Of a DNA stretch of 64,000 nucleotides, positions 1 through 64,000 are shown one piece after another. Numbering within the stretch: the first letter of the stretch is position 1; every line of letters begins with the position of its first letter. A model generated the notes under the pieces. The model was not told the DNA's origin, did not search any database, and saw nothing but the letters and a program-made list of their open reading frames with translations. This stretch comes from Bremerella volcania. GTDB lineage: Bacteria > Planctomycetota > Planctomycetia > Pirellulales > Pirellulaceae. A program made the position numbers and the translations under genes. Where the stretch lies: NCBI RefSeq assembly GCF_007748115.1, contig NZ_CP036289.1, positions 5,580,001-5,644,000 of the forward strand, given 5' to 3'.

Positions 1-851
1 AAACCATCATGGTCGCTGTCTCGCTATTTGATCGCCTGGAAGTCACTCCCACAAAACAGCGTGATATCGCTCTCGATTGTGCGTGGGACCCAGGGCAACT
101 TGCGCAAGCCACGCGATTAGGCGACAGCAGTCGACTACTTGGCGATCTTCCTCCTCAGGATAGCAACTTGGTTTATCGGGCCGTGAAATTGCTTCAGTCG
201 GAAGAAAATGTCTCGCACGGAGCGCAAATCGTGCTCCGAAAGCGAATTCCGTCAGCGTCCGGGTTTGGCGGCGCTTCCAGTGATGCGGCGGCAGCATTAT
301 TCGCCGCAAGCAAAGCATGGAATTTAAATCTTTCGATCGATCGCCTGAGCGAGTTGGCTGCGCGATTGGGAAGCGACATACCGTTCTTTTTTTTCGCCGG
401 ACAACTAGGAAGCGGTCAGGCGATTGCCACAGGTCGCGGGGAAAACATCGAATCCTTCGCAGGACGGCGGCTCGACTTGGTGTTGATTCGTCCTGCCGGA
501 GGCATTTCGACGGCCGAGGCATATCGACGTTGTCAGTTACCGGATGTCCCTGACTCGTCATGCGAACTCGTTGCCAGCTTGAAGTCACATCAACGTACGT
601 CTATGCCACGACAGCTCACAAATCGCCTGACGCGACCTGCCCGAGAACTTTCGACGCGAATCGACCAACTCGCTAGGATTTGCGAACAATTGGATGTGGT
701 CGCCCACCAGATGTCAGGGAGTGGCTCTGGCTACTTCACCATTTGTCGTAGCCGCGTCCACGCCAGGCGCATTGCCGCCCGGCTACAAGCTCAGAACGTC
801 GGTATGGTTTTTCCAGTAACGACGTGCGGGCTCCAATCGCTGCGAAACTGA
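1..851 (+). CDS. ispE: 4-diphosphocytidyl-2-C-methyl-D-erythritol kinase, 5' end outside window
   Basis: GHMP-family kinase of the MEP isoprenoid pathway. It phosphorylates 4-diphosphocytidyl-2-C-methylerythritol with ATP in the cytoplasm. The glycine/serine-rich ATP loop PSASGFGGASSDAAAAL is clear, and a C-terminal GHMP motif MSGSGSGYF is present. The family normally begins with an APAKLNL-type motif about 30-40 residues before the MVAVSLFD segment seen here, and the reading frame is open to base 3. The first ATG in the window (base 9) is therefore internal and the gene is cut by the window edge, not truncated biologically. The spoVG homologue follows 31 bp downstream, an ispE-spoVG neighbourhood also known from Firmicutes. 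Identification is secure. Confidence 0.93.
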   Translation, partial: TIMVAVSLFDRLEVTPTKQRDIALDCAWDPGQLAQATRLGDSSRLLGDLPPQDSNLVYRAVKLLQSEENVSHGAQIVLRKRIPSASGFGGASSDAAAALFAASKAWNLNLSIDRLSELAARLGSDIPFFFFAGQLGSGQAIATGRGENIESFAGRRLDLVLIRPAGGISTAEAYRRCQLPDVPDSSCELVASLKSHQRTSMPRQLTNRLTRPARELSTRIDQLARICEQLDVVAHQMSGSGSGYFTICRSRVHARRIAARLQAQNVGMVFPVTTCGLQSLRN

Positions 852-882
852 CGCCGCATTTAACGTCCGGGAGTAAGCAACC

Positions 883-1515
883 GTGAAAATCACCGAAGTC
901 CGCATCAAGCTGATGGAAGATTCCAGCGATCGGTTGCGTGGATTCTGCTCCATCACATTCGATGATGCCTTCGTGATTCGCGACTTGAAGATCATTGAAG
1001 GCGCCAACGGTCCATTCGTCGCCATGCCCAGCCGGAAGTTAACGGGGCACTGCCCAAATTGTGGCTGCAAAAACCACATGCGTGCAGCATACTGCAATCA
1101 ATGTGGTATGAAACTGAAGCAGCCCCAAATCGAACGAGGGTCGGACCAGAGAGCCAAACTCTATGCGGACATCGCACACCCGATCAATTCCGAGTGTCGT
1201 GAGCAGATCCAAACCCGCGTCATCGATGAGTATCTCAACGAAATCGAAGAAGCCAAACACCCTGGTTATCGCTCGAAATACGACGACTACTTCAGCGATG
1301 CCGGAGAAGACTACGATCACGATGACGACGATCAACCTTCGTCGACTTCGGCGCCACCCAAGCGAGAGCCACCCCCTCAAGAGCCTTCCGAAACGATCGA
1401 GCGCATTGAGAAAGCGTCCGAATTGAAAGGGCCTCACTCCCCCCCCGGCGACAAATCGAGCCCGTCCAACTCGCCCCGCCCCCAAAAATTCGGAGAAGGC
1501 ATCTTCGACGACTAA
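883..1515 (+). CDS. spoVG: SpoVG-like regulator with an inserted zinc ribbon and acidic/proline-rich tail
   Basis: SpoVG proteins are small (about 90-100 aa) nucleic-acid-binding regulators. Here residues 1-52 match the first half of the fold (MKITEVRIK start, then [10 protein letters not shown]), and residues 95-120 match the second half ([15 protein letters not shown]). Between them lies a zinc ribbon with Cys57-x2-Cys60 and Cys71-x2-Cys74, so the domain is interrupted, not simply extended. Residues 130-210 form a low-complexity tail with an Asp run followed by Pro/Ser/Glu-rich sequence. The start is GTG at 883, which gives the canonical SpoVG N terminus. It probably shares a transcript with ispE (31-bp gap). 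The regulatory target cannot be seen. Family assignment is firm; zinc binding is inferred from the cysteine pairs. Confidence 0.88.
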
Positions 1516-1613
1516 GGCGGGCCAAGCCCTCTTCTTTCGCCTCAGATCGAACCGTTTTAAAATAGGCGGTTGGTAATATCGGATTGCAAGAATCACCGGA
1601 TGAGGCACAAATA

Positions 1614-3038
<1,425 letters not shown>

Positions 3039-3072
3039 TTTCGTGACAGATTCAAACGTTGATGGTTACAAT

Positions 3073-3105
3073 GGCCTCCGCGATTCGCAGAGGCCTTTCT
3101 TGTTT
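3073..3105 (+). terminator. rho-independent terminator of fumC
   Basis: Stem GGCCTC (3073-3078) pairs with GAGGCC (3090-3095). The stem is extended by GCG/CGC around an ATT loop with one C-A mismatch, and a T-rich run TTTCTTGTTT follows. It lies 35 bp after the fumC stop codon. Confidence 0.8.
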
Positions 3106-3128
3106 CTATTTCCGAAGGATCGAACGAC

Positions 3129-3584
3129 ATGCGCTACCTATTGGCTACCACCTTTATGGCAATCATTGTCTGTGCCTGCACGTTGGTATTCGCTCAGGAA
3201 ACAACGCCTCCAGAGAACAACTCATCGGCTCCAGCTAAGTCGCCGAATGCCGAAAAGATTCACGAGCTGATGGTTCAGAAGCGAGATACGTTGAATGACT
3301 ACTATAAAGTGGTGTATGCCAAGTATCTCGCTGGGCAGGTCGCGATCGTAAAAGTCTACGACGCCGAGTCCAACCTCATGTCCGCCAAACTGGATTTGGC
3401 CGAATCGGATGACGAACGATTAGAGCTTCACAAGGCCCGAGTCAAACTCCTTAAAGAGCAAGAATCGAAGCTTTATGCCTACACCCAATCTGGCCAGGTT
3501 CCCGCTGGAGAACATCTTCAGGGGAAATCGCGGCGGATCGCGGCCGAGATAGAATTACTGCGGGAAGAAGATCGCCAGCGATAA
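3129..3584 (+). CDS. small secreted coiled-coil protein, function unknown
   Basis: 151 residues. An N-terminal hydrophobic stretch (residues about 2-21) ending in VFAQ looks like a type I signal peptide. The mature part is short and highly charged, consisting of predicted helices rich in Lys, Glu, Leu and Ala (residues about 40-150) that would form coiled coils. Segments such as YLAGQVAIVKVYDAESNLM resemble the helical hairpins of TolC-type or periplasmic stalk proteins, and similar small proteins are common in planctomycetes. An AAGGATC ribosome site precedes the ATG by about ten bases. The gene stands between a terminator and the TPR gene. No enzymatic motif is visible, and I do not assign a function. 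Confidence 0.7.
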   Translation: MRYLLATTFMAIIVCACTLVFAQETTPPENNSSAPAKSPNAEKIHELMVQKRDTLNDYYKVVYAKYLAGQVAIVKVYDAESNLMSAKLDLAESDDERLELHKARVKLLKEQESKLYAYTQSGQVPAGEHLQGKSRRIAAEIELLREEDRQR

Positions 3585-3712
3585 ACGTATCGTATGCTAT
3601 CACCTCGCCGAATCGCTCTATCCCTCTTTCGGTGAACTCGCTAAAGTCGCCGCCGGTACCATTTAGGTAAAAAGAGCCAGTGGCTTGGTTTTTAGTGGCG
3701 AGATTAGCTGTC

Positions 3713-4771
3713 ATGCGGAAGATGCTTTGGCAATCCGGTTGGACATGGTTTGTTCTGTTCGCTTGTGCTTCAATGGGTTACGGCCAAGACGTTAAGGCGA
3801 TGATCACCGAAGCGGCGAAGCTCAGCGACACAGCCAAAAATCAGGAAGAACTGACCCGATTGGTCGAGATCTGCGACCAGGCAAGCGGGCTGGAACTCGC
3901 TCAGGCACAGGTCGAGTACTTCACCAAACTCGAGGCCTGGGCACGCAACAAACGGGGGGAGATCTATGCAGAAACGTCCCTTATGACGGACGACCCCGAG
4001 AAAATTCAAAAATTGGAAGCGGCTGCGCTGAAAGACTTCTCACTGGCGATCAAGAAGAACCCCAAGCATTGGCAAGCGATTCATAACCGAGCATTGTCGT
4101 ATGCCACACTCGGGCAAACCGAGCAGGCACTGGCCGACTTGGATCTGGCCATTAAGCTAAATCCCAAGTTTGAAACGGCCATCTATAACAAAGCGGAACT
4201 CCTGTACGAAGTCAGCCATTTCGCAGCTGCCCTGAAGCAGTATCAAACCGTCCTGAAATTGAATCCCAAAGACGTGGGCGCGATGACCGGTCAGGCTCAC
4301 TGCTTCTATCGCCTGGAAAGTTACGAAGCCGCCATGATGGCCTACAACCAGGCCGTCAAGCTGGCCCCGCAAAATCCACTCGTCTTGGCTAACCGAGCCG
4401 ATGCCTACAGTGATCTAGGTTATTTCAAAGAGGCGATCCTCGATTACAAAAAGGCCCTTACCCTGGAAAAAGATCTACCGAGAGCTCAGCAAGGCTTAGC
4501 ATGGATCTTGGCTACCTGTCCGGATGATACCTACCGCAATCCAGAATTGGCCCTGCGATTCGCCAAGGCAGCCGTCACCCAGTCGGACGGTCTCGACTTT
4601 CGCTATTTCGATACGCTTGCCGCCGCGGAGGCTGCCACTGGCCAGTTTGACGTCGCCAAGCAGCGGGTCGGTGAAGCGATCAAAAAGGCACCGACGTCCG
4701 AAAAGCCCTTCCTACAGCATCGGCTTGCCCTGTACGAAAAGCGCCAGGCTTACCGCGAACCTAAACGATAG
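3713..4771 (+). CDS. secreted tetratricopeptide-repeat protein
   Basis: 352 residues from ATG 3713. A signal-peptide-like N terminus (MLWQSGWTWFVLFACASMGYGQ) is followed by an acidic helical region and at least four consecutive TPR units (about residues 110-265). Typical TPR pattern residues are seen in HWQAIHNRALSYATLGQTE and the following 34-residue repeats. A GTG at 3680 extends the frame by 11 residues, but that would place charged residues before the signal segment. TPR arrays bind proteins, and export places this one in the periplasm or at the membrane. The partner is unknown. The TlpA-like thioredoxin gene begins 85 bp downstream, which may indicate a shared envelope role. Confidence 0.75.
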   Translation: MRKMLWQSGWTWFVLFACASMGYGQDVKAMITEAAKLSDTAKNQEELTRLVEICDQASGLELAQAQVEYFTKLEAWARNKRGEIYAETSLMTDDPEKIQKLEAAALKDFSLAIKKNPKHWQAIHNRALSYATLGQTEQALADLDLAIKLNPKFETAIYNKAELLYEVSHFAAALKQYQTVLKLNPKDVGAMTGQAHCFYRLESYEAAMMAYNQAVKLAPQNPLVLANRADAYSDLGYFKEAILDYKKALTLEKDLPRAQQGLAWILATCPDDTYRNPELALRFAKAAVTQSDGLDFRYFDTLAAAEAATGQFDVAKQRVGEAIKKAPTSEKPFLQHRLALYEKRQAYREPKR

Positions 4772-4856
4772 ATCAATCGCGATAATAATATAATAATTGG
4801 AGTGTTTCGCCGAATAGATGATTGAATTGCACCCTCTCTAATCATCTAGGAACGCT

Positions 4857-5576
4857 ATGGGGCATTCGCTGTACAACACGACCCTCTTGGTGAATCTCAC
4901 GATTGCCTTGTTTGGCATCGCAGGCGCACTCTTCTCATTCGTTTGGCTAGTACTTCGCTGGAACACGCCTTGGCGAACTCGTTATCTGCTTGGGCTTGGT
5001 CTCTCGATCGCAACTGTCGTGCTGGTGATCGGCCTTCAATATGCCATTCTGTTTTGGGTTCACTTGCCCGCGGTGGGACGAGAACAGATGGCCAAGTTTG
5101 AAGCAGCAAGAGCGGAACGGTTCCAAGAATCGACCCACGTCTTTGTCGGCGACCAGGTACCAGAGTTTACTGTGGAAACCCTCGCCGGAAAGTCGTTCTC
5201 GTCTCGCAGCGACGGACGAAAGGTAGTTCTGTTGAACTTCTTCGCTACTTGGTGCGGCCCCTGTTATTCGGAGTTACCTCATTTAAAGCAAATCTGGGAG
5301 GCGCATCACGACAACGACAACTTCCAGATGCTGATGATTGGTCGCGAAGAAACGGTGGCCAGCATCGATGCGTTTCGCCGGGAACATGACCTTCACCTAC
5401 CGATCGCCGCAGACCCCGATCGTGCGATTTATGGCCTCTTCGCTAGTGAATCAATTCCGAGGAATGTCTTGATCTCGGCTGACGGCGTCGTTGTATTCCA
5501 CCGCTCTGGCTTCTACGAAGAAGACCTCCAGGAATTGGAAATGATGATCCGTCACGAACTGGCAGAAGCGAAATAG
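4857..5576 (+). CDS. membrane-anchored TlpA/ResA-like thioredoxin
   Basis: 239 residues. Two hydrophobic segments (residues about 8-33 and 43-70) anchor the protein. The rest is a periplasmic redoxin domain of the AhpC/TlpA type, with the redox pair Cys133 and Cys136 in the motif FFATWCGPCYSELP and a cis-proline region ESIPRNVLI near residue 200. TlpA/ResA proteins reduce periplasmic thiols, often during cytochrome c maturation. The substrate here is unknown. The two-helix N terminus is longer than the single anchor of most TlpA proteins. It follows the TPR gene by 85 bp and is followed by a long non-coding stretch. Confidence 0.85.
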   Translation: MGHSLYNTTLLVNLTIALFGIAGALFSFVWLVLRWNTPWRTRYLLGLGLSIATVVLVIGLQYAILFWVHLPAVGREQMAKFEAARAERFQESTHVFVGDQVPEFTVETLAGKSFSSRSDGRKVVLLNFFATWCGPCYSELPHLKQIWEAHHDNDNFQMLMIGREETVASIDAFRREHDLHLPIAADPDRAIYGLFASESIPRNVLISADGVVVFHRSGFYEEDLQELEMMIRHELAEAK

Positions 5577-6188
5577 CCTAGGTAGAAACCATTGGTGCGA
5601 ACCTTCTGAGAGTGGAAAGCATCTACGTCTGAGGTTCACCGCATTGATAAAAAACGGTGAAATTTTCGCCTTCCCCATTTGAGGGCCTTGGTATACAAAT
5701 AGGTTGTTTAGCGGCTAGGGCGCTTTGCTATCCCTTAACACTTTGTGATTCCTAATAAGGGATGCGGAGAGCCTTTTGAGGGCCGCTTGCTGGTGTTAAC
5801 TATCGGCCAGTTAAGCCTTTACAGGGATTTGGTCCCGCACATTTATGAAGACTATCTATCTTCCTATTCTTCCATCGCGTCGTCCCATTGTTGTGGGACC
5901 AGGAATTCCAGCTGCCGCCTAAGCTGACGTTCCCCTCTGGACATGTGCGCTGGCTTCTCTTAAGTGACCTAGCGGGAAAAGCCAAAACCAGTAAGATGCT
6001 GGATCAATATACACAGGCTCCGCGAGCCCTTTCAGGGCAGACTGGGCCCGATGTCCGAGACGCGTCAGTAGCGGTTTTACCGGATTCTGTTTCCAATTAA
6101 CGGTTCGGGTCATCTCTCCTTTAAACCCACCGAGACGTCCGAACCCTTTCACACCCTTACACCTGTTTTTCATTTCAATCGTGACATT
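5577..6188 (+). other. 612-bp hairpin-rich intergenic region upstream of fusA
   Basis: No convincing coding frame was found. Several perfect short inverted repeats are visible: ATCCCTTA 5730-5737 with TAAGGGAT 5756-5763 (with an inner CAC-TTT-GTG hairpin); GTCCCA 5882-5887 with TGGGAC 5894-5899; GGCTC 6016-6020 with GAGCC 6024-6028; and GGTTCGG 6102-6108 with CCGAACC 6139-6145. It could be a long structured fusA leader, a small RNA gene, or both. I cannot place a promoter with confidence. The sequence directly before the fusA ATG lacks a clear Shine-Dalgarno motif. Confidence 0.45.
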
Positions 6189-8282
6189 ATGGACCTGAAG
6201 AAACTACGAAACATCGGTATTTCGGCTCATATCGACTCCGGTAAGACGACGCTGAGCGAACGCATCCTGTTTTACAGTGGCCGTATCCACAAGATCGAAG
6301 AAGTCCGCGGTGGTGGCGATGGCGCGACCATGGACCATATGGAACTGGAAAAGGAACGCGGTATTACCATTACCTCGGCCGCAACCAGCGTGGCTTGGAA
6401 TGGTCATCCCATCAACTTGATCGATACCCCAGGCCACGTTGACTTTACCGTGGAAGTGGAACGTTCGCTCCGCGTGCTCGACGGTGCCATCCTCGTTCTC
6501 TGCTCGGTCGGTGGTGTTCAGGCTCAGTCGCTCACCGTGGACCGTCAGATGAAGCGCTACAAGGTTCCGCGTCTGGCGTTCATCAACAAGATGGACCGCA
6601 CCGGTGCCAACCCAGATAGCGTCATCAAGCAGATGCGCGACAAGTTGGGCGTCGATGCGATCGCTTACCAGATTCCGATCGGCAAAGAAGAAAACTTTAA
6701 GGGCGTTGTTGACCTGATCGAGATGGAAGCCATCTACTACGATGGCGAAAAGGGCGAAACGGTCCGCAAGGAAACCATTCCAGCCGACCTGGAAGAAAAG
6801 GCCAAGCAGGCTCGTCACGACATGCTCGAAGCATTGTCCAACTACAGCGACGAGATCATGGAATTGCTCCTGTCCGAAGAAGAAGTCCCCAACGACTTGA
6901 TCTACAAGACTACCCACGACGCCGTCGTTGGCCTGCAGATCACCCCCGTCTTCATGGGTACCGCTTTTAAGAACAAGGGCGTACAAACGCTGCTGGATGC
7001 GATCGTGCGTTACTTGCCATCGCCTCTGGAAGTGAAGTACTCGGCCAATACGTTTGTCGAATCGGACGAAAAGATTCCGCTGGCTTGTGATCCGAAAGCT
7101 CCGTTTGTCGGCATGGCTTTCAAGATCGTCGAAGATCCCTATGGTCAGTTGACGTTCATGCGTATCTATCAAGGTACGATCAAGAAGGGCGAGCCATACG
7201 TGAATCAGCGTACCGGCAAGACCGAACGTTTTGCTCGTATCGTGCGAATGCACTCCGACAAGCGTGAAGAAATCGATTCCGCTGGTGCCGGTGATATTAT
7301 CGCCGTCACAGGCATCGACTGCGCTTCCGGTGATACCTACGCCAAGGAACGTGAGTTCTGCTCGCTGGAAAACATCTTCGTGCCGATCCCGGTCATCAAG
7401 ATCTCGGTCGCACCGAAGAGCCGCGACGACAGCGACAAGTTGAGTAAGGCGTTGCAGCGTTTCCGTAAGGAAGACCCAACCTTCCACGTGTTCACCGATC
7501 CCGAGACGAACGAAACGATCATCGCGGGCATGGGTGAGTTGCACCTGGACGTTTACGTTGAGCGTATTCGCCGCGAATACAAGGTGGAAGTCGTCACTGG
7601 CCCACCTAAGGTTTCGTACCGCGAAAGCCCAACCCAATCGGTCGAGTACAACTACAAGCACAAGAAGCAAACGGGTGGTTCCGGTCAGTTCGCTCACATT
7701 GTGGGTAGTATCGAACCGATTCCGCAGGACGCCGAAGACGCTGAAAACTTCATCTTCGAAGACAAGATCAGCCAGGGTCGTATTCCAAAAGAATACATTC
7801 CGGCCGTTCAACGTGGCTTTGAAGACTGCATGGCCAAGGGGCCTTTGGCCGAGTTCCCTGTGGTGGGCGTGAAGGTCATCCTGAACGACGGTTCGTACCA
7901 CGACGTCGACTCGTCCGAAATGGCGTTCAAGATTGCCGCCCAAGGCTGCTTCCGCGAGAACTTCATGAAGATGAAGCCAACCTTGCTGGAGCCTGTGATG
8001 AACGTGGAAGTCGAAATTCCTGAAGCGTTCCAAGGCCCCGTCACCGGCGACATCATCGTCCGCCGCGGGATGGTCAACCAGACCGACATGAACGGTGACA
8101 CGACGGTCATCCGAGCCGAAATTCCTTTGGCTGCCATGTTCGGCTACGCCACGGAACTTCGTAGCATGACCCAAGGTCAAGGTACGTTCAGCATGGAACT
8201 AGGCAGCTACAAGCCAACTCCTTCCCACATTCAGGAAGAAGTGGTTGCTGAACGCAAGAAAGAATTGGAAATGGCGAAGTAA
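6189..8282 (+). CDS. fusA: elongation factor G, spd/mitochondrial EFG1 type
   Basis: 697-residue translational GTPase that moves tRNA and mRNA through the ribosome. G1 motif AHIDSGKTT is at residues 13-21, G2 region RGITITSAAT, G3 DTPGHVDF and G4 NKMD. Later domains follow, ending in RSMTQGQGTFSMELGSY. Several positions match the spd/mitochondrial EFG1 clade and not ordinary bacterial EF-G: Ser in HIDSGKTT (normally Ala), MELEKERG, VLCSVGGVQAQS, the TVDRQMKRYKVP segment and GIDCASGDT. The gene stands alone, not in a str operon with rpsL, rpsG and tuf. Whether it is the main translocase or a second copy cannot be told from this window. A strong terminator follows. Confidence 0.93.
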   Translation: MDLKKLRNIGISAHIDSGKTTLSERILFYSGRIHKIEEVRGGGDGATMDHMELEKERGITITSAATSVAWNGHPINLIDTPGHVDFTVEVERSLRVLDGAILVLCSVGGVQAQSLTVDRQMKRYKVPRLAFINKMDRTGANPDSVIKQMRDKLGVDAIAYQIPIGKEENFKGVVDLIEMEAIYYDGEKGETVRKETIPADLEEKAKQARHDMLEALSNYSDEIMELLLSEEEVPNDLIYKTTHDAVVGLQITPVFMGTAFKNKGVQTLLDAIVRYLPSPLEVKYSANTFVESDEKIPLACDPKAPFVGMAFKIVEDPYGQLTFMRIYQGTIKKGEPYVNQRTGKTERFARIVRMHSDKREEIDSAGAGDIIAVTGIDCASGDTYAKEREFCSLENIFVPIPVIKISVAPKSRDDSDKLSKALQRFRKEDPTFHVFTDPETNETIIAGMGELHLDVYVERIRREYKVEVVTGPPKVSYRESPTQSVEYNYKHKKQTGGSGQFAHIVGSIEPIPQDAEDAENFIFEDKISQGRIPKEYIPAVQRGFEDCMAKGPLAEFPVVGVKVILNDGSYHDVDSSEMAFKIAAQGCFRENFMKMKPTLLEPVMNVEVEIPEAFQGPVTGDIIVRRGMVNQTDMNGDTTVIRAEIPLAAMFGYATELRSMTQGQGTFSMELGSYKPTPSHIQEEVVAERKKELEMAK

Positions 8283-8313
8283 GCACTACTTACGCTGTTT
8301 TGACATACGAAGC

Positions 8314-8354
8314 ACCCCGGTTAGGTCTTGGCACCTCTCCGGGGTGTTTTTTTG
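8314..8354 (+). terminator. rho-independent terminator of fusA
   Basis: Stem CACCCCGG (8314-8321) pairs perfectly with CCGGGGTG (8340-8347) around an 18-base loop and is followed by seven T residues. It lies 32 bp after the fusA stop. Confidence 0.9.
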
Positions 8355-8534
8355 CGCCTGTAGGCAACAGAAACCAACTTCTCGGGTTGTCATAGATGCG
8401 CATTTTGGCGACTTTAATAGAAACAAATTGGGATCCCCTTACCGCTTCTAGTGCTGATATTTCCTTGCCTCCTTGAGCGAAGGGTTTAGTCGAGGGGCGG
8501 AAGCCGGGACCGGATCTTCTAAAGAGAATCACCC

Positions 8535-9689
8535 ATGAAATTCTTCGCCTTCCATTTGATGCCCTGGGACCGACTACCCGACGACTTCGCTGAGAAGTAC
8601 GACACTGCCTGGACTTGGCTCCCCAACGAGATGTTCGACCCAGAGCATGGCGGCGAACTTTACAACAACTACCTTGACCAACTGGTGCTCGCCGATCAGT
8701 TAGGCTTTGACGGGGTTTGCGTCAACGAGCATCATCAGAACGCCTACGGCACGATGCCCAGCCCGAATCTGATGGCATCGATTCTCGCGCGTCAGACGAA
8801 GAATTGCCGTATCGCTGTCGTTGGGAACGCGATTCCGTTCTACGATCCACCAACTCGCTGCGCCGAAGAGTTCTCGATGATCGACTGCATCAGCGGTGGT
8901 CGACTGATTGCTGGGCTGGTCGTCGGTGGCGGCCCTGAATACTACAGTTTTTCGAAGAACCCCACGTTTGCCCGCGAGATGTACCGCGAAGCATTCGACC
9001 TCATCCTGCGAGCGTGGACCGAGCCTGGTCCGTTCGAGCACTACGGCAAGCATTGGAAACTAAAATACGTGAACCCATGGCCGCGACCAATCCAGCAGCC
9101 CCATCCACCGATCTGGATCCCCGGGGCGGGCAGCCGCGAAACGATTCAATTCGTCGCCCAACGGCGCTTCGCCTACATGGGCATCCCATACTTTCACATG
9201 GATTTCTTCCAACGCAACTTCGACGTGTTCCGCGACGAATGTGAGAAGTGCGATTACACGACCGATCCGGAACAACTCGGCTGGCTGCTGCCGATCTACT
9301 GTGCGGAGACGGACGAACAGGCCTGGGCTGAGTACGAACCGCATCTCTGGTACTTCGTAAAGAAGCTGCTCAAAGGACTTGTCGTCTTCCCACCAGGCTA
9401 CACGTCGGCCCGTTCGATCGCTGGCATCCAAAAGGGCTTGCTGCAGTTCATGAGTACCTGCGAAACCCGCGAAGACATCGAAGCAGGCGGGTACGCCATC
9501 GTCGGCAGCCCCGACACGGTTCGTCAAAAGCTATCCGAACGCATCAAGAAGCTGGGCGTCGGCAATCTGCTCGGTTTGTTTCAACTGGGCACGCTGCCAC
9601 ATGACATGACCTGCAAGAACATGAAGCTTTTCGCCGAAAAGGTCATGCCCGGCCTCCGCGAAGAACTAAGCGTCACCCTAACCAGCTAG
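8535..9689 (+). CDS. luciferase-like (LLM class) flavin-dependent monooxygenase
   Basis: 384 residues of the bacterial luciferase/LLM TIM-barrel family, which uses reduced FMN or F420 and oxygen to oxidise aldehydes, alkanes, sulfonates or similar compounds. Recognisable parts are the early segment FDGVCVNEHHQNAYG, the conserved EEFSMIDCISGGRLIAGLV region near residue 115, and the C-terminal VGSPDTVRQKL helix (about 325). An AAAGAGAATC stretch precedes the ATG. The alpha/beta hydrolase gene lies just downstream in the same direction, so the two may act on one substrate. The actual substrate and flavin are not deducible from sequence alone. Confidence 0.88.
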   Translation: MKFFAFHLMPWDRLPDDFAEKYDTAWTWLPNEMFDPEHGGELYNNYLDQLVLADQLGFDGVCVNEHHQNAYGTMPSPNLMASILARQTKNCRIAVVGNAIPFYDPPTRCAEEFSMIDCISGGRLIAGLVVGGGPEYYSFSKNPTFAREMYREAFDLILRAWTEPGPFEHYGKHWKLKYVNPWPRPIQQPHPPIWIPGAGSRETIQFVAQRRFAYMGIPYFHMDFFQRNFDVFRDECEKCDYTTDPEQLGWLLPIYCAETDEQAWAEYEPHLWYFVKKLLKGLVVFPPGYTSARSIAGIQKGLLQFMSTCETREDIEAGGYAIVGSPDTVRQKLSERIKKLGVGNLLGLFQLGTLPHDMTCKNMKLFAEKVMPGLREELSVTLTS

Positions 9690-9700
9690 AAACAAATCCT

Positions 9701-9740
9701 GTCCCCTCGCCCCTCTCAGGAGAGAGGGCTAGGGTCAGTG
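9701..9740. repeat. interspersed GC-rich palindromic repeat, copy 1
   Basis: The minus strand reads CCCTAGCCCTCTCTCC, then a short spacer and GGGGCGAGGGGAC. This closely matches copy 2 at 11979-12020 in opposite orientation. The element can fold on itself through the CCTCTC/GAGAGG arms. It sits in the gap between the monooxygenase and hydrolase genes. REP-like repeats of this appearance are scattered through many genomes. Confidence 0.6.
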
Positions 9741-9794
9741 GCGAACGCAGGCACACGCAATCCACCAACAATCACCCCGCGCAAGACGCGTTCC

Positions 9795-10577
9795 ATGAAA
9801 ACCGAAAATAAGACGCTCAACATCGCCGGCAAGAAGACGCAGCTTACCATCCTGGGGGAAGGCCCACCGCTGCTTTACTTGCACTCGGCCGGGGGCGAGA
9901 CCGAACCGATCGCGTTTCACCACAAGCTGGCCGAGAAGTACACCGTCTACCTTCCGGCACACCCAGGCTTTGCCCTCAGCGAAGGCCTGGATCAGATCGA
10001 AGACATCCACGACCTGGCTTGGCACTACGTCGATCTGCTGGGTGAGTTGAACCTGGAGAACGTTCCGGTCGTCAGTTACTCGCTGGGGGCCTGGACAGCG
10101 GCCGAAGTGAAACTAATGCGTCCCAACTTGATCGGGCCGATGGTGATGATCGCCGCCGCTGGTTTGCATGTGGATGGGTCCCCGATGGAAGAACTATTCA
10201 TTGACAGCTTTGACAAGCTCCGCGAGCTGCTTTTCTTCGATCCGAAAGGCCAGGAAGCGGTAGATTACTTTCCAGCCGACACCAACGACCCACGCATTCT
10301 CATGTGGCTGAGGGCCCGCGAGGCAACCGCCCGCGTCGGCTGGAACCCTTACCTGCACGATCCGAAACTGGCTGGGCACCTGCACCGCTTGAACAGCCCT
10401 GTACAAGTAATCTGGGGCCGCCACGACAAGCTAATCCCGCTGGCCCACGGCGAGTACTACGCAAAGCATCTGCCCAACGCCAAGCTAACCGTCCTGGAAG
10501 AATGCGGGCACATGGTTCCCTACGAGAAGACCGAGGAAACCGCGACGATCGCGTTGGATTTCTTGGGTTCGGTCTAG
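9795..10577 (+). CDS. alpha/beta hydrolase
   Basis: 260 residues from ATG 9795, which fits the fold better than the GTG at 9738, whose extra 19 residues run out of the adjacent repeat element. The N-terminal strand leads to an oxyanion segment PPLLYLHSAGG. The nucleophile elbow reads S-Y-S96-L-G, where the usual first Gly is Ser. The acid is probably the Asp of VIWGRHDKLIP and the base the His of ECGHMVPYE. This is the layout of small C-C or ester hydrolases. It follows the LLM monooxygenase by about 105 bp in the same direction, hinting at sequential oxidation and hydrolysis. The substrate is unknown. Confidence 0.83.
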   Translation: MKTENKTLNIAGKKTQLTILGEGPPLLYLHSAGGETEPIAFHHKLAEKYTVYLPAHPGFALSEGLDQIEDIHDLAWHYVDLLGELNLENVPVVSYSLGAWTAAEVKLMRPNLIGPMVMIAAAGLHVDGSPMEELFIDSFDKLRELLFFDPKGQEAVDYFPADTNDPRILMWLRAREATARVGWNPYLHDPKLAGHLHRLNSPVQVIWGRHDKLIPLAHGEYYAKHLPNAKLTVLEECGHMVPYEKTEETATIALDFLGSV

Positions 10578-10625
10578 TAGACTTGAGCTAAATCCTAACC
10601 CTAGACCGCTCATCACAACGCAACC

Positions 10626-11114
10626 ATGATTAAGAACGACTTTATCATTCCGGCAGTCTTCGGGTTGATTCTTGTCGCGATCTATCTTGCGTCTCTTGAT
10701 TGGATTTCTCCACCATCGGTGACGGTCAAATACTATGGTAAGCCTGTTGCTAATACGTCCGTCATGTTCATGAATACTTCTCAACAAGATGCCCTGACGG
10801 ACGCAAACGGCAGAGTCTATTTGTCGAATAGAGGAGATCACAACGCAAGCATTCACGTTTCACTTCCTGATGGCACAGGTACATTCCTTCGCTTCCCAAG
10901 GTATGGAAACTGGACGGTCGACTTTCAGGGACCAAAAACGATAACACGAAGTGAGGTCTCTTACTTCGGGATCTTTACGTCGACCGAAGAAGGCACGACG
11001 TATTCATACACTGACGAACAGGCTGATGCCATTGATACGAAGCAAATGACGATCGAAGATGCACAAAAGCTGATCGATCAAGAGATTGAAAAGCGTCTTG
11101 ATTCCGAGAACTAA
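10626..11114 (+). CDS. small membrane-anchored protein, function unknown
   Basis: 162 residues. A single N-terminal hydrophobic helix (residues about 7-26) is followed by a short beta-rich region. The stretch VTVKYYGKPVANTSVMFM with TDANGRVYL resembles a carboxypeptidase-regulatory-like or Ig-type fold in which a tip is marked by the D-A-N-G turn. The C-terminal 40 residues are helical and charged. The protein is probably periplasmic and membrane-tethered. Its stop codon overlaps the convergent SDR gene by four bases. I recognise no specific family. Confidence 0.65.
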   Translation: MIKNDFIIPAVFGLILVAIYLASLDWISPPSVTVKYYGKPVANTSVMFMNTSQQDALTDANGRVYLSNRGDHNASIHVSLPDGTGTFLRFPRYGNWTVDFQGPKTITRSEVSYFGIFTSTEEGTTYSYTDEQADAIDTKQMTIEDAQKLIDQEIEKRLDSEN

Positions 11115-11914
11115 ACGTACCGATGCATCGGCAGGTCATAGTGCGGCGCCCAACCCAGTGGTAGCGTGACGCCGGTGATCCAACTGGCTTCTTCCGAAAC
11201 GAGAAACGCGACCGCGTTGGCCACATCGTGAGGCACACCAACCCCAAGCGGGTGGCAAGCCTCAATATCCTGACGTAGTTGTTCGACTTCCTCGCGAGTT
11301 TCACATTCTTCGGCGAAACGCATGGCCATTGGCGTGGTGACGATGCCTGGGGCAACGGCAACCACGCGGATCTTCTTCGGCCCCAGTTCCCATGCCAATG
11401 ATTGAGTAAAACCATTGAGGCCGGCTTTACTGGCACTATAGACCGAGAAGCCAACGCACCCGCCCAGCCCCAGAGCAGAGGCCACATTCAACACGACGCC
11501 GCCTGGCGATGGCAGCAGCGGAAGAAAAGCGCGGGTCATGCGAATCGCGCCCGTCAGATTGATGTCAAGCAGCTGTTGCCACTGACCTTCGGCATAGTCT
11601 TCCAGGTTCTGGCAAAGCTCGATGCCCGCGTTATTGATCAGGTAGTCGACCTTGCCGAACTTATGCTGGGCCGCAGTCTTCAATGCGGCAATTTGCTCGT
11701 CGCTGGTGACGTCGCAGTCTTGATAGAGAAATGGCGTACCTTGTCGCTCGAGCCGTTTGAGAACACGTTTAGGCTCGTGCCGATTAGCAACAACGATCGA
11801 GGCCCCTTCTTTCGACAGACGCTCGACAATTGCTCCGCCGATACCACGATCGCTGGCCCCGGTAATCAGAGCAACCTTGCCATCGAATCTTAGAGAGTTG
11901 GTATCATCTGTCAT
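11111..11914 (-). CDS. SDR family NAD(P)-dependent oxidoreductase
   Basis: 267 residues of the classical short-chain dehydrogenase/reductase family. The cofactor loop TGASDRGIG is at residues 18-26 and NNAG at 94-97. The catalytic triad is Ser146, Tyr159 and Lys163 (YSASK), followed by the PG motif in VAVAPGIVTTPMA. A GG-type terminal region (WITGVTLPLGW) completes the fold. The second cofactor-loop residues do not reveal whether NAD or NADP is used, and the substrate is unknown. It is divergent from nothing nearby; it converges on the small membrane protein gene and is separated from sdhB by a palindromic repeat. Confidence 0.9.
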   Translation of the reverse strand: MTDDTNSLRFDGKVALITGASDRGIGGAIVERLSKEGASIVVANRHEPKRVLKRLERQGTPFLYQDCDVTSDEQIAALKTAAQHKFGKVDYLINNAGIELCQNLEDYAEGQWQQLLDINLTGAIRMTRAFLPLLPSPGGVVLNVASALGLGGCVGFSVYSASKAGLNGFTQSLAWELGPKKIRVVAVAPGIVTTPMAMRFAEECETREEVEQLRQDIEACHPLGVGVPHDVANAVAFLVSEEASWITGVTLPLGWAPHYDLPMHRYV

Positions 11915-11978
11915 GCGTAGCGGTCTTTCAGCATGTCCCTTGCCGAGGATGAGGATTGAGACTGAGTACCTTCATCGC

Positions 11979-12020
11979 CCCCTCACCCTAACCCTCTCCC
12001 CGAAGGGGCGAGGGGACCGG
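11979..12020. repeat. interspersed GC-rich palindromic repeat, copy 2
   Basis: Reads CCCTCACCCTAACCCTCTCC, then CCGAAGGGGCGAGGGGACC. It is the same unit as copy 1 (9701-9740) in opposite orientation. The arms pair as CCCCTCnCCC with GGGnGAGGGG. It lies between the 5' end of the SDR gene and the 3' end of sdhB. Confidence 0.6.
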
Positions 12021-12026
12021 AGAGGC

Positions 12027-12884
12027 TTAGTGCTTGCTTGCAGGGCGATCAAACCACTTGCGGAGCGTATTGAAGGTTGTATCACGTCCGATCTTGCCAA
12101 TGCTCATCGTCAGCGGAATCTTCTTTGGGCAGACAGCTACACAATTCTGGGCGTTGCCACAAACCTGAATGCCCCCTTCTTCGGTCAATGCATCAAGACG
12201 TTCTCCGGCCATCATCTTTCCAGTGGGGTGCAAGTTGAACAGCACGACCTGACTGATGGCCGCCGGACCAACGAAACCATGGCTGTAAGCCTCGAGCTTG
12301 CGCTTTTCGAAGTCGGCGTCCGATTCGCCGGAATGCGGAATTAGTTCGATCTTCGAGTATTGTGGGCAAGCTTCCACGCAGCACCCGCAGGTCATGCACT
12401 CGCTCAGCGGATAAGCCATTTCCTGATTGGCACGCGACTGTCTTGGACCTGGCCCCAAGTCATAGTAACCATCGGCCGGGATCCAACCTTTAACCTTCTT
12501 GAGGGCGTTGAACATCCGGCTTCGATCGACGAACAAGTCTCTGACAACGGGGAACTTGGTCATCGGACGAAGCTCGATCTCATTGCTGTCTTCCAGAAGT
12601 TTGTCGACCAGAGCGGAGCACGACTGGCGGACTTTGCCGTTGATCACCATCGTGCAGGCACCGCAAACCTCTTCCAAACAGCCACAGTCCCAGCAAACAG
12701 GCGTGGTTTTTTCGCCATTGGCAGTCTTCGCCTTGGCGGCGATCTTCTGCAGCACGCTGATCACGTTCAATTCGGCCTCGTAACCGAGTTCGAACCGCTG
12801 CCAATAACTTGGTTTCCCTGGACCGTCCTGGCGAAGTATTTTGACGAAGAAAGTTTTCGGCTTATTCTGCGAATGGGCAATCAT
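12027..12884 (-). CDS. sdhB: succinate dehydrogenase/fumarate reductase iron-sulfur subunit
   Basis: 285 residues. It carries electrons from the FAD subunit to quinone on the cytoplasmic face of the membrane. The N-terminal ferredoxin domain has the [2Fe-2S] cysteines in CWDCGCLEEVCGAC plus a later Cys in QSCSAL. The C-terminal domain has CMTCGCCVEACPQ and CGNAQNCVAVCPKKIP, binding the [4Fe-4S] and [3Fe-4S] clusters. The length is slightly above the usual 235-260. It is the last gene of sdhCAB, with 83 bp separating it from sdhA. Fumarate reductase cannot be excluded by sequence alone, but an aerobic planctomycete with fumC nearby fits succinate oxidation. Confidence 0.95.
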   Translation of the reverse strand: MIAHSQNKPKTFFVKILRQDGPGKPSYWQRFELGYEAELNVISVLQKIAAKAKTANGEKTTPVCWDCGCLEEVCGACTMVINGKVRQSCSALVDKLLEDSNEIELRPMTKFPVVRDLFVDRSRMFNALKKVKGWIPADGYYDLGPGPRQSRANQEMAYPLSECMTCGCCVEACPQYSKIELIPHSGESDADFEKRKLEAYSHGFVGPAAISQVVLFNLHPTGKMMAGERLDALTEEGGIQVCGNAQNCVAVCPKKIPLTMSIGKIGRDTTFNTLRKWFDRPASKH

Positions 12885-12967
12885 ATTCTTAGCTTTTCAG
12901 GTTCCAGTTTTCTGTGCCGTACGCTCGGCCGAAACCGAGCCATCTCTTACACATCTGAAGGTAGAAG

Positions 12968-14956
12968 CTAGCTAGCAGCAGCGGCAGGATCACCTTGGGC
13001 TGCTGCCTTCTTCTTAGCTTTCCGTTCCTTCCAAACTTCGCTGATCTGTTCCGCTCCGACGAGGCCATATAGGCGAGGCCGTGGCGGCTCGATGCTGGTA
13101 TCGACTTCTTCGTAGCTGATGTTGACGTCTCTGCCATCGTAGGTGGCGATGGTGCTCTTGAGGAACTTCTCGACGTTTGCTTCAAACTTGTCGCACCACT
13201 CTTCAGCCTGACGGCGATGTTCAGCAGGATCGGTGGCCGTGAGGCCCGGCAACTCGAATTCAGGCTTGTAGTGAGCACCGCGACATTCGTCACGCTGCAA
13301 GGCGCCTTTGAGGATTGCTTCGGCGATCGGGAACATGTCTTGCAGCGCCTTAGTGAAGAGCACGTTCTGATTCGACCAGTTGCCAGTATCGCTCAGCGCA
13401 CACTTCCAAGCTCGCTCCTTCAAGTCGGCCAGCTTTCCGATGCCTTCCTTGAGCTGCGAGTTTTGACGCACCACCGTGGCGATGTTCGTCATCATGTTGC
13501 CCAGTTCCTGATGAATCAAGTAAGGGTTTTCATCTCCCTTCTGCTTGAGCAAGGTATCTTGGCGGTCCTGGTGTTTCTTCACAGCCGCTTCGTACAGCGA
13601 AGCGGGTTGATCGGCAGCCGACGTCCCCGGGGTCATGCTTCCGAGCAAGGTCTCTAAGCCGGGTGCCAGGAACAGCCCTGAGAAGATACAGGACAACAAC
13701 GAGTTCGCACCCAGGCGGTTTGCGCCGTGATAGTGGTAGTCGACTTCGCCGATGGCGTACAGATTCGGGATGTTCGTCTGCTGATTGATTGGCGAACCAG
13801 CCACCAAACCGCCGCTTTCCTTCTTCTTGTAGTTAGTCCACAAGCCGCCCATGCTGTAGTGAACCGCAGGGAAAATACGCATCGGCGTATAGCACGGGTC
13901 GACACCTTGGAATTTGCGGTAGATGTCGAGAATACCGCCGAGCTTACGATTGAGTTCACTCGCTTCGATGTGGGTCAGGTCGAGGTAAACGCACTGTCGA
14001 TCGGCCTCAACGCTCAGTCCGTCGTTCACACAGACGTCGAAGATTTCACGCGTAGCAATGTCACGTGGAACCAGGTTGCCGTATTCCGGGTAGCGTTCTT
14101 CCAGGAAGTAGTAGCGTTCCGATTCAGGAATGTCTTTCGGAGCGCGAGAATCATGAGGGGTTCTCGGCACCCAAACACGCCCCCCTTCACCACGAGCCGA
14201 TTCGCTCATCAGGCGGAGTTTGTCGGCACCTGGGATGGCGGTCGGATGCACCTGAATGCATTCGCCGTTGCCATACTTGGCACCGGCTTGCACGCAGCGA
14301 CTGGCCGCCGAACCGTTACAGGTCATGCTCATTGTGCTGCGGCCGTAGATCAAACCACAACCACCGGTCGCGACGACGACAGCATCCGCCTTGAAGGAGC
14401 GGATCTCCATGCTGTAAAGGTCTTGGGCAACTGCCCCAACGCATGTTCCGTCGTCATTCAGGACTGGTCCGAGGAAGTCCCACATTTCGTACTTCTTGAC
14501 CAGGCCTTCCACTTCCCAGCGGCGAACCTGTTCATCGAGTGCGTAGAGAAGCTGCTGACCGGTAGTGGCCCCGGCGAAAGCCGTTCGCTTGTAAAGTGTT
14601 CCACCGAAACGACGACGGTCGATGAAACCTTCGGTGGTTCGATTGAAGGGAACTCCCAGACGATCCATCAAGTCGATCACCTTGGGTGCCCACATCGCCA
14701 TCTCGTAGACCGGTGGCTGGTGGTTCAGAAAGTCACCACCGTAGACGGTATCGTCAAAGTGTTTATACTCGTCGTCACCCAGTTGGCGTGTGGCGTCGTT
14801 GACGCTGTTAATGCCCCCCTGAGCACACACACTGTGCGAGCGTTTGACCGGCGTGAGGCTCATCAAATCGACTTTGATGCCCAACTCGGCCAGCTTCATG
14901 GTGGCTGCCAGACCGGCCAATCCACCACCGACAACTAGAACTCGCTTCTCTGCCAT
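12968..14956 (-). CDS. sdhA: succinate dehydrogenase flavoprotein subunit
   Basis: 662 residues. It oxidises succinate to fumarate using covalently bound FAD. The Rossmann start VLVVGGGLAGLAATMKLAE is followed by HSVCAQGGINSVND, the FAD-attachment region of the Bacillus/epsilon-type enzymes. The substrate loop HPTAIPGADKLRLMSE and the capping-domain Arg in ESARGEGGRV follow, then GANRLGANSLL, where the flavin-binding Ser/Asn segment sits. The C terminus is a Lys/Ala-rich tail. It lies between sdhC and sdhB on the minus strand, with 79 bp to sdhC. The type matches class with a single large cytochrome b subunit. Confidence 0.96.
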   Translation of the reverse strand: MAEKRVLVVGGGLAGLAATMKLAELGIKVDLMSLTPVKRSHSVCAQGGINSVNDATRQLGDDEYKHFDDTVYGGDFLNHQPPVYEMAMWAPKVIDLMDRLGVPFNRTTEGFIDRRRFGGTLYKRTAFAGATTGQQLLYALDEQVRRWEVEGLVKKYEMWDFLGPVLNDDGTCVGAVAQDLYSMEIRSFKADAVVVATGGCGLIYGRSTMSMTCNGSAASRCVQAGAKYGNGECIQVHPTAIPGADKLRLMSESARGEGGRVWVPRTPHDSRAPKDIPESERYYFLEERYPEYGNLVPRDIATREIFDVCVNDGLSVEADRQCVYLDLTHIEASELNRKLGGILDIYRKFQGVDPCYTPMRIFPAVHYSMGGLWTNYKKKESGGLVAGSPINQQTNIPNLYAIGEVDYHYHGANRLGANSLLSCIFSGLFLAPGLETLLGSMTPGTSAADQPASLYEAAVKKHQDRQDTLLKQKGDENPYLIHQELGNMMTNIATVVRQNSQLKEGIGKLADLKERAWKCALSDTGNWSNQNVLFTKALQDMFPIAEAILKGALQRDECRGAHYKPEFELPGLTATDPAEHRRQAEEWCDKFEANVEKFLKSTIATYDGRDVNISYEEVDTSIEPPRPRLYGLVGAEQISEVWKERKAKKKAAAQGDPAAAAS

Positions 14957-15035
14957 TCCCGTCCACCTTTGGCTCTTGGGTTTTCAATTGGCGGCGTTTT
15001 TCCTTTCGAGTTAAACCGAAAGGAGTCGCGTGGCT

Positions 15036-15887
15036 TTAACGCTTCGACTCGGCCTTGGCGGCGTCGTCCGACTCTTCCGCGTGGTAGTATTTCGACTCTT
15101 TGGAATGCTTGTGGTCGTTCGGCACGATGTCACCCGTTTCGACCAGCAGTTCGTAGGCTTTGTCTTCTTCCTTGCGGACTTCTGCGATCTTCTCTTGACT
15201 CATCGAGTAAAGCCCTACGATCGAAGTCATCCCGACGACGGCCAGCAGAACGAACAGCACGTTGGCGACCATCTTGGCCTTCTCTTGCGCTTTGGCACTA
15301 ATCCAGAAGCCCCAGGTAATGCCGAACGTGAATAGACCATTGGTGAAGTGGAACGTGGCCGCCAACACGCCAATCCCGTAAAGGATTGGCACGATGATCG
15401 AGGCCTGCATTGCTTCGGCCCCGCTACTCGCTGCGTTGTAAGGCGAGAACTGGGCCCCAAATAGCGGATGAGCAATGTTATTCACCCAGAAGCTGGCATG
15501 GATCCAGCCATGCATATGAAACACGTGCCAGGCAATAAACAGGAACGCAATCAGCCCTGTTGCCCGCTGCATTGTGTAACGGAAGTTGCTGTTATATGGG
15601 TAACTTTGCGTGTTGGGATTGCCATCCTTCGTGATGATCAAGCCATAAACAGCATGGAAGATGATTGGTAGAAAGATCAGCGACCACTCGACCAATGGCA
15701 ATAGCGGCCCCAGGGAATGGATGTGAAACACCAACCGCTGAAACAGCCGCGGCGAGCCAAATACGCTGGCATTCACTGAGAGGTGAACCACCATATAGGC
15801 ACCGATTGGAATCAGGCCGGTCAAAGAATGCAGGCGTCGCAACAGGAACTCGTTGCGCTGTAAAAAACTAGGTGCCGAGCTCACCAC
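15036..15887 (-). CDS. sdhC: succinate dehydrogenase cytochrome b subunit
   Basis: 283 residues with five hydrophobic helices in the first 230 residues, the arrangement of the single-subunit di-heme membrane anchor (cytochrome b558 type). Candidate heme-ligating histidines are in SLTGLIPIGAYMVVHLS, FHIHSLG, FHAVYG, WHVFHMHGWIH and the helix around ATFHFTNGLF. The last 50 residues are a charged cytoplasmic tail. The start is GTG at 15887, or the adjacent GTG, preceded on its strand by GGAAAGGG. It is first in sdhCAB, as expected for this enzyme type. Hemes are inferred, not proven. Confidence 0.88.
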   Translation of the reverse strand: MVSSAPSFLQRNEFLLRRLHSLTGLIPIGAYMVVHLSVNASVFGSPRLFQRLVFHIHSLGPLLPLVEWSLIFLPIIFHAVYGLIITKDGNPNTQSYPYNSNFRYTMQRATGLIAFLFIAWHVFHMHGWIHASFWVNNIAHPLFGAQFSPYNAASSGAEAMQASIIVPILYGIGVLAATFHFTNGLFTFGITWGFWISAKAQEKAKMVANVLFVLLAVVGMTSIVGLYSMSQEKIAEVRKEEDKAYELLVETGDIVPNDHKHSKESKYYHAEESDDAAKAESKR

Positions 15888-16348
15888 AGACCCTTTCCGA
15901 AATCGAGATTCTGCTGGTAGGGCAAAATCCCGCTTACAAGTGTTGTCTTCAGATCGCTTTTTGACGCAATCAGCGCCCTTCGGCCGCTACTCCGACCATC
16001 CATCGAAAGGGGCCGCTCGCATGCCACAAGTTATAGCGGAATCACGACTTAGTTATAAGTACCCCTGCATTAAGAGACCGAAAATCAACGGTAGTATCAA
16101 CACGGCTGATAAAGTAGGCAAGTATTCCTTGCGTTCCTGTCAAATTGGCAGGAGACGACCGTGAGGATGCGCTCAGCCGTTTGTGAAAATGGCCTGAAGA
16201 TATCGTTTTCATACGTATTTACCGCATCCGATCGATCGCTATTGCACCTGTCAGGCTTTCTGGCCAAAAATGGGAACTATATTTGCATGATTAAGCGTCG
16301 AAGCTTTTGTCCTGCCAACACGTTACGCGTGCTTAGCGGCTGAGTGCC
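15888..16348. other. 461-bp divergent intergenic region, sdhC / response regulator
   Basis: This gap must contain promoters for sdhCAB (minus strand) and for the response regulator (plus strand). I see no convincing -35/-10 pair or sigma-54 site. A 60-codon frame from GTG 16161 has a GGAG motif eight bases upstream and ends six bases before the response-regulator ATG, but its composition gives no support as a real protein. Confidence 0.4.
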
Positions 16349-16750
16349 ATGCGAAATTCAGAACATCCCATCATGCTAATCACTGACGACGATCGCGCTT
16401 TTCGCGAGACGATGGCGGAGGTGTTCGCACGTCGTGGGTTTGAGCCCATCTTGGCAGCTAACGGCGACGAGGCAATTCACGTAGCCCAGGGGACAACGGT
16501 TCATGTCGCACTATTCGATTTCCACATGCCTGAGCGAACGGGACTGGAATCGATTTCGGCTTGTCGCAGCCTGGGAATCAACATTCCCTACATTCTTCTG
16601 ACCGGCGGCCTCGACCAAGCCATTGCCACCCAGGCCGAAAGCGTAGAAGTCTTCTCACTGCTCGAGAAGCCTGTCAGTATTCAGATCGTTACCGGCGTGG
16701 TCAAGGATGCGATGGCGAGCCATTACCCCTGGTACGAAGCAGGGCGATAA
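16349..16750 (+). CDS. single-domain response regulator (CheY-like receiver)
   Basis: 133 residues, one receiver domain with no output domain. The acidic cluster is Asp13-Asp14-Asp15, the phospho-acceptor is Asp57 in LFDFHMPERTG, the conserved Thr is Thr85 (LLTGG), and the invariant Lys is Lys107 followed by Pro108 (LLEKPVS). It should be phosphorylated by a histidine kinase encoded elsewhere and act by protein contact. The nearby flagellar genes start more than 20 kb away, so a chemotaxis role is not supported by location. It stands alone between sdhC and ftsH. Confidence 0.92.
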   Translation: MRNSEHPIMLITDDDRAFRETMAEVFARRGFEPILAANGDEAIHVAQGTTVHVALFDFHMPERTGLESISACRSLGINIPYILLTGGLDQAIATQAESVEVFSLLEKPVSIQIVTGVVKDAMASHYPWYEAGR

Positions 16751-16834
16751 GGCAATATCTCACCCATTGATTAGGTTCAGAAAGTCGACCAGAGGAATGC
16801 CCGCTGGCCGACTCACTTCTAAAAACACCTAACA

Positions 16835-18898
16835 CTAGCTCCCCTGGTCAACGGCTCCCGCTGGCGGGATATCGTCCGAGTTAATCTCTTTAGGCGTTCC
16901 GTGCCGCTTGACCTCGGTGCCGGGCACAATTCTTGGTCCGTCCGAGGTTTCTTCGATGACTCGTTTCAGTTCTTCGGCATCAACCACCTCAAGCTCCATC
17001 AAGCGTTCCGTCAGGGCAACCAGGGCAGCTCGGCGGTCTTCCATCATCTCCTTGGTGCGTTTCAGGAGTTCGTCGATGATGCGTTTGATTTCCAGGTCGA
17101 TCTCGCGATAGGTTTCTTCGCTGTGAGATCGGGCTCGTTCTTCCGATTGTTCGGGGATGAAGGCCGAACGTCCGCTGGCGCGGAAATTGACCCTCCCCAA
17201 GCGGCTCATGCCGTAGTCGGTCACCATGCTGCGAGCGATTTCGGTAGCTCGTTCCAGGTCGTTTTGAGCACCAGTCGAGATCTCTTCGTAGACCATCTCT
17301 TCGGCAAGGGTTCCGGCAAGCAGCACCTGAATGCGGCTTTCCAGTTCGCTTTGCGTCATCAGAAAGCGATCTTCCGTCGGCCGTTGCATCGTATAACCAA
17401 GGGCCGCCAGGCCGCGAGGAATGATCGAGACCTTATGCACTGGATCGGTGTTTGGCAGACAATAAGCCACCAATGCGTGGCCGCTCTCGTGATAGGCTAC
17501 ACGAAGCTTTTCGTCTTCGTGCATCACGCGTTGTTTCTTCTCGAGACCGGCCGTGACGCGTTCAACCCCTTCGTCGAATTCTTCCATGCCGACGGCCGCT
17601 TTGCCCTTACGAGCCGCAAGCAGGGCAGCTTCGTTGACGAGATTCGCCAGATCGGCACCGGAGAAACCGGTGGTGATCGCAGCAACGCTTTTCAAATTGA
17701 CCGTATCATCCAATTTCACGCTACGGACGTGAACCCGGAGAATATCTTCGCGACCGCCTGCGTCAGGCCGGTCGACCAGTACCTGGCGATCAAAGCGTCC
17801 GGGGCGGAGCAGGGCAGGGTCCAGCATTTCCGGACGGTTGGTTGCCGCGATGATGATAATCCCGGCATTCGCTTCGAAGCCGTCCATCTCGACCAGCAGC
17901 GCGTTAAGTGTTTGCTCTCGTTCATCATGCCCGCCAACAATTCCGCCGCCTCGGGCCTTACCCAGGGCGTCGAGTTCATCAATGAAGATGATACAGGGGC
18001 TTTTCGCTGCGGCTTGCTGGAATAGGTCGCGAACGCGGGCCGCACCGACACCGACAAACATTTCGACGAAGTCACTACCGCTCATGCTGAAGAATGAGAC
18101 GCCTGCCTCACCGGCGATCGCCTTGGCAAGTAGCGTTTTCCCCGTTCCGGGAGGGCCGACCAGAAGTACGCCTTTGGGAATACGGCCGCCCAGTTCCTGA
18201 TATTTTTCAGGCGAACGGAGGAAGTCGACAATTTCCTTCACTTCGTCCACGGCTTCTTCGATGCCAGCGACGTCGTCGAAGCTAATGTTCAAATCGTCTT
18301 GCATATGCAGCTTGCCGCGACTGCGACCGAATGCAATGGCACTGCCAGTCCCGCCGATCCTGCGAATCATGAAGTAGCAGAATGCAATCCCCAAACCAAT
18401 CATCAACAGCGGACCGCCATAGATTTCGAAGAAGTTAGGGGGACCAGCTGCCTTGTAGTCGGTAAAGTCCGCCTCGTCGAGCATCGACTGAATCTTGCCG
18501 GCCGCATTTTCGCTACGAACCAGGTAGGTCACAATCTTCTGGCCTTCGGTCTTCGCTTTACTCGGATCTTTGCTGTCCATGTTGTAACGATCCACAACAG
18601 CGGTAACTGAGCTGGAACCAATTTCAACATTTCGCAAATTTGAGTAGCGGATACTGGAAACTTTGCCGTCGCTGTCCTTCCGCTTGACCGTTACGCCAGG
18701 TACGACACCTTCCGCCGGCTTCTCGTCAATCGAAGCAATCAGCTTCTCCAGGTCGGGCTGAGCGAGTTCTTCCGATCCCGACTGCAGCAAGTACATCGCG
18801 ACCAGGAATACCACCGCCCCGGCCACCAAGATGTACCACAGATTGCCAGAGTTTCCTTTATCACCCCGCCGTTTGGGAGATTCGTCGTTACTATCCAT
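16835..18898 (-). CDS. ftsH: ATP-dependent zinc metalloprotease FtsH
   Basis: 687-residue membrane AAA+ protease that degrades misfolded and regulatory membrane proteins. A transmembrane helix at about 20-39 is followed by a periplasmic domain and a second helix at about 158-180. The AAA module has Walker A GPPGTGKT (248-255), Walker B IIFIDELD and the second region of homology with [17 protein letters not shown]. The zinc-binding HESGH is at 470-474, with a downstream Asp expected as the third ligand. The C-terminal helical tail is charged. The architecture and length are normal. It is divergent from the caspase-like gene. On its strand TATACT (plus 18969-18974) is a possible -10 box. Confidence 0.96.
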
Positions 18899-19315
18899 TG
18901 GCTTTCGCTTGGTTAATTCAGATTTAACGGGCTGCCCAGCGACTCGCGCTGCCTAGTGGGAATCTCATAGTATACCGGGCATCTCCCCACGACTATCTTC
19001 GCCAGCAGGCAAAACTGGACAAGCTGCTAGCTCTCGACCAGAGAATAAGGATTGGTCCGATTGTGCCGACTATCGAAGACGCTGAGGGGCGTCCAGGCAT
19101 CGCGAACCAGGAGAGAGTGTGTGAAAAAACTTCTTCCTTACACGTGCAATGTCGCGCAAGCATCTCTATATTGAAAATTAACCATACACCTCCGGCGAGT
19201 TGCGACGAACGCCAATCGCGACTGCCCCTCTCCTCAGGATGCTTGCCCTCATGTCGGCGAAGGAGTGCCGCGCGACCTTTTAGAGACTTACGCACTTTTT
19301 TCGCAGGTTTCCCTG
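18899..19315. other. 417-bp divergent intergenic region, ftsH / caspase-like gene
   Basis: No credible coding frame was seen. It should hold the promoters for both neighbours. On the ftsH side, TATACT (complement of AGTATA 18969-18974) could be a -10 element, but no good -35 box is at the right distance. Nothing else stands out. Confidence 0.4.
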
Positions 19316-20929
19316 ATGCTTCGCCTTTCTCTCCGCCCTGGCCTGTTACTTGCGGGACTTCTTCTATTCAGTCTGCCCCTTGCCGCGGAAGACCGTTTCC
19401 TGACGATCGGTGGTGGTCCCGTTGCAGATGGAAATCAGATCTCGCTGGAAAATAATGTTCTGTTTTTCCAGCGTGTTCTTTCTCAGTTAGGACTAGAAAA
19501 AGCGGAACATCAAATCTTGTTTGCAGATGGCTCGAATCCGGCCGTCGACCTGCAATATGAAAACGTTGATCGCGACCCGGAAGATATCCATCGACTTTTG
19601 GCCGAGATCGTCGGGCCAGGACAGGGGATTAAGTTCGATTATCGCTCCAGCACCATCCCCGGTATCAGCGGCGAGGCAACGCCGGAAAGCATCGAGAAAA
19701 CACTAGCCGATCTTTCGCATCGCCTGAACTCGGATGACCGAGTCATCTTCTACTTCACAGGACACGGCGGAAAGGACCGTACCAGACCCGCACCGCCGCC
19801 AAAAGCCAACGACAAGATGAAAGAGGAAGACGCCAAGTCGGACGACACCAAAGAGGAAGAAACCGATCATAAGAAAGAAGCCGATAAGCCAGCAAAAAAA
19901 ACTCGCAGGGAACCAACGTATAGTGGAAACGTCACGCATCTCTGGTATCGCGATAAGATGACGGCTAAGGAGTGGACCGAGAAATTAGACGAATTGCCAC
20001 CCAATGTCCCGTTCGTGGCCGTGATGGTTCAATGCTACAGCGGTGGCTTCGGCAATCTAATCTTTAAGGGGGGCGATCCAGACAAAGGATTAGCCGACCA
20101 TCGACGCTGCGGCTTCTTTTCGACGGTGCCTGACCGAGTTGCCGCTGGCTGTACGCCAAACGTCGATCAGGCCGAGTATCGCGAATACTCTTCCTATTTC
20201 TGGGAAGCCTTGAGTGGTGTCTCCCGAATTGGTGAATCGATCGAGAAGCCCGACTTCGACCAAGACGGTGTCACCACACTTCTGGAAGCGCACGCTTATA
20301 CTGTACTTCACGCCGACACAATCGACATTCCGACACGCACTTCCGACTTCTTTCTTCGTGAGTACTCAACTCTCCAGGGGGAAAATGACCTTGCCACGAT
20401 TCACACGCCAATCGATCAACTGATGGCCGGGGCTGACGCCAGCGAGCAAGCGGTGATTGAGGGCCTCAGCGGGCGATTTGAGTTTTCCGAAGTCGACCGA
20501 GGCAAACAGGTCGAAGAAGCGATTCGAGATAAGAAGGGCACGAAGCGAAAGGTTGACGGAGACGTTCGTCGTCAACTTGGGGAAATCAATGGATTGAAGC
20601 AGAAAATCCGCGAGTCGTTGGAAAAGAAGTGGCCCGTGATCACCAACCCGTGGCATCCTCAAACGATGGTACTGCTGACAGAAGAGCCTGACTACTTGCG
20701 ATCCAATATCCTCGAGCACGAGGAGTACCCATCGCTGAAGAAAGCAACCACCAAGCTAGAAGAGCTTCGCCAGGAACAGGAAGCCCTGGAACTCGAAATC
20801 GTCAAACTGGAACGCCTCAAGTTCTGGCTCGAGCGCCGCGCCCGAGTACTAAACCTGGAAAACACGTCTGACAGCGACATGATTCAAAGGCTACACGCCT
20901 TGGTGGAGCTTGAGTCGCAATCGATTTAG
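19316..20929 (+). CDS. secreted caspase/legumain-like clan CD cysteine peptidase
   Basis: 537 residues from ATG 19316. The signal peptide is MLRLSLRPGLLLAGLLLFSL, ending around LAAED. The upstream GTG at 19265 would bury this signal. The catalytic pair typical of clan CD peptidases is seen: His150 in VIFYFTGHGGKD and Cys240 in VAVMVQCYSGGF, each at the end of a hydrophobic strand. Between them lies a charged, low-complexity insertion rich in Lys, Glu and Asp (about 160-198). A C-terminal region of about 170 residues is a probable coiled coil. Bacterial members of this clan cleave after Arg, Lys, Asn or Asp; specificity here is unknown. It could be a C13 or C14 relative. Confidence 0.8.
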   Translation: MLRLSLRPGLLLAGLLLFSLPLAAEDRFLTIGGGPVADGNQISLENNVLFFQRVLSQLGLEKAEHQILFADGSNPAVDLQYENVDRDPEDIHRLLAEIVGPGQGIKFDYRSSTIPGISGEATPESIEKTLADLSHRLNSDDRVIFYFTGHGGKDRTRPAPPPKANDKMKEEDAKSDDTKEEETDHKKEADKPAKKTRREPTYSGNVTHLWYRDKMTAKEWTEKLDELPPNVPFVAVMVQCYSGGFGNLIFKGGDPDKGLADHRRCGFFSTVPDRVAAGCTPNVDQAEYREYSSYFWEALSGVSRIGESIEKPDFDQDGVTTLLEAHAYTVLHADTIDIPTRTSDFFLREYSTLQGENDLATIHTPIDQLMAGADASEQAVIEGLSGRFEFSEVDRGKQVEEAIRDKKGTKRKVDGDVRRQLGEINGLKQKIRESLEKKWPVITNPWHPQTMVLLTEEPDYLRSNILEHEEYPSLKKATTKLEELRQEQEALELEIVKLERLKFWLERRARVLNLENTSDSDMIQRLHALVELESQSI

Positions 20930-21029
20930 CAATCGCCCCAGGGAAATCCACTCAAGCCGAAGAATTGAAAACGAAAATACCTTCTTATCGGCCCAGAAGC
21001 GTATTCGTGACTGTGTTTTTGGCCCTTTT

Positions 21030-21043
21030 CATTTCATGAAATG
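21030..21043. repeat. 14-bp perfect palindrome between convergent genes
   Basis: CATTTCATGAAATG reads the same on both strands and lies between the stop of the caspase-like gene and the stop of the XylR-type regulator. A T-run GTTTTT lies 14 bases before it. It could be a weak bidirectional terminator or a protein-binding site. Confidence 0.4.
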
Positions 21044-21052
21044 GCAGACCTC

Positions 21053-22255
21053 CTAGCGGAGGTAGTTATCTTGACGATTTTGGCGCCGGAAATGACTGGG
21101 CACATCCCCCATGGTTCGCTTGAAGCTTCGGATGAAAGACTCGGTGTGGTTAAAACCACATCGGTAGGCGATCTCTGGGATCGCAAGTTCGGTATCGCGC
21201 AACAAAACGGCGGCGCGTTCAAGTCGAACCCGTCGTAGAATCACCGCCGGAGAGCGGCCGACGAAACGTTCAAATCGGTTTTCTAGCACACGCCTGGAAA
21301 CATTGAGTGCAACTTCCAGGTCATGAATGCGAATCGGCTGCTCGGCGTTTTCTCGAATATACTTGATCGCTTCGGCGACGACCTCGTCTTGAAAACCCGT
21401 CGCATCTGACGATCGTCGAGCAAGTACGCCACGGGGAGGAATCTCGATCGGCTGTTCAGGGGCCGGTTCCCCTTGGATCATTCTGTCTAACAATTCGGCC
21501 GCTCGATAACCTACCGTACGTCCACCCTGATCGAGGCTCGATAACTCCACAGGAGCAAGTGCCGACATCAACGCATCATCTTCGATGCACAAGATCGCTA
21601 CGTCGTCTGGCACTTCGATCGTGGCATTCGCACACTGCGTCATCACAGCCCTTCCAACCATCGCGCTCCAGGTGATTACCCCTACCGGCTTGGGAAGTTC
21701 AAGCAGCCACTGACGCAACAGATGCTCATTGGAACGAATACCGTGCTCGCGCGGGTCCGTTTCCTCCTTGTCGTAAGCGAAGACGTGAAGTTGGGCTTCA
21801 TCCGCGTCGGTCTTCTCGCGTATGGCATCTTCCATCTCTGTGCCGTAAGGCATATGCGGTGCAGCGCCAATGTAGGCAATGTTGCGGAAGCCTCGATCAA
21901 GAAAGTGCTGGGTAGCCATGTGACCGCAAGCCCTCTGATCAGAAACAACATTGGGATAACGCCGGGAGTGCTGCCGAGCCCAAGAGACATTGACGCATGG
22001 AATCTTGCGACGCGCGATACTTCGCACCAGCCCCGGACTTGTGAGTCGCCCTATAACACCATGCCCTTTCCAATCGCGTGGCAACTGTAAGGTTTCCCAA
22101 AATCCATGCGGCTCGATGAAGCAATCCCAGCCTCCTTGCTCGCCGGCATAGTCAGCCACCCCGCGCAGGACTTCGCGACTCCACTCCGTCGCCGTCTGGA
22201 CCACCAACGCCACGGAACGTCGGGCCGGCACGCCTAATAAAGAGGTAGACATCAC
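21053..22255 (-). CDS. XylR-type transcriptional regulator (LacI-like sensor plus AraC HTH)
   Basis: 400 residues. The N-terminal two thirds (about 14-285) resemble a periplasmic-binding/LacI sugar-sensing fold without a LacI-type HTH. It begins VALVVQTATEWSREVLRG and contains DQRACGHMATQHFLDRGFRNIAYIG. The C-terminal 110 residues are an AraC-type double helix-turn-helix, with IRIHDLEVALNVSRRVLENRF and the second helix pair EIAYRCGFNHTESFIRSFKR. This hybrid architecture is that of XylR and is abundant in planctomycetes. The ligand is probably a sugar, but no carbohydrate gene is adjacent. The DUF1559 gene is divergent (270 bp apart). Confidence 0.9.
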   Translation of the reverse strand: MMSTSLLGVPARRSVALVVQTATEWSREVLRGVADYAGEQGGWDCFIEPHGFWETLQLPRDWKGHGVIGRLTSPGLVRSIARRKIPCVNVSWARQHSRRYPNVVSDQRACGHMATQHFLDRGFRNIAYIGAAPHMPYGTEMEDAIREKTDADEAQLHVFAYDKEETDPREHGIRSNEHLLRQWLLELPKPVGVITWSAMVGRAVMTQCANATIEVPDDVAILCIEDDALMSALAPVELSSLDQGGRTVGYRAAELLDRMIQGEPAPEQPIEIPPRGVLARRSSDATGFQDEVVAEAIKYIRENAEQPIRIHDLEVALNVSRRVLENRFERFVGRSPAVILRRVRLERAAVLLRDTELAIPEIAYRCGFNHTESFIRSFKRTMGDVPSHFRRQNRQDNYLR

Positions 22256-22525
22256 TAAACACCTTTAACGGTCGCGATCCGTCGTGCTTTCCACGCCCTT
22301 CCCATCGTCAACTATCCGATTGCAAAAGGGGCATGATGGTTTTCTTAACGATGTGCGAACAGACCGTGCATTATGTCAAACCTTATGCGTATTTTGTCAT
22401 GTCAACGATTCTCCTTCAAGGCTACCATAAGCCGACATGTGGAAGCGAGCATGCAACGTGCGAACGTATCCCAATCATTTCATCAATATTGTTTTTCTCA
22501 CCGCGTTTCTTGAAGGCTGACGAAA

Positions 22526-23539
22526 ATGTCTCGAAAACTTAACGGATTCACCCTGGTCGAGTTGTTGGTCGTGATCGCCATCATCGGCGTATTGATCGCC
22601 CTGTTGCTGCCAGCTGTGCAACAAGCCCGCGAAGCCGCACGGCGCATGAGTTGTACAAACAACTTAAAGCAGCTTGGTTTGGCCCTGCACAATCATCACG
22701 ACACCTACGGCAAGTTCCCTGCTGGTGCCAGCAACGAAGAAGACTCTTCCAGCGACGAAACCGGCGGTCACTGGAGTGCCCGCCTACTTCCGTTCGTCGA
22801 ACAAACGAACCTCTATGAAGCGATTACTCTGACCACCGATTCTGCCAACTTTGCCGCCGGCGGTGGCGGTGTCAGCGGAGCTTCACTAACGAGCAGCAAT
22901 GCAAGCCATCGCAATATCGCGGCATGTGAAACGCTGGTTCCTGGATTTCGTTGTCCGTCAGCACCGATTCCAGAACAAATTCGTGACACCTCGACCGACA
23001 ACTGGACAGTACAAAACCGCGTTCCGGCCAGCTATCTAGGCAACTGTTCTGGCACGTTGACCTCCGACTATCAATCAGGTCAGGGGCAGGCATGGTGGGG
23101 CAAGTCGGCCGGAGCAGATTTGAATGGCGTCTTCCAAAATTTTCGTCCATTGCGTTTTGCCGACGTAACCGACGGCACTTCCAACACGGTCGCTTTTGGT
23201 GAGGCTGTGCCTGATCCTCGCAATACCGGGGCTCGTGAAGACAGCGCCAACGGAGCTTCTGCCCAGAAGGATCACTGGATCATCGGCGGCGACGATGCCG
23301 ACGTGCCAGCCGACTGGTCGGAAATGTTCGGCACACTGGGCGTCGGAATCAATTTGCCTAAGGTCGATCCAGGTGCGGCAGGCTTCAGCGAATATGAGTT
23401 CGGCTACAGCAGTCAGCACCCCGGTGGAGCGATGTTCTGCCTAACCGATGGTTCCGTTACGTTTCTGGCCGAAACAAGCGATGCGGCCACGCGTAAGGCC
23501 TATGGCACTCGCAATGGCGAAGAAGTTGTTTCCAACTAA
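22526..23539 (+). CDS. DUF1559 protein with type IV pilin-like N terminus
   Basis: 337 residues. The N terminus has the prepilin cleavage and helix motif GFTLVELLVVIAIIGVL (residues 7-23), followed by PAVQQAREAARRMSC and the NLKQLGLALHNHHDTYGKFP segment that define planctomycete DUF1559 proteins. The C-terminal H-x9-DG motif is HPGGAMFCLTDGS, near residue 307. It is presumably processed by a prepilin peptidase and assembled in the envelope; the function of the family is not established. Planctomycete genomes carry dozens of paralogues. The gene pairs with the small lipoprotein gene 31 bp downstream. Confidence 0.92.
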   Translation: MSRKLNGFTLVELLVVIAIIGVLIALLLPAVQQAREAARRMSCTNNLKQLGLALHNHHDTYGKFPAGASNEEDSSSDETGGHWSARLLPFVEQTNLYEAITLTTDSANFAAGGGGVSGASLTSSNASHRNIAACETLVPGFRCPSAPIPEQIRDTSTDNWTVQNRVPASYLGNCSGTLTSDYQSGQGQAWWGKSAGADLNGVFQNFRPLRFADVTDGTSNTVAFGEAVPDPRNTGAREDSANGASAQKDHWIIGGDDADVPADWSEMFGTLGVGINLPKVDPGAAGFSEYEFGYSSQHPGGAMFCLTDGSVTFLAETSDAATRKAYGTRNGEEVVSN

Positions 23540-23570
23540 CCTGGCACCCTAGCAAAGTGAAGTCTTTCTC

Positions 23571-24011
23571 ATGTCTCAACCATATTGGTTCAGCACGATC
23601 CTAAGAGCCTCCGGTGTTGCTTTGCTGGCTTTCGTGGTAGCAGGCTGTGACGTCACTCCTGTGCCACAGACTGCCCGTGGAAAAGTCTTGATCAACGGCC
23701 AAGCGCGTGGCGGCATCGAGGTCACCTTCTGGGACGCGATGAATCACGAAAGCATGCTCGTCTCGACGACGACTTCAGACGATGGGACCTTTTTGGTTCA
23801 AAATATCCCGCTGGGGGGAATGAAGGAATGCGTCGTGACGTTCTCAAAACCTGCTTTGAAGAACGGACAAGACCTTCCCGTCGACATGAAAGCGTCCGAA
23901 GGGAACACAGTCGAACTCGTCCCGAAAGATCTACGCGACCCGAACCAGAGCACTGTGCGTGCAACTTTGCCGACAAACGAGTTTCAATACGACATTACCA
24001 CGACGAAATAG
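23571..24011 (+). CDS. small lipoprotein with carboxypeptidase-regulatory-like fold
   Basis: 146 residues. A hydrophobic N-terminal segment ends in the lipobox VVAGCDV, with Cys26 as the likely lipidated residue. The mature part is a compact beta domain. A repeated pattern GKVLINGQARGGIEVTF and TSDDGTFLVQNIPLGG matches transthyretin or carboxypeptidase-regulatory-like domains. Such lipoproteins are found directly downstream of DUF1559 genes in many planctomycetes, and the 31-bp gap suggests a shared transcript. The two products may act together at the cell surface. The function is unknown. Confidence 0.78.
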   Translation: MSQPYWFSTILRASGVALLAFVVAGCDVTPVPQTARGKVLINGQARGGIEVTFWDAMNHESMLVSTTTSDDGTFLVQNIPLGGMKECVVTFSKPALKNGQDLPVDMKASEGNTVELVPKDLRDPNQSTVRATLPTNEFQYDITTTK

Positions 24012-24049
24012 TTGCCGCGGTAAGGGACTGAATTGCGGTATCCATCCGG

Positions 24050-25864
24050 CTACCGTAGAGGTGGGCTCGCAGGCGTTCGCGTCACAGCGTTGTTGTACTG
24101 CGGATCGAAGTACCAATACATGCCGCCAGGGCTTGAGATATCGCGGAGCCACTGCCGCTGTGTCGGCATGCGAGCGTTCTGCATCAACTCATAGATATCG
24201 CTGATAACCGTCGTGTTGTCACCATAATAGGCGTGCCCCATCAAACTGGTATCGATCTTCGTAACATCGATGGTATCGATGCCGTTGAGAACTAAGATAT
24301 TCGCGCCAACATCGCCGGCGCGAGGATAGCCGTTTACTGCACGCGAGGCCATGAGGGCCACATCATTTTGCGAGGCGTACAACGTAACGTGATGGGCCAG
24401 ACCCGTCAGATTCGGTGCAATCTTCTCCTTAAAAACGCGTGCGTCGACGTCTGGAGCCGCCAAAATGACTTCATTGAAGATCTTTTGGTTCTGTTGAAGG
24501 TCCTGCGCCAACGATTCCACCGCGGCACCAAACGCTCGGTTCCCCATGCTGTGAGCGATCAGATGCACCGACTGGGCACCACTGTGCTGATGGACTTTCA
24601 ACAGAAACTCTTTTAGATGAGAAGCGGTCCAAAACGAGTTACCGCGATCGGTAACGTATCCCAGAAGTTCCCCCTGGGATGGCCAACTGAAAAAGACCGG
24701 AGCCCCTTTGAAATCCAGGTCATGAGTGATCTGGGCCGTACGTCGGGCTGCATCTTCAAAAGTAACGTTGTAGCCGTGGATGAAGATCAGAAGATCACGA
24801 TTGGGAGACTCTTCGACGCGCAGCTTGAGCATGTCAAAGAACTCCTGCTCTTTCTTCGACTTCACTTCCATCAACATAACGTGGTCTTCCGGCTTCTCCT
24901 CAAACTCCCAGTGCACAACGGACGGAGATTCGAGTTGGCCAGCCTGGTGCGATTTAGGAATGCTTACCTTACAGGTTCCCAGTTCCAGATCCCCTTGCTC
25001 TTTGCCGTAGACGACAGAGTCATTTGATAGAAAGCGGTCGTACTTGTGGTACTGAACCCAACCTTCCTGCCCAACAACGACCGCTCCACTAACGGCAACT
25101 ACCACGGTCAGTCCGGCAATAATGTACTGTTTGAATTTCGTGAGGAGGAGCGCGACGGCGATTCCCAAGATCACGCAAGTGACCGCTGGTAGTAACGCAT
25201 GGAACTTATGGGGCAGCACGCTGCCCGGCCAAACCATGGGCGCACGGTCGGTCCCATAAAACACCTCGACAACATCAAATGGATCATCACTCGCAGCTTC
25301 CTCCTGGAACGGTGCAAGTTCGGGCTCGGCTGTCATGGGCTGCATCTCGGCAGGAGCCTGCATCATCCGGGGCTGCTCAAGCGGAGCTTCCATGGCTTGA
25401 GGTTGCTGCATCTGCGATGGCAGAGATTTGGGCTGCGAGTAAGGACTCATATCCGAGGCGGGACTCCGCTGAAGATTCGGAGAACTGCCAGACGCACTTG
25501 GTGACAAATTCCGCGGAGTATATTTCGGGAGGGGAGCGGTTTCGGATGGATCGGAGTAACCGTACCGGACGTCTGGCTCGGCCTGTGGCGCGTTCCCCTC
25601 TGGTCCCAACTGAGGTTCGACGATCTCCATGCTAAATGGCCGCTGCTGTGGTGGCTGTACCGGATCATTCACCGGCGCGGCATCAACAGGAGCGGCGCTT
25701 TCAGCATATGGAGCATCATTCGGATCGCCCGACGCGACTTCTTGCTCCCCTTTATCCTGGGCACATCCCAGGACGATCGCCAAGAGGAACAGGCTCAACG
25801 AGACTGTTTCCAAGCAGCGAGAAAATGACAACGACTTTGTAGCGTGCTTCGCGTTATCGGACAT
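24050..25864 (-). CDS. DUF900-type alpha/beta hydrolase lipoprotein
   Basis: 604 residues from ATG 25864, chosen because its strand has AGGGGG seven bases upstream. A further ATG at 25897 lacks this. The N-terminal hydrophobic segment with LAIVLGCAQDK is a lipoprotein signal. A Pro/Gln/Met-rich linker (about 40-200) leads to one or two hydrophobic helices (about 225-275) and then a DUF900 hydrolase domain. That domain has LIFIHGYNVTFEDAARRTA (oxyanion side), the nucleophile elbow IAHSMGNR and a late His in the segment SLMGHAYYG. Hydrolases of this kind act on esters or amides; the substrate is unknown. It is divergent from the giant macroglobulin gene. Confidence 0.82.
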   Translation of the reverse strand: MSDNAKHATKSLSFSRCLETVSLSLFLLAIVLGCAQDKGEQEVASGDPNDAPYAESAAPVDAAPVNDPVQPPQQRPFSMEIVEPQLGPEGNAPQAEPDVRYGYSDPSETAPLPKYTPRNLSPSASGSSPNLQRSPASDMSPYSQPKSLPSQMQQPQAMEAPLEQPRMMQAPAEMQPMTAEPELAPFQEEAASDDPFDVVEVFYGTDRAPMVWPGSVLPHKFHALLPAVTCVILGIAVALLLTKFKQYIIAGLTVVVAVSGAVVVGQEGWVQYHKYDRFLSNDSVVYGKEQGDLELGTCKVSIPKSHQAGQLESPSVVHWEFEEKPEDHVMLMEVKSKKEQEFFDMLKLRVEESPNRDLLIFIHGYNVTFEDAARRTAQITHDLDFKGAPVFFSWPSQGELLGYVTDRGNSFWTASHLKEFLLKVHQHSGAQSVHLIAHSMGNRAFGAAVESLAQDLQQNQKIFNEVILAAPDVDARVFKEKIAPNLTGLAHHVTLYASQNDVALMASRAVNGYPRAGDVGANILVLNGIDTIDVTKIDTSLMGHAYYGDNTTVISDIYELMQNARMPTQRQWLRDISSPGGMYWYFDPQYNNAVTRTPASPPLR

Positions 25865-26181
25865 GGTCCAACCCCCTATTTGCATCCATGCATCCAACCC
25901 TCTGTCTGGTCAGAGTGGGGGTGAATCTTAACGGCGTAATGCGACAGGCAAAAGATCGATTTTCTTGACGGACCCCATGCTTGACGCTGTCGATAAACAT
26001 GGCGACAAATTGCACTAAAACATTGTCAGATGGTCACTTATGACCTAGAAATGAGTTAAATGGACTGACATTACGGCTTGCGAAACCAGCAAAAACCATT
26101 TCCTAGCCCAAATCGTCTATGTCTGAGATAACGAACCTAGTCGCGACACTCTTCTATCCTTTAGCCCCGGGGACTTCTCTG
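25865..26181. other. 317-bp divergent intergenic region, DUF900 hydrolase / macroglobulin gene
   Basis: No gene was seen. An inverted repeat GGTCA (26032-26036) with TGACC (26041-26045), spaced by CTTA, could be an operator, because it lies about 140 bp upstream of the macroglobulin start. TTGACG occurs twice (25968 and 25981 areas), but neither copy has a good -10 box at the usual distance. Confidence 0.4.
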
Positions 26182-29100
26182 ATGTTGCCGCTAATTCGAC
26201 CGCTAGTCTGGAGTTTCGTATTTGCCCTTTGCCTCCCGATCATCGCGACCGCCGCGGAGGGTGATATCGAGGATGTAACCAGCGTTGATGAAACGCTTTA
26301 CGTCCTGGCACCGACTGCCATTCGCGATGCCATGCAGGATCGAAACTACGACGAAGCGATCCAGCTGATCGACGCGGATTTGGCCAAAGATGGCGGCGAC
26401 AAAGAGCAACTACTCTATCTCAAAGGACGAGCACTTCATTTCGCTGGTAAGTATGAAGATGCCGTGCGCGTCTTTGAAGAGCAGTTGAAGCGGTTCCCGG
26501 ACTCTAAATGGTCTCGCAAAGCCAAATTTGCCATAGGGTTAGCTCATGCACGCCGGGGCGATTATCGCAGTGCTGAGGTGGCCTATCGTGAACAAGCACG
26601 CTATCTCCTGTCACTCGATCGCAAGGAAGAAGTCGCTGAGATATACCTCAATCTTGCAAGCGTAGCTTACGAGTGCGGTGAGGAAACCAAAGACAACAAC
26701 GAATACTCGAAGGCTTTGCAGTTCTATCAAAAGGCGTTGGAGGTCGGTCCGAAACCCAAGACGCGGGACAAGATCAACCTGCAGATCGCCCGCAGTCAAA
26801 AGCACCTGGGCCAACAGGGGGCAGCGATCAACGTCTACGCGAATCTCGTCTCAAACAGCACCGATCGCACGATCAAACTGATTGCCCGCTACGAGTTAGG
26901 TGAACTCTACCTTCAAGCAGGACAACACGCGGCAGCGCGGAAGACATGGGAAGACTTACTTGCGCTGCACGACGGAGAAGACTCTCCACTGCTCCCCAAA
27001 GCCGCCTTTCGCTTGGCCGAAACTTACAATTTTCCCAGTCCTCCTTCCGAACAAGATCTAGAACTGGGTGTTGCGGCGTTGGAAGAGTATTTGGCCAAAT
27101 ACCCTGAACACGAGAGTGTACCGGAAGCACACTTCCAACTCGCTCGCGCTTTTTCTAGCCGGGGTCGAGGTGATGATGCCGTTCAAGCCCTGCAATCTTT
27201 TCTAAAGATCGAGCAGTACGCTAGTACCGATGCCTACGCGGACGCCCGTTTCCTCTTGGGTTCGATCTATGCCCAACAACACAAATTTGATGAAGCGATT
27301 GCCGCCTGGAGCCAGTACCTTTCTAAGCATCCCACGCACTCAAAATGGAGCGAGGCCCAACAGCGCATTATCAATGCTCAGTACCAGAAAGCCGAGTTTG
27401 CCTACGCGGAAGAAAACTACGACGAGGCGCGCAAACTTTGGCGTGAATTCCTGGTGAAATACCCGGTTGATTCACGTTCACAACAGATCCAGTTCCGAAT
27501 TGGCGAAAGCTTCCATCGACAGGAAAACTGGGCTGAGGCTATCTCGGCCTGGCAGCAATTGGCCAGCAAGTTTCCAGGTTCGCAGATTGCCGCCCAAGCC
27601 AAGTACAACATCGCTTTGACGACTGAGCAAAAGCTAGAGAAGCTTGCCGAAGCGATCGAGCTTTACAAAGAACTCGCCGGGACACCGTTCGCGTCGCAAG
27701 CTCAACAACGCATTACGCTTCTTACTGGCGAACAACTCGAACTCGCAACGCTCCGCAAGTTTCGCTCTAACCAGAAGCCATCGATTCAACTGAAGACAAG
27801 GAACCTCGAAAAGGTAACCGTTCAGATCTATCCAATCGATCTTGAAACCTACTTCCGCAAGATGCAAACGACCGGGGGTATCGAAAGCCTGGACATTGCG
27901 TTGATCGATCCGGCCGAGAGCTTCACGTTTGAAGTTCCAAAGTACGAGAAATATCGCCTCGACACACACAACGTCGAGATCCCGATTCCTTTGCCTGGCG
28001 AGCAGGAAGGGAACAAGGTGGCCGAAGCAGGTGTCGTCGCCGTGACCGTTACCGGCGCTACCAAGGAAGCCACGACGGTCGTTCTGCAAAGCGATTTGGA
28101 CATGATCGTCAAAAGCTCGCGAGACGAAGTGTTCGTCTACGCTCAGAACATGAAGACCGGCAAGCCGTGGGGGGACGTTCGCTTGTTGATGTCCAATGGC
28201 AGCGAGGTCTTCGCCGAAGCGAAAACAGGTGAGGATGGTGTTTATCGCGCCAGTCGAGACGAGCTTCACGGGTCGAGTGATATCCGTGTGCTGGGGGTCG
28301 TCGACGGGCATTCAGCCGCCAACATCGTGAACTTGGGCGGGCTCGATGTGGCTCGGGGGCTTGAACGACGCGGTTACCTTTACACCGATCGCCCCGCCTA
28401 TCGCCCCGGTCAACTCGTGCACGTCCGCGGCATCATTCGTCACGTGAAAGATGACCGCTACACCGTTCCCGCGGGAGAAACTTACCAATTGGAAGTACTC
28501 GATCCGCGTGGTCGTTCCCTGCTTTATCGCGAGGTGAAACTCTCTGACTTTGGCTCCGCAGGCGGGCATTTGCTGCTTCCGGCCCAGTCGCCGGTTGGTT
28601 CGTACCAGGTGGTAATGAAATCGATCAAGAATAAAGAAGAAGCTTATTACGGTGTCTTCCAGGTCGCCGAATTCCAGCTTCCACGAATCTTTCTGGAGAT
28701 CGAAACGGCAGAGGACGTCTATTACCGCGGCGAGGTCGTGAAAGGAAAGATCACGGCGAAATATTACCACGGCGATCCGGTCATCAACCGTAATCTGCAG
28801 TATTTCCTCGACGGAAAGCAGATCGATGCCCAAACCAACAACAAAGGACAGGTCGAATTCGAGTTGCCGACACGCGACTTACGCGATTCCAAGGTCGTGC
28901 AGATTCAGGCCCGCATGCCCAGTGAGAACGCTTCGACCGCGAAGAGTGTGTTCATTTCGGCGGTTGGCTTTACGATCAATGCCTCGATCGTTCGTGATAC
29001 CTACTTAAGCGGAGAATCGTTTGACGTTACTGCCAGCGTGAAAGATCTGGAAGGAGAACCGCTCGAAACCGATCTAACGCTATCGGTGATGCGACTAGCG

Positions 29101-32100
29101 GACGATCAACCAGGACAGGCTCAGGAAGTGCTTGTGTCAAAACATGAACTCAAATCAAACGACAATGGGGAAGCTCGACAGACGCTGACGCTTGAAAAAG
29201 GGGGACACTACGTCCTGCGTTTCACCGGAGTCGATCGCTTCAAGCATGACATCTCGGCCCAGGCCGCAGTGAACATCTCGGACGAAAACGATCGGATTCG
29301 CCTACACATTTTAGCGGATCGACATCTGCTGAAGTCAGGCGAGAAAGCCTCGATCGATGTTCACTGGCGTGGCGAACCGACGATGGCTTTGGTAACGTTC
29401 GAGGGTTCGAAGATCCTCGATTATCGTCTGGTGGAATTGAAGTCAGGAAAGAATGCCCTGAAGTTCGACGTCGATGCGTTTTTAGCCCCGAACTTCCAGC
29501 TTGCGATCGCGGCGATGACTGATGCCAAGAAAAACGCCGAGATCGACAATGGGGAGGCTGCTATTCGATTTCACACGGCCGAAAGCGTCTTTCAGGTCGA
29601 ACGTGATCTGAGAATCGAGTTGAAGTTGCCCAAGAATGCTCGGCCTGGTGATACGGTGAAAGCAGAGTTCAAGACAACTGACGCACTAAGGAATCCCCTT
29701 CCAGCCGAACTGAGTCTGGCCTTGGTGGAAAAGAGCCTTCTCGATCAGTTCCCGCCCAACTGGGCCAAGCCGAGCAACTTCTGGCAAGGCAATCCACGGG
29801 TCTTCGCTATGCGAGCAACTTCCAGCATCGACTTCCACTACCAGCCAACTACCGAAGCGATCGACGAGCAACTCTTGGCGGAAGAAGAGCGTTTAGAAGC
29901 GGCCGAGGAAATCCGGCTCGAATTGAGTGACTTCAGTCGTGCGGGCATGCGAGACTTCGACGGAGCGGCAATCGATCCGTTTGGCGCCCCCGCCGATGCG
30001 GAAGCGTATGACTACGGCATGAACGCTAACGCTTCAGGCAACGGTGCCTACGGAGGCGGGTTTGGAGGTGGCGGAGGTTTCGGTGGCTCGATGGGACGCC
30101 CCGGATATGCACAGCCAAACGCCCCAGCTGCGGCACAGCCCCAAGCCGTACCAGAACTCAAGCAGATGCGTCAAATAGCCGATCGTCTTGCTATTGAAAA
30201 AGAATCCGGCAAGAAGATGGTCGCTGGACAACAAGCAATGTATGACTTCCAGCTAGGCGAACAACAGCTGGGCTGGGGAGCGAAAGACGTGCGTTGGGAC
30301 GACATGTCAACATTCCGCGAGAGAAGTTGGTATTTCGACTCCCAAGGAAATGCCAATCTCGGCGTGCAAGTTCTCGATGCTCGAGGCCGTTACTCAAACC
30401 GAGCCATTCAGTTGTCCGAGGGAAAGATTGCAAACAACGAATTGTTCGCCATGGTCGACGAAGCCGCAAAGAACGGCGACCTTCTGCTGCCTGGCTTACC
30501 TCCTCAGGAAACCGCTTTCTGGGCCCCCAGCCTTGTCACTGACGAAAAAGGTCTAGCCAGTGTCGATATTACGCTGCCACCCAATTCAACAACTTGGAAA
30601 CTGCTAACCAAGGGCATCACTGTCGAAACGCTGGCTGGCGAGGCGGAAACGGAGCTAACGGTCGCTAAGCCGCTATTTGCAGATTTAACGCTACCGATGG
30701 CACTGCAAAGTGGCGACACGATCCAGATTCCTGTTCGAGTCTTTAAGACCAACGGCAAGCCAGCCAAGGTCGAACTGGCCCTTGAGATCAGCATCGGCGA
30801 GAAGAAAGTCACCCAAAAGAAAACCATCGAATTCAAAGACGAAACGGAAAAGGATCTGCTCATTCCTCTCGAGCTTGATCCGGCGGCCGTGAAGAGCGCC
30901 GATCCGGCTGTAGCCGAATTCCGCTTGGAAGTTCGCTCTGGCGATATCGCTGACGTCCAGCGTCAATCTGTGCCGATCCGCCTCCGCAGCTATCGCCTTG
31001 TCCGCTCGGACGCAGGCCAAGCTTCCAGTGATATGACTGCCGTAGTCAAATACCCTGAAGGAATGCCTTGGGAGAACCCCACGCTCAGCATCGTGATCGG
31101 TCCCAATGTGCGTTCCGATCTGATCAGCGTGCTGGATCCTCCAGTGGTACCCATCTATCGATGTGGCACCATCGCAGCGACGCCAATCGACACGCTGACG
31201 AGCGATATTCTCGCCGGCATCGCGTTGGAGAGCTTACTGAAGCAAAGCCCCGATCAAGGCGGCCCTTTTCTCGATACGGTGAAATCCAAGGTTGATGCCG
31301 CGATCGCTTCCCTGATCGTCATGCAAAACGACAATGGCGGATTCAGCTGGAGTGGCTCGCAAACGGGAACCAACCGCTATTCGACGGCGCGAGCCCTCTG
31401 GGCATTGGCTGCGGCTCGCAAGGCAGGGCATCGCATTGATGCAGATCTCGTTCAGAAGACGGTTCATGCCGTTAAGAATGAAATTCCCAAGCTGCCTGTC
31501 GGTGATTACGACAGCAAGGCAACCCTGTTGCACGCTTTGACCATTTCAGGTGCTGGCGACTTCTCGTTAGCTAATCAGTTGCATCGTAATCGCCAGTCTT
31601 TAACCGCTTCAGGCTGTGCCTATCTGGCACTGACCTTTGCCGAAATGAATCGCAGCGATACGGCCCGCGAATTGACGGATCTGGTCAAGAGCAAAATCGG
31701 TCAACAGGGCATCTCTGGCTGGAATAGTTCGGATGTCGAGTCCAAAGCCTTGTACGCGATGTGCGTCCTGGCAACCCAACCTAAGTCGCCCGAAATGACG
31801 AAAGTAGCCAAAGACGTCCTTCAAGCTCGCAGCGGACATCGTTGGCACCCTGACAAAGCGACTGGACCAGCCATGATGGCGATTTGCGGCTGGACTTCTG
31901 GCCAGGCATTGGCAGCCGACGAATATCAACTAACCATCCTCGTGAATGACAAAAAGGTTAAGACTCTAAAGATAGACGCGCAGAGCCTAACGCAATCGAT
32001 TGATATTCCCGCCGATTTCCTGAAGCGAGGCAAGCAGGAAACCGTTCGCTTTCAGTTGGCCGGACGCGGCGAGTTCACCTATCGCTGCGAACTCTCAGCG

Positions 32101-34404
32101 GACGTTCCGCTGGACAAGCTTCAGTCGAATACTTCACGATGGTACGTACGTCGCTACTACGATCCAGCACCGCTGCGGTTCGATGGCGAAGAAATTCCTC
32201 GCGGCTTCGGAGTGGTCAGTGGTAGTTACCAGTCATTCCGCAACGAACTTACCGAGTTGCCCTCCGGTGAACGAGGTCAGGTACGCGTCAACATCTATCG
32301 CAGTAACGTGCGAAACGATGAAGAAGAACAACAGATGGAATACCTGGTCGTCACCGAGCCCATTCCATCCGGGGCGACGGTGGACCCAAGTTCGATTAGC
32401 GGAAGCTTTGAACGCTACGAAATCCACCCAGGCTACATCTTGTTTTACCTGGGGCCAAGTCGTGGCTCTCGCTACTTGAACTACGAACTTGTTGGCATTC
32501 AGCCAGGCAGCTATTACACCGGTCCCACGTTGGCCCAGGATGTGTATCGTCCTGAAAGCCTCGCCGTAGGTGAGTCGAAGTCGCTCAAGGTTCTCGCCAG
32601 CGGAGAAGAGAGTGGAGACAAGTACCGTCTTACGCCCCAGGAACTCTACGAACTCGGTCGTCGCAAGTTTGACAAGGGGGATTTCGCCGGGGCCGAAGCT
32701 CACTTGACGGACCTGTTCAGCAACTGGTCGCTCGACAACAATCCGTTCCGCGAAACCACCAAGATGCTGTTCGACATTCACCTTCAAGCCAACCACTCGG
32801 CTGAAGCGGTCAAGTTCTTTGAACTGCTGATCGAAAAGTTCCCGGACGAACAGATTCCTTTCGCCAAGTTGTTGAAAGTAGGTGATGCCTACAACGAACT
32901 TGGCGAATATGAACGAAGCTATCTCGTTTTCCGAGCCACGGTTGAAGCCAACTTCATGGTCGAAAGCCAAGTGGCGGGTTTCTTAGTCGATCAAGGAGAA
33001 GTCATTCGCAGTATCAAGGTAATGGAAGACCTACTGAAAAACTCGCCCCAGGAATCGTATACCGCAATTGCCGAGTATGCCTTGGCAACCGATGTGTACG
33101 GCAATGCAGCCCAGGCTGCTGCCTCGCGAGAAGGAAAGAACCTGAAACTGACCAAGGTTCACTTCCTAAAGAAATCGCTGCAAATGCTAGAGCAGTTCCT
33201 GACGACCCATCCCGAAGATCCTTCGGCGGATGAGGCAGCGTTTGCTTTGGCGTCGGGCATGACCGAACTCGAACAATATCAGCAGACAATCAAGCTGTGC
33301 GAGAAGTATACGGATCGTTATCCCAAGAGCGATCACTTGAGCAGCTACTGGTATCTTACCGCGTTCTGTCACTTCGCGTTAAGCGAACCAAAGCAGGCCC
33401 TGGAAATGTCCGACAAAGTCGCCCAGAGCGTGCCTGCTTCGCAGCGAAACTCGAACAGCGTTGCCGCTCAGAATCGCTGGCGAGCCATTTACATCATGGG
33501 GCAGATTCACCATTCTCTGAACCAAGCCGCCAAGGCAATTGCCAACTACACGGAAGTGAAAGATCGATTCGTGGATGCGGCTCAAGCTATTAACTACTTC
33601 ACGCGGCAAGCGATTTCCTTAGAGGAGGTCACCAGTTTCCTACCAAATGAAAAGGTTCATTTGACCCTCGACTACCGCAACGTGAAGGATTGCGAGATCA
33701 AGGTCTATCGTATCGACCTCATGAAGTTTGGCTTGCTACAGCGCAACTTGCAGAAGATTACCACGATTAATCTTGCGGGAATTCAGCCGCTGCATGAAGC
33801 GACGATCGAGCTTGGCGACGGCAAGGACTACCAGGACAAAGAAAAAGACGTTCCACTTCCGCTGAAGGAAGAAGGGGCATATCTGATCGTTGCTCGGGCA
33901 GACAACCTACACGCCAGCGGCCTGGTCCTGATCAGCCCTTTGAAACTCGACGTCAACGAAGACAGCGTTTCGGGACGCGTTCGCGTCACCGTCAAGAATA
34001 AGATGAAAGACACCTACGTCGACGACGTACATGTCAAAGTCATTGGCACGAACAATTCCGATTTCGTTTCCGGCGATACGGACCTTCGTGGGATCTTCAT
34101 CGGGGATGGCATTCGGGGACGCAGCACCGTGATTGCCCAAGCCGAGAAGGGAGAGTACGCGTTCTTCCGGGGTACAACCGACCTGGCTCTTACGCAAGAG
34201 GAGTTAAATCGCCGCAATACCTGGCAATCTGAATCTCAGGTACAGCAAGGCCAGCAAGCACCGACGAACCAAATGGATGCCAAACAGGAACTGTTGGAGG
34301 GGATTCAATCGGGTAACAGCGTGATTCAACAAGAACAACGCCGGAACCTTGATCGATTTTACCGAAACGACGTTAAGGGAGGCATCAAGAACTTCAAGTT
34401 CTAA
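26182..34404 (+). CDS. giant secreted TPR / alpha-2-macroglobulin-like protein
   Basis: 2740 residues from ATG 26182, which starts a clean signal peptide (MLPLIRPLVWSFVFALCL, then ATAAEG). Domain order by residue: N-terminal TPR/outer-membrane-assembly-type repeats (about 40-520); a macroglobulin-like module (527-703); an MG2 domain beginning RPGQLVHVRG (about 740-820); further MG domains to about 1270; a Gly-rich linker (about 1295-1310); an A2M domain with ETAFWAPSL and PPNSTTWKLLTKG (1380-1520); an alpha/alpha toroid of the thioester-domain type (about 1665-1925); a receptor-like domain (2050-2130); a second TPR array (2150-2475); and a second macroglobulin-like module (2487-2657). Where a CxEQ thioester is expected, the sequence reads YRCGTIAAT. 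Bacterial macroglobulins trap or block proteases in the envelope; that role is inferred. Confidence 0.85.
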   Translation: MLPLIRPLVWSFVFALCLPIIATAAEGDIEDVTSVDETLYVLAPTAIRDAMQDRNYDEAIQLIDADLAKDGGDKEQLLYLKGRALHFAGKYEDAVRVFEEQLKRFPDSKWSRKAKFAIGLAHARRGDYRSAEVAYREQARYLLSLDRKEEVAEIYLNLASVAYECGEETKDNNEYSKALQFYQKALEVGPKPKTRDKINLQIARSQKHLGQQGAAINVYANLVSNSTDRTIKLIARYELGELYLQAGQHAAARKTWEDLLALHDGEDSPLLPKAAFRLAETYNFPSPPSEQDLELGVAALEEYLAKYPEHESVPEAHFQLARAFSSRGRGDDAVQALQSFLKIEQYASTDAYADARFLLGSIYAQQHKFDEAIAAWSQYLSKHPTHSKWSEAQQRIINAQYQKAEFAYAEENYDEARKLWREFLVKYPVDSRSQQIQFRIGESFHRQENWAEAISAWQQLASKFPGSQIAAQAKYNIALTTEQKLEKLAEAIELYKELAGTPFASQAQQRITLLTGEQLELATLRKFRSNQKPSIQLKTRNLEKVTVQIYPIDLETYFRKMQTTGGIESLDIALIDPAESFTFEVPKYEKYRLDTHNVEIPIPLPGEQEGNKVAEAGVVAVTVTGATKEATTVVLQSDLDMIVKSSRDEVFVYAQNMKTGKPWGDVRLLMSNGSEVFAEAKTGEDGVYRASRDELHGSSDIRVLGVVDGHSAANIVNLGGLDVARGLERRGYLYTDRPAYRPGQLVHVRGIIRHVKDDRYTVPAGETYQLEVLDPRGRSLLYREVKLSDFGSAGGHLLLPAQSPVGSYQVVMKSIKNKEEAYYGVFQVAEFQLPRIFLEIETAEDVYYRGEVVKGKITAKYYHGDPVINRNLQYFLDGKQIDAQTNNKGQVEFELPTRDLRDSKVVQIQARMPSENASTAKSVFISAVGFTINASIVRDTYLSGESFDVTASVKDLEGEPLETDLTLSVMRLADDQPGQAQEVLVSKHELKSNDNGEARQTLTLEKGGHYVLRFTGVDRFKHDISAQAAVNISDENDRIRLHILADRHLLKSGEKASIDVHWRGEPTMALVTFEGSKILDYRLVELKSGKNALKFDVDAFLAPNFQLAIAAMTDAKKNAEIDNGEAAIRFHTAESVFQVERDLRIELKLPKNARPGDTVKAEFKTTDALRNPLPAELSLALVEKSLLDQFPPNWAKPSNFWQGNPRVFAMRATSSIDFHYQPTTEAIDEQLLAEEERLEAAEEIRLELSDFSRAGMRDFDGAAIDPFGAPADAEAYDYGMNANASGNGAYGGGFGGGGGFGGSMGRPGYAQPNAPAAAQPQAVPELKQMRQIADRLAIEKESGKKMVAGQQAMYDFQLGEQQLGWGAKDVRWDDMSTFRERSWYFDSQGNANLGVQVLDARGRYSNRAIQLSEGKIANNELFAMVDEAAKNGDLLLPGLPPQETAFWAPSLVTDEKGLASVDITLPPNSTTWKLLTKGITVETLAGEAETELTVAKPLFADLTLPMALQSGDTIQIPVRVFKTNGKPAKVELALEISIGEKKVTQKKTIEFKDETEKDLLIPLELDPAAVKSADPAVAEFRLEVRSGDIADVQRQSVPIRLRSYRLVRSDAGQASSDMTAVVKYPEGMPWENPTLSIVIGPNVRSDLISVLDPPVVPIYRCGTIAATPIDTLTSDILAGIALESLLKQSPDQGGPFLDTVKSKVDAAIASLIVMQNDNGGFSWSGSQTGTNRYSTARALWALAAARKAGHRIDADLVQKTVHAVKNEIPKLPVGDYDSKATLLHALTISGAGDFSLANQLHRNRQSLTASGCAYLALTFAEMNRSDTARELTDLVKSKIGQQGISGWNSSDVESKALYAMCVLATQPKSPEMTKVAKDVLQARSGHRWHPDKATGPAMMAICGWTSGQALAADEYQLTILVNDKKVKTLKIDAQSLTQSIDIPADFLKRGKQETVRFQLAGRGEFTYRCELSADVPLDKLQSNTSRWYVRRYYDPAPLRFDGEEIPRGFGVVSGSYQSFRNELTELPSGERGQVRVNIYRSNVRNDEEEQQMEYLVVTEPIPSGATVDPSSISGSFERYEIHPGYILFYLGPSRGSRYLNYELVGIQPGSYYTGPTLAQDVYRPESLAVGESKSLKVLASGEESGDKYRLTPQELYELGRRKFDKGDFAGAEAHLTDLFSNWSLDNNPFRETTKMLFDIHLQANHSAEAVKFFELLIEKFPDEQIPFAKLLKVGDAYNELGEYERSYLVFRATVEANFMVESQVAGFLVDQGEVIRSIKVMEDLLKNSPQESYTAIAEYALATDVYGNAAQAAASREGKNLKLTKVHFLKKSLQMLEQFLTTHPEDPSADEAAFALASGMTELEQYQQTIKLCEKYTDRYPKSDHLSSYWYLTAFCHFALSEPKQALEMSDKVAQSVPASQRNSNSVAAQNRWRAIYIMGQIHHSLNQAAKAIANYTEVKDRFVDAAQAINYFTRQAISLEEVTSFLPNEKVHLTLDYRNVKDCEIKVYRIDLMKFGLLQRNLQKITTINLAGIQPLHEATIELGDGKDYQDKEKDVPLPLKEEGAYLIVARADNLHASGLVLISPLKLDVNEDSVSGRVRVTVKNKMKDTYVDDVHVKVIGTNNSDFVSGDTDLRGIFIGDGIRGRSTVIAQAEKGEYAFFRGTTDLALTQEELNRRNTWQSESQVQQGQQAPTNQMDAKQELLEGIQSGNSVIQQEQRRNLDRFYRNDVKGGIKNFKF

Positions 34405-34418
34405 ACGTCGAAGTCATC

Positions 34419-34450
34419 GGCACTACTTCGCCTAATCGCGAAGTGGTGCC
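34419..34450. terminator. long hairpin between convergent genes
   Basis: GGCACTACTTCGC (34419-34431) pairs with GCGAAGTGGTGCC (34438-34450) over 13 positions with one T-G wobble. The six-base loop contains the stop codon of the permease gene on the minus strand. No T-run follows in either direction, so it may act as a 3'-end stabiliser or a rho-aided bidirectional stop. Confidence 0.55.
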
Positions 34451-35568
34451 GCCATGGCCGTGGCGATCGGCACGAAGACAATCAGCGGGATGAAGGCCGC
34501 CAACGACGTTGGGCGAATCCACGAGGTCGCTCCCATTGCCTTACATACCAAAGTGACGGCGTAAAAGCACATGACCAACAGCAGACAATAGCCGATGGCA
34601 ATGAAGATGTTGCGATTCTCTTTTCGCAATACAATCGGCAACCCCAAAAAGAGTAGCGTGATATCGAGAAATGGCTGCACGATTCGACTATGAATCTCGG
34701 TACGGACGTCAGCTCCAACATCGAGGCTACGATTGCTGAGCGTGGCAATCAGATCGTAGGTCGATGCGTAGTCACGCCACTGGCTGCTGGCTGTTAGCTG
34801 CTCGAAGGTAAGCTCGGTTGCCAGAAAGCACTGATCGGACTTAAGCCAGTTGTGGTCGGCTGGCATGAGTACTAACGGAGTTCCCTCAAAGTCGACCGAA
34901 GCAACGCCTTCGGTGGATGCCGGCTTGCTGAGGTTGTCGATCAGAAAGCCACTGGGATGATCTTCGGTGGCGGCTTGATAGTAAGCGTTCTCGCCATTGA
35001 TCTGATTTCCGATCCCCTCATAGTTTTGGTCCAGGCGAAAGTTCGGCGACTCAATTCGCGAATCGCTGGCGACCGTGGCCGCACCGTTCAATAGAACGCC
35101 GGTCCGATTATCGAACTTCGGTTGAAAGGTCTTTTTCGATTCGCCAAGCCAATCCTGAGCATTTCTCGTCAGACGATCCATGTACTGGGGAATGAGAAGT
35201 TCGCGATTCAGAACACCTAAAATGGCGATCACGATTACGGCAATAATCACCGGCCGTACGATACGAGCCTGGGAAATACCGGCAGCCATCAAGGCCGTCA
35301 TTTCATTATGACGCTGAATCCACGTTACGGTAAACATGGCCGAGATTAGGGTGAGGATACCGCTGGTCATCCCAAAGAAGGTAAACACACGCGGACTGTA
35401 GTAATCCCACAGAACACCAAAGGTGCTGCCCGTTTGGTCGCCGTATTTGAGGAATTCGTCGAGGTTGTTGAACGAATCGATGACGATGAACAGCCCCGTG
35501 AAACTGATAAAGAATATCAGAAACGATTTGAGAAACTGAATCAGCAGATATCGGTCGATCAGCAACAT
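34432..35568 (-). CDS. LptF/LptG-family permease
   Basis: 378 residues with the YjgP/YjgQ layout: one helix near the N terminus, helices at about 60-90 and 100-120, a long periplasmic beta-jellyroll (about 130-280), and three C-terminal helices. The first residues LLIDRYLLIQFLKSFLIFF and the coupling segment RHNEMTALMAAGISQARIVRP, which contacts the LptB ATPase in the known family, are typical. It would take part in lipopolysaccharide transport to the outer membrane, consistent with planctomycetes having a Gram-negative-type envelope. Whether it is LptF or LptG cannot be decided here. It is divergent from comF. Confidence 0.9.
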   Translation of the reverse strand: MLLIDRYLLIQFLKSFLIFFISFTGLFIVIDSFNNLDEFLKYGDQTGSTFGVLWDYYSPRVFTFFGMTSGILTLISAMFTVTWIQRHNEMTALMAAGISQARIVRPVIIAVIVIAILGVLNRELLIPQYMDRLTRNAQDWLGESKKTFQPKFDNRTGVLLNGAATVASDSRIESPNFRLDQNYEGIGNQINGENAYYQAATEDHPSGFLIDNLSKPASTEGVASVDFEGTPLVLMPADHNWLKSDQCFLATELTFEQLTASSQWRDYASTYDLIATLSNRSLDVGADVRTEIHSRIVQPFLDITLLFLGLPIVLRKENRNIFIAIGYCLLLVMCFYAVTLVCKAMGATSWIRPTSLAAFIPLIVFVPIATAMAAPLRD

Positions 35569-35748
35569 AGGTAAGGCCTTCCGGCCGGCTTGCTAGCACA
35601 GACGAATTACGGATGGAGGGGGTTATACCCATTTTGGAAAATTCCCCAAAGACGAATTCGTTTGACGACCGGCCTCGCAGAGCGGATAAAATCAACTGCT
35701 AATACTCGATCCGATGTTCCAGTCAACGGCTCTGCGAACCCGAATTCC

Positions 35749-36504
35749 ATGTCTCAGAATTCCATCTCAAGCAAGGTTCGTCATATCGGAAGGTCTCTAG
35801 CAGACCTCTTGCTTCCCGGCTGTTGCTGCCTTTGTTCCGATGAGGTCGCCACGTACCGAAATCCCAAAGTCATTTGCCCTACATGCGAGCGCGAACGGGC
35901 AGAGGCGAAGAAGTGTATTCGCTGCTCGGCAGTGCTATCGCATGAGAACGCACTCCTATCAGAAGACTGTCCAGCTTGCCACCACCTGAAGCTTCCCTTC
36001 GAGGAAGTCACCTCCGTGGGCAATTACGAGGGAACGTTACGCAAGGCAGTTCTCTTGGCGAAAAGTAATCGTGGCACGCCCGCAGCGTGGGATTTAGGGC
36101 AACTTCTGACGAGCAACCTGGAGGGGAAAACGACGATGCAGCCGTGGATTGTGCCCGTGCCCATGCATTGGACACGGCGAATTCGCCGCGGTACCGATAC
36201 GGCAGCGATATTGGCCAAATCATTTGCGCGCAAGACGGGCTGGCCATATCGCAAGCTCGTCTATTGTCAGCGCCGTTTGGCCAAGCAGAGTGAGTTACCA
36301 ATTACCTCCAGAAAGAAAAACGTTCGCAATGCGTTTGCTGTCCAGAGACCGATATTGCTGGATCGTCCGATTGTGCTGGTGGACGACATTATGACGACCG
36401 GAGCGACGCTGGTTGAGCTGTCTCGCATTCTTCGCAAAGCAGGAGCTTCGGAAATCCGCGTAGCAATCGTCGCTCGTTCCACTCCTCAGTACCTTAACGT
36501 TTAG
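35749..36504 (+). CDS. ComF family protein (zinc finger plus phosphoribosyltransferase-like)
   Basis: 251 residues from ATG 35749; the longer frame from 35590 adds 53 residues that resemble no ComF protein. The N terminus is LADLLLPGCCCLCSDE, then CPTC and CIRC and CPAC pairs forming the zinc-binding region. The C-terminal half is a PRTase-type fold with the PRPP loop VLVDDIMTTGATL. ComF proteins act in DNA uptake and in natural competence or related DNA processing; some bind PRPP. No other competence gene is in the window. It is divergent from the permease gene (180 bp). Confidence 0.9.
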   Translation: MSQNSISSKVRHIGRSLADLLLPGCCCLCSDEVATYRNPKVICPTCERERAEAKKCIRCSAVLSHENALLSEDCPACHHLKLPFEEVTSVGNYEGTLRKAVLLAKSNRGTPAAWDLGQLLTSNLEGKTTMQPWIVPVPMHWTRRIRRGTDTAAILAKSFARKTGWPYRKLVYCQRRLAKQSELPITSRKKNVRNAFAVQRPILLDRPIVLVDDIMTTGATLVELSRILRKAGASEIRVAIVARSTPQYLNV

Positions 36505-36708
36505 GCAGACATTGACGGCAATTTTAATGAAAATGCAACCGGATTGACTATTTTCTTCGCGTAGAAAGGATCGAAGCAAGAAGGAAGGGTATTCACGCGA
36601 TTAGGCGACTCGGGCGATAGAAAATGCAGCCGTTGTCCAATCAAGGATGCCCTTCTCCAGATCCTGCATGATGTCTCGCTTGTTAAAGAGCCGACAAGGT
36701 ATCCTCCC

Positions 36709-37668
36709 ATGACCAGTGAATTGACCAAGACCGACCCGAAGAAAGTGAGCGGCTTTTATTCTTTTCGCCGCGCGGTTCTCCGCGGCTTGGCGATCGCTGC
36801 TCCTCCGCTTCTAACGATCGTCATCTTCATTTGGATCCTTGCCACGATCCAAAGCTACATACTCGCACCGATCGAAACGACGGCCCGTTCGGCTATTGCT
36901 TGGGCCATCCAGGATGTTCATCGAGAACTTCCCAATGCGGCTCCCGAAGCAACTCGTGCCGAGTACGACTCAGAAATCTACCGAAAGACGGCCAACGGGC
37001 AGTGGGTCCCCGAGAAGATCTACAACTTCGTGTACGAGCATCTCCATGATCAACCGATGCCGGCATCCGGTTATGGTGTGTATGAGCAGTACGTTCAGTA
37101 TCGCTGGCTGAAACGTGAACTTACGATTCCTTCACTGTTGGCCGTCTGCTTACTAGCCCTCTATTTCACCGGAAAATTTCTTGCAGGGGGCCTCGGCCGG
37201 ATGATCTGGAACGCTTCCGAACGGCAAGTTATGCAACGGCTTCCGATTATTCGCAATGTCTATGGTTCTGTGAAGCAAGTCACGGACTTTCTCCTAAACG
37301 AACAAGAAATCCAGTTCACCCGGGTGGTTGCGGTCGAGTATCCACGTAAGGGGATGTGGTCGCTTGGTTTTGTTACCAGCGAGAGCATGCTCGATATAAA
37401 AGACAAAGCCGGTGAGCCTGTCGTAACGATCCTGATTCCAACCTCACCAATGCCAGCTACGGGTTTTACCATTAACGCCAAGAAGAGTGAAACGATCGAA
37501 CTGAATATCACTCTGGATCAAGCGTTTCAGTTCATCGTCAGCTGCGGTGTTGTCGTTCCTCCGCAGCAACAGACGCAAGTATCTCCCGTCGCGGGGCAGA
37601 TTCAAGCTCGTCTGAAGCAGAAGCAAGAATCGGAATCTGGCAACGAATCACAACAGGATAGTGGCTAG
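36709..37668 (+). CDS. DUF502 family membrane protein
   Basis: 319 residues. A hydrophobic helix at about 28-52 (AIAAPPLLTIVIFIWIL) and a second at about 138-155 flank an extra region. In ordinary DUF502 proteins (about 200 aa) the two helices are close together; here roughly 85 residues (TARSAIAWAIQDVHRELP onwards) separate them, containing charged and Tyr-rich sequence. The conserved DUF502 C-terminal part is seen in PIIRNVYGSVKQVTDFLL and the glycine turn PMPATGFT. The last 30 residues are Gln/Ser-rich. The function of the family is not known. It stands alone between comF and hemC. Confidence 0.82.
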   Translation: MTSELTKTDPKKVSGFYSFRRAVLRGLAIAAPPLLTIVIFIWILATIQSYILAPIETTARSAIAWAIQDVHRELPNAAPEATRAEYDSEIYRKTANGQWVPEKIYNFVYEHLHDQPMPASGYGVYEQYVQYRWLKRELTIPSLLAVCLLALYFTGKFLAGGLGRMIWNASERQVMQRLPIIRNVYGSVKQVTDFLLNEQEIQFTRVVAVEYPRKGMWSLGFVTSESMLDIKDKAGEPVVTILIPTSPMPATGFTINAKKSETIELNITLDQAFQFIVSCGVVVPPQQQTQVSPVAGQIQARLKQKQESESGNESQQDSG

Positions 37669-37943
37669 GCTGACCATTTTTGATGCTTCGAATTATCAGT
37701 TTTTGCGAATATCTGCTTTTACTGATCACCCCAACTCCCCTAATGCTCATTTGTTTTGTATGCTAATGACTCGTTCAGATCTTTAGCCAGCCTAATCACT
37801 TCATGAGCGTGACCTGACCTGTTGGTCTGGATAGCCAAAAGTCTGAAAGCACCACAAAGACGTCAGCCTCAGCCCAATCATGCAACTGGGTCAGGTGACC
37901 TCCATCTCATCCCGCCTTCGATTCATGGAACGAAAAAGCACGT

Positions 37944-38882
37944 ATGAATGGTGAGCCTCTCCGCATCGGTACGCGCAGCAGCCCGCTAGCTCTATGGCAA
38001 GCCCACTGGGTTGCTGAAGAACTCAAACGAAGCGGACAATCCGTTGAAGTCGTTCATGTTTCAACCAAGGGGGACGTCACCTCTGGCCCCCTCGGCGAGA
38101 TCGGTGGCCAAGGCCTGTTTACCAAAGAGATCCAAGCGGCTCTGCTGGAAAACAGGGTAGATGTAGCCGTTCATAGCCTGAAGGATCTTCCTACGGATCC
38201 AACGCCTGGTCTTGCACTGGCGGCGGTACCGACGCGTGAAGCGTGCGGCGACGTACTGGTCTCGCGAGGTGGATTTCATGTCGATTCGCTACCACAAGGG
38301 GCTATCATCGGTACCGGTAGCGTCCGTCGCCGCGCTCAACTACTTCATGCCCGCCCCGATCTTGAAATTCGCGACATTCGAGGCAACGTCGAGACTCGTC
38401 TCCGAAAGATGGACGAAGGCGAGTACGAAGCCATCGTCTTGGCCGAAGCTGGGCTTCGCCGCTTAGAAATGGCTGACCGGATTGTTCATGTGATCGACAA
38501 ACGTGTCATGCTACCTGCCGTCGGGCAAGGTGCCCTGGGGATCGAAGTCCGTGATTCCGATCAACGCGCCAAGGTAGCCGTTGGGGTCCTGCATCACCCC
38601 GACAGTTACCACTGTGTGCAGGCCGAACGCGTGTTGCTAGCAGAGCTGCGTGGTGGCTGTCTGGCCCCGGTGGGTGCGTGGGCTCGACTCGAGATCGAAC
38701 GCGATCTTTTACATCTCGATGGGGTAGTAATCAGCGGAGATGGTGTTCAGAAGATCTCAGCTTACGCCTGTGGACCGCCCACCAAAGCTGCTGAAATCGG
38801 ACGTCAGGTGGCTTCGCAACTGATCATTCAAGGGGCTCAGCGTATCATCAGCTACGCGAGAACTTCTGGCGGACGCGGTTAA
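37944..38882 (+). CDS. hemC: hydroxymethylbilane synthase (porphobilinogen deaminase)
   Basis: 312 residues. It polymerises four porphobilinogens into hydroxymethylbilane in heme biosynthesis. Conserved segments are RIGTRSSPLALWQA at the start, HSLKDLPT (substrate-binding), GTGSVRRRAQL, IRGNVETRL and LPAVGQGALGIE. Cys239 in the motif ELRGGCLAPVG carries the dipyrromethane cofactor. The length is typical. The gene sits just before the flagellar operon and ends with a GC-rich hairpin, so the two are probably separate transcripts. Confidence 0.96.
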   Translation: MNGEPLRIGTRSSPLALWQAHWVAEELKRSGQSVEVVHVSTKGDVTSGPLGEIGGQGLFTKEIQAALLENRVDVAVHSLKDLPTDPTPGLALAAVPTREACGDVLVSRGGFHVDSLPQGAIIGTGSVRRRAQLLHARPDLEIRDIRGNVETRLRKMDEGEYEAIVLAEAGLRRLEMADRIVHVIDKRVMLPAVGQGALGIEVRDSDQRAKVAVGVLHHPDSYHCVQAERVLLAELRGGCLAPVGAWARLEIERDLLHLDGVVISGDGVQKISAYACGPPTKAAEIGRQVASQLIIQGAQRIISYARTSGGRG

Positions 38883-38916
38883 CTATTGCCGCCATCCGCA
38901 ATCTTTGCCGACCTAG

Positions 38917-38944
38917 CCCGGCAGCTTTTTCCGGTTGCCGGGCC
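38917..38944 (+). terminator. probable hemC terminator hairpin
   Basis: GCCCGGCA (38917-38924) pairs perfectly with TGCCGGGC (38937-38944) around a 12-base loop. There is no strong T-run after it, so termination efficiency is uncertain. It separates hemC from the sigma-54 promoter of the flagellar genes. Confidence 0.6.
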
Positions 38945-39055
38945 CTTGGAAATTCTTTCCGCCATGCTGGCGATCCGTGCTATCAAACGGGCAACTGTCG
39001 ACCTCTGTTCGACTTACGACAAACTCAAAACTTTCCTTCATCGGCAACGATTCTT

Positions 39056-39070
39056 TGGCACGCACATTGC
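39056..39070 (+). promoter_or_regulatory. sigma-54 (RpoN) promoter of the flagellar operon
   Basis: The sequence is TGGCACG-CACA-TTGC, an exact match to the -24/-12 consensus, with ten bases between the GG (39057-39058) and the GC (39069-39070). Transcription is expected to start near 39082, about 39 bases before the flgF ATG at 39121. Confidence 0.85.
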
Positions 39071-39120
39071 CTTAGGGAAGAGCGTGTCCGGGGGGGCATG
39101 TTTCAGACCAAAGATTCATC

Positions 39121-39888
39121 ATGGTTTACGGCCTGTATATTTCGGCAGAAGGAGCCCAAGCTCAATCGCGTCGCATGGAAGTGATTGCGAATAACTTGGC
39201 CAACGTCGACACGCCAGGCTTCAAGAATGAATTTGCGATCCTCGAAGCTCGCGATTCGGAAGCCATCAACCAATATCTCGATTCACCTGGCTCGGGCAGC
39301 ATCAACAACATTGGCGGCGGGGTCATGATTCGTGACACGCAAACCAATTTCAAGCCCGGCCCCATTACTCCGACTGGCAACCGCGACGACATCGCGATCC
39401 GCGGAGAAGGCTATTTCCAGGTTCAACATGGCGATCAGGTCATGCTGACCCGTGGCGGCAATTTCCTGTTTACGCCCGATGGGCGTCTGACAACGCAGGA
39501 AGGGTACTCGGTGTTGTCCAGTGACGGTGATCCCGTCCAAGTCGACCCAGAAGCCAAGGCCGTTCACAGTGGAGCTTTCTACAACGAACGCGGAGAAGTG
39601 GTAATTGGCGGCGAAGTCATTCCGCTAGCTATTGCCAAACCGGAATCGAATGCCGACCTCGTGAAGTTCGGCAAGAACCTATTTCGATCGCTCGGTCCCG
39701 TCGAGCAGCTACCAGAAGAGCAGCGGAGTGCTGCCCCAGGAATGCTGGAACGATCAGCCGCTAATCCCATTACGGAAATGATGGCCATGATCGAAACGAC
39801 CCGGGCATACGAATCCAATATCAACATGATCAAATCACAAGACGAAGCTTTGGGCAATTTGCTGGGCCGAGTCCTGCGTCAAAGCTAA
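39121..39888 (+). CDS. flgF: flagellar basal-body rod protein (FlgF/FlgG family)
   Basis: 255 residues of the rod/hook family, with the N-terminal helix motif SRRMEVIANNLANVDTPGF and the C-terminal helix containing NPITEMMAMIETTRAYESNI, the two ends that form the coiled-coil core of the rod. Proximal-rod FlgF is favoured over FlgG because the neighbouring gene is the clear FlgG, and because of the shorter, less conserved middle. It is the first gene after the sigma-54 promoter and 51 bp before flgG. It could also be a general hook-basal-body paralogue. Confidence 0.85.
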   Translation: MVYGLYISAEGAQAQSRRMEVIANNLANVDTPGFKNEFAILEARDSEAINQYLDSPGSGSINNIGGGVMIRDTQTNFKPGPITPTGNRDDIAIRGEGYFQVQHGDQVMLTRGGNFLFTPDGRLTTQEGYSVLSSDGDPVQVDPEAKAVHSGAFYNERGEVVIGGEVIPLAIAKPESNADLVKFGKNLFRSLGPVEQLPEEQRSAAPGMLERSAANPITEMMAMIETTRAYESNINMIKSQDEALGNLLGRVLRQS

Positions 39889-39939
39889 TATCCCCCTCGT
39901 AAAATACACGCGTACCGAAGGCGAACAAGGAAGTAAGCC

Positions 39940-40740
39940 ATGAGTGTCCAAACCCTTTACACCGCAGCCACTGGCATGCAGTCGATGCAAACCAAGCTCG
40001 ACGTCATTGCCAATAACCTGGCCAACGTGAACACCACCGGGTTTAAGAAGGATCGAGCCAACTTCGAAGATCTGTTCTACGATCACGAAGTTCTGCCTGG
40101 CAATCCAGACTCGACCGGTAACCTCACGCCGACCGGTACGGAAGTCGGTCTCGGCGTTCGCGTTTCCAGCGTTCAGACCGATTTCAAACAAGGTGCATTC
40201 ACCAGCACCGATCGACCGCTCGACATGCTGATCGAAGGCGAAGGCTTCTTTCAGGTTCTCGATCCGAGCGGCGAAGTTTACTACTCCCGAGCCGGAAATT
40301 TCTCGGTCAATGCAAACGGCCAAGTCGTTACCGGATCAGCTGGTATCGGGCGTCCCCTTCAACCTGCGATCGTCATTCCCCAAGATGCCACCGCCGTCGA
40401 GGTCAGTCCCGATGGAATCGTTTCGGTCCAACAGCCTGGATCGAGCACGTTGAATGAAGTCGGTCAGATTCAACTGGCAACGTTCATCAATCCCGAAGGT
40501 CTCCTGAAGCTGGGCGAAAACCTCTATGCCGAGACGGGTGCATCTAGTGCCCCGATTACCGGCAATCCTCAAACCAATGGCTTGGGGCAGATTCGCAAAG
40601 GGATGCTGGAAGCTTCCAATGTCGAACCGGTTCAAGAATTGATCGATCTGATCACTACGCAACGATCGTTTGAGTTGAACTCGCAGACGATTCAGGCCGG
40701 CGATCAAATCTTGCAACTTATCTCGAACCTTCGTCGATAG
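39940..40740 (+). CDS. flgG: flagellar distal rod protein FlgG
   Basis: 266 residues. It starts LYTAATGMQSMQTKLDVIANN, followed by NLANVNTTGFKKDRANFEDL, highly typical of FlgG, and ends with SNVEPVQELIDLITTQRSFE and the helix through QAGDQILQLIS. The length is standard (about 260). FlgG forms the distal rod that crosses the P and L rings encoded just downstream. A GGAAGTAAGCC ribosome site precedes the ATG. It is followed closely by flgA (17 bp), so the genes are co-transcribed. Confidence 0.95.
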   Translation: MSVQTLYTAATGMQSMQTKLDVIANNLANVNTTGFKKDRANFEDLFYDHEVLPGNPDSTGNLTPTGTEVGLGVRVSSVQTDFKQGAFTSTDRPLDMLIEGEGFFQVLDPSGEVYYSRAGNFSVNANGQVVTGSAGIGRPLQPAIVIPQDATAVEVSPDGIVSVQQPGSSTLNEVGQIQLATFINPEGLLKLGENLYAETGASSAPITGNPQTNGLGQIRKGMLEASNVEPVQELIDLITTQRSFELNSQTIQAGDQILQLISNLRR

Positions 40741-40757
40741 GATCCACGTTTAGAATC

Positions 40758-41651
40758 ATGACGATCGCGACTGTAACTCGTTCCCTTTTTAGCATGCTGG
40801 TAGTGTTGGCCATGTCCACTACGGCGATGGCTCAAACCGATCAGGTCGTATTGAAGACTTCCGCCATCGTCGGTGGAACACTGGTACGCTTGGGTGACGT
40901 AGCTGCCATTGAAGTCCAAGACCATAAACTTCGTGCTGAACTAAGCGAAATGGAATTGATGCCTGCCCCTGGCACCGATCACTCGACCTACCTCACGATC
41001 AACGATATCCGCTCGATCTTGGCTGCTCGGGGGATTTCAAGTGAACAAGTCTCTGTCACCGGGTCGAACCGAGTCCGCATGGAAGCAGCTTCCGTCCAAG
41101 AAACAATTGAGCATGCGGCGGTTACGGCGAAGCGAATTCCACGTCGCACTATCAGCAGTCAAGTCGACCAACCACAAGAGATCATGACAGTAGCCCATGT
41201 CGTGCGAAACGTCCGCCGCGGCGAAGTCATTCAGGCAAGCGACGTCGAAATGCGAGAGTTGACGGTTATTCGTCGCGATGACTCCTACCCTTCCGCACTG
41301 CACAACGTAGTTGGCAAAGAAGCCACGCGAACAATCGCCGCCGATCGCCCGATTTCTTCCCAAGACATTCGCGAACCGATCATCGTTCGTCGAAACGATG
41401 TCGTCACGGTCTACGCTCACGCCGGCAATGTAATTGTGCGACGAGAAATGCTGGCCCTTAGCGATGCCGGTATGCAGGAACTCGTCGAAGTCCAACCTAT
41501 CGAACCCAAGCATTTCGGCCGGGCACGCCAAGTGGAACGCTTTCAAGCCCAAGTCACCGGTCCAGGGGAAGCAATTGTCCTGGGGGGCCACGTAAAGGTT
41601 CCTACTTCGAAGCCATTGATGCCCCTGCCGCAACCGGAGATCAATCGATGA
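40758..41651 (+). CDS. flgA: flagellar P-ring assembly chaperone FlgA
   Basis: 297 residues with a signal peptide (SLFSMLVVLAMSTTAMAQ). The C-terminal half has the SAF-type segment VVRNVRRGEVIQASDVEMRE, followed by VGKEATRTIAADRPISSQDI and VITVYA-type strands, as in FlgA. It assists FlgI polymerisation in the periplasm. The N-terminal part (about 30-130) is longer and less conserved than in enterobacteria. The last four bases (ATGA) overlap the flgH start, a strong sign of translational coupling. Confidence 0.88.
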   Translation: MTIATVTRSLFSMLVVLAMSTTAMAQTDQVVLKTSAIVGGTLVRLGDVAAIEVQDHKLRAELSEMELMPAPGTDHSTYLTINDIRSILAARGISSEQVSVTGSNRVRMEAASVQETIEHAAVTAKRIPRRTISSQVDQPQEIMTVAHVVRNVRRGEVIQASDVEMRELTVIRRDDSYPSALHNVVGKEATRTIAADRPISSQDIREPIIVRRNDVVTVYAHAGNVIVRREMLALSDAGMQELVEVQPIEPKHFGRARQVERFQAQVTGPGEAIVLGGHVKVPTSKPLMPLPQPEINR

Positions 41652-42349
41652 AAAATGCTATCGTAGCCTTCGCCTTGCTGCAATTGGTAGCCATATGCGA
41701 TGACCTCTTAGCACAGCAAAGTGGCCCGATTTCGAGCCTCGGACAACGCAACATGCCGGAAGGACAGATCGCCGAAGGCATGCCTTACAACGGCACCACG
41801 AAAGATCTCAGCTGGATGTATCGTGAATTGCCTCCGCCACGCCAGGTACAAATTCACGACCTGATTCATATTCGTGTCGATGAACGAGCCCAGGCCTTTT
41901 CCGACGGCGAAATCGACCGAAAGAAGAGTGGGCAGTACGCAGCGATCCTGACCGACTGGATTCGCCTGGACGGCATCAACTCGATCAAGCCCGCAGTTCA
42001 AGCCGACGGTGATCCGAGAATCACCGGCACGCTCAATCAGCGTTTAAAGTCGGAAGCCGAGATGGAGACATCCGAAGGTCTCAAGTTCACCATCGCTGCC
42101 GAAGTCCAAGAGATTCTGCCCAACGGTACGCTGAAGCTGGAAGCCCGCAAGACGATCACCGTCAATGACGAGATTTGGGTTTACCACCTGCGTGGCGTCT
42201 GCCGCACCGAAGATATCAACCCAAACAACACTGTGCTGAGCGAGCACCTGGCCGACCTGACAATCACCAAGGAAGATCACGGTTCGGTTCGCGACGCTTA
42301 TCGCCGAGGCTGGTTTCTGACCCTGTGGGATAAAGTCCACTGGTTCTAA
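41648..42349 (+). CDS. flgH: flagellar L-ring protein FlgH
   Basis: 233 residues. The conserved FlgH region is clear: VQIHDLIHIRVDERAQAFSD, the segment LNQRLKSEAEMETSEGLKF, and the C-terminal block LEARKTITVNDEIWVYHLRG with RTEDINPNNTV. It builds the outer-membrane L ring around the rod, consistent with a planctomycete outer membrane. The N terminus (VAFALLQLVAICDDLLAQ) is a signal peptide, but the residue before the Cys is Ile, so the classic lipobox of FlgH is not clear. It overlaps flgA by four bases. Confidence 0.93.
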   Translation: MKNAIVAFALLQLVAICDDLLAQQSGPISSLGQRNMPEGQIAEGMPYNGTTKDLSWMYRELPPPRQVQIHDLIHIRVDERAQAFSDGEIDRKKSGQYAAILTDWIRLDGINSIKPAVQADGDPRITGTLNQRLKSEAEMETSEGLKFTIAAEVQEILPNGTLKLEARKTITVNDEIWVYHLRGVCRTEDINPNNTVLSEHLADLTITKEDHGSVRDAYRRGWFLTLWDKVHWF

Positions 42350-42383
42350 GACTTCTCCTGGCTAACCAATACAGAACGTCATC

Positions 42384-43520
42384 ATGAACACTCAAATGAC
42401 TCGACAACTCGCAAGCCTGACAATCTTCGCTATTCTGGCGCTCGCCGGTGCTACCGTCGAAGCTCAGGTTTCGCGAACTCAGTACAGTTCGATTGATTCG
42501 CAGCGATTTCAAATCAATCGACCATTGTCCGATTTCGTCCGAGTCAAAGGGCAAGAGGGTAACTACCTGCAAGGGGTTGGCCTGGTAGTCGGTTTGAAGG
42601 GAACCGGCGACTCGGATCTGACGCCTACGCATCGTGCGTTGTCGTTAATGCTCAAGCACATGGGCAACAACGCAGGCAGCGGCCCAGGCGGCGAATACCT
42701 GCCTGAGGAACTGAAGAACATCAAGAACATGGCGTTGGTCCTCGTTCGTGCGAACATTCCAGCCGAAGGTGCCGAGGAAGGGGACTTCATCGACTGCGAA
42801 GTCAGCTCGCTAGGGGCCAAGAGCCTTGCCGGCGGCACGCTGGCGATCTCGACGCTACAAGGGCCCAACCCGCACGACAAGACGGTTTGGGCACTCGCTA
42901 GTGGGCCTGTCGAACTTGCCAAGCAAGACATTCCAACTCGAGGCTACGTTATGAATGGCTGCCGCATCGAAAAGACGATTCGTAACCCGTTCGTTACCCA
43001 AGACGGGAAGATTTTCCTGGTCATCAATGAAGGTCATAAGGATTGGCGGATGGCCCAGGAAATCGTCTTCGGAGTGAATAACCTGGAGCAGAACATCAGC
43101 CGAGGCACCAGCGGTCAGATCGCCAAGGCACTCGACCAGAAGACGATCGAAGTCACGATTCCTCCTCAATACAAAGAAGAACCGGTCTTCTTCGTCTCGA
43201 TCCTCATGGAAACCCCGATCGTCGACAGTTTGCTGAATAACAAAGTCGTGATCAACAAGAATCAAGGACTGATCGTGATTGGCAGCGACGTCGAGATCGG
43301 TCCTGTCGTGATCAATCACAACGGCATCAAAGTCGAAACCGCCAACCCAGAAGCGTCAAAATTCGTCACCGTCGACACGCAGAAGCAGTACGCGACACGC
43401 CTAAAAGACCTGGAAGACGCCCTGACGACCTTGAAGGTCCCAGCGACGGACATCATCGATATCGTCGAAGCATTGCATCACCAGGGAAAAGTGTACGGCG
43501 AACTGATTTACGTCAACTAA
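42384..43520 (+). CDS. flgI: flagellar P-ring protein FlgI
   Basis: 378 residues, the usual size. It has an N-terminal signal peptide (LTIFAILALAGATVEAQ). The family hallmark is LQGVGLVVGLKGTGDSD, followed by the KNMALVLVRANIP segment, the SLAGGTLAISTLQGPN stretch, and the C-terminal ALHHQGKVYGELI. It forms the periplasmic ring around the rod with the help of FlgA. The gene lies in the usual order after flgH (34 bp). Confidence 0.95.
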   Translation: MNTQMTRQLASLTIFAILALAGATVEAQVSRTQYSSIDSQRFQINRPLSDFVRVKGQEGNYLQGVGLVVGLKGTGDSDLTPTHRALSLMLKHMGNNAGSGPGGEYLPEELKNIKNMALVLVRANIPAEGAEEGDFIDCEVSSLGAKSLAGGTLAISTLQGPNPHDKTVWALASGPVELAKQDIPTRGYVMNGCRIEKTIRNPFVTQDGKIFLVINEGHKDWRMAQEIVFGVNNLEQNISRGTSGQIAKALDQKTIEVTIPPQYKEEPVFFVSILMETPIVDSLLNNKVVINKNQGLIVIGSDVEIGPVVINHNGIKVETANPEASKFVTVDTQKQYATRLKDLEDALTTLKVPATDIIDIVEALHHQGKVYGELIYVN

Positions 43521-43542
43521 GAACCGAAATAGTACCCTCCCA

Positions 43543-43968
43543 ATGAACGTCAACACACTCACCTCGGCATCCGGCGCAGCGGCCCCCCAAGGTCAGCTTC
43601 GTGAGAAATTCGACCAGTTCGTGGGCGAATCGATGTTCGGGCAGATGCTCAAGAGCATGCGAGAATCGGTCGGCAAGCCGGCTTACTTTCATGGTGGCAG
43701 GGCAGAGGAAGTCTTTCAGTCACAATTGGATCAGCTACTGGTCGAGAAGATTTCCGATGCGAGTGCCGAGCAGATTTCCAAGCCGATGTTCGAGCTTTTT
43801 GCCGCCAATATGGGCAATCGGCATGACGCTTCCGAGCTTTCTTCGTTTGTCAGCGAAGACGAAGCCCAGCAGGCGATCCAACAACTTGAATCGCTTAAGC
43901 AGCAGAACAAATCGCAAGGCACTGAAATCAACTCAGCGGCTTTGTCGCAGTTGGACGTCTCCATTTAG
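43543..43968 (+). CDS. flgJ: rod-binding protein FlgJ, rod domain only
   Basis: 141 residues. The segment LREKFDQFVGESMFGQMLKS, with VGKPAYFHGGRAEEVFQSQL, is the rod-binding (rod-cap) domain. The C-terminal muramidase domain of enterobacterial FlgJ is absent, as in many bacteria where a separate glucosaminidase opens the peptidoglycan. The last 45 residues are Gln- and Ser-rich. The gene lies 22 bp after flgI. The rod-domain call rests on this pattern and the location. Confidence 0.85.
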   Translation: MNVNTLTSASGAAAPQGQLREKFDQFVGESMFGQMLKSMRESVGKPAYFHGGRAEEVFQSQLDQLLVEKISDASAEQISKPMFELFAANMGNRHDASELSSFVSEDEAQQAIQQLESLKQQNKSQGTEINSAALSQLDVSI

Positions 43969-44010
43969 TACATACTGTTTCCCACTCTTAAGTAAGTGGT
44001 TTTGATCGAT

Positions 44011-44535
44011 ATGACTTCGCCAATGCCTTCCACAGCAGAACATTCGTCACCTCCGTTGAACCTCGAGAACGAGACGGCGACCTTTCTGCAGAAACTATCC
44101 GACGTCCAAGCCGACTTGTTGAACGTCTTGCATCGCAAGCGAGAGCAGATGGTTGCAAATGACCTGGAAGCCATGGAACAAACCATGGTCAGCGAACAGG
44201 CATTGCTCGATCGGCTCGATCAACTCCGCGACTCGCGCCAAATGCTGCTAGCCAATGCGAAGGGCAAGGGGCTACCATCCGATAGCATGCACTCGCTAGC
44301 AAGAGCTTTAGACGAGAATCAAACTGGCGAACTTGCGATGAAGGCGCATACCGCGAAGGATGCGATGCGTCATATTCAGAACGAAACACTGACGAACTTC
44401 GTGCTAGCCCAACAAACCGTGTTACATCTTTCGCAATTGCTACAAATCATTGCGACCGGAGGGAAGCTTAAACCGACATATGAAGCGGAGAATGCCTCGA
44501 ATCAAGGTGGAACCTTGGTAGATCAGGATGCATAG
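44011..44535 (+). CDS. flgN: FlgN-type flagellar export chaperone
   Basis: 174 residues from ATG 44011; a GTG at 43996 would add five residues. The protein is almost wholly alpha-helical, with long amphipathic segments such as LQKLSDVQADLLNVLHRKRE and LVSEQALLDRLDQLR-type heptads, the form of FlgN, which binds FlgK and FlgL and delivers them to the export gate. Location directly upstream of flgK and flgL supports this. Sequence conservation in FlgN is low, so context carries much of the call. Confidence 0.78.
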   Translation: MTSPMPSTAEHSSPPLNLENETATFLQKLSDVQADLLNVLHRKREQMVANDLEAMEQTMVSEQALLDRLDQLRDSRQMLLANAKGKGLPSDSMHSLARALDENQTGELAMKAHTAKDAMRHIQNETLTNFVLAQQTVLHLSQLLQIIATGGKLKPTYEAENASNQGGTLVDQDA

Positions 44536-44573
44536 GTCGTGCTAGCGCGGCTCGCCTAACGAGGTAAACAAGG

Positions 44574-46274
44574 ATGTCTCTATTTAGCTCTCTACAACAA
44601 GCGAACAATGCCCTGCAAGCAGCCCAGGTAGGTCTGCAGGTTACGGGCAACAACATCGCTAACGTCAACACGCCGGACTACCTCCGACAGCGCGTCATCT
44701 ATACGCCTGCGCCGACGCAAGCGGTCGGCAACCTGCGTCTAGGTCTCGGCGTGAAGGTCGAGGCGATCGTTCAGCAGGTCGACCACTTTCTGGAAGAGCG
44801 CCTACGCGGTTCACGAAGTGACCTTGCCAAGGGAGAAGCCGAAGAAAACACGTTCACGCAACTCGATGCCCTCATCGGTGAACTGAGCGATACCGACCTC
44901 AGCACATCCCTCAACAACTTTTTCGGCTCGATCAACGACATCCTTAACCAGCCGGAAGACTTGGGGGTTCGCAACCTGACAATACTTCGTGGGCAAACGC
45001 TGGCGGACGATATCTCTCGGCTCTATCAACGTGTTCGCCAAGTGCAACTCGATACGAACGATCGAATCCGTGACGCTTCCGGGACGATCAATGGTCTCTT
45101 GACCGACATTGCTGAACTCAACGTAAAAATTACGCAGATGGAAGGGGGCGTTACGCAAAGCGATGCCGTGGGGCTTCGTGACCAACGCCAACGAAAGCTG
45201 ACTGAGCTATCCGAGATGATTGGTATCCGAGCCGTGGAGCAGGAAAACGGCTCTGTATCCGTATTCGCTGGGGGTGAATACCTGGTAACCGATGGCATTT
45301 CCCGACAAGTTTATGCCGATGAAGAACCACGCGATGGCGCCAATTTCGTCGACATCAAAATTGTCGACTTTGAATCTCCCTTGCAAACCGACACAGGCAA
45401 GCTTGCAGGCCTGGTGAATTCGCGCGATCACATTCTCGGGGACTTCCTCACGCGACTCAACGATTTCGCGAAGTCATTTACATTCGAGTTCAATAAGGTC
45501 TTTAGCAGCGGCCAGGGGCTAACCGGTTACGAGTCGATAGAAGCCGAGCACTTTGTCAGTGCCGATCAGTGGGATGATGCGCTCGACCAGGTCGGACTTC
45601 CGTTTACACCGGAAAATGGTTCGTTCCAAGTCAAACTGCTCAATCGGCAAACAGGCGTCACGGAAACCCACGACATCTTCGTAACACTCAACGGCACGAA
45701 CGAAGACACTTCGCTAGAAGACCTGCAAACGGCGTTGGACGATATTGACGGACTCTCAGCGTCAATCAGCCTGGAGGGGCAGCTTCAAATCAATGCCGAT
45801 CAACCGAACATCGAATTTGCCTTCGCAGACGACACCAGCGGCGTATTAGCGGCCCTGGGCGTAGGCACATTTTTTACGGGCTCGTCCGCGACTGATCTTG
45901 GCGTGAACGAGATGGTCAGCGGCGATCCATCCAAGTTTGCGGCGAGCCGATCTGGCATCGGCAAAGACACAGACAACGCGCTGGACCTCGCGTCGTTTGC
46001 CGATAGAGCCCTAGACTCCTTTGGCGGGACAACGGTTGCCGCGTTTTATAAAGACATGGTCGGGGGAGTTGCACAAACTGCTGCAGTTACCAAGGGTATC
46101 ACCGAAGGCTTTCGCGTCTTCAAAGATACGCTCGAAGGACAGAAGCTTGGCGTTAGCGGGGTGAACTTGGACGAGGAAGCAGTGCGTATGATCACCTTTC
46201 AACGTCAGTTCCAGGCATCATCCCGCATGATCGCCACGCTGGATGAACTATTAGAGATTTTGGTCAACCTGTAG
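44574..46274 (+). CDS. flgK: flagellar hook-associated protein 1 FlgK
   Basis: 566 residues, normal size. The N-terminal rod/hook helix motif is NNALQAAQVGLQVTGNNIANV, with NTPDYLRQRVI, and the C-terminal helix reads GVNLDEEAVRMITFQRQFQA, with SSRMIATLDELL. The central domain includes GGEYLVTDGISRQVY and a region around TLNGTNEDTSLEDLQ. FlgK forms the first hook-filament junction ring. Unlike FlgL, FliC and FliD in this locus, it shows no obvious copies of the shared repeat. It lies 38 bp after flgN and 69 bp before flgL. Confidence 0.94.
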   Translation: MSLFSSLQQANNALQAAQVGLQVTGNNIANVNTPDYLRQRVIYTPAPTQAVGNLRLGLGVKVEAIVQQVDHFLEERLRGSRSDLAKGEAEENTFTQLDALIGELSDTDLSTSLNNFFGSINDILNQPEDLGVRNLTILRGQTLADDISRLYQRVRQVQLDTNDRIRDASGTINGLLTDIAELNVKITQMEGGVTQSDAVGLRDQRQRKLTELSEMIGIRAVEQENGSVSVFAGGEYLVTDGISRQVYADEEPRDGANFVDIKIVDFESPLQTDTGKLAGLVNSRDHILGDFLTRLNDFAKSFTFEFNKVFSSGQGLTGYESIEAEHFVSADQWDDALDQVGLPFTPENGSFQVKLLNRQTGVTETHDIFVTLNGTNEDTSLEDLQTALDDIDGLSASISLEGQLQINADQPNIEFAFADDTSGVLAALGVGTFFTGSSATDLGVNEMVSGDPSKFAASRSGIGKDTDNALDLASFADRALDSFGGTTVAAFYKDMVGGVAQTAAVTKGITEGFRVFKDTLEGQKLGVSGVNLDEEAVRMITFQRQFQASSRMIATLDELLEILVNL

Positions 46275-46343
46275 GGAGGGCCTCAGCCTGCGAGTCCTTG
46301 ACACTGAGCCCAAGCTCAGCCTCGCGGCCACGGAAACATATCC

Positions 46344-49300
46344 ATGACACGTATTATTCCGGTACCCACAGGTCGAACGAGCGACTACCTTCTGTCGCAG
46401 CGTCTCACCAATCAAATGTCGGCTGACCAGCTCGACTTGCTTCGTCTGCAAACGCAATTGGGTACCGGACGTCGCGTGCTTTCCCTCAGTGATGACGCGC
46501 CGGCCGCCATCCGCGGCGTCACGCTCCAGTCGTTGTTGGAGCAAAAGACACAAATCCAAACCAATTTGATTACCAGCCAGTCTTATCTCTCGGCGACGGA
46601 CGTAGCACTCGCCAACGTCCAGACGACACTGAACGATGTGAAGGGGTTGGCCGTTCGGCTCGCTGACACAACCTTTTCCGATACCGAGTTGGCCGCAGCC
46701 GGAGAACAAGTTGAACGTGCGATTCAACAACTGATGGACTTGGCCAACCAACAGTTTCGCGGACGCCACCTCTTCGCTGGATCCAATACCACGACCAAGC
46801 CGTTTCAGACGCTCGAAAATGGTTTGATCCAGTACCTGGGCAATACTACAGGACTGCAAAGTTTCGCCGACATCGACTTGCTTTTCGATACGACGGTAAA
46901 TGGGCACGAAGCGTTTGGCGCGATCAGTCAGCAGGTCAAGGGAATTGGGGACCTGAATCCTATCGTAACTGGGTCTACGAAGCTCTCTGATCTCCGCGCG
47001 GGTAAGGGGATTCAGAAGGGGAGTTTCCAGATTTCGGATGGCCTCTCGCCGCCAGTTACCATCGATATCAGCAAGGCGAACACACTCAATGACGTGGTTC
47101 GCTTGATTGAATCCAATCCCCCTGCCGGCCGTAAAGTAACGGCTCGTATCAGTGATACGGGTCTGATTGTCGACATCGACGATGCCGGAGGAGGCAACCT
47201 GACTATCCGTGAACTGGGCGGCAGTCGCGTCGCGGCACAACTGGGGATTCTTAAGACCGAAGGTAATCTTACCAACCCGATCGTAGGGGCAGACCTGAAT
47301 CCAAAGGTTACGCTGACTACCAAGATTTCTAACCTTCTGGGCACCAAGTCGAGTGCGATCATACAATACCCAGGTTCTAACAACGACATCCTCATCGAGG
47401 CCAATGCCAACGGTGAGTCACTCAACGGAACCAAGATTCAACTGGTCGATGACAACCTGCTGAAAGCAGGTACCGGGATTACCCGTGGCAACGAAATCGT
47501 CACGAAAGGTTCTGATCTATTGCGACCTCAGGCGACGTTGAACCTGGACGGAGCCGACAATGATTTGCTGCTCACGGCAAATTCGACCGACGGCAGTCTT
47601 GATGGCGTACAAATCATTATCGACGCTTCCAACGACATCGGTGATTCAGCCGTTATTGGTCCCACAACGCTGGTAGATGGCGTCCCTACGATCACCGTCC
47701 TGGTCGATGACAGCGACGAGACAAGTCTCCAGACATTAATGAACGCGTTTGCCACCGACGGACGATTCGCGGTCGGAAAGGCCAACACAGGCGAAGGATT
47801 CAACCCAGCAGCTGCCGTAACCGCCGTTAACGATGGTCTATCGTCAACGGCCACCGTAACTACGCAAGCCGTCAAGGCCAGGGCTTCGCTTCCTCTTGTG
47901 GGTGGCGGAAACGATCTGACACTGATCGCGAATCAAGCGGGTGAACTATTTAACAATGTTGAAATCGTAATCGACGCATCCAACAACCTGGGGGACGCCG
48001 CCACCGCGAGCTACTCGGACAACGGAACAACGCGTCGACTGACGATTCAGATCGACGACGACAACGAAACTACCGTTCAATCGATTATCAACGCCATTGC
48101 GGCAGAAGGAACGTTTTCCGTTACCAGCGACAATGGTAACGGCGAATCGTTCAATCTGGCCGCATCGGTGAATGTGGCAAGCGCCGGCACGATCGGAAAT
48201 ACTGGCAACACAGGGGGTGACACTGACGCGTATTACGTTCAGGTCGCCTCAGGCACAACGACTGCAGACGACCTAATCCGGGCGTTGAACAACAGTGCTA
48301 CGTTCTCGGCAGACTTTACCGCCAGCATTGACCCCAAAGATACAACTGCTGAATTCCTGACCGCCAGCGGCACGGTCAGTACTTCGGTCATTGGTGAAAC
48401 ATCAGGTGGCTCGGGAACCACGTTCGACAGTGAGTCTGGTATCCAAATCCAAAATGGATCGGTCATCACGACACTCGATTTCAGCGAAGTAGAAACCGTA
48501 GAAGATCTGCTAAACGTCTTCAATGGCAGCGGTGCAGGCCTTGTCGCCGACATTAACGCCAATGGGAACGGAATCAATGTCCGCTCAAGTGTAAGCGGAG
48601 GAGATTTCTCGATTGGCGAAAATGGTGGGCAAACCGCAACGCAGTTAGGCCTACGCAGTTTCACGACAGAAACGCGACTCTCCGAGTTGAATTTCGGTCG
48701 GGGAGTCACCGGCACCGACGGAACGGACTTAACGATTACCCGCAACGATGGCGTCGAATTGGAGCTCGATCTTTCGACCGCTAAAACCATCGGTGACGTG
48801 CTGAATTTGATCAACAATCATCCGAACAATCTGGATGGCAACAACGCAGTGGTCGCACGCCTCTCGGAGTTCGGCAATGGTATCGAATTGATCGACGACA
48901 ACCCACCTGGGTTTGGTCGTCTCATGGTATCGCAAGGTGTTCTTAGCCACGCCGGCGTTGATCTCGGCTTGATCCCGCCTGGGCAAACCGAGGCCACCGT
49001 ATCGGATTCACCGGACGCTTCGCCTGCCACGGCAATCGTTCAATTTGCAGAGCCAGACAACGTCAACAATGCCATTAAACTTACGGCCCAGAACCCGGGC
49101 ATCAGCTACAACGATATTCAAATCGAGTTCGTCAACAATGCCGCCAGTGGCAACCAGGCCCTGGTCTCGTTTGACCAGGCGACGCAAAAACTGACGATCG
49201 ACGTCGATCCGGCGCTGACTTCCGCGAATACTGTCATTGCCGCAATCCAAGCCGAGGGAACGTTTTCCGCGGAACTTTACGCGGCGGAAGATGCCACGAA

Positions 49301-50081
49301 TGCAGGTACGGGGCTGATCACACAAACTGGCGTCCTTGCAACGACCAATGGTGGAACACCGGTAGCAGATTCGGCGGCAGCGACAGCCGATATCTCGTTT
49401 GCTTCGCCGAATCACCTCAATACTGCGTTCTCCCTGGTCGCAAAATACCCGGGTACACGCATGAACGACGTACAGATCGTCTTCGAAGACTCTCTGTCTG
49501 GCGGTGTCCCCAGCGCAGTTTTCAATTCAGCAACTAAGACGCTGACCATTCAAATTGAAGCGGGCGTGACGACGACTAACCAAGTCATTGCGGCGATTGA
49601 CCAGCAGGGGGATTTCGATGCCAAGCTGAGCTTCGCCAATGATCCGACCAATTCTGGCAGTGGGATTATCAACGCAACAGGAACGGTCGGAACCACAGCC
49701 GGCGGCAGCCCGGAAGTGCTTCAAGGTCGCAATGTCAACCCACAAGAAACCAAAGGTATTTTCAACTCACTCCTGCGGCTGAAAGACGCGATTGCTTCCA
49801 AGAATGTCCAAGAGGTCTCTCGGATCGCAGGGCTGCTGGAAGAAGATATTGAGCGCCTGAGCTTTACGCGTGGGGCACTGGGTGCCCGAGACCAGCATGT
49901 GGATGTGCTGAAAGCTCGTGGTGAGGACGAGATCCTGGAATTGAAGACGAATCTATCGTTGGAAATTGACGTCGACATTGTGCAGGCGATTTCGGAAATG
50001 ACCGCCAAACAGGCGTCTTTTCAAGCCTCGTTACAGATGACAGGCCAACTCTACCAATTAACCTTGTTGGACTTTATCTAG
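46344..50081 (+). CDS. flgL: giant flagellar hook-associated protein 3 FlgL
   Basis: 1245 residues, whereas FlgL is usually 300-450. The N-terminal flagellin-like helices (about 1-190) contain TGRRVLSLSDDAPAAIRG and DLANQQFRGRHLFAGS. The C-terminal helices (about 1126-1245) contain LGARDQHVDVLKAR and SEMTAKQASFQASLQ, both as in FlgL. The 900-residue centre holds flagellin_IN-type motifs (GIQKGSFQISDG at about 222; also about 775-870) and four full plus one half copy of a roughly 105-residue beta-rich repeat. It forms the second junction ring below the filament. The repeats should decorate its outside. The gene is 69 bp after flgK. Confidence 0.88.
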   Translation: MTRIIPVPTGRTSDYLLSQRLTNQMSADQLDLLRLQTQLGTGRRVLSLSDDAPAAIRGVTLQSLLEQKTQIQTNLITSQSYLSATDVALANVQTTLNDVKGLAVRLADTTFSDTELAAAGEQVERAIQQLMDLANQQFRGRHLFAGSNTTTKPFQTLENGLIQYLGNTTGLQSFADIDLLFDTTVNGHEAFGAISQQVKGIGDLNPIVTGSTKLSDLRAGKGIQKGSFQISDGLSPPVTIDISKANTLNDVVRLIESNPPAGRKVTARISDTGLIVDIDDAGGGNLTIRELGGSRVAAQLGILKTEGNLTNPIVGADLNPKVTLTTKISNLLGTKSSAIIQYPGSNNDILIEANANGESLNGTKIQLVDDNLLKAGTGITRGNEIVTKGSDLLRPQATLNLDGADNDLLLTANSTDGSLDGVQIIIDASNDIGDSAVIGPTTLVDGVPTITVLVDDSDETSLQTLMNAFATDGRFAVGKANTGEGFNPAAAVTAVNDGLSSTATVTTQAVKARASLPLVGGGNDLTLIANQAGELFNNVEIVIDASNNLGDAATASYSDNGTTRRLTIQIDDDNETTVQSIINAIAAEGTFSVTSDNGNGESFNLAASVNVASAGTIGNTGNTGGDTDAYYVQVASGTTTADDLIRALNNSATFSADFTASIDPKDTTAEFLTASGTVSTSVIGETSGGSGTTFDSESGIQIQNGSVITTLDFSEVETVEDLLNVFNGSGAGLVADINANGNGINVRSSVSGGDFSIGENGGQTATQLGLRSFTTETRLSELNFGRGVTGTDGTDLTITRNDGVELELDLSTAKTIGDVLNLINNHPNNLDGNNAVVARLSEFGNGIELIDDNPPGFGRLMVSQGVLSHAGVDLGLIPPGQTEATVSDSPDASPATAIVQFAEPDNVNNAIKLTAQNPGISYNDIQIEFVNNAASGNQALVSFDQATQKLTIDVDPALTSANTVIAAIQAEGTFSAELYAAEDATNAGTGLITQTGVLATTNGGTPVADSAAATADISFASPNHLNTAFSLVAKYPGTRMNDVQIVFEDSLSGGVPSAVFNSATKTLTIQIEAGVTTTNQVIAAIDQQGDFDAKLSFANDPTNSGSGIINATGTVGTTAGGSPEVLQGRNVNPQETKGIFNSLLRLKDAIASKNVQEVSRIAGLLEEDIERLSFTRGALGARDQHVDVLKARGEDEILELKTNLSLEIDVDIVQAISEMTAKQASFQASLQMTGQLYQLTLLDFI
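47349..49706 (+). repeat. shared beta-rich repeats in FlgL
   Basis: Protein-level repeats inside flgL. There is a half copy at 47349-47462 (NNDILIEANANGESLNGTKI) and fuller copies at 47529-47867, 47871-48203, 49020-49355 and 49377-49706. Each has a strand like ITLTAxxxGxxYNDVQIxF, then a strand KTLTIxI, then a helix TTxxQVIAAI, and an end such as GxGIIxxTGTVxTTxGG. The DNA of the copies has diverged, so they are old duplications. Confidence 0.8.
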
Positions 50082-50198
50082 TCCGACTTTGACGATTTTA
50101 TGGATTCCACCGGCCAATCGGTCGATAGAGAGAATAGGGCGTTATCTTTGCGTCCACTACTATTTCGCCGACAAGATTGCGTAAGGATGCCAGGGGCC

Positions 50199-50639
50199 AT
50201 GGAATTCAAAACCACTCGCTTCGGCCAGCTCGATATCCGCCAAGATGAAATCATCACCTTCCCAAACGGAATGATCGGGTTCGACAATCATACGAAGTGG
50301 GCCATTCTGGCGGATGAGTCGAACGAGTCCGTTGGCTGGCTGCAGTCGCTGGAAGACCCAGGGCTCGCTTTCGCGGTCGTTAGTCCACGGCGATTCATTC
50401 CGAGTTACAAAGTGCGAATCAGCCCAGAACAAGCCAGTTCGCTGCAAATCGGCGCCGGCATGGAGACCTTTGTACTGGTAGTCGTAAGTCGGGAAGACAG
50501 TTTGGTTACCGTCAATCTACGAGCCCCTCTGCTGGTAAATCTGTCGCTTCAGGTTGGCCGTCAGGTGATTACGACCGACGAACAACCCCTGCGGCATGTC
50601 ATTGCGACTGAAACAATCCCTCTGCGTCGCAGCGCTTGA
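50199..50639 (+). CDS. fliW: flagellar assembly factor FliW
   Basis: 146 residues from ATG 50199; the longer frame from 50100 adds 33 residues not found in FliW. The core is TRFGQLDIRQDEIITFPNG, with GMIGFDNHTKWAIL, then SLEDPGLAFAVVSPRRF, and the C-terminal VTVNLRAPLLVN with GRQVI. FliW binds CsrA and flagellin in turn: when flagellin is used up by export, FliW frees itself to inhibit CsrA, and flagellin mRNA is translated. The csrA gene lies 213 bp downstream and fliC after it, the classic arrangement. Confidence 0.93.
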   Translation: MEFKTTRFGQLDIRQDEIITFPNGMIGFDNHTKWAILADESNESVGWLQSLEDPGLAFAVVSPRRFIPSYKVRISPEQASSLQIGAGMETFVLVVVSREDSLVTVNLRAPLLVNLSLQVGRQVITTDEQPLRHVIATETIPLRRSA

Positions 50640-50852
50640 ACATCCGGACTTGCCGTCAGAACAGTATTCGCGGATTGAAAAGTGAATCCGCATCTCTAGG
50701 TGTCCGATACTCAACACGTCGAGTCATAGCAATGCACTGCTATCATTGCTGGCGAGCGACTGCATTATGGCAGTCATTCGGGGCTGGACGGAATCTTACA
50801 AGCACCAAATGCCCAATACCCTGATTGAAATAAAAGTAGGAAGGAGCCAGAG

Positions 50853-51077
50853 ATGCTGGTACTCTCGAGGCACCGTGACGAAAGCATCATGATCGGCGAC
50901 AACATTGTCATCACGATTGTGGATATTCGTGGGGACAAAGTTCGCCTGGGCATCGCTGCCCCTCAAGACATTCCTGTGCACCGCCAGGAAGTTTACGAGG
51001 CGATCAAGCGCGAAAACATGCAGGCCTCCGGCATGCAGCCAGAAGACACGGCCATGATGAAAAAGGGCCGCAAATAA
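50853..51077 (+). CDS. csrA: carbon storage regulator CsrA
   Basis: 74 residues. It is a small RNA-binding dimer. Key RNA-contact residues Leu4, Arg6 and Arg44 are all present (MLVLSRHRDESIMIGD at the start; VHRQEVYEAI). A tail of about 18 residues follows the core, ending in a Lys/Arg patch. The ribosome site AGGAAGGAG contains two GGA motifs, so autoregulation is possible. With FliW upstream and fliC downstream, its likely main target is the flagellin mRNA leader. Confidence 0.96.
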   Translation: MLVLSRHRDESIMIGDNIVITIVDIRGDKVRLGIAAPQDIPVHRQEVYEAIKRENMQASGMQPEDTAMMKKGRK

Positions 51078-51092
51078 TTGCGGCTGTGATAT

Positions 51093-51125
51093 GGAGGTCG
51101 TCTATCCATCAGCCAGGCGACCTCC
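51093..51125 (+). terminator. probable csrA terminator hairpin
   Basis: GGAGGTCG (51093-51100) pairs perfectly with CGACCTCC (51118-51125) around a 17-base loop, 15 bp after the csrA stop. The following sequence is pyrimidine-rich (TCATCCCTCTTCCTT) but not a pure T-run. Confidence 0.6.
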
Positions 51126-51773
51126 TCATCCCTCTTCCTTAGCGTCAATCCGCACAGTGAATCTCACTTTGCGCTGCATGAATTTACGGCAGTCCGCACA
51201 GCGGTACCTCGCCCAAATTCCCTCTCCCAGCGGATTTTTAGCGAAATATCTCCCACCGAGAACTGCATCCGGTACGTTAGGTCCTCCTATCGATCACAAA
51301 TACGTGATGCGTGCTATCACAGCGGGAAAACAGGGCATCTTGACACATATGAATATGCCTTTGCCAATCAATTCTCGCCTACAAACGAAAACCTTGGTGG
51401 TGCGGTCGTAACGTCTAGTCCGACGATGCGGAATGAACAAGGGAAACAACTTCCGTCAAGTCAGACGTCAACGAAAAAGAATGTCTTTATCTCAAGCTAG
51501 TGTCAAAGTGTGACGATCTTCCCATTTAGACGTTTCAGAATCCTCGCGGAAGCTGCGCCGACCACGTAGCTAGCTCGGACAAGAGGCGTTAAGCGGGGGC
51601 AGGCCCAAACTGGCTACGACGTTCGTAGAAAGAAACCGTGGCCAAAACTCGAGATTGACAATCGTTCGTTCCCAATATTTCGGGGCTGCGTTTTGCAGCC
51701 GCACCAGCTGAGTCACGACTCCCCGTCTCGGTTGGAACCAAACGTAGTCCTCAACTAGGAGGGGTGTCTCAAA
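51126..51773 (+). promoter_or_regulatory. structured fliC upstream region and leader
   Basis: 648 bp without a credible gene. A 106-codon frame (51091-51411) overlaps the csrA terminator and looks random. Close to fliC are three hairpins: CTACGA/TCGTAG (51614-51628), GGCTGC/GCAGCC (51684-51700) and TCCTC/GAGGG (51748-51763). The last includes the Shine-Dalgarno sequence AGGAGGGG (51757-51764), nine bases before the ATG, and has AGGA across the loop and stem, a CsrA-type motif. I could not place a convincing sigma-28 or sigma-54 promoter. Confidence 0.55.
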
Positions 51774-54700
51774 ATGACCCGAATCAATACTAACGTCAGC
51801 TCACTCATCGCTCAGAACACGTTATCGCGTTCGAACAACGACTTGCAAACCGCTCTGGGTCGTTTGAGCACCGGTCTCCGGATCAACCGAGGTAAAGACG
51901 ATCCAGCTGGTTTGATCGCCAGTGAAGGTCTTCGCAGCGATATCATCAGCGTGGAGAAGGCCATCACGAATAGTGAACGTGCCAACCAGCTGATCGCTAC
52001 CGCAGACAGCGCACTTGGTCAGGTGAGCCAGCTTCTCAACGACATCCGTGGCTTGACTTCGGAAGCAGCCAATACGGGTGCGTTGAGCGAAGAGCAGATC
52101 GCTGCTAACCAGTTGCAGATCGACTCGTCGCTGGAAGCCATCGACCGTATCGCACAAATCACTTCGTTCCAAGGCAAGCGTCTACTGGACGGTAACCTCG
52201 ACTTCATCACCAACGGTGTGGATACCAAGTCGATCGAAGGCCTCCGAGTCGACCAGGCCAACTTCGGTTCGTTTAGCGAAATCGGCGTCTCGGTCAACGT
52301 CGTTAAGCAAGCAACTCGTGGTCAGCTCAACTACAACTTCGGTGCCATCGCCGAAGATCTCGTGCTGCAAATCGGCGGCGGCAACGGTACCGAAGCATTC
52401 AACTTTGCTAAGGGTTCGACCATCGAAGAAGTTGCTTCAGCCGTCAACTTGGTCTCGGACGCTACCGGCGTGGAAGCCATCGTCGAAACGGCTGCCACCA
52501 AGGGCACCCTGGTTGCGTCGAGCTACGGCGAAAACAACGACGTCTTGATCACTGCTAACGAAGCCGGTTTCGATCCTGGTGACGTCCGCATTAAGTACAC
52601 CAAGGGCACCACGAGCACGACCAGCGCGACTTACACTGCTCCGGTTGGTGAAGATCCCGCTCAGATCGAAGTCTCACTCGGCGTTCGCGATTACGAAGCC
52701 GCTACGGTTACCGTGGACGATGCCGGTACGGACAACGACTTTACCATCACGGCCAACATCAAGGGCGCGGACTTCAATGGCGTTCAGGTTGTCTTCGCTA
52801 ATGACGGTGCCGCCGGTGCTGAAACCGTTGACTTCGATGCCGACGCCGGCACGCTAACGATCCACAAGGCTGCGACGTCGACTGCCGCACAGCTTGTTAC
52901 GGCAATTAACAATACCGCTGTCAACGATCAAGTCGCCGAGTTATTCACGGCAGCTCTGGTCGAAACGACCGGTGGTACGGGTGCTGGTGCAGTTGCCTCC
53001 GCAGGTGCTGCTGGCACGTTCGCCGGCGGTGTTGATGGCGGCGACGTAATCGCCACGGCCAACGACGTTGTCACGGCGATCAACGCCGCTACCGGCAACG
53101 ACAAAGTCACTGCTTCGCTTGAAGCAGGCAACAACGGCTACGGTATCGTCTCGGAGTTCACCGACGTTGCTTACAGCGGTGTTGCTGAACAGAACAACCG
53201 CCTGCAGTTCCTGGCTCCTGAGTCTAATCCGAACATTCGGTTTGTTTCAAACCCAGGCACGGAACTCAGCATCGACACGACGACCGATCCTCGTGTGGAA
53301 GGACTATCGTCCGCTACGCTGCAGAGCGATGATGCGAACGCAACGTTCACTGTCTCCGCAAAGCTGAAAGGCAGCGAGTACGACGACTATACGATTTCGT
53401 TTGTCGACGATACCGACCTGGCCGGTAATGGCGACGAATACGTTATTCTCGACAAAGAAAACAAGACGCTGAAAATCTATGTCAACGATGCTACGTCGAC
53501 GGCCCAAGATGCTGTTGACGCGATCAACAACGACACGTACGTCAGCGACTACTTCGGAGCCGACAACTTTGGTTCCAGTGACGGTTCCGGCGTCATCACC
53601 ATCGCCAATTACCCATCGTCGGTTGACACTGCGGGTGGCGTTGTTTCGGAAGGCACGCTGATCATCAACCTGGCTACCGACGAGAACGGCATTATCACCA
53701 CGACCGCGAACGACCTGATCGCGTTCTTTGATGATCCAAGCCAGTTCATCAGCGACGTCACCGAAGCATCGGACGCCGCCTCCTACCTGGCAGACCGTGG
53801 CATTAGCGTCACCAATTCCGGTGGCAGCGACGGCTCCGGTGTGTTGGCCGTCACCTCGGACGATATCACCTTTGCTACGAGCGGAACCGACCTTGAAGAC
53901 GCTCAGGCATCCGGTACGACGTTCGCAGTGAATGGCGTGAATGCCCAACTGACGCTCACCGCCATCAACAGCGGTGAAGACTATGACGATGTCACGATTC
54001 AGTTCGTTGCTGATGGATCGGTTACGGCCGGTACTGATGAACGTGCTGAATATGATGAGGCTTCCAAGACGCTGACCTTCTACATTCAAGAAGGTGTCAC
54101 GACTGCAGCCGATATCGAAGACATTTTCACCTCTAGCGATCCTAACTACGATGCTGATGTCGCTGCCTTGTTTACGGCCACCGCAGGTGGTACAGGTGCT
54201 GGCGTCGTCACGACCGACGATACAGGTACGCTGACCGGTGGTGTTGTCGATGGTGGCAGCGTCCAAGGTGCTGCATTGCAGGGCAACTCGGATCTGGAAA
54301 ACACCGGTTTGACTTTCCAGGCAACTCGATACGGTTCGGACAGCTTCGTGAGCGTGAAAGCTCTGAGCGGAACGTTCCACTTGACGAACGGTAGCGGTGT
54401 CGCTGCCGATCGTTCGGAAGGTACCGACGTCGACGTCCGCATCAATGGTATCCAAGCCGTGGGTGACGGTCTGAAGGCTTCGATCAATACCTCGTCGCTC
54501 GACTTGAGCTTCTCGTTGAGTGCGACCGTCAGCGACAGCTCGAAGCTAAGCTTCCAGATCTCGGGCGGTGGTGCCTTGTTCCAACTGGGTCCAGACGTGG
54601 TTAGCAATCAGCAAGCCCGCCTCGGTATTCAGAGCGTCAGCACCGCAACCCTGGGTGGTGTCAGCGGTCGCCTGTTCGAGCTGCGTTCCGGTGGTTCCAA

Positions 54701-54995
54701 GAGCCTGACCTCCGACGTCGGTGGTGCTGCCAAGATCGTTGACGAAACGATCACGGTCGTCACCCAGCTTCGAGGTCGCCTGGGTGCGTTCCAGAAAACG
54801 ACTCTGGAATCGAACATCTACACCTTGAATGACACGCTGGCCAACCTGACCGAAGCTGAAAGCTCGATTCGCGACGCGGACTTCGCCGCTGAATCGGCTA
54901 AGCTGACCCGGTCGCAGATTCTGGTCCAGTCGGGTACCTCGGTGTTGGGTATCGCCAACCAGAACCCACAAAACGTCCTGAGTCTGCTCCGTTAA
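51774..54995 (+). CDS. fliC: giant flagellin
   Basis: 1073 residues, about twice the usual flagellin. The N-terminal D0/D1 part is classic: TRINTNVSSLIAQNTLSRS, then RLSTGLRINRGKDDPAGLIA, to about residue 170. The C-terminal part has LESNIYTLNDTLANLTEAES and ends in GIANQNPQNVLSLLR. The centre (about 200-935) is beta-rich and acidic and contains three full copies and one half copy of the same repeat that occurs in FlgL and FliD. These would form extra outer domains of the filament. An AGGAGGGG ribosome site and a strong terminator frame the gene; it is a single transcript, probably under CsrA control. Confidence 0.93.
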   Translation: MTRINTNVSSLIAQNTLSRSNNDLQTALGRLSTGLRINRGKDDPAGLIASEGLRSDIISVEKAITNSERANQLIATADSALGQVSQLLNDIRGLTSEAANTGALSEEQIAANQLQIDSSLEAIDRIAQITSFQGKRLLDGNLDFITNGVDTKSIEGLRVDQANFGSFSEIGVSVNVVKQATRGQLNYNFGAIAEDLVLQIGGGNGTEAFNFAKGSTIEEVASAVNLVSDATGVEAIVETAATKGTLVASSYGENNDVLITANEAGFDPGDVRIKYTKGTTSTTSATYTAPVGEDPAQIEVSLGVRDYEAATVTVDDAGTDNDFTITANIKGADFNGVQVVFANDGAAGAETVDFDADAGTLTIHKAATSTAAQLVTAINNTAVNDQVAELFTAALVETTGGTGAGAVASAGAAGTFAGGVDGGDVIATANDVVTAINAATGNDKVTASLEAGNNGYGIVSEFTDVAYSGVAEQNNRLQFLAPESNPNIRFVSNPGTELSIDTTTDPRVEGLSSATLQSDDANATFTVSAKLKGSEYDDYTISFVDDTDLAGNGDEYVILDKENKTLKIYVNDATSTAQDAVDAINNDTYVSDYFGADNFGSSDGSGVITIANYPSSVDTAGGVVSEGTLIINLATDENGIITTTANDLIAFFDDPSQFISDVTEASDAASYLADRGISVTNSGGSDGSGVLAVTSDDITFATSGTDLEDAQASGTTFAVNGVNAQLTLTAINSGEDYDDVTIQFVADGSVTAGTDERAEYDEASKTLTFYIQEGVTTAADIEDIFTSSDPNYDADVAALFTATAGGTGAGVVTTDDTGTLTGGVVDGGSVQGAALQGNSDLENTGLTFQATRYGSDSFVSVKALSGTFHLTNGSGVAADRSEGTDVDVRINGIQAVGDGLKASINTSSLDLSFSLSATVSDSSKLSFQISGGGALFQLGPDVVSNQQARLGIQSVSTATLGGVSGRLFELRSGGSKSLTSDVGGAAKIVDETITVVTQLRGRLGAFQKTTLESNIYTLNDTLANLTEAESSIRDADFAAESAKLTRSQILVQSGTSVLGIANQNPQNVLSLLR
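52515..54245 (+). repeat. shared beta-rich repeats in flagellin
   Basis: A half copy at 52515-52598 (NNDVLITANEAGFDPGDVRI) and fuller copies at 52698-53033, 53316-53639 and 53916-54245. They share the strands FTITANIKGADFNGVQVVF / LTLTAINSGEDYDDVTIQF, a KTLTFYI-type strand, a helix after TTAAD, and a GTGAGVVTT-type tail. Confidence 0.82.
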
Positions 54996-55020
54996 GAAGC
55001 AATTCAGTTCCAATAAAAGG

Positions 55021-55051
55021 AAAACGCCCGACCTTGTGGTCGGGCGTTTTT
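55021..55051 (+). terminator. rho-independent terminator of fliC
   Basis: AAAACGCCCGACC (55021-55033) pairs perfectly with GGTCGGGCGTTTT (55038-55050) around a TTGT loop, with a T-run at the 3' side. It is 26 bp after the fliC stop and is among the strongest terminators in the window. Confidence 0.95.
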
Positions 55052-55197
55052 CATTGGTAGTCAGATCGATCAAAACTACCTAATCGGAAAATTCCTCCAG
55101 CCTATGGCCAAGGATGGTCGATAAGGGAGATAAGCGCGGGTTTGATTTCTGCGGAACTATTGCGTGAGCGAAAGCTCACCCATGCGACACGAAGATA

Positions 55198-58100
55198 ATG
55201 GCAGGCATTCAAGCCAATACAGGTCTCATCACTGGCATTCCGATCACGGAAACGGTCAAGCAGTTGATTGCGCTCGAAGCTCAGCCTCGCGATTTGCTGG
55301 TCAGCCGCACCGAGTCCATCAATAAAGAAGCGGCGGCCATTGCCGAGCTGACAGCCAGTGTCTTGAGCTTTCAGTTCACTGCGAAGAAATTCGAGAAAAG
55401 CACGCTCTTCAACACATCGAAAGCCACAAGTAGCAACACTTCGTTTCTGTCTGCCACAGTTACCGGAACACCCAAGACCGGCAACTACCAATTCACACCG
55501 ATCCGGACGGCCCAGTCGCAGCAGCTACTTAGTTCTGGCGTCGCCTCCCTTACGCAGCCACTGTCTGCAGGCAAGATCCAGATCAGTCACGGCCCCAAGC
55601 TCGATGACGGGATTTCCCTCGACCAACTTAACGGGGGACAAGGAGTTCAGCGAGGTAAGCTTCGCATCACTGACCGCAGCGGAAGTAGCGCCGCCGTCGA
55701 TTTAAGCTATGCCCAGACCATTGACGATGTGCTGGATGCGATCAACAACAATGATGACATTCAGGTTACGGCAACCGTCGATGGCGATCGTATCAAGCTA
55801 ACCGACAACTCGGGATCAACCAGCTCGAACCTCATTGTTCAGGCCGTCGGAAGTAGTAGCACAGCCGCTGACCTAGGTCTGGACGGCATCAACTCCGCGT
55901 CGAACACCGTCACGGGCGCCGATCTGCTGAGCCTGCATGCCAACACTCTGCTATCTTCGCTTAACGATGGAAACGGAATTAGCGTAAACCGTGGTGCGGC
56001 TGATCTGTCCGTTTCGTTGCGTGACGGTACCACGCTAGAGATCGATCTTGGCAAGTCGGCTGCCCCGGAGGACTTCGCCACGGCCACAACCAAGTCAGGG
56101 GATGCCCGGCTCAGCTTCACCTCAGTACAAAATGGCAGTGATTACGACGCCGTTCAAATCATCTTTCAAGATAATGGTTCGATTACCAAGGGGAACGAAA
56201 CGGTCGTTTTCGATAGCAACGCCAAGACGCTGACGTTCCAGATTGACGCAGGCAAAACCACAGCCGCAGATATCATCACGGCGCTCGAAAATGATGCGAC
56301 TGCCAGCCAATACTTCACGGCTGAAACCGTGAACAACGGCCTCGGAAACGGAATCATCGATCCCAACAAAGACTCCGTTGCCACTGCCGCCACAACCGGA
56401 ACAGCTGCCGCCACGACAACATCCGTCGACCCGAATGCCGCGATTACCCTGACCGCCAATGGTACCGGCGGGACTTACGATGATGTAACGATCGTTTTCG
56501 TCGATGATGCAGGCGTGACCGCCGGCTCAGAAACGATTACGTACGATGAATCCGATCCAGACAACAAGACGCTTACTATTCGGATCGATGCTGGAAACTC
56601 GACCGGCACGAACGTCATCGATGCCATCAACAACGATCCCACGGCAAGCGCGCTGTTCACGGCCTCCAATGGAACCGGCAGTGACGGTAGCGGCCTGGTC
56701 GATGTTACCGACACGGCCGTAACAGCCGGAGGTGTCCTGCTATCCTCGGCAACTACCCCAGACGACGCTGCCAATGGCCAAGTCAACTTCACTGCCAAGG
56801 TGAAGGGGGCCGACTACGATGGCTATCAAATCGCCTATGTCGCCGATGGCGCGGTAACGCAAGGCAATGAAGCCGTCGAATTTGACGCGGATGCAAAGAC
56901 CATCACCGTTCGCATCGCGCAAGGCGAAACGACGGCCGATGACGTTGTTACGGCACTCAACGGCAATACGGCCTTTGCCGCGACTTTCACCGCTTCCAAA
57001 CCCACCAGCGCTACGGGCGACCGGATTGTTGACGCTTCGATCGAAGCGACGACCGACAAAGGGGAAGCCAGCGATGCTTCCGAGCCACAGACTCTGGGCG
57101 AACTAATTGATACTATCAATGGAATCGATCCCACTAAACTGCGAGCGCAGATCAGTGATGACGGCGACAGCATCGAACTCATCGACCTGTCGACCGACAG
57201 CGGGGGGACATTCGCCGTCAGCAGTATCAACAACAGTTCGACTGCCGAGGATCTCGGGCTTACTGGCACGGCATCAGGCGGTACGCTTACCAGTCACAGG
57301 CTTCAATCAGGCCTGAAAACGACGCTACTAACCTCTCTCAATGGTGGCCAGGGATTGGGCACGCTCGGCACCATCGCACTGACCGATAGGTCGGGCAGCT
57401 CAGCCAATGTCGACTTGTCCTCAGCTGAGACGATTGAAGATGTAATCGAATTGATCAACGCATCTGGACTGGCCATTAACGCTAAGGTTAATGCGTCAGG
57501 CACAGGCATCTCGCTAACCGAAACAAGTGGCTCGTTCACCAGCAACTTCATTGTGGCGAACGCGGACGGAACCAACAGTGCGGAACTGCTCAACATCGAG
57601 CATGACTCGACCAGCTTGACCGTCAACTCAGGCAATCTTGGTCGCCAGTTCGTTAACGAGAATACCAGGCTTGATGACCTCAAAGGGGGTGCCGGTATCG
57701 AGCGAGGCAAGTTCCTAATCAAAAACAGTGAAGGAAATACGCGGCTATTCGATCTGACTGACGCCTCATTCGAAACGGTTGGCGACCTGATCGACACGAT
57801 CAACGCTCAGCTGACACTGAACGTAGAAGCCCGAATCAATGATCGTGGCGATGGCATCGTTCTGATCGACAAGTCGTCAGGCTCTGGCAAGCTTACCGTA
57901 ACCGAAGGCAGTTCGATCAATACGGCAGCCAGCCTTGGTCTTCTTGGCACTGGAGTAGAGAAAGAAGTCGACGGCGTCAACCGTACTGTGATTGAAGGCT
58001 CGGAAGTCACGACTATCGATATTGAAGCAGGGGAAACTCTGCAAGACGTCATCGACAAGATCAACGATGCAGATATCGGCCTATCGGCCAGTTCACTCAA

Positions 58101-58965
58101 TACGGGGTCCGGTACGAACCCTGTACGCTTGTCGCTGACCAGCACAATTTCTGGAAGCAAAGGAAGAGTCGTTATCGACTCTAGCCAATCGCAGTTTCGA
58201 TTTGATGAAATCGTTGAAGCCCAGGACGCTTTGTTGCTGTTTGGCTCTTCCAGCAATGCAGCCGCAGGCATCCTGACGTCGTCAAGCTCCAACAAATTCA
58301 ACGAAGTATTGGAAGGCGTATCGTTAACCGTCAATGCGGCGTCCGAATCTGCCATCAACGTGAATGTTCAGGTCTCAGACGAACCCCTGTTAAAGGCTGC
58401 GCAGGAGTTCGTCGATCAATACAACGCATTGCGTGACAAACTCGATTCACACACCTTCTTCAACGAATCGGACAACACGACGGGCATCCTCTTTGGGTCG
58501 AACGAGGCATTGCGCATTGACACCGAACTTGGCAACCTGATCACTTCACGTCTGGCTGGAAACGGCAAATTCCAGTCGCTCGAACAGCTTGGTTTCGAGT
58601 TCAATGATACCGGCAAGCTGAGCCTGAACTCGACCAAACTCAAAGCAGCGTTCGAGCAAGACTCGGAAGCCGTGGAAACTTTTTTCACACGAGAGACCAC
58701 AGGCTTCGCGCTCAAGGTCTTTAATCTGACCGAACAATTCGCCGGCAGAAACAATTCGCTGCTTGTCAGTAGAGCACAGACGCTTCAATCCCGCACTGAC
58801 CTCAATACAGATCGCATCAAGGCGATGACCGAGCGACTAGAACGCAAGTCCGAGAGCCTTCTCAAAGAGTTTTACAATCTGGAACTGACCATCGGAAAGT
58901 TGCAGAATAACCAAACGGCATTGAGCCAAATTCAGTATATCAAGCCAGATGGTACTACTGGGTAA
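55198..58965 (+). CDS. fliD: giant flagellar filament cap FliD
   Basis: 1255 residues, whereas FliD is usually 400-700. The N-terminal FliD motif is TGIPITETVKQLIALEAQP, and the C-terminal domain is seen in LLKAAQEFVDQYNALRDKL, ITSRLAGNGKFQSLEQLGF and TERLERKSESLLKEFYNLE. Between them are three flagellin_IN-type modules (about 143-230, 712-800, 828-915) and three copies of the repeat shared with FliC and FlgL (299-398, 410-512, 524-615). FliD caps the growing filament and folds flagellin into place. An ATG at 55198 begins the known N-terminal pattern. It follows the fliC terminator, so it needs its own promoter, which I could not identify. Confidence 0.92.
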   Translation: MAGIQANTGLITGIPITETVKQLIALEAQPRDLLVSRTESINKEAAAIAELTASVLSFQFTAKKFEKSTLFNTSKATSSNTSFLSATVTGTPKTGNYQFTPIRTAQSQQLLSSGVASLTQPLSAGKIQISHGPKLDDGISLDQLNGGQGVQRGKLRITDRSGSSAAVDLSYAQTIDDVLDAINNNDDIQVTATVDGDRIKLTDNSGSTSSNLIVQAVGSSSTAADLGLDGINSASNTVTGADLLSLHANTLLSSLNDGNGISVNRGAADLSVSLRDGTTLEIDLGKSAAPEDFATATTKSGDARLSFTSVQNGSDYDAVQIIFQDNGSITKGNETVVFDSNAKTLTFQIDAGKTTAADIITALENDATASQYFTAETVNNGLGNGIIDPNKDSVATAATTGTAAATTTSVDPNAAITLTANGTGGTYDDVTIVFVDDAGVTAGSETITYDESDPDNKTLTIRIDAGNSTGTNVIDAINNDPTASALFTASNGTGSDGSGLVDVTDTAVTAGGVLLSSATTPDDAANGQVNFTAKVKGADYDGYQIAYVADGAVTQGNEAVEFDADAKTITVRIAQGETTADDVVTALNGNTAFAATFTASKPTSATGDRIVDASIEATTDKGEASDASEPQTLGELIDTINGIDPTKLRAQISDDGDSIELIDLSTDSGGTFAVSSINNSSTAEDLGLTGTASGGTLTSHRLQSGLKTTLLTSLNGGQGLGTLGTIALTDRSGSSANVDLSSAETIEDVIELINASGLAINAKVNASGTGISLTETSGSFTSNFIVANADGTNSAELLNIEHDSTSLTVNSGNLGRQFVNENTRLDDLKGGAGIERGKFLIKNSEGNTRLFDLTDASFETVGDLIDTINAQLTLNVEARINDRGDGIVLIDKSSGSGKLTVTEGSSINTAASLGLLGTGVEKEVDGVNRTVIEGSEVTTIDIEAGETLQDVIDKINDADIGLSASSLNTGSGTNPVRLSLTSTISGSKGRVVIDSSQSQFRFDEIVEAQDALLLFGSSSNAAAGILTSSSSNKFNEVLEGVSLTVNAASESAINVNVQVSDEPLLKAAQEFVDQYNALRDKLDSHTFFNESDNTTGILFGSNEALRIDTELGNLITSRLAGNGKFQSLEQLGFEFNDTGKLSLNSTKLKAAFEQDSEAVETFFTRETTGFALKVFNLTEQFAGRNNSLLVSRAQTLQSRTDLNTDRIKAMTERLERKSESLLKEFYNLELTIGKLQNNQTALSQIQYIKPDGTTG
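56092..57042 (+). repeat. shared beta-rich repeats in FliD
   Basis: Three consecutive copies: 56092-56391, 56425-56733 and 56767-57042. Examples of the first strand pair are SFTSVQNGSDYDAVQIIF, LTANGTGGTYDDVTIVFV and FTAKVKGADYDGYQIAYV. Each then has a KTLTF/KTLTI/KTITV strand, a TTAADIITAL-type helix, and an F-T-A-(S/E) end. These are closest in pattern to the flagellin copies. Confidence 0.82.
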
Positions 58966-59067
58966 TTACCGCGTTGCTCAGTGTTTCCCCGCAAGACATT
59001 TGGAGTACCGGTCGATATTACCGATAGACCCAACTCTTCGATCCTCGACTGACCCAAGTTGATATTC

Positions 59068-59631
59068 ATGAGCTTTGCTAGCGATTCGACGGAAAACTAC
59101 CTGGAAACCGAAGTCCTCACAGCGACTCCGCAAAAGCTTCAGTTGATGATGATCAACGGAGCGATTCGCTTTGCGTACCAGGCCCAACAACTGAGCGAAC
59201 AGCAAGAAAAGGAAGAAGCCTGGGAACGCCTGATGCGTTGTCGAGAGATCGTCGCGCAGATTCTTTGCAGTATCAAAAACGATGGCAGCGAATTGATGCA
59301 GAACGTTGCTGGGATCTACTTCTTTCTGTTCCAGGAACTCACCGACCTGCATGCCAAAGACGAGTACCACCGCTTGGAAGGCGTCTTGAACGTTCTCAAC
59401 GAAGAACGTGAAACCTGGGAAGAACTCTGCCGGCAGATGCCTGAAGCCCCGGAACGTCCCAGTGACAGCCAGCGGGAAATTACTTCTTCGGATGCCGAAG
59501 AGATGATGGAAACGCTCGACGAAAGTGCTAATTCTGAGAACTTCGAGCAGCGCCCGCTTGGTTCGTACGGCTATGGAAGCAATGAGGACTACTACCCCAA
59601 CTCCGGTGGTGGAATATCATTTGACGCTTAA
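59068..59631 (+). CDS. fliS: flagellin export chaperone FliS
   Basis: 187 residues from ATG 59068. The FliS core is the NYLETEVLTATPQKLQLMM segment, followed by MINGAIRFAYQAQQL and the four-helix bundle with REIVAQILCSIKNDG and GIYFFLFQELTDLH. It binds the flagellin C terminus to prevent premature assembly. Ordinary FliS proteins have about 120-135 residues; here a further 60-residue acidic tail (SSDAEEMMETLDESAN and a Gly/Ser/Tyr end) is present. It lies 102 bp after fliD, a normal fliC-fliD-fliS order. Confidence 0.9.
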   Translation: MSFASDSTENYLETEVLTATPQKLQLMMINGAIRFAYQAQQLSEQQEKEEAWERLMRCREIVAQILCSIKNDGSELMQNVAGIYFFLFQELTDLHAKDEYHRLEGVLNVLNEERETWEELCRQMPEAPERPSDSQREITSSDAEEMMETLDESANSENFEQRPLGSYGYGSNEDYYPNSGGGISFDA

Positions 59632-59777
59632 TCGCGGCGGAGACCTCAACTTACGCCCCAAAAGGCGTGTTATCCGGCCAGAATCATGTCGGTTCCCTGG
59701 TTGATGAAAAACACCAATCCACGCAACAATGGATGGTTTGATTTTCACTGCTTCACCCCAACCAGGGACTTAGTATC

Positions 59778-60641
59778 TTGGCCGAGAAAAAACTGATTCG
59801 CGTAGGGCATAGCCCTGACCCGGACGATGCCTTCATGTTCTACGCATTGGCCTGCGACAAGATCGATACCGGCAACTACCGGTTCGAGCACGAGTTGGTC
59901 GATATCGAAACGCTCAATCGTCGCGCCTTTTCCGGCGAGTTGGAATTAACCGCGATCAGTATTCATGCGTACGCGCATTTGCACGACAAGTATGCCATCT
60001 GTTCGTGTGGAGCGAGCATGGGGGACAACTACGGCCCCATGGTCATCGCCAAGCAGAAGTTCACTCAAGACGAGCTCAAGACCAAGACGATTGCCGTCCC
60101 AGGCACACTTACGTCCGCATTTCTCGGATTGCGTATGTACCTTGGCCAGGAATTTGACCACGTCGTCGTTCCGTTCGACGAAATCATCGAAGTCACTGCT
60201 GCTGGTGAGTATCAAGGCAAACAGGTTGATGCCGGCCTGATCATTCACGAAGGCCAATTGACCTACCAACGCCAAGACTTACAGTTGATCGTCGACCTGG
60301 GAGTCTGGTGGTACGACCGGACCGATGGATTGCCGCTTCCTTTGGGTGCCAACGGCATACGTAAGGACCTGGGGGATGAAACCATTCGGGAAGTAACCCG
60401 ACTGCTGAAAGAGAGCATTGTCTACGGTTTGGAAAACCGTCAACCCGCACTGGACTATGCATTGCAGTTCGGCCGAGGACTCGACAACCAACTCGCTGAC
60501 AAATTCGTCGGGATGTACGTCAATGACTGGACCATTGACTTCGGCGAGCGCGGCCGTGAGTCGGTTACTCGCTTCTTGAAGGAAGGCTACGAACTCGGGG
60601 CGATCCCCGAATTGATTACGCCGGAATTCGTTGACGGTTAG
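59778..60641 (+). CDS. mqnD: menaquinone biosynthesis enzyme of the MqnA/MqnD family, MqnD-like
   Basis: 287 residues. The protein resembles the substrate-binding-protein-like enzymes of the futalosine pathway. The start GHSPDPDDAFMFYALA matches the MqnD motif (usual form SPCPNDTF), and CGASMGDNYGPMVIAK resembles the SGAALGxGxGPLLV region of MqnD, which cleaves cyclic de-hypoxanthine futalosine to 1,4-dihydroxy-6-naphthoate. The start is TTG at 59778, with CAGGGAC about ten bases upstream; no in-frame ATG further upstream is open. No other mqn gene is adjacent. MqnA, the paralogue, is less likely. Confidence 0.78.
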   Translation: MAEKKLIRVGHSPDPDDAFMFYALACDKIDTGNYRFEHELVDIETLNRRAFSGELELTAISIHAYAHLHDKYAICSCGASMGDNYGPMVIAKQKFTQDELKTKTIAVPGTLTSAFLGLRMYLGQEFDHVVVPFDEIIEVTAAGEYQGKQVDAGLIIHEGQLTYQRQDLQLIVDLGVWWYDRTDGLPLPLGANGIRKDLGDETIREVTRLLKESIVYGLENRQPALDYALQFGRGLDNQLADKFVGMYVNDWTIDFGERGRESVTRFLKEGYELGAIPELITPEFVDG

Positions 60642-60754
60642 TCGGTCAAATTCTTTGCGGAAATCCTTTCCAAATTGATGGTGATCGGTACTCCAATTGC
60701 GTGGTAATATTGGAGTACCGAGATTCACTGAATTGAAAGGAAAGTCCCCGCAGC

Positions 60755-62023
60755 ATGACAACTTGGCAATCGAGACTAAGTGCGGAGATCGAACAGAATA
60801 TCGATCATCTCGTCCAATTTCGTCGGAACTTGCATCGCTTTCCGGAAGTCTCTGGCGAAGAATTTCAGACAAGTCTCTCTCTCTACCAAATTCTGGGCGA
60901 TCTTGGTCTATCCGTACGCATGGGGCCCGACGGCCGAGGTGTAATAGCGGATCTCGATACTTTTGAAAGCGAAGGATCGACCGCAATCGCTCTACGGGGT
61001 GACATCGACGCTCTTCGTATCCATGACTGTAAGAAGGTTGACTATTGCAGTCAGGTCGACGGAGTGATGCATGCCTGCGGTCACGATGCCCATACAACGC
61101 TCGTCCTGGGTGCAGCTCAAGCAATTCAAGCACTCGCAAAGAGCAATGAATTGCCCTGGCCGATACGTGCTCGCTTCATTTTCCAGCCTGCGGAAGAAAC
61201 ATGTGTGGGCGCGAAAGCGATGATCAAGGCCGGAGCTCTGGAAGACGTCTCCGCCATCTTGGCCACGCACATGGAGCCTGGGCTTCCTTTCGGCAAAGTG
61301 GGCTTCCGAAAAGGAGAGTTGACAGCCAATTGCGAAGAGATTCGCATCAACATTCATGGTTCCAGCGGTCACGGGGCGCGGCCATATGAAGCCAATGATC
61401 CGATTGCCGCAGCGGCGCAGCTCATTAACACGCTCTATTTGGCCATTCCTCGCGTCACCCAAACCCACGAAGCGGTGGTCGTCAGTTTTGGGCAGATCCA
61501 TGGGGGAACCAGCGCCAACGTTATTCCCGAGACAGTCCAACTGCAAGGCACCATTCGGACCCTACAATCGCAAACGCGGACCGAGACCATCCGTCACATC
61601 CATCGCATCGCCGAGGGGATTGCGATGGCGACCCAAACCGAAATCGAAGTCAGTTTCGATTTAGGAACGCCTGCGGTCCGAAATGATGGCACCGTGATCG
61701 ACTTGCTCAAAGAGAACTGCGTCGAGCTTTTGGGCATGCCTGCGATCCATGAAGTTCCGCGAGCCAGTATGGGTGGCGAGGACTTTGCGTTCTACCTGGA
61801 CCATGTGCCGGGAGCGATGATTCGGCTGGGATGTGCTACGCCTGGATCAAGCACCTGGCCTCTTCTGCACAGCACGCGATTCGACATCGATGAACGTGTT
61901 TTGCCGCTGGGAGCTAACTTGCTGGCTCGTAGTGTGATCGCCTGTTTCGAGCCTGGCTCACGATTCCATACTTATTTGCTACAGTCTCGGACGACTTCTC
62001 ATCCCGATTCGACTTCAGACTAG
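60755..62023 (+). CDS. M20 family amidohydrolase / carboxypeptidase
   Basis: 422 residues of the M20D (hippurate hydrolase, IAA-amino acid hydrolase) type. The metal-binding motif GVMHACGHDAHTT, the catalytic Glu pair in IFQPAEETCVGAK, the dimerisation-domain segment GSSGHGARPYEANDP and the late metal residue in MGGEDFAFYL are all visible. These enzymes remove acyl or peptidyl groups from N-acyl amino acids; the substrate is unknown. The last ten bases are followed at once by the next gene (TAG-G-ATG), so the two genes are probably in one transcript. Confidence 0.92.
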   Translation: MTTWQSRLSAEIEQNIDHLVQFRRNLHRFPEVSGEEFQTSLSLYQILGDLGLSVRMGPDGRGVIADLDTFESEGSTAIALRGDIDALRIHDCKKVDYCSQVDGVMHACGHDAHTTLVLGAAQAIQALAKSNELPWPIRARFIFQPAEETCVGAKAMIKAGALEDVSAILATHMEPGLPFGKVGFRKGELTANCEEIRINIHGSSGHGARPYEANDPIAAAAQLINTLYLAIPRVTQTHEAVVVSFGQIHGGTSANVIPETVQLQGTIRTLQSQTRTETIRHIHRIAEGIAMATQTEIEVSFDLGTPAVRNDGTVIDLLKENCVELLGMPAIHEVPRASMGGEDFAFYLDHVPGAMIRLGCATPGSSTWPLLHSTRFDIDERVLPLGANLLARSVIACFEPGSRFHTYLLQSRTTSHPDSTSD

Positions 62024-62033
62024 GATGCCCCAC

Positions 62034-63182
62034 ATGTCGAAAATCGAGTTTCGTGCCAACAATTACCCGACCCTTGGTGTTGAGTTGGAATTAGGCCTGG
62101 TCGATAGCAAGACGATGCAGTTGTCGTCCGCAGTTCAAACCATCCTCGACCAGTTGCCGGAAGAGGAAAAAGGGCAGTACAAGCCAGAATTGATGCAGTG
62201 CTGTTTAGAGATCAACACAGGAATTTGCCATACCGTTGGCGAAGCGGAGCAGGACCTTTCCGACAAAATCAAACGCATCGAAACCGTACTCGACAAGTTA
62301 GGCCTCCAACTTTGGTGGGCAGCGACGCATCCTTTCTCGCGTTGGAAAGATCAAGTCGTTACCCCCAATCAACGCTACCTGGATCTGCTGGAACTATTGC
62401 AAGAGATGGCCCGGCGCCTGGTCACCCAGGGATTGCACGTACATGTGGGGGTCGAGTCTGGCGACAAAGCAGTCATGCTTTGCGATCGCATCATGCAATA
62501 CTTGCCTCTGCTATTGGCCCTCTCCAGTTCGAGTCCCTACTGGGAAGGTCGCGATACCGGCCTTTCGTCTCATCGCAGTAAAATCATGGAGGGGCTGCCG
62601 ACTGCCGGAATTCCGACACTCATGCGGAACTGGAGCGAGTACGTATGGATCGTCAACCACATGGTCGATACGGGCTTCATCAACACGATTCGTGAAATCT
62701 GGTGGGACGTTCGTCCACACCATAACTTTGGAACGGTCGAAGTGCGTATCTGCGATATGCCTGGCAGCTTAGAAGATGCTTTGGCCCTGACTGCCATGAC
62801 CCAATGCTTGATCGTCTATCTCTCGCGTGAGATTGACGAAGGAGCCTATCAGCACGACTGCCACCCTATGATGGTTCGGCAGAACAAGTGGCGAGCAGCC
62901 CGGTTCGGGACTTCGGCTCGCCTGGTCAACTCGTTCACCTTTGATGTCGAAACGGTGCCTGAGATGACAAAACGCCTGGTAACCAAGTTGGCCCCACTGG
63001 CCAAACGGCTCCAGTGTGCCGACCAGCTTGAACACTGCAACGTGATCGCCAATCGCCCGAGTTGGGCATCGCAACAGCGGAAACTATTACAAGAAACAGG
63101 ATCAGCGGCCGAGATGGTCCGAATCCTGACGGATGGTTCGAGACTATCCAAGGCCGCTGCTTCCGATGAATCAAGCGTATAA
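62034..63182 (+). CDS. carboxylate-amine ligase of the YbdK/GCS2 family
   Basis: 382 residues from ATG 62034 (an ATG at 62025 would add three). The start YPTLGVELELGLVD and the segment LMQCCLEINTGICHTV are typical of the GCS2 group, which also includes plant-type glutamate-cysteine ligase. Later features are GLHVHVGVESGDKA, LLALSSSSPYWEGRDTGLSS and HNFGTVEVRICD. These enzymes join an amine to a carboxylate using ATP; YbdK has only weak glutamate-cysteine ligase activity, so the substrate is open. Coupled to the M20 gene, an amide-making and an amide-breaking enzyme side by side. Confidence 0.88.
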   Translation: MSKIEFRANNYPTLGVELELGLVDSKTMQLSSAVQTILDQLPEEEKGQYKPELMQCCLEINTGICHTVGEAEQDLSDKIKRIETVLDKLGLQLWWAATHPFSRWKDQVVTPNQRYLDLLELLQEMARRLVTQGLHVHVGVESGDKAVMLCDRIMQYLPLLLALSSSSPYWEGRDTGLSSHRSKIMEGLPTAGIPTLMRNWSEYVWIVNHMVDTGFINTIREIWWDVRPHHNFGTVEVRICDMPGSLEDALALTAMTQCLIVYLSREIDEGAYQHDCHPMMVRQNKWRAARFGTSARLVNSFTFDVETVPEMTKRLVTKLAPLAKRLQCADQLEHCNVIANRPSWASQQRKLLQETGSAAEMVRILTDGSRLSKAAASDESSV

Positions 63183-63194
63183 CCAATCGGTCAA

Positions 63195-63788
63195 TTAAGC
63201 CGTACCGGCAGGGTTGAAGTATTCCGGCTCCCTTCCGGAAATCCATTTGATGTTGCATCCAATGCTGGGCATATGCGGTTCCGGCACCGGTTGCCCCGCG
63301 ACAACGGCATCAACCGCCTTGCGAAGATCTTCGCCGGTCACAGCGATGTCGTTACCAGGCCGACTGGCGTCGAACTGCCCACGATAGGCAAGCTTCTTTT
63401 CGGCATCAAAGACATAGAAGTCAGGCGTGCAGGCCGCTTTGTAAGCCTTGGCAACACTCTGATCTTCATCGTACAGGTAGGGAAACGTATAGCCGCGATT
63501 CTCGGCCTCGTGGACCATTTGCTCTGGCGAATCATCTGGGTAATTCGCAACGTCATTGGAACTGATCCCGACCACAGCAACCCCCTTTGCCTGGCACTCA
63601 CGACCAAATTCGGCCAAAGCATCGGCTAGATGCTTTACGAAAGGACAATGGTTGCACATGAAGATAACGACTAGTGCCTTAGCATCAGCAAAGTCAGCAA
63701 GCGATACCATCTTCGAATCGACATTCAACAGCGAAAAATCGGGAGCAGGCGTTCCCAGCGGAAGCATCGTACTGGCGGTCTTAACCAT
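63195..63788 (-). CDS. AhpC/TSA-type redoxin with CxxC motif
   Basis: 197 residues. A thioredoxin-fold redoxin begins LPLGTPAPDFSLLNVDSK. The putative redox pair is Cys45-Asn-His-Cys48 in VVIFMCNHCPFVKHL. Next come GVAVVGISSNDVANYPDD and the cis-proline region KAACTPDFYVFD, then GEDLRKAVDAVVAGQ. The family, common in planctomycetes and cyanobacteria, is annotated as thioredoxin-like or peroxiredoxin-like; a third Cys near residue 182 (IGCNIKW) is conserved in it. No signal peptide is seen, so it is cytoplasmic. It converges on the ligase gene 12 bp away. Confidence 0.87.
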   Translation of the reverse strand: MVKTASTMLPLGTPAPDFSLLNVDSKMVSLADFADAKALVVIFMCNHCPFVKHLADALAEFGRECQAKGVAVVGISSNDVANYPDDSPEQMVHEAENRGYTFPYLYDEDQSVAKAYKAACTPDFYVFDAEKKLAYRGQFDASRPGNDIAVTGEDLRKAVDAVVAGQPVPEPHMPSIGCNIKWISGREPEYFNPAGTA

Positions 63789-63890
63789 CGAGAAATCGTC
63801 CTAGGGTGGGGGGTCAGGAAGTCGTGAGTCGTTCCCGTATTCTAACGCAGTCGCAGGCTCTCTCAACCGCAGGCCGTGTGAACGGTGGCA

Positions 63891-64000
63891 TTAAGATTCA
63901 GCGATACCAAACAGCTTTCGAGCGTTTGCCGTCGTGATACGTGCCATCTCGGCGGCGCCGACACCTCGCTCACTTGCCAGGCATGTTCCCGTGTGAATGA
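63891..64000 (-). CDS. TatD-family hydrolase, C-terminal fragment at window edge
   Basis: Translating the minus strand from the window edge gives about 35 residues ending with TAA at 63891-63893. The stretch LASERGVGAAEMARITTANA, followed by RKLFGI, is the C-terminal pattern of TatD-type metal-dependent DNases (usual form RGV-x5-A-x2-TTxNAxRLFG). The rest of the gene lies beyond base 64000. Related amidohydrolases share a looser version of this ending, so the family call is probable, not certain. Confidence 0.72.
   Translation of the reverse strand, partial: IHTGTCLASERGVGAAEMARITTANARKLFGIAES

Follow-up and report, generated by a model that had tools for sequence, protein, structure and literature searches.

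The junction protein FlgL, the flagellin FliC, and the filament cap protein FliD of Bremerella volcania share one family of repeated modules of about 105 residues, present in ten full copies and in additional split copies. When species are compared, the copies group by gene and position, and the module is probably related, at a distance, to domain II of the sheath proteins of contractile tails.

Genes and Module Copies

The window analyzed here is a stretch of 64,000 nucleotides (bases 5580001-5644000) of a single-contig genome of 6.50 Mb. Its flagellar operon runs in the order FlgF-like, FlgG, FlgA, FlgH-like, FlgI, FlgJ-like, FlgK, FlgL, FliW, FliC, FliD, and FliS, with several genes matching their own models below the curated cut-off. 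FlgL, FliC, and FliD lie where a preceding sequence-only reading had placed them, and in each the end domains of its own family flank a variable middle: TIGR02550 (over cut-off) in FlgL, PF00669 and PF00700 in FliC, and PF02465 and PF07195 in FliD. FliC exceeds 1000 aa, the length that qualifies a flagellin as giant. Elsewhere in the window (26119-34404) lies a gene for a protein of 2761 aa in which tetratricopeptide and alpha-2-macroglobulin domains occur. The module-bearing genes and their parts are as follows (bit scores are those of the module profile unless a model is named).

46344..50081, + strand: FlgL, hook-filament junction protein, 1245 aa; TIGR02550 174.6 bits (cut-off 127.2); four full modules and one split
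47364..47471, + strand: FlgL split module, N half (aa 341-376); 13.2 bits, model positions 5-38; in 13/13 FlgL rows
47529..47852, + strand: FlgL module 1 (aa 396-503); 81.7 bits, 6.6 with FlgL left out
47883..48200, + strand: FlgL module 2 (aa 514-619); 85.6 bits, 12.8 with FlgL left out
48237..48386, + strand: FlgL split module, C half (aa 632-681); 24.0 bits, model positions 53-102; in 13/13 FlgL rows
49026..49364, + strand: FlgL module 3 (aa 895-1007); 113.6 bits, 52.3 with FlgL left out; PF17481 19.3 bits (cut-off 31.4)
49380..49715, + strand: FlgL module 4 (aa 1013-1124); 115.5 bits, 50.4 with FlgL left out; PF17481 19.2 bits; phrog_279 tail sheath E 7.1e-5
51774..54995, + strand: FliC, flagellin, 1073 aa; three full modules and one split
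52524..52610, + strand: FliC split module, N half (aa 251-279); weak, 6.1 bits; at least 4 bits in 18/18 FliC rows
52701..53039, + strand: FliC module 1 (aa 310-422), flanked by the FliC split halves; 91.9 bits, 48.7 with FliC left out
53052..53168, + strand: FliC split module, C half (aa 427-465); weak, 11.2 bits; in 16/18 FliC rows
53313..53651, + strand: FliC module 2 (aa 514-626); 113.3 bits, 67.8 with FliC left out
53916..54254, + strand: FliC module 3 (aa 715-827); 97.5 bits, 49.4 with FliC left out
55198..58965, + strand: FliD, filament cap protein, 1255 aa; PF07195 9.2e-35, PF02465 7.4e-14; three tandem modules
56077..56406, + strand: FliD module 1 (aa 294-403); 117.0 bits, 67.4 with FliD left out
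56410..56739, + strand: FliD module 2 (aa 405-514), the modelled copy; 112.6 bits, 72.1 with FliD left out; AlphaFold2 pLDDT 90.0, pTM 0.82
56749..57075, + strand: FliD module 3 (aa 518-626); 113.4 bits, 61.0 with FliD left out

The module profile was built from the ten full copies (four in FlgL, three in FliC, and three in FliD). In the leave-out test, a profile trained on two of the proteins was searched against the third, with 200 shuffles each; the highest shuffle scored 6.3 (FlgL), 9.1 (FliC), and 3.9 (FliD). Profiles trained on two proteins recover the third in every case, which upholds the proposal of a single repeat family common to all three. The weakest copies in this test are the first two of FlgL, and copy 1, at 6.6 bits, is just above the shuffles; no protein as a whole falls to background. 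FlgK scores between -1.5 and -3.1 in the same test, and the full profile finds no positive-scoring domain in FlgK, FlgF, or FlgG. The module is thus absent from FlgK, as had been claimed, and the companion claim for the rod proteins is borne out for FlgF and FlgG, the two that were scored. A profile search of the 6.5 Mb genome places all matches better than E 1 within FlgL, FliC, and FliD, the next match being at E 1.21. Pfam names no copy in the three whole proteins apart from the sub-cut-off sheath match in FlgL.

Split and Nested Copies

In FlgL and FliC, one module looks to have been split by whole modules inserted within it. The extra half copies described by the sequence-only reading do exist, but each pair makes up the N and C halves of a single interrupted module. 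One to three full copies stand between the N half (model positions ~5-38) and the C half (~53-102), with two in FlgL and one in FliC of the window. At a threshold of 4 bits, and in rows of the genus and its close relatives, this order holds in all 13 FlgL rows; of the 18 FliC rows, all have the N half and 16 the C half, which is absent in G011 and G394. The halves span 9-27 bits in FlgL and 4-14 bits in FliC. Shuffles reached 9 bits in 0/300 cases for FlgL and 1/300 for FliC. Owing to the low half scores and the kinship among rows, the case for FliC leans less on score than on constant place.

Open frames for flagellin come in lengths of 1078, 1194, and 1299 aa, which are about one module apart. 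In the 1194 aa form, the first copy stops near model position 77 and is followed by a whole copy and then by the matching C end, which on this sequence evidence is a second level of nesting. Split and nested copies are new beyond the sequence-only reading.

The closest described parallel is found in the giant flagellins with DE repeats of Oceanospirillales, which, in the available excerpt of PMC6248924, likewise exceed 1000 aa, carry repeated domains in the surface region, and grow in steps by duplication. The same excerpt asks whether such repeats fold as whole or split domains. The DE regions are described there for flagellins only, whereas the present module also occurs in FlgL and FliD, both in tandem and split; the two are likened by description, not by sequence. 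In the open-licence literature, searched at the level of listings, no paper was found on module sharing among FlgL, FliC, and FliD.

Distribution and Descent

Module-bearing FlgL, FliC, and FliD occur together in the genus and its near relatives. Nine genomes of the genus have four full copies in FlgL, three in FliD, and three to five in FliC, and the genus g13, with three FlgL and four FliD recovered, has the same numbers (4 and 3). Relatives found via FliD are mostly planctomycete records, including Lacipirellula, Adhaeretor, and Botrimarina, in keeping with a host of the order Pirellulales. Among 78 relative loci from public genomes, some with genes cut by contig ends, the module is present in FlgL in 14/26, in FliC in 24/35, in FliD in 5/68, and in FlgK in 0/25 of the loci with the respective gene. 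Because the module is so rare in FliD, the earlier suggestion of a sheath shared by, or mutual packing of, all three proteins does not hold as a general rule. Counted per genome, the module occurs in 154/296 genomes of the order and in 8/294 drawn across the phylum; one genome outside the order (G023; L224 1-2781) encodes a flagellin-like protein with diverged copies.

Equal copy numbers in FlgL and FliC were considered as a sign of co-packing and gave no clear rule by eye in the 18 relative loci with all three genes. Two adjoining flagellin genes with matching module positions (L136 2067-5237 and 5622-8786; G186) look like a recent duplicate, and in a metagenome record (L079 3013-5967) FlgL appears as two open frames.

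When 96 copies from 10 genomes are placed in a tree, they sort by gene and largely by position, with some extra FliC copies unplaced, and the tree needs only two gene-label changes, which rules out recent exchange of domains between genes. The exchange postulated from the sequence alone is therefore old rather than ongoing. In all three trees the FliD copies join FliC, not FlgL. A quick tree of 103 copies groups 13 FliD copies with five FliC-3 copies (SH-aLRT 97). In the careful tree of 38 rows, from which the long row L061_FliD_1 was left out, the placement of FliD among FliC copies is not settled and only the split of FlgL from FliC plus FliD stands (98/95). Both FliC-3 (p 0.414) and FliC-2 (p 0.348) are acceptable partners in an AU test, and a single origin of the FliD copies from FliC module 3 is accordingly not upheld.

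Fold and Related Domains

The module begins with four or five strands, continues with one or two helices, and closes with a strand. The expectation that predicted structures would agree is supported for the modelled FliD copy and three modelled FliC copies, which have the same strand and helix order, the comparison being one of element order and not of superposition.

The module resembles an outer domain of phage tail sheaths, a likeness that goes beyond the sequence-only reading and hints at one building block on two unrelated machines. Sheath domain II (PF17481; 3LML, 3HXL) matches the module in length, in element order across the whole model, and in ending near GG, and it too is an outer domain upon a conserved polymer core built from both chain ends. 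Flagellin and sheath architecture are likened in the accessible part of PMC9230969. The two differ in that each of 11 sheaths examined has a single copy, while the flagellar modules fall below the Pfam cut-off and have no contractile system. The gathering cut-off of PF17481 (Phage_sheath_domII; 31.4 bits) is missed by the best matches in FlgL (19.3 and 19.2 bits in the genome scan) and in a relative (22.3 bits), and is exceeded in 0/117 genomes. No match was obtained by tblastn of FlgL copy 4 against 50,697 phage records, and a scan of viral contigs yielded no relative. BFVD returned five structure matches at E <=0.001, one of them labelled fibronectin type III and the other four lacking a functional name. 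A 1146 aa frame in G325 matches PF17481.

The likeness could instead be convergent, reflecting a small, generic beta-rich fold that is of low complexity in composition and shares no ancestor with tail sheaths. We regard this as possible but lean against it, as sequence and fold comparisons independently indicate the same domain, and shuffled, reversed, and other-sheath-stretch controls score far lower. It is less probable still that the module is merely a longer version of Flagellin_IN (PF07196), a motif known as a flagellar insert and also present in FliC and FliD of the window. PF07196 matches 7/72 copies at E <=0.1 (best 5.9e-4), and comparison of the module profile with the IN-like units, a second repeat family adjoining the modules in FlgL and FliD, scores 23.5 (maximum of 100 shuffles, 12.0). 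That match covers 41 columns only, namely the strand-helix-strand part, and leaves the first half of the module outside; PF07196 itself lacks this half and spans ~55 positions compared with ~105. The IN-like units form a separate family beside the modules, and on their own they give no match to sheath domain II (score 10.7). Kinship with sheath domain II, like the outer position of the modules, is supported but not proven.

An IN-like unit also occurs in a 1315 aa fused SecD-SecF, named by eye (L141 256-4200; G000:C1:2229000-2235000), which matches FliD aa 720-814 at E 4.7e-9; this match of a SecDF-like protein to FliD recurs in seven other genus members.

Proposed Role of the Module

The explanation that we find somewhat better than even is that of an autonomous outer-domain module, probably related to sheath domain II, whose copies entered FlgL, FliC, and FliD between their conserved ends, some in tandem and some one within another. 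Such insertion would imply that each chain runs outward from the filament core through the modules and then back. The outer layers of junction and filament, and of the cap in the genus and near relatives, would consist of these modules, a placement that follows from flagellin topology, which is established knowledge (PMC6248924, in the part available), and not from an image. Contacts between neighboring subunits may yield a thicker and probably stiffer filament, and we infer packing and stiffening as the function.

The main rival to this function is adhesion or recognition, by which the flagellum would offer a surface that is sticky or shielded, with the modules put to the same use in giant secreted proteins. 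Such proteins, also new beyond the sequence-only reading, are suggested by giant open frames of relatives: a partial 5958 aa frame in L134 has 16 stretches over 8 bits, its copies cluster together (support 79) in the tree of 103 copies, and single copies occur in L133, L135, and L139. The L134 frame (2127-20000), truncated at the limit of the retrieved stretch, has the look of a secreted protein of the subtilisin type. Adhesion has been suggested for extra sheath domains in the accessible part of PMC9230969, and within the genus, conservation in FliC is lower in the modules than in D0/D1: copies 1 and 2 of G001 stand at 58-65%, partly owing to an extra copy in that flagellin, compared with 99-100% for D0/D1, and values elsewhere are 80-87%. 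The FliD and FlgL modules, however, are not clearly less conserved than their own cores, no binding motif or ligand is known for the module, and the whole-genome profile search found no giant module-bearing protein in the source genome. Adhesion appears less likely, and packing with stiffening is the preferred function. A more far-reaching scenario can be offered tentatively: a domain homologous to the tail sheath outer domain may have been captured by the planctomycete flagellum, multiplied in the manner of Russian dolls, and passed from flagellin to cap, giving junction, filament, and cap one outer shell.

Implications

The usual view of flagellin outer domains is of gene-specific inserts without mutual kinship; in this case a single module family is used in junction and filament and, at times, in the cap. 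The module also provides a concrete case for the question, raised in the excerpt of PMC6248924, of how a chain running out and back can hold duplicated domains, with both tandem and nested growth steps visible. If the kinship with sheath proteins is true, the same outer domain would be found in two unrelated tubular machines.
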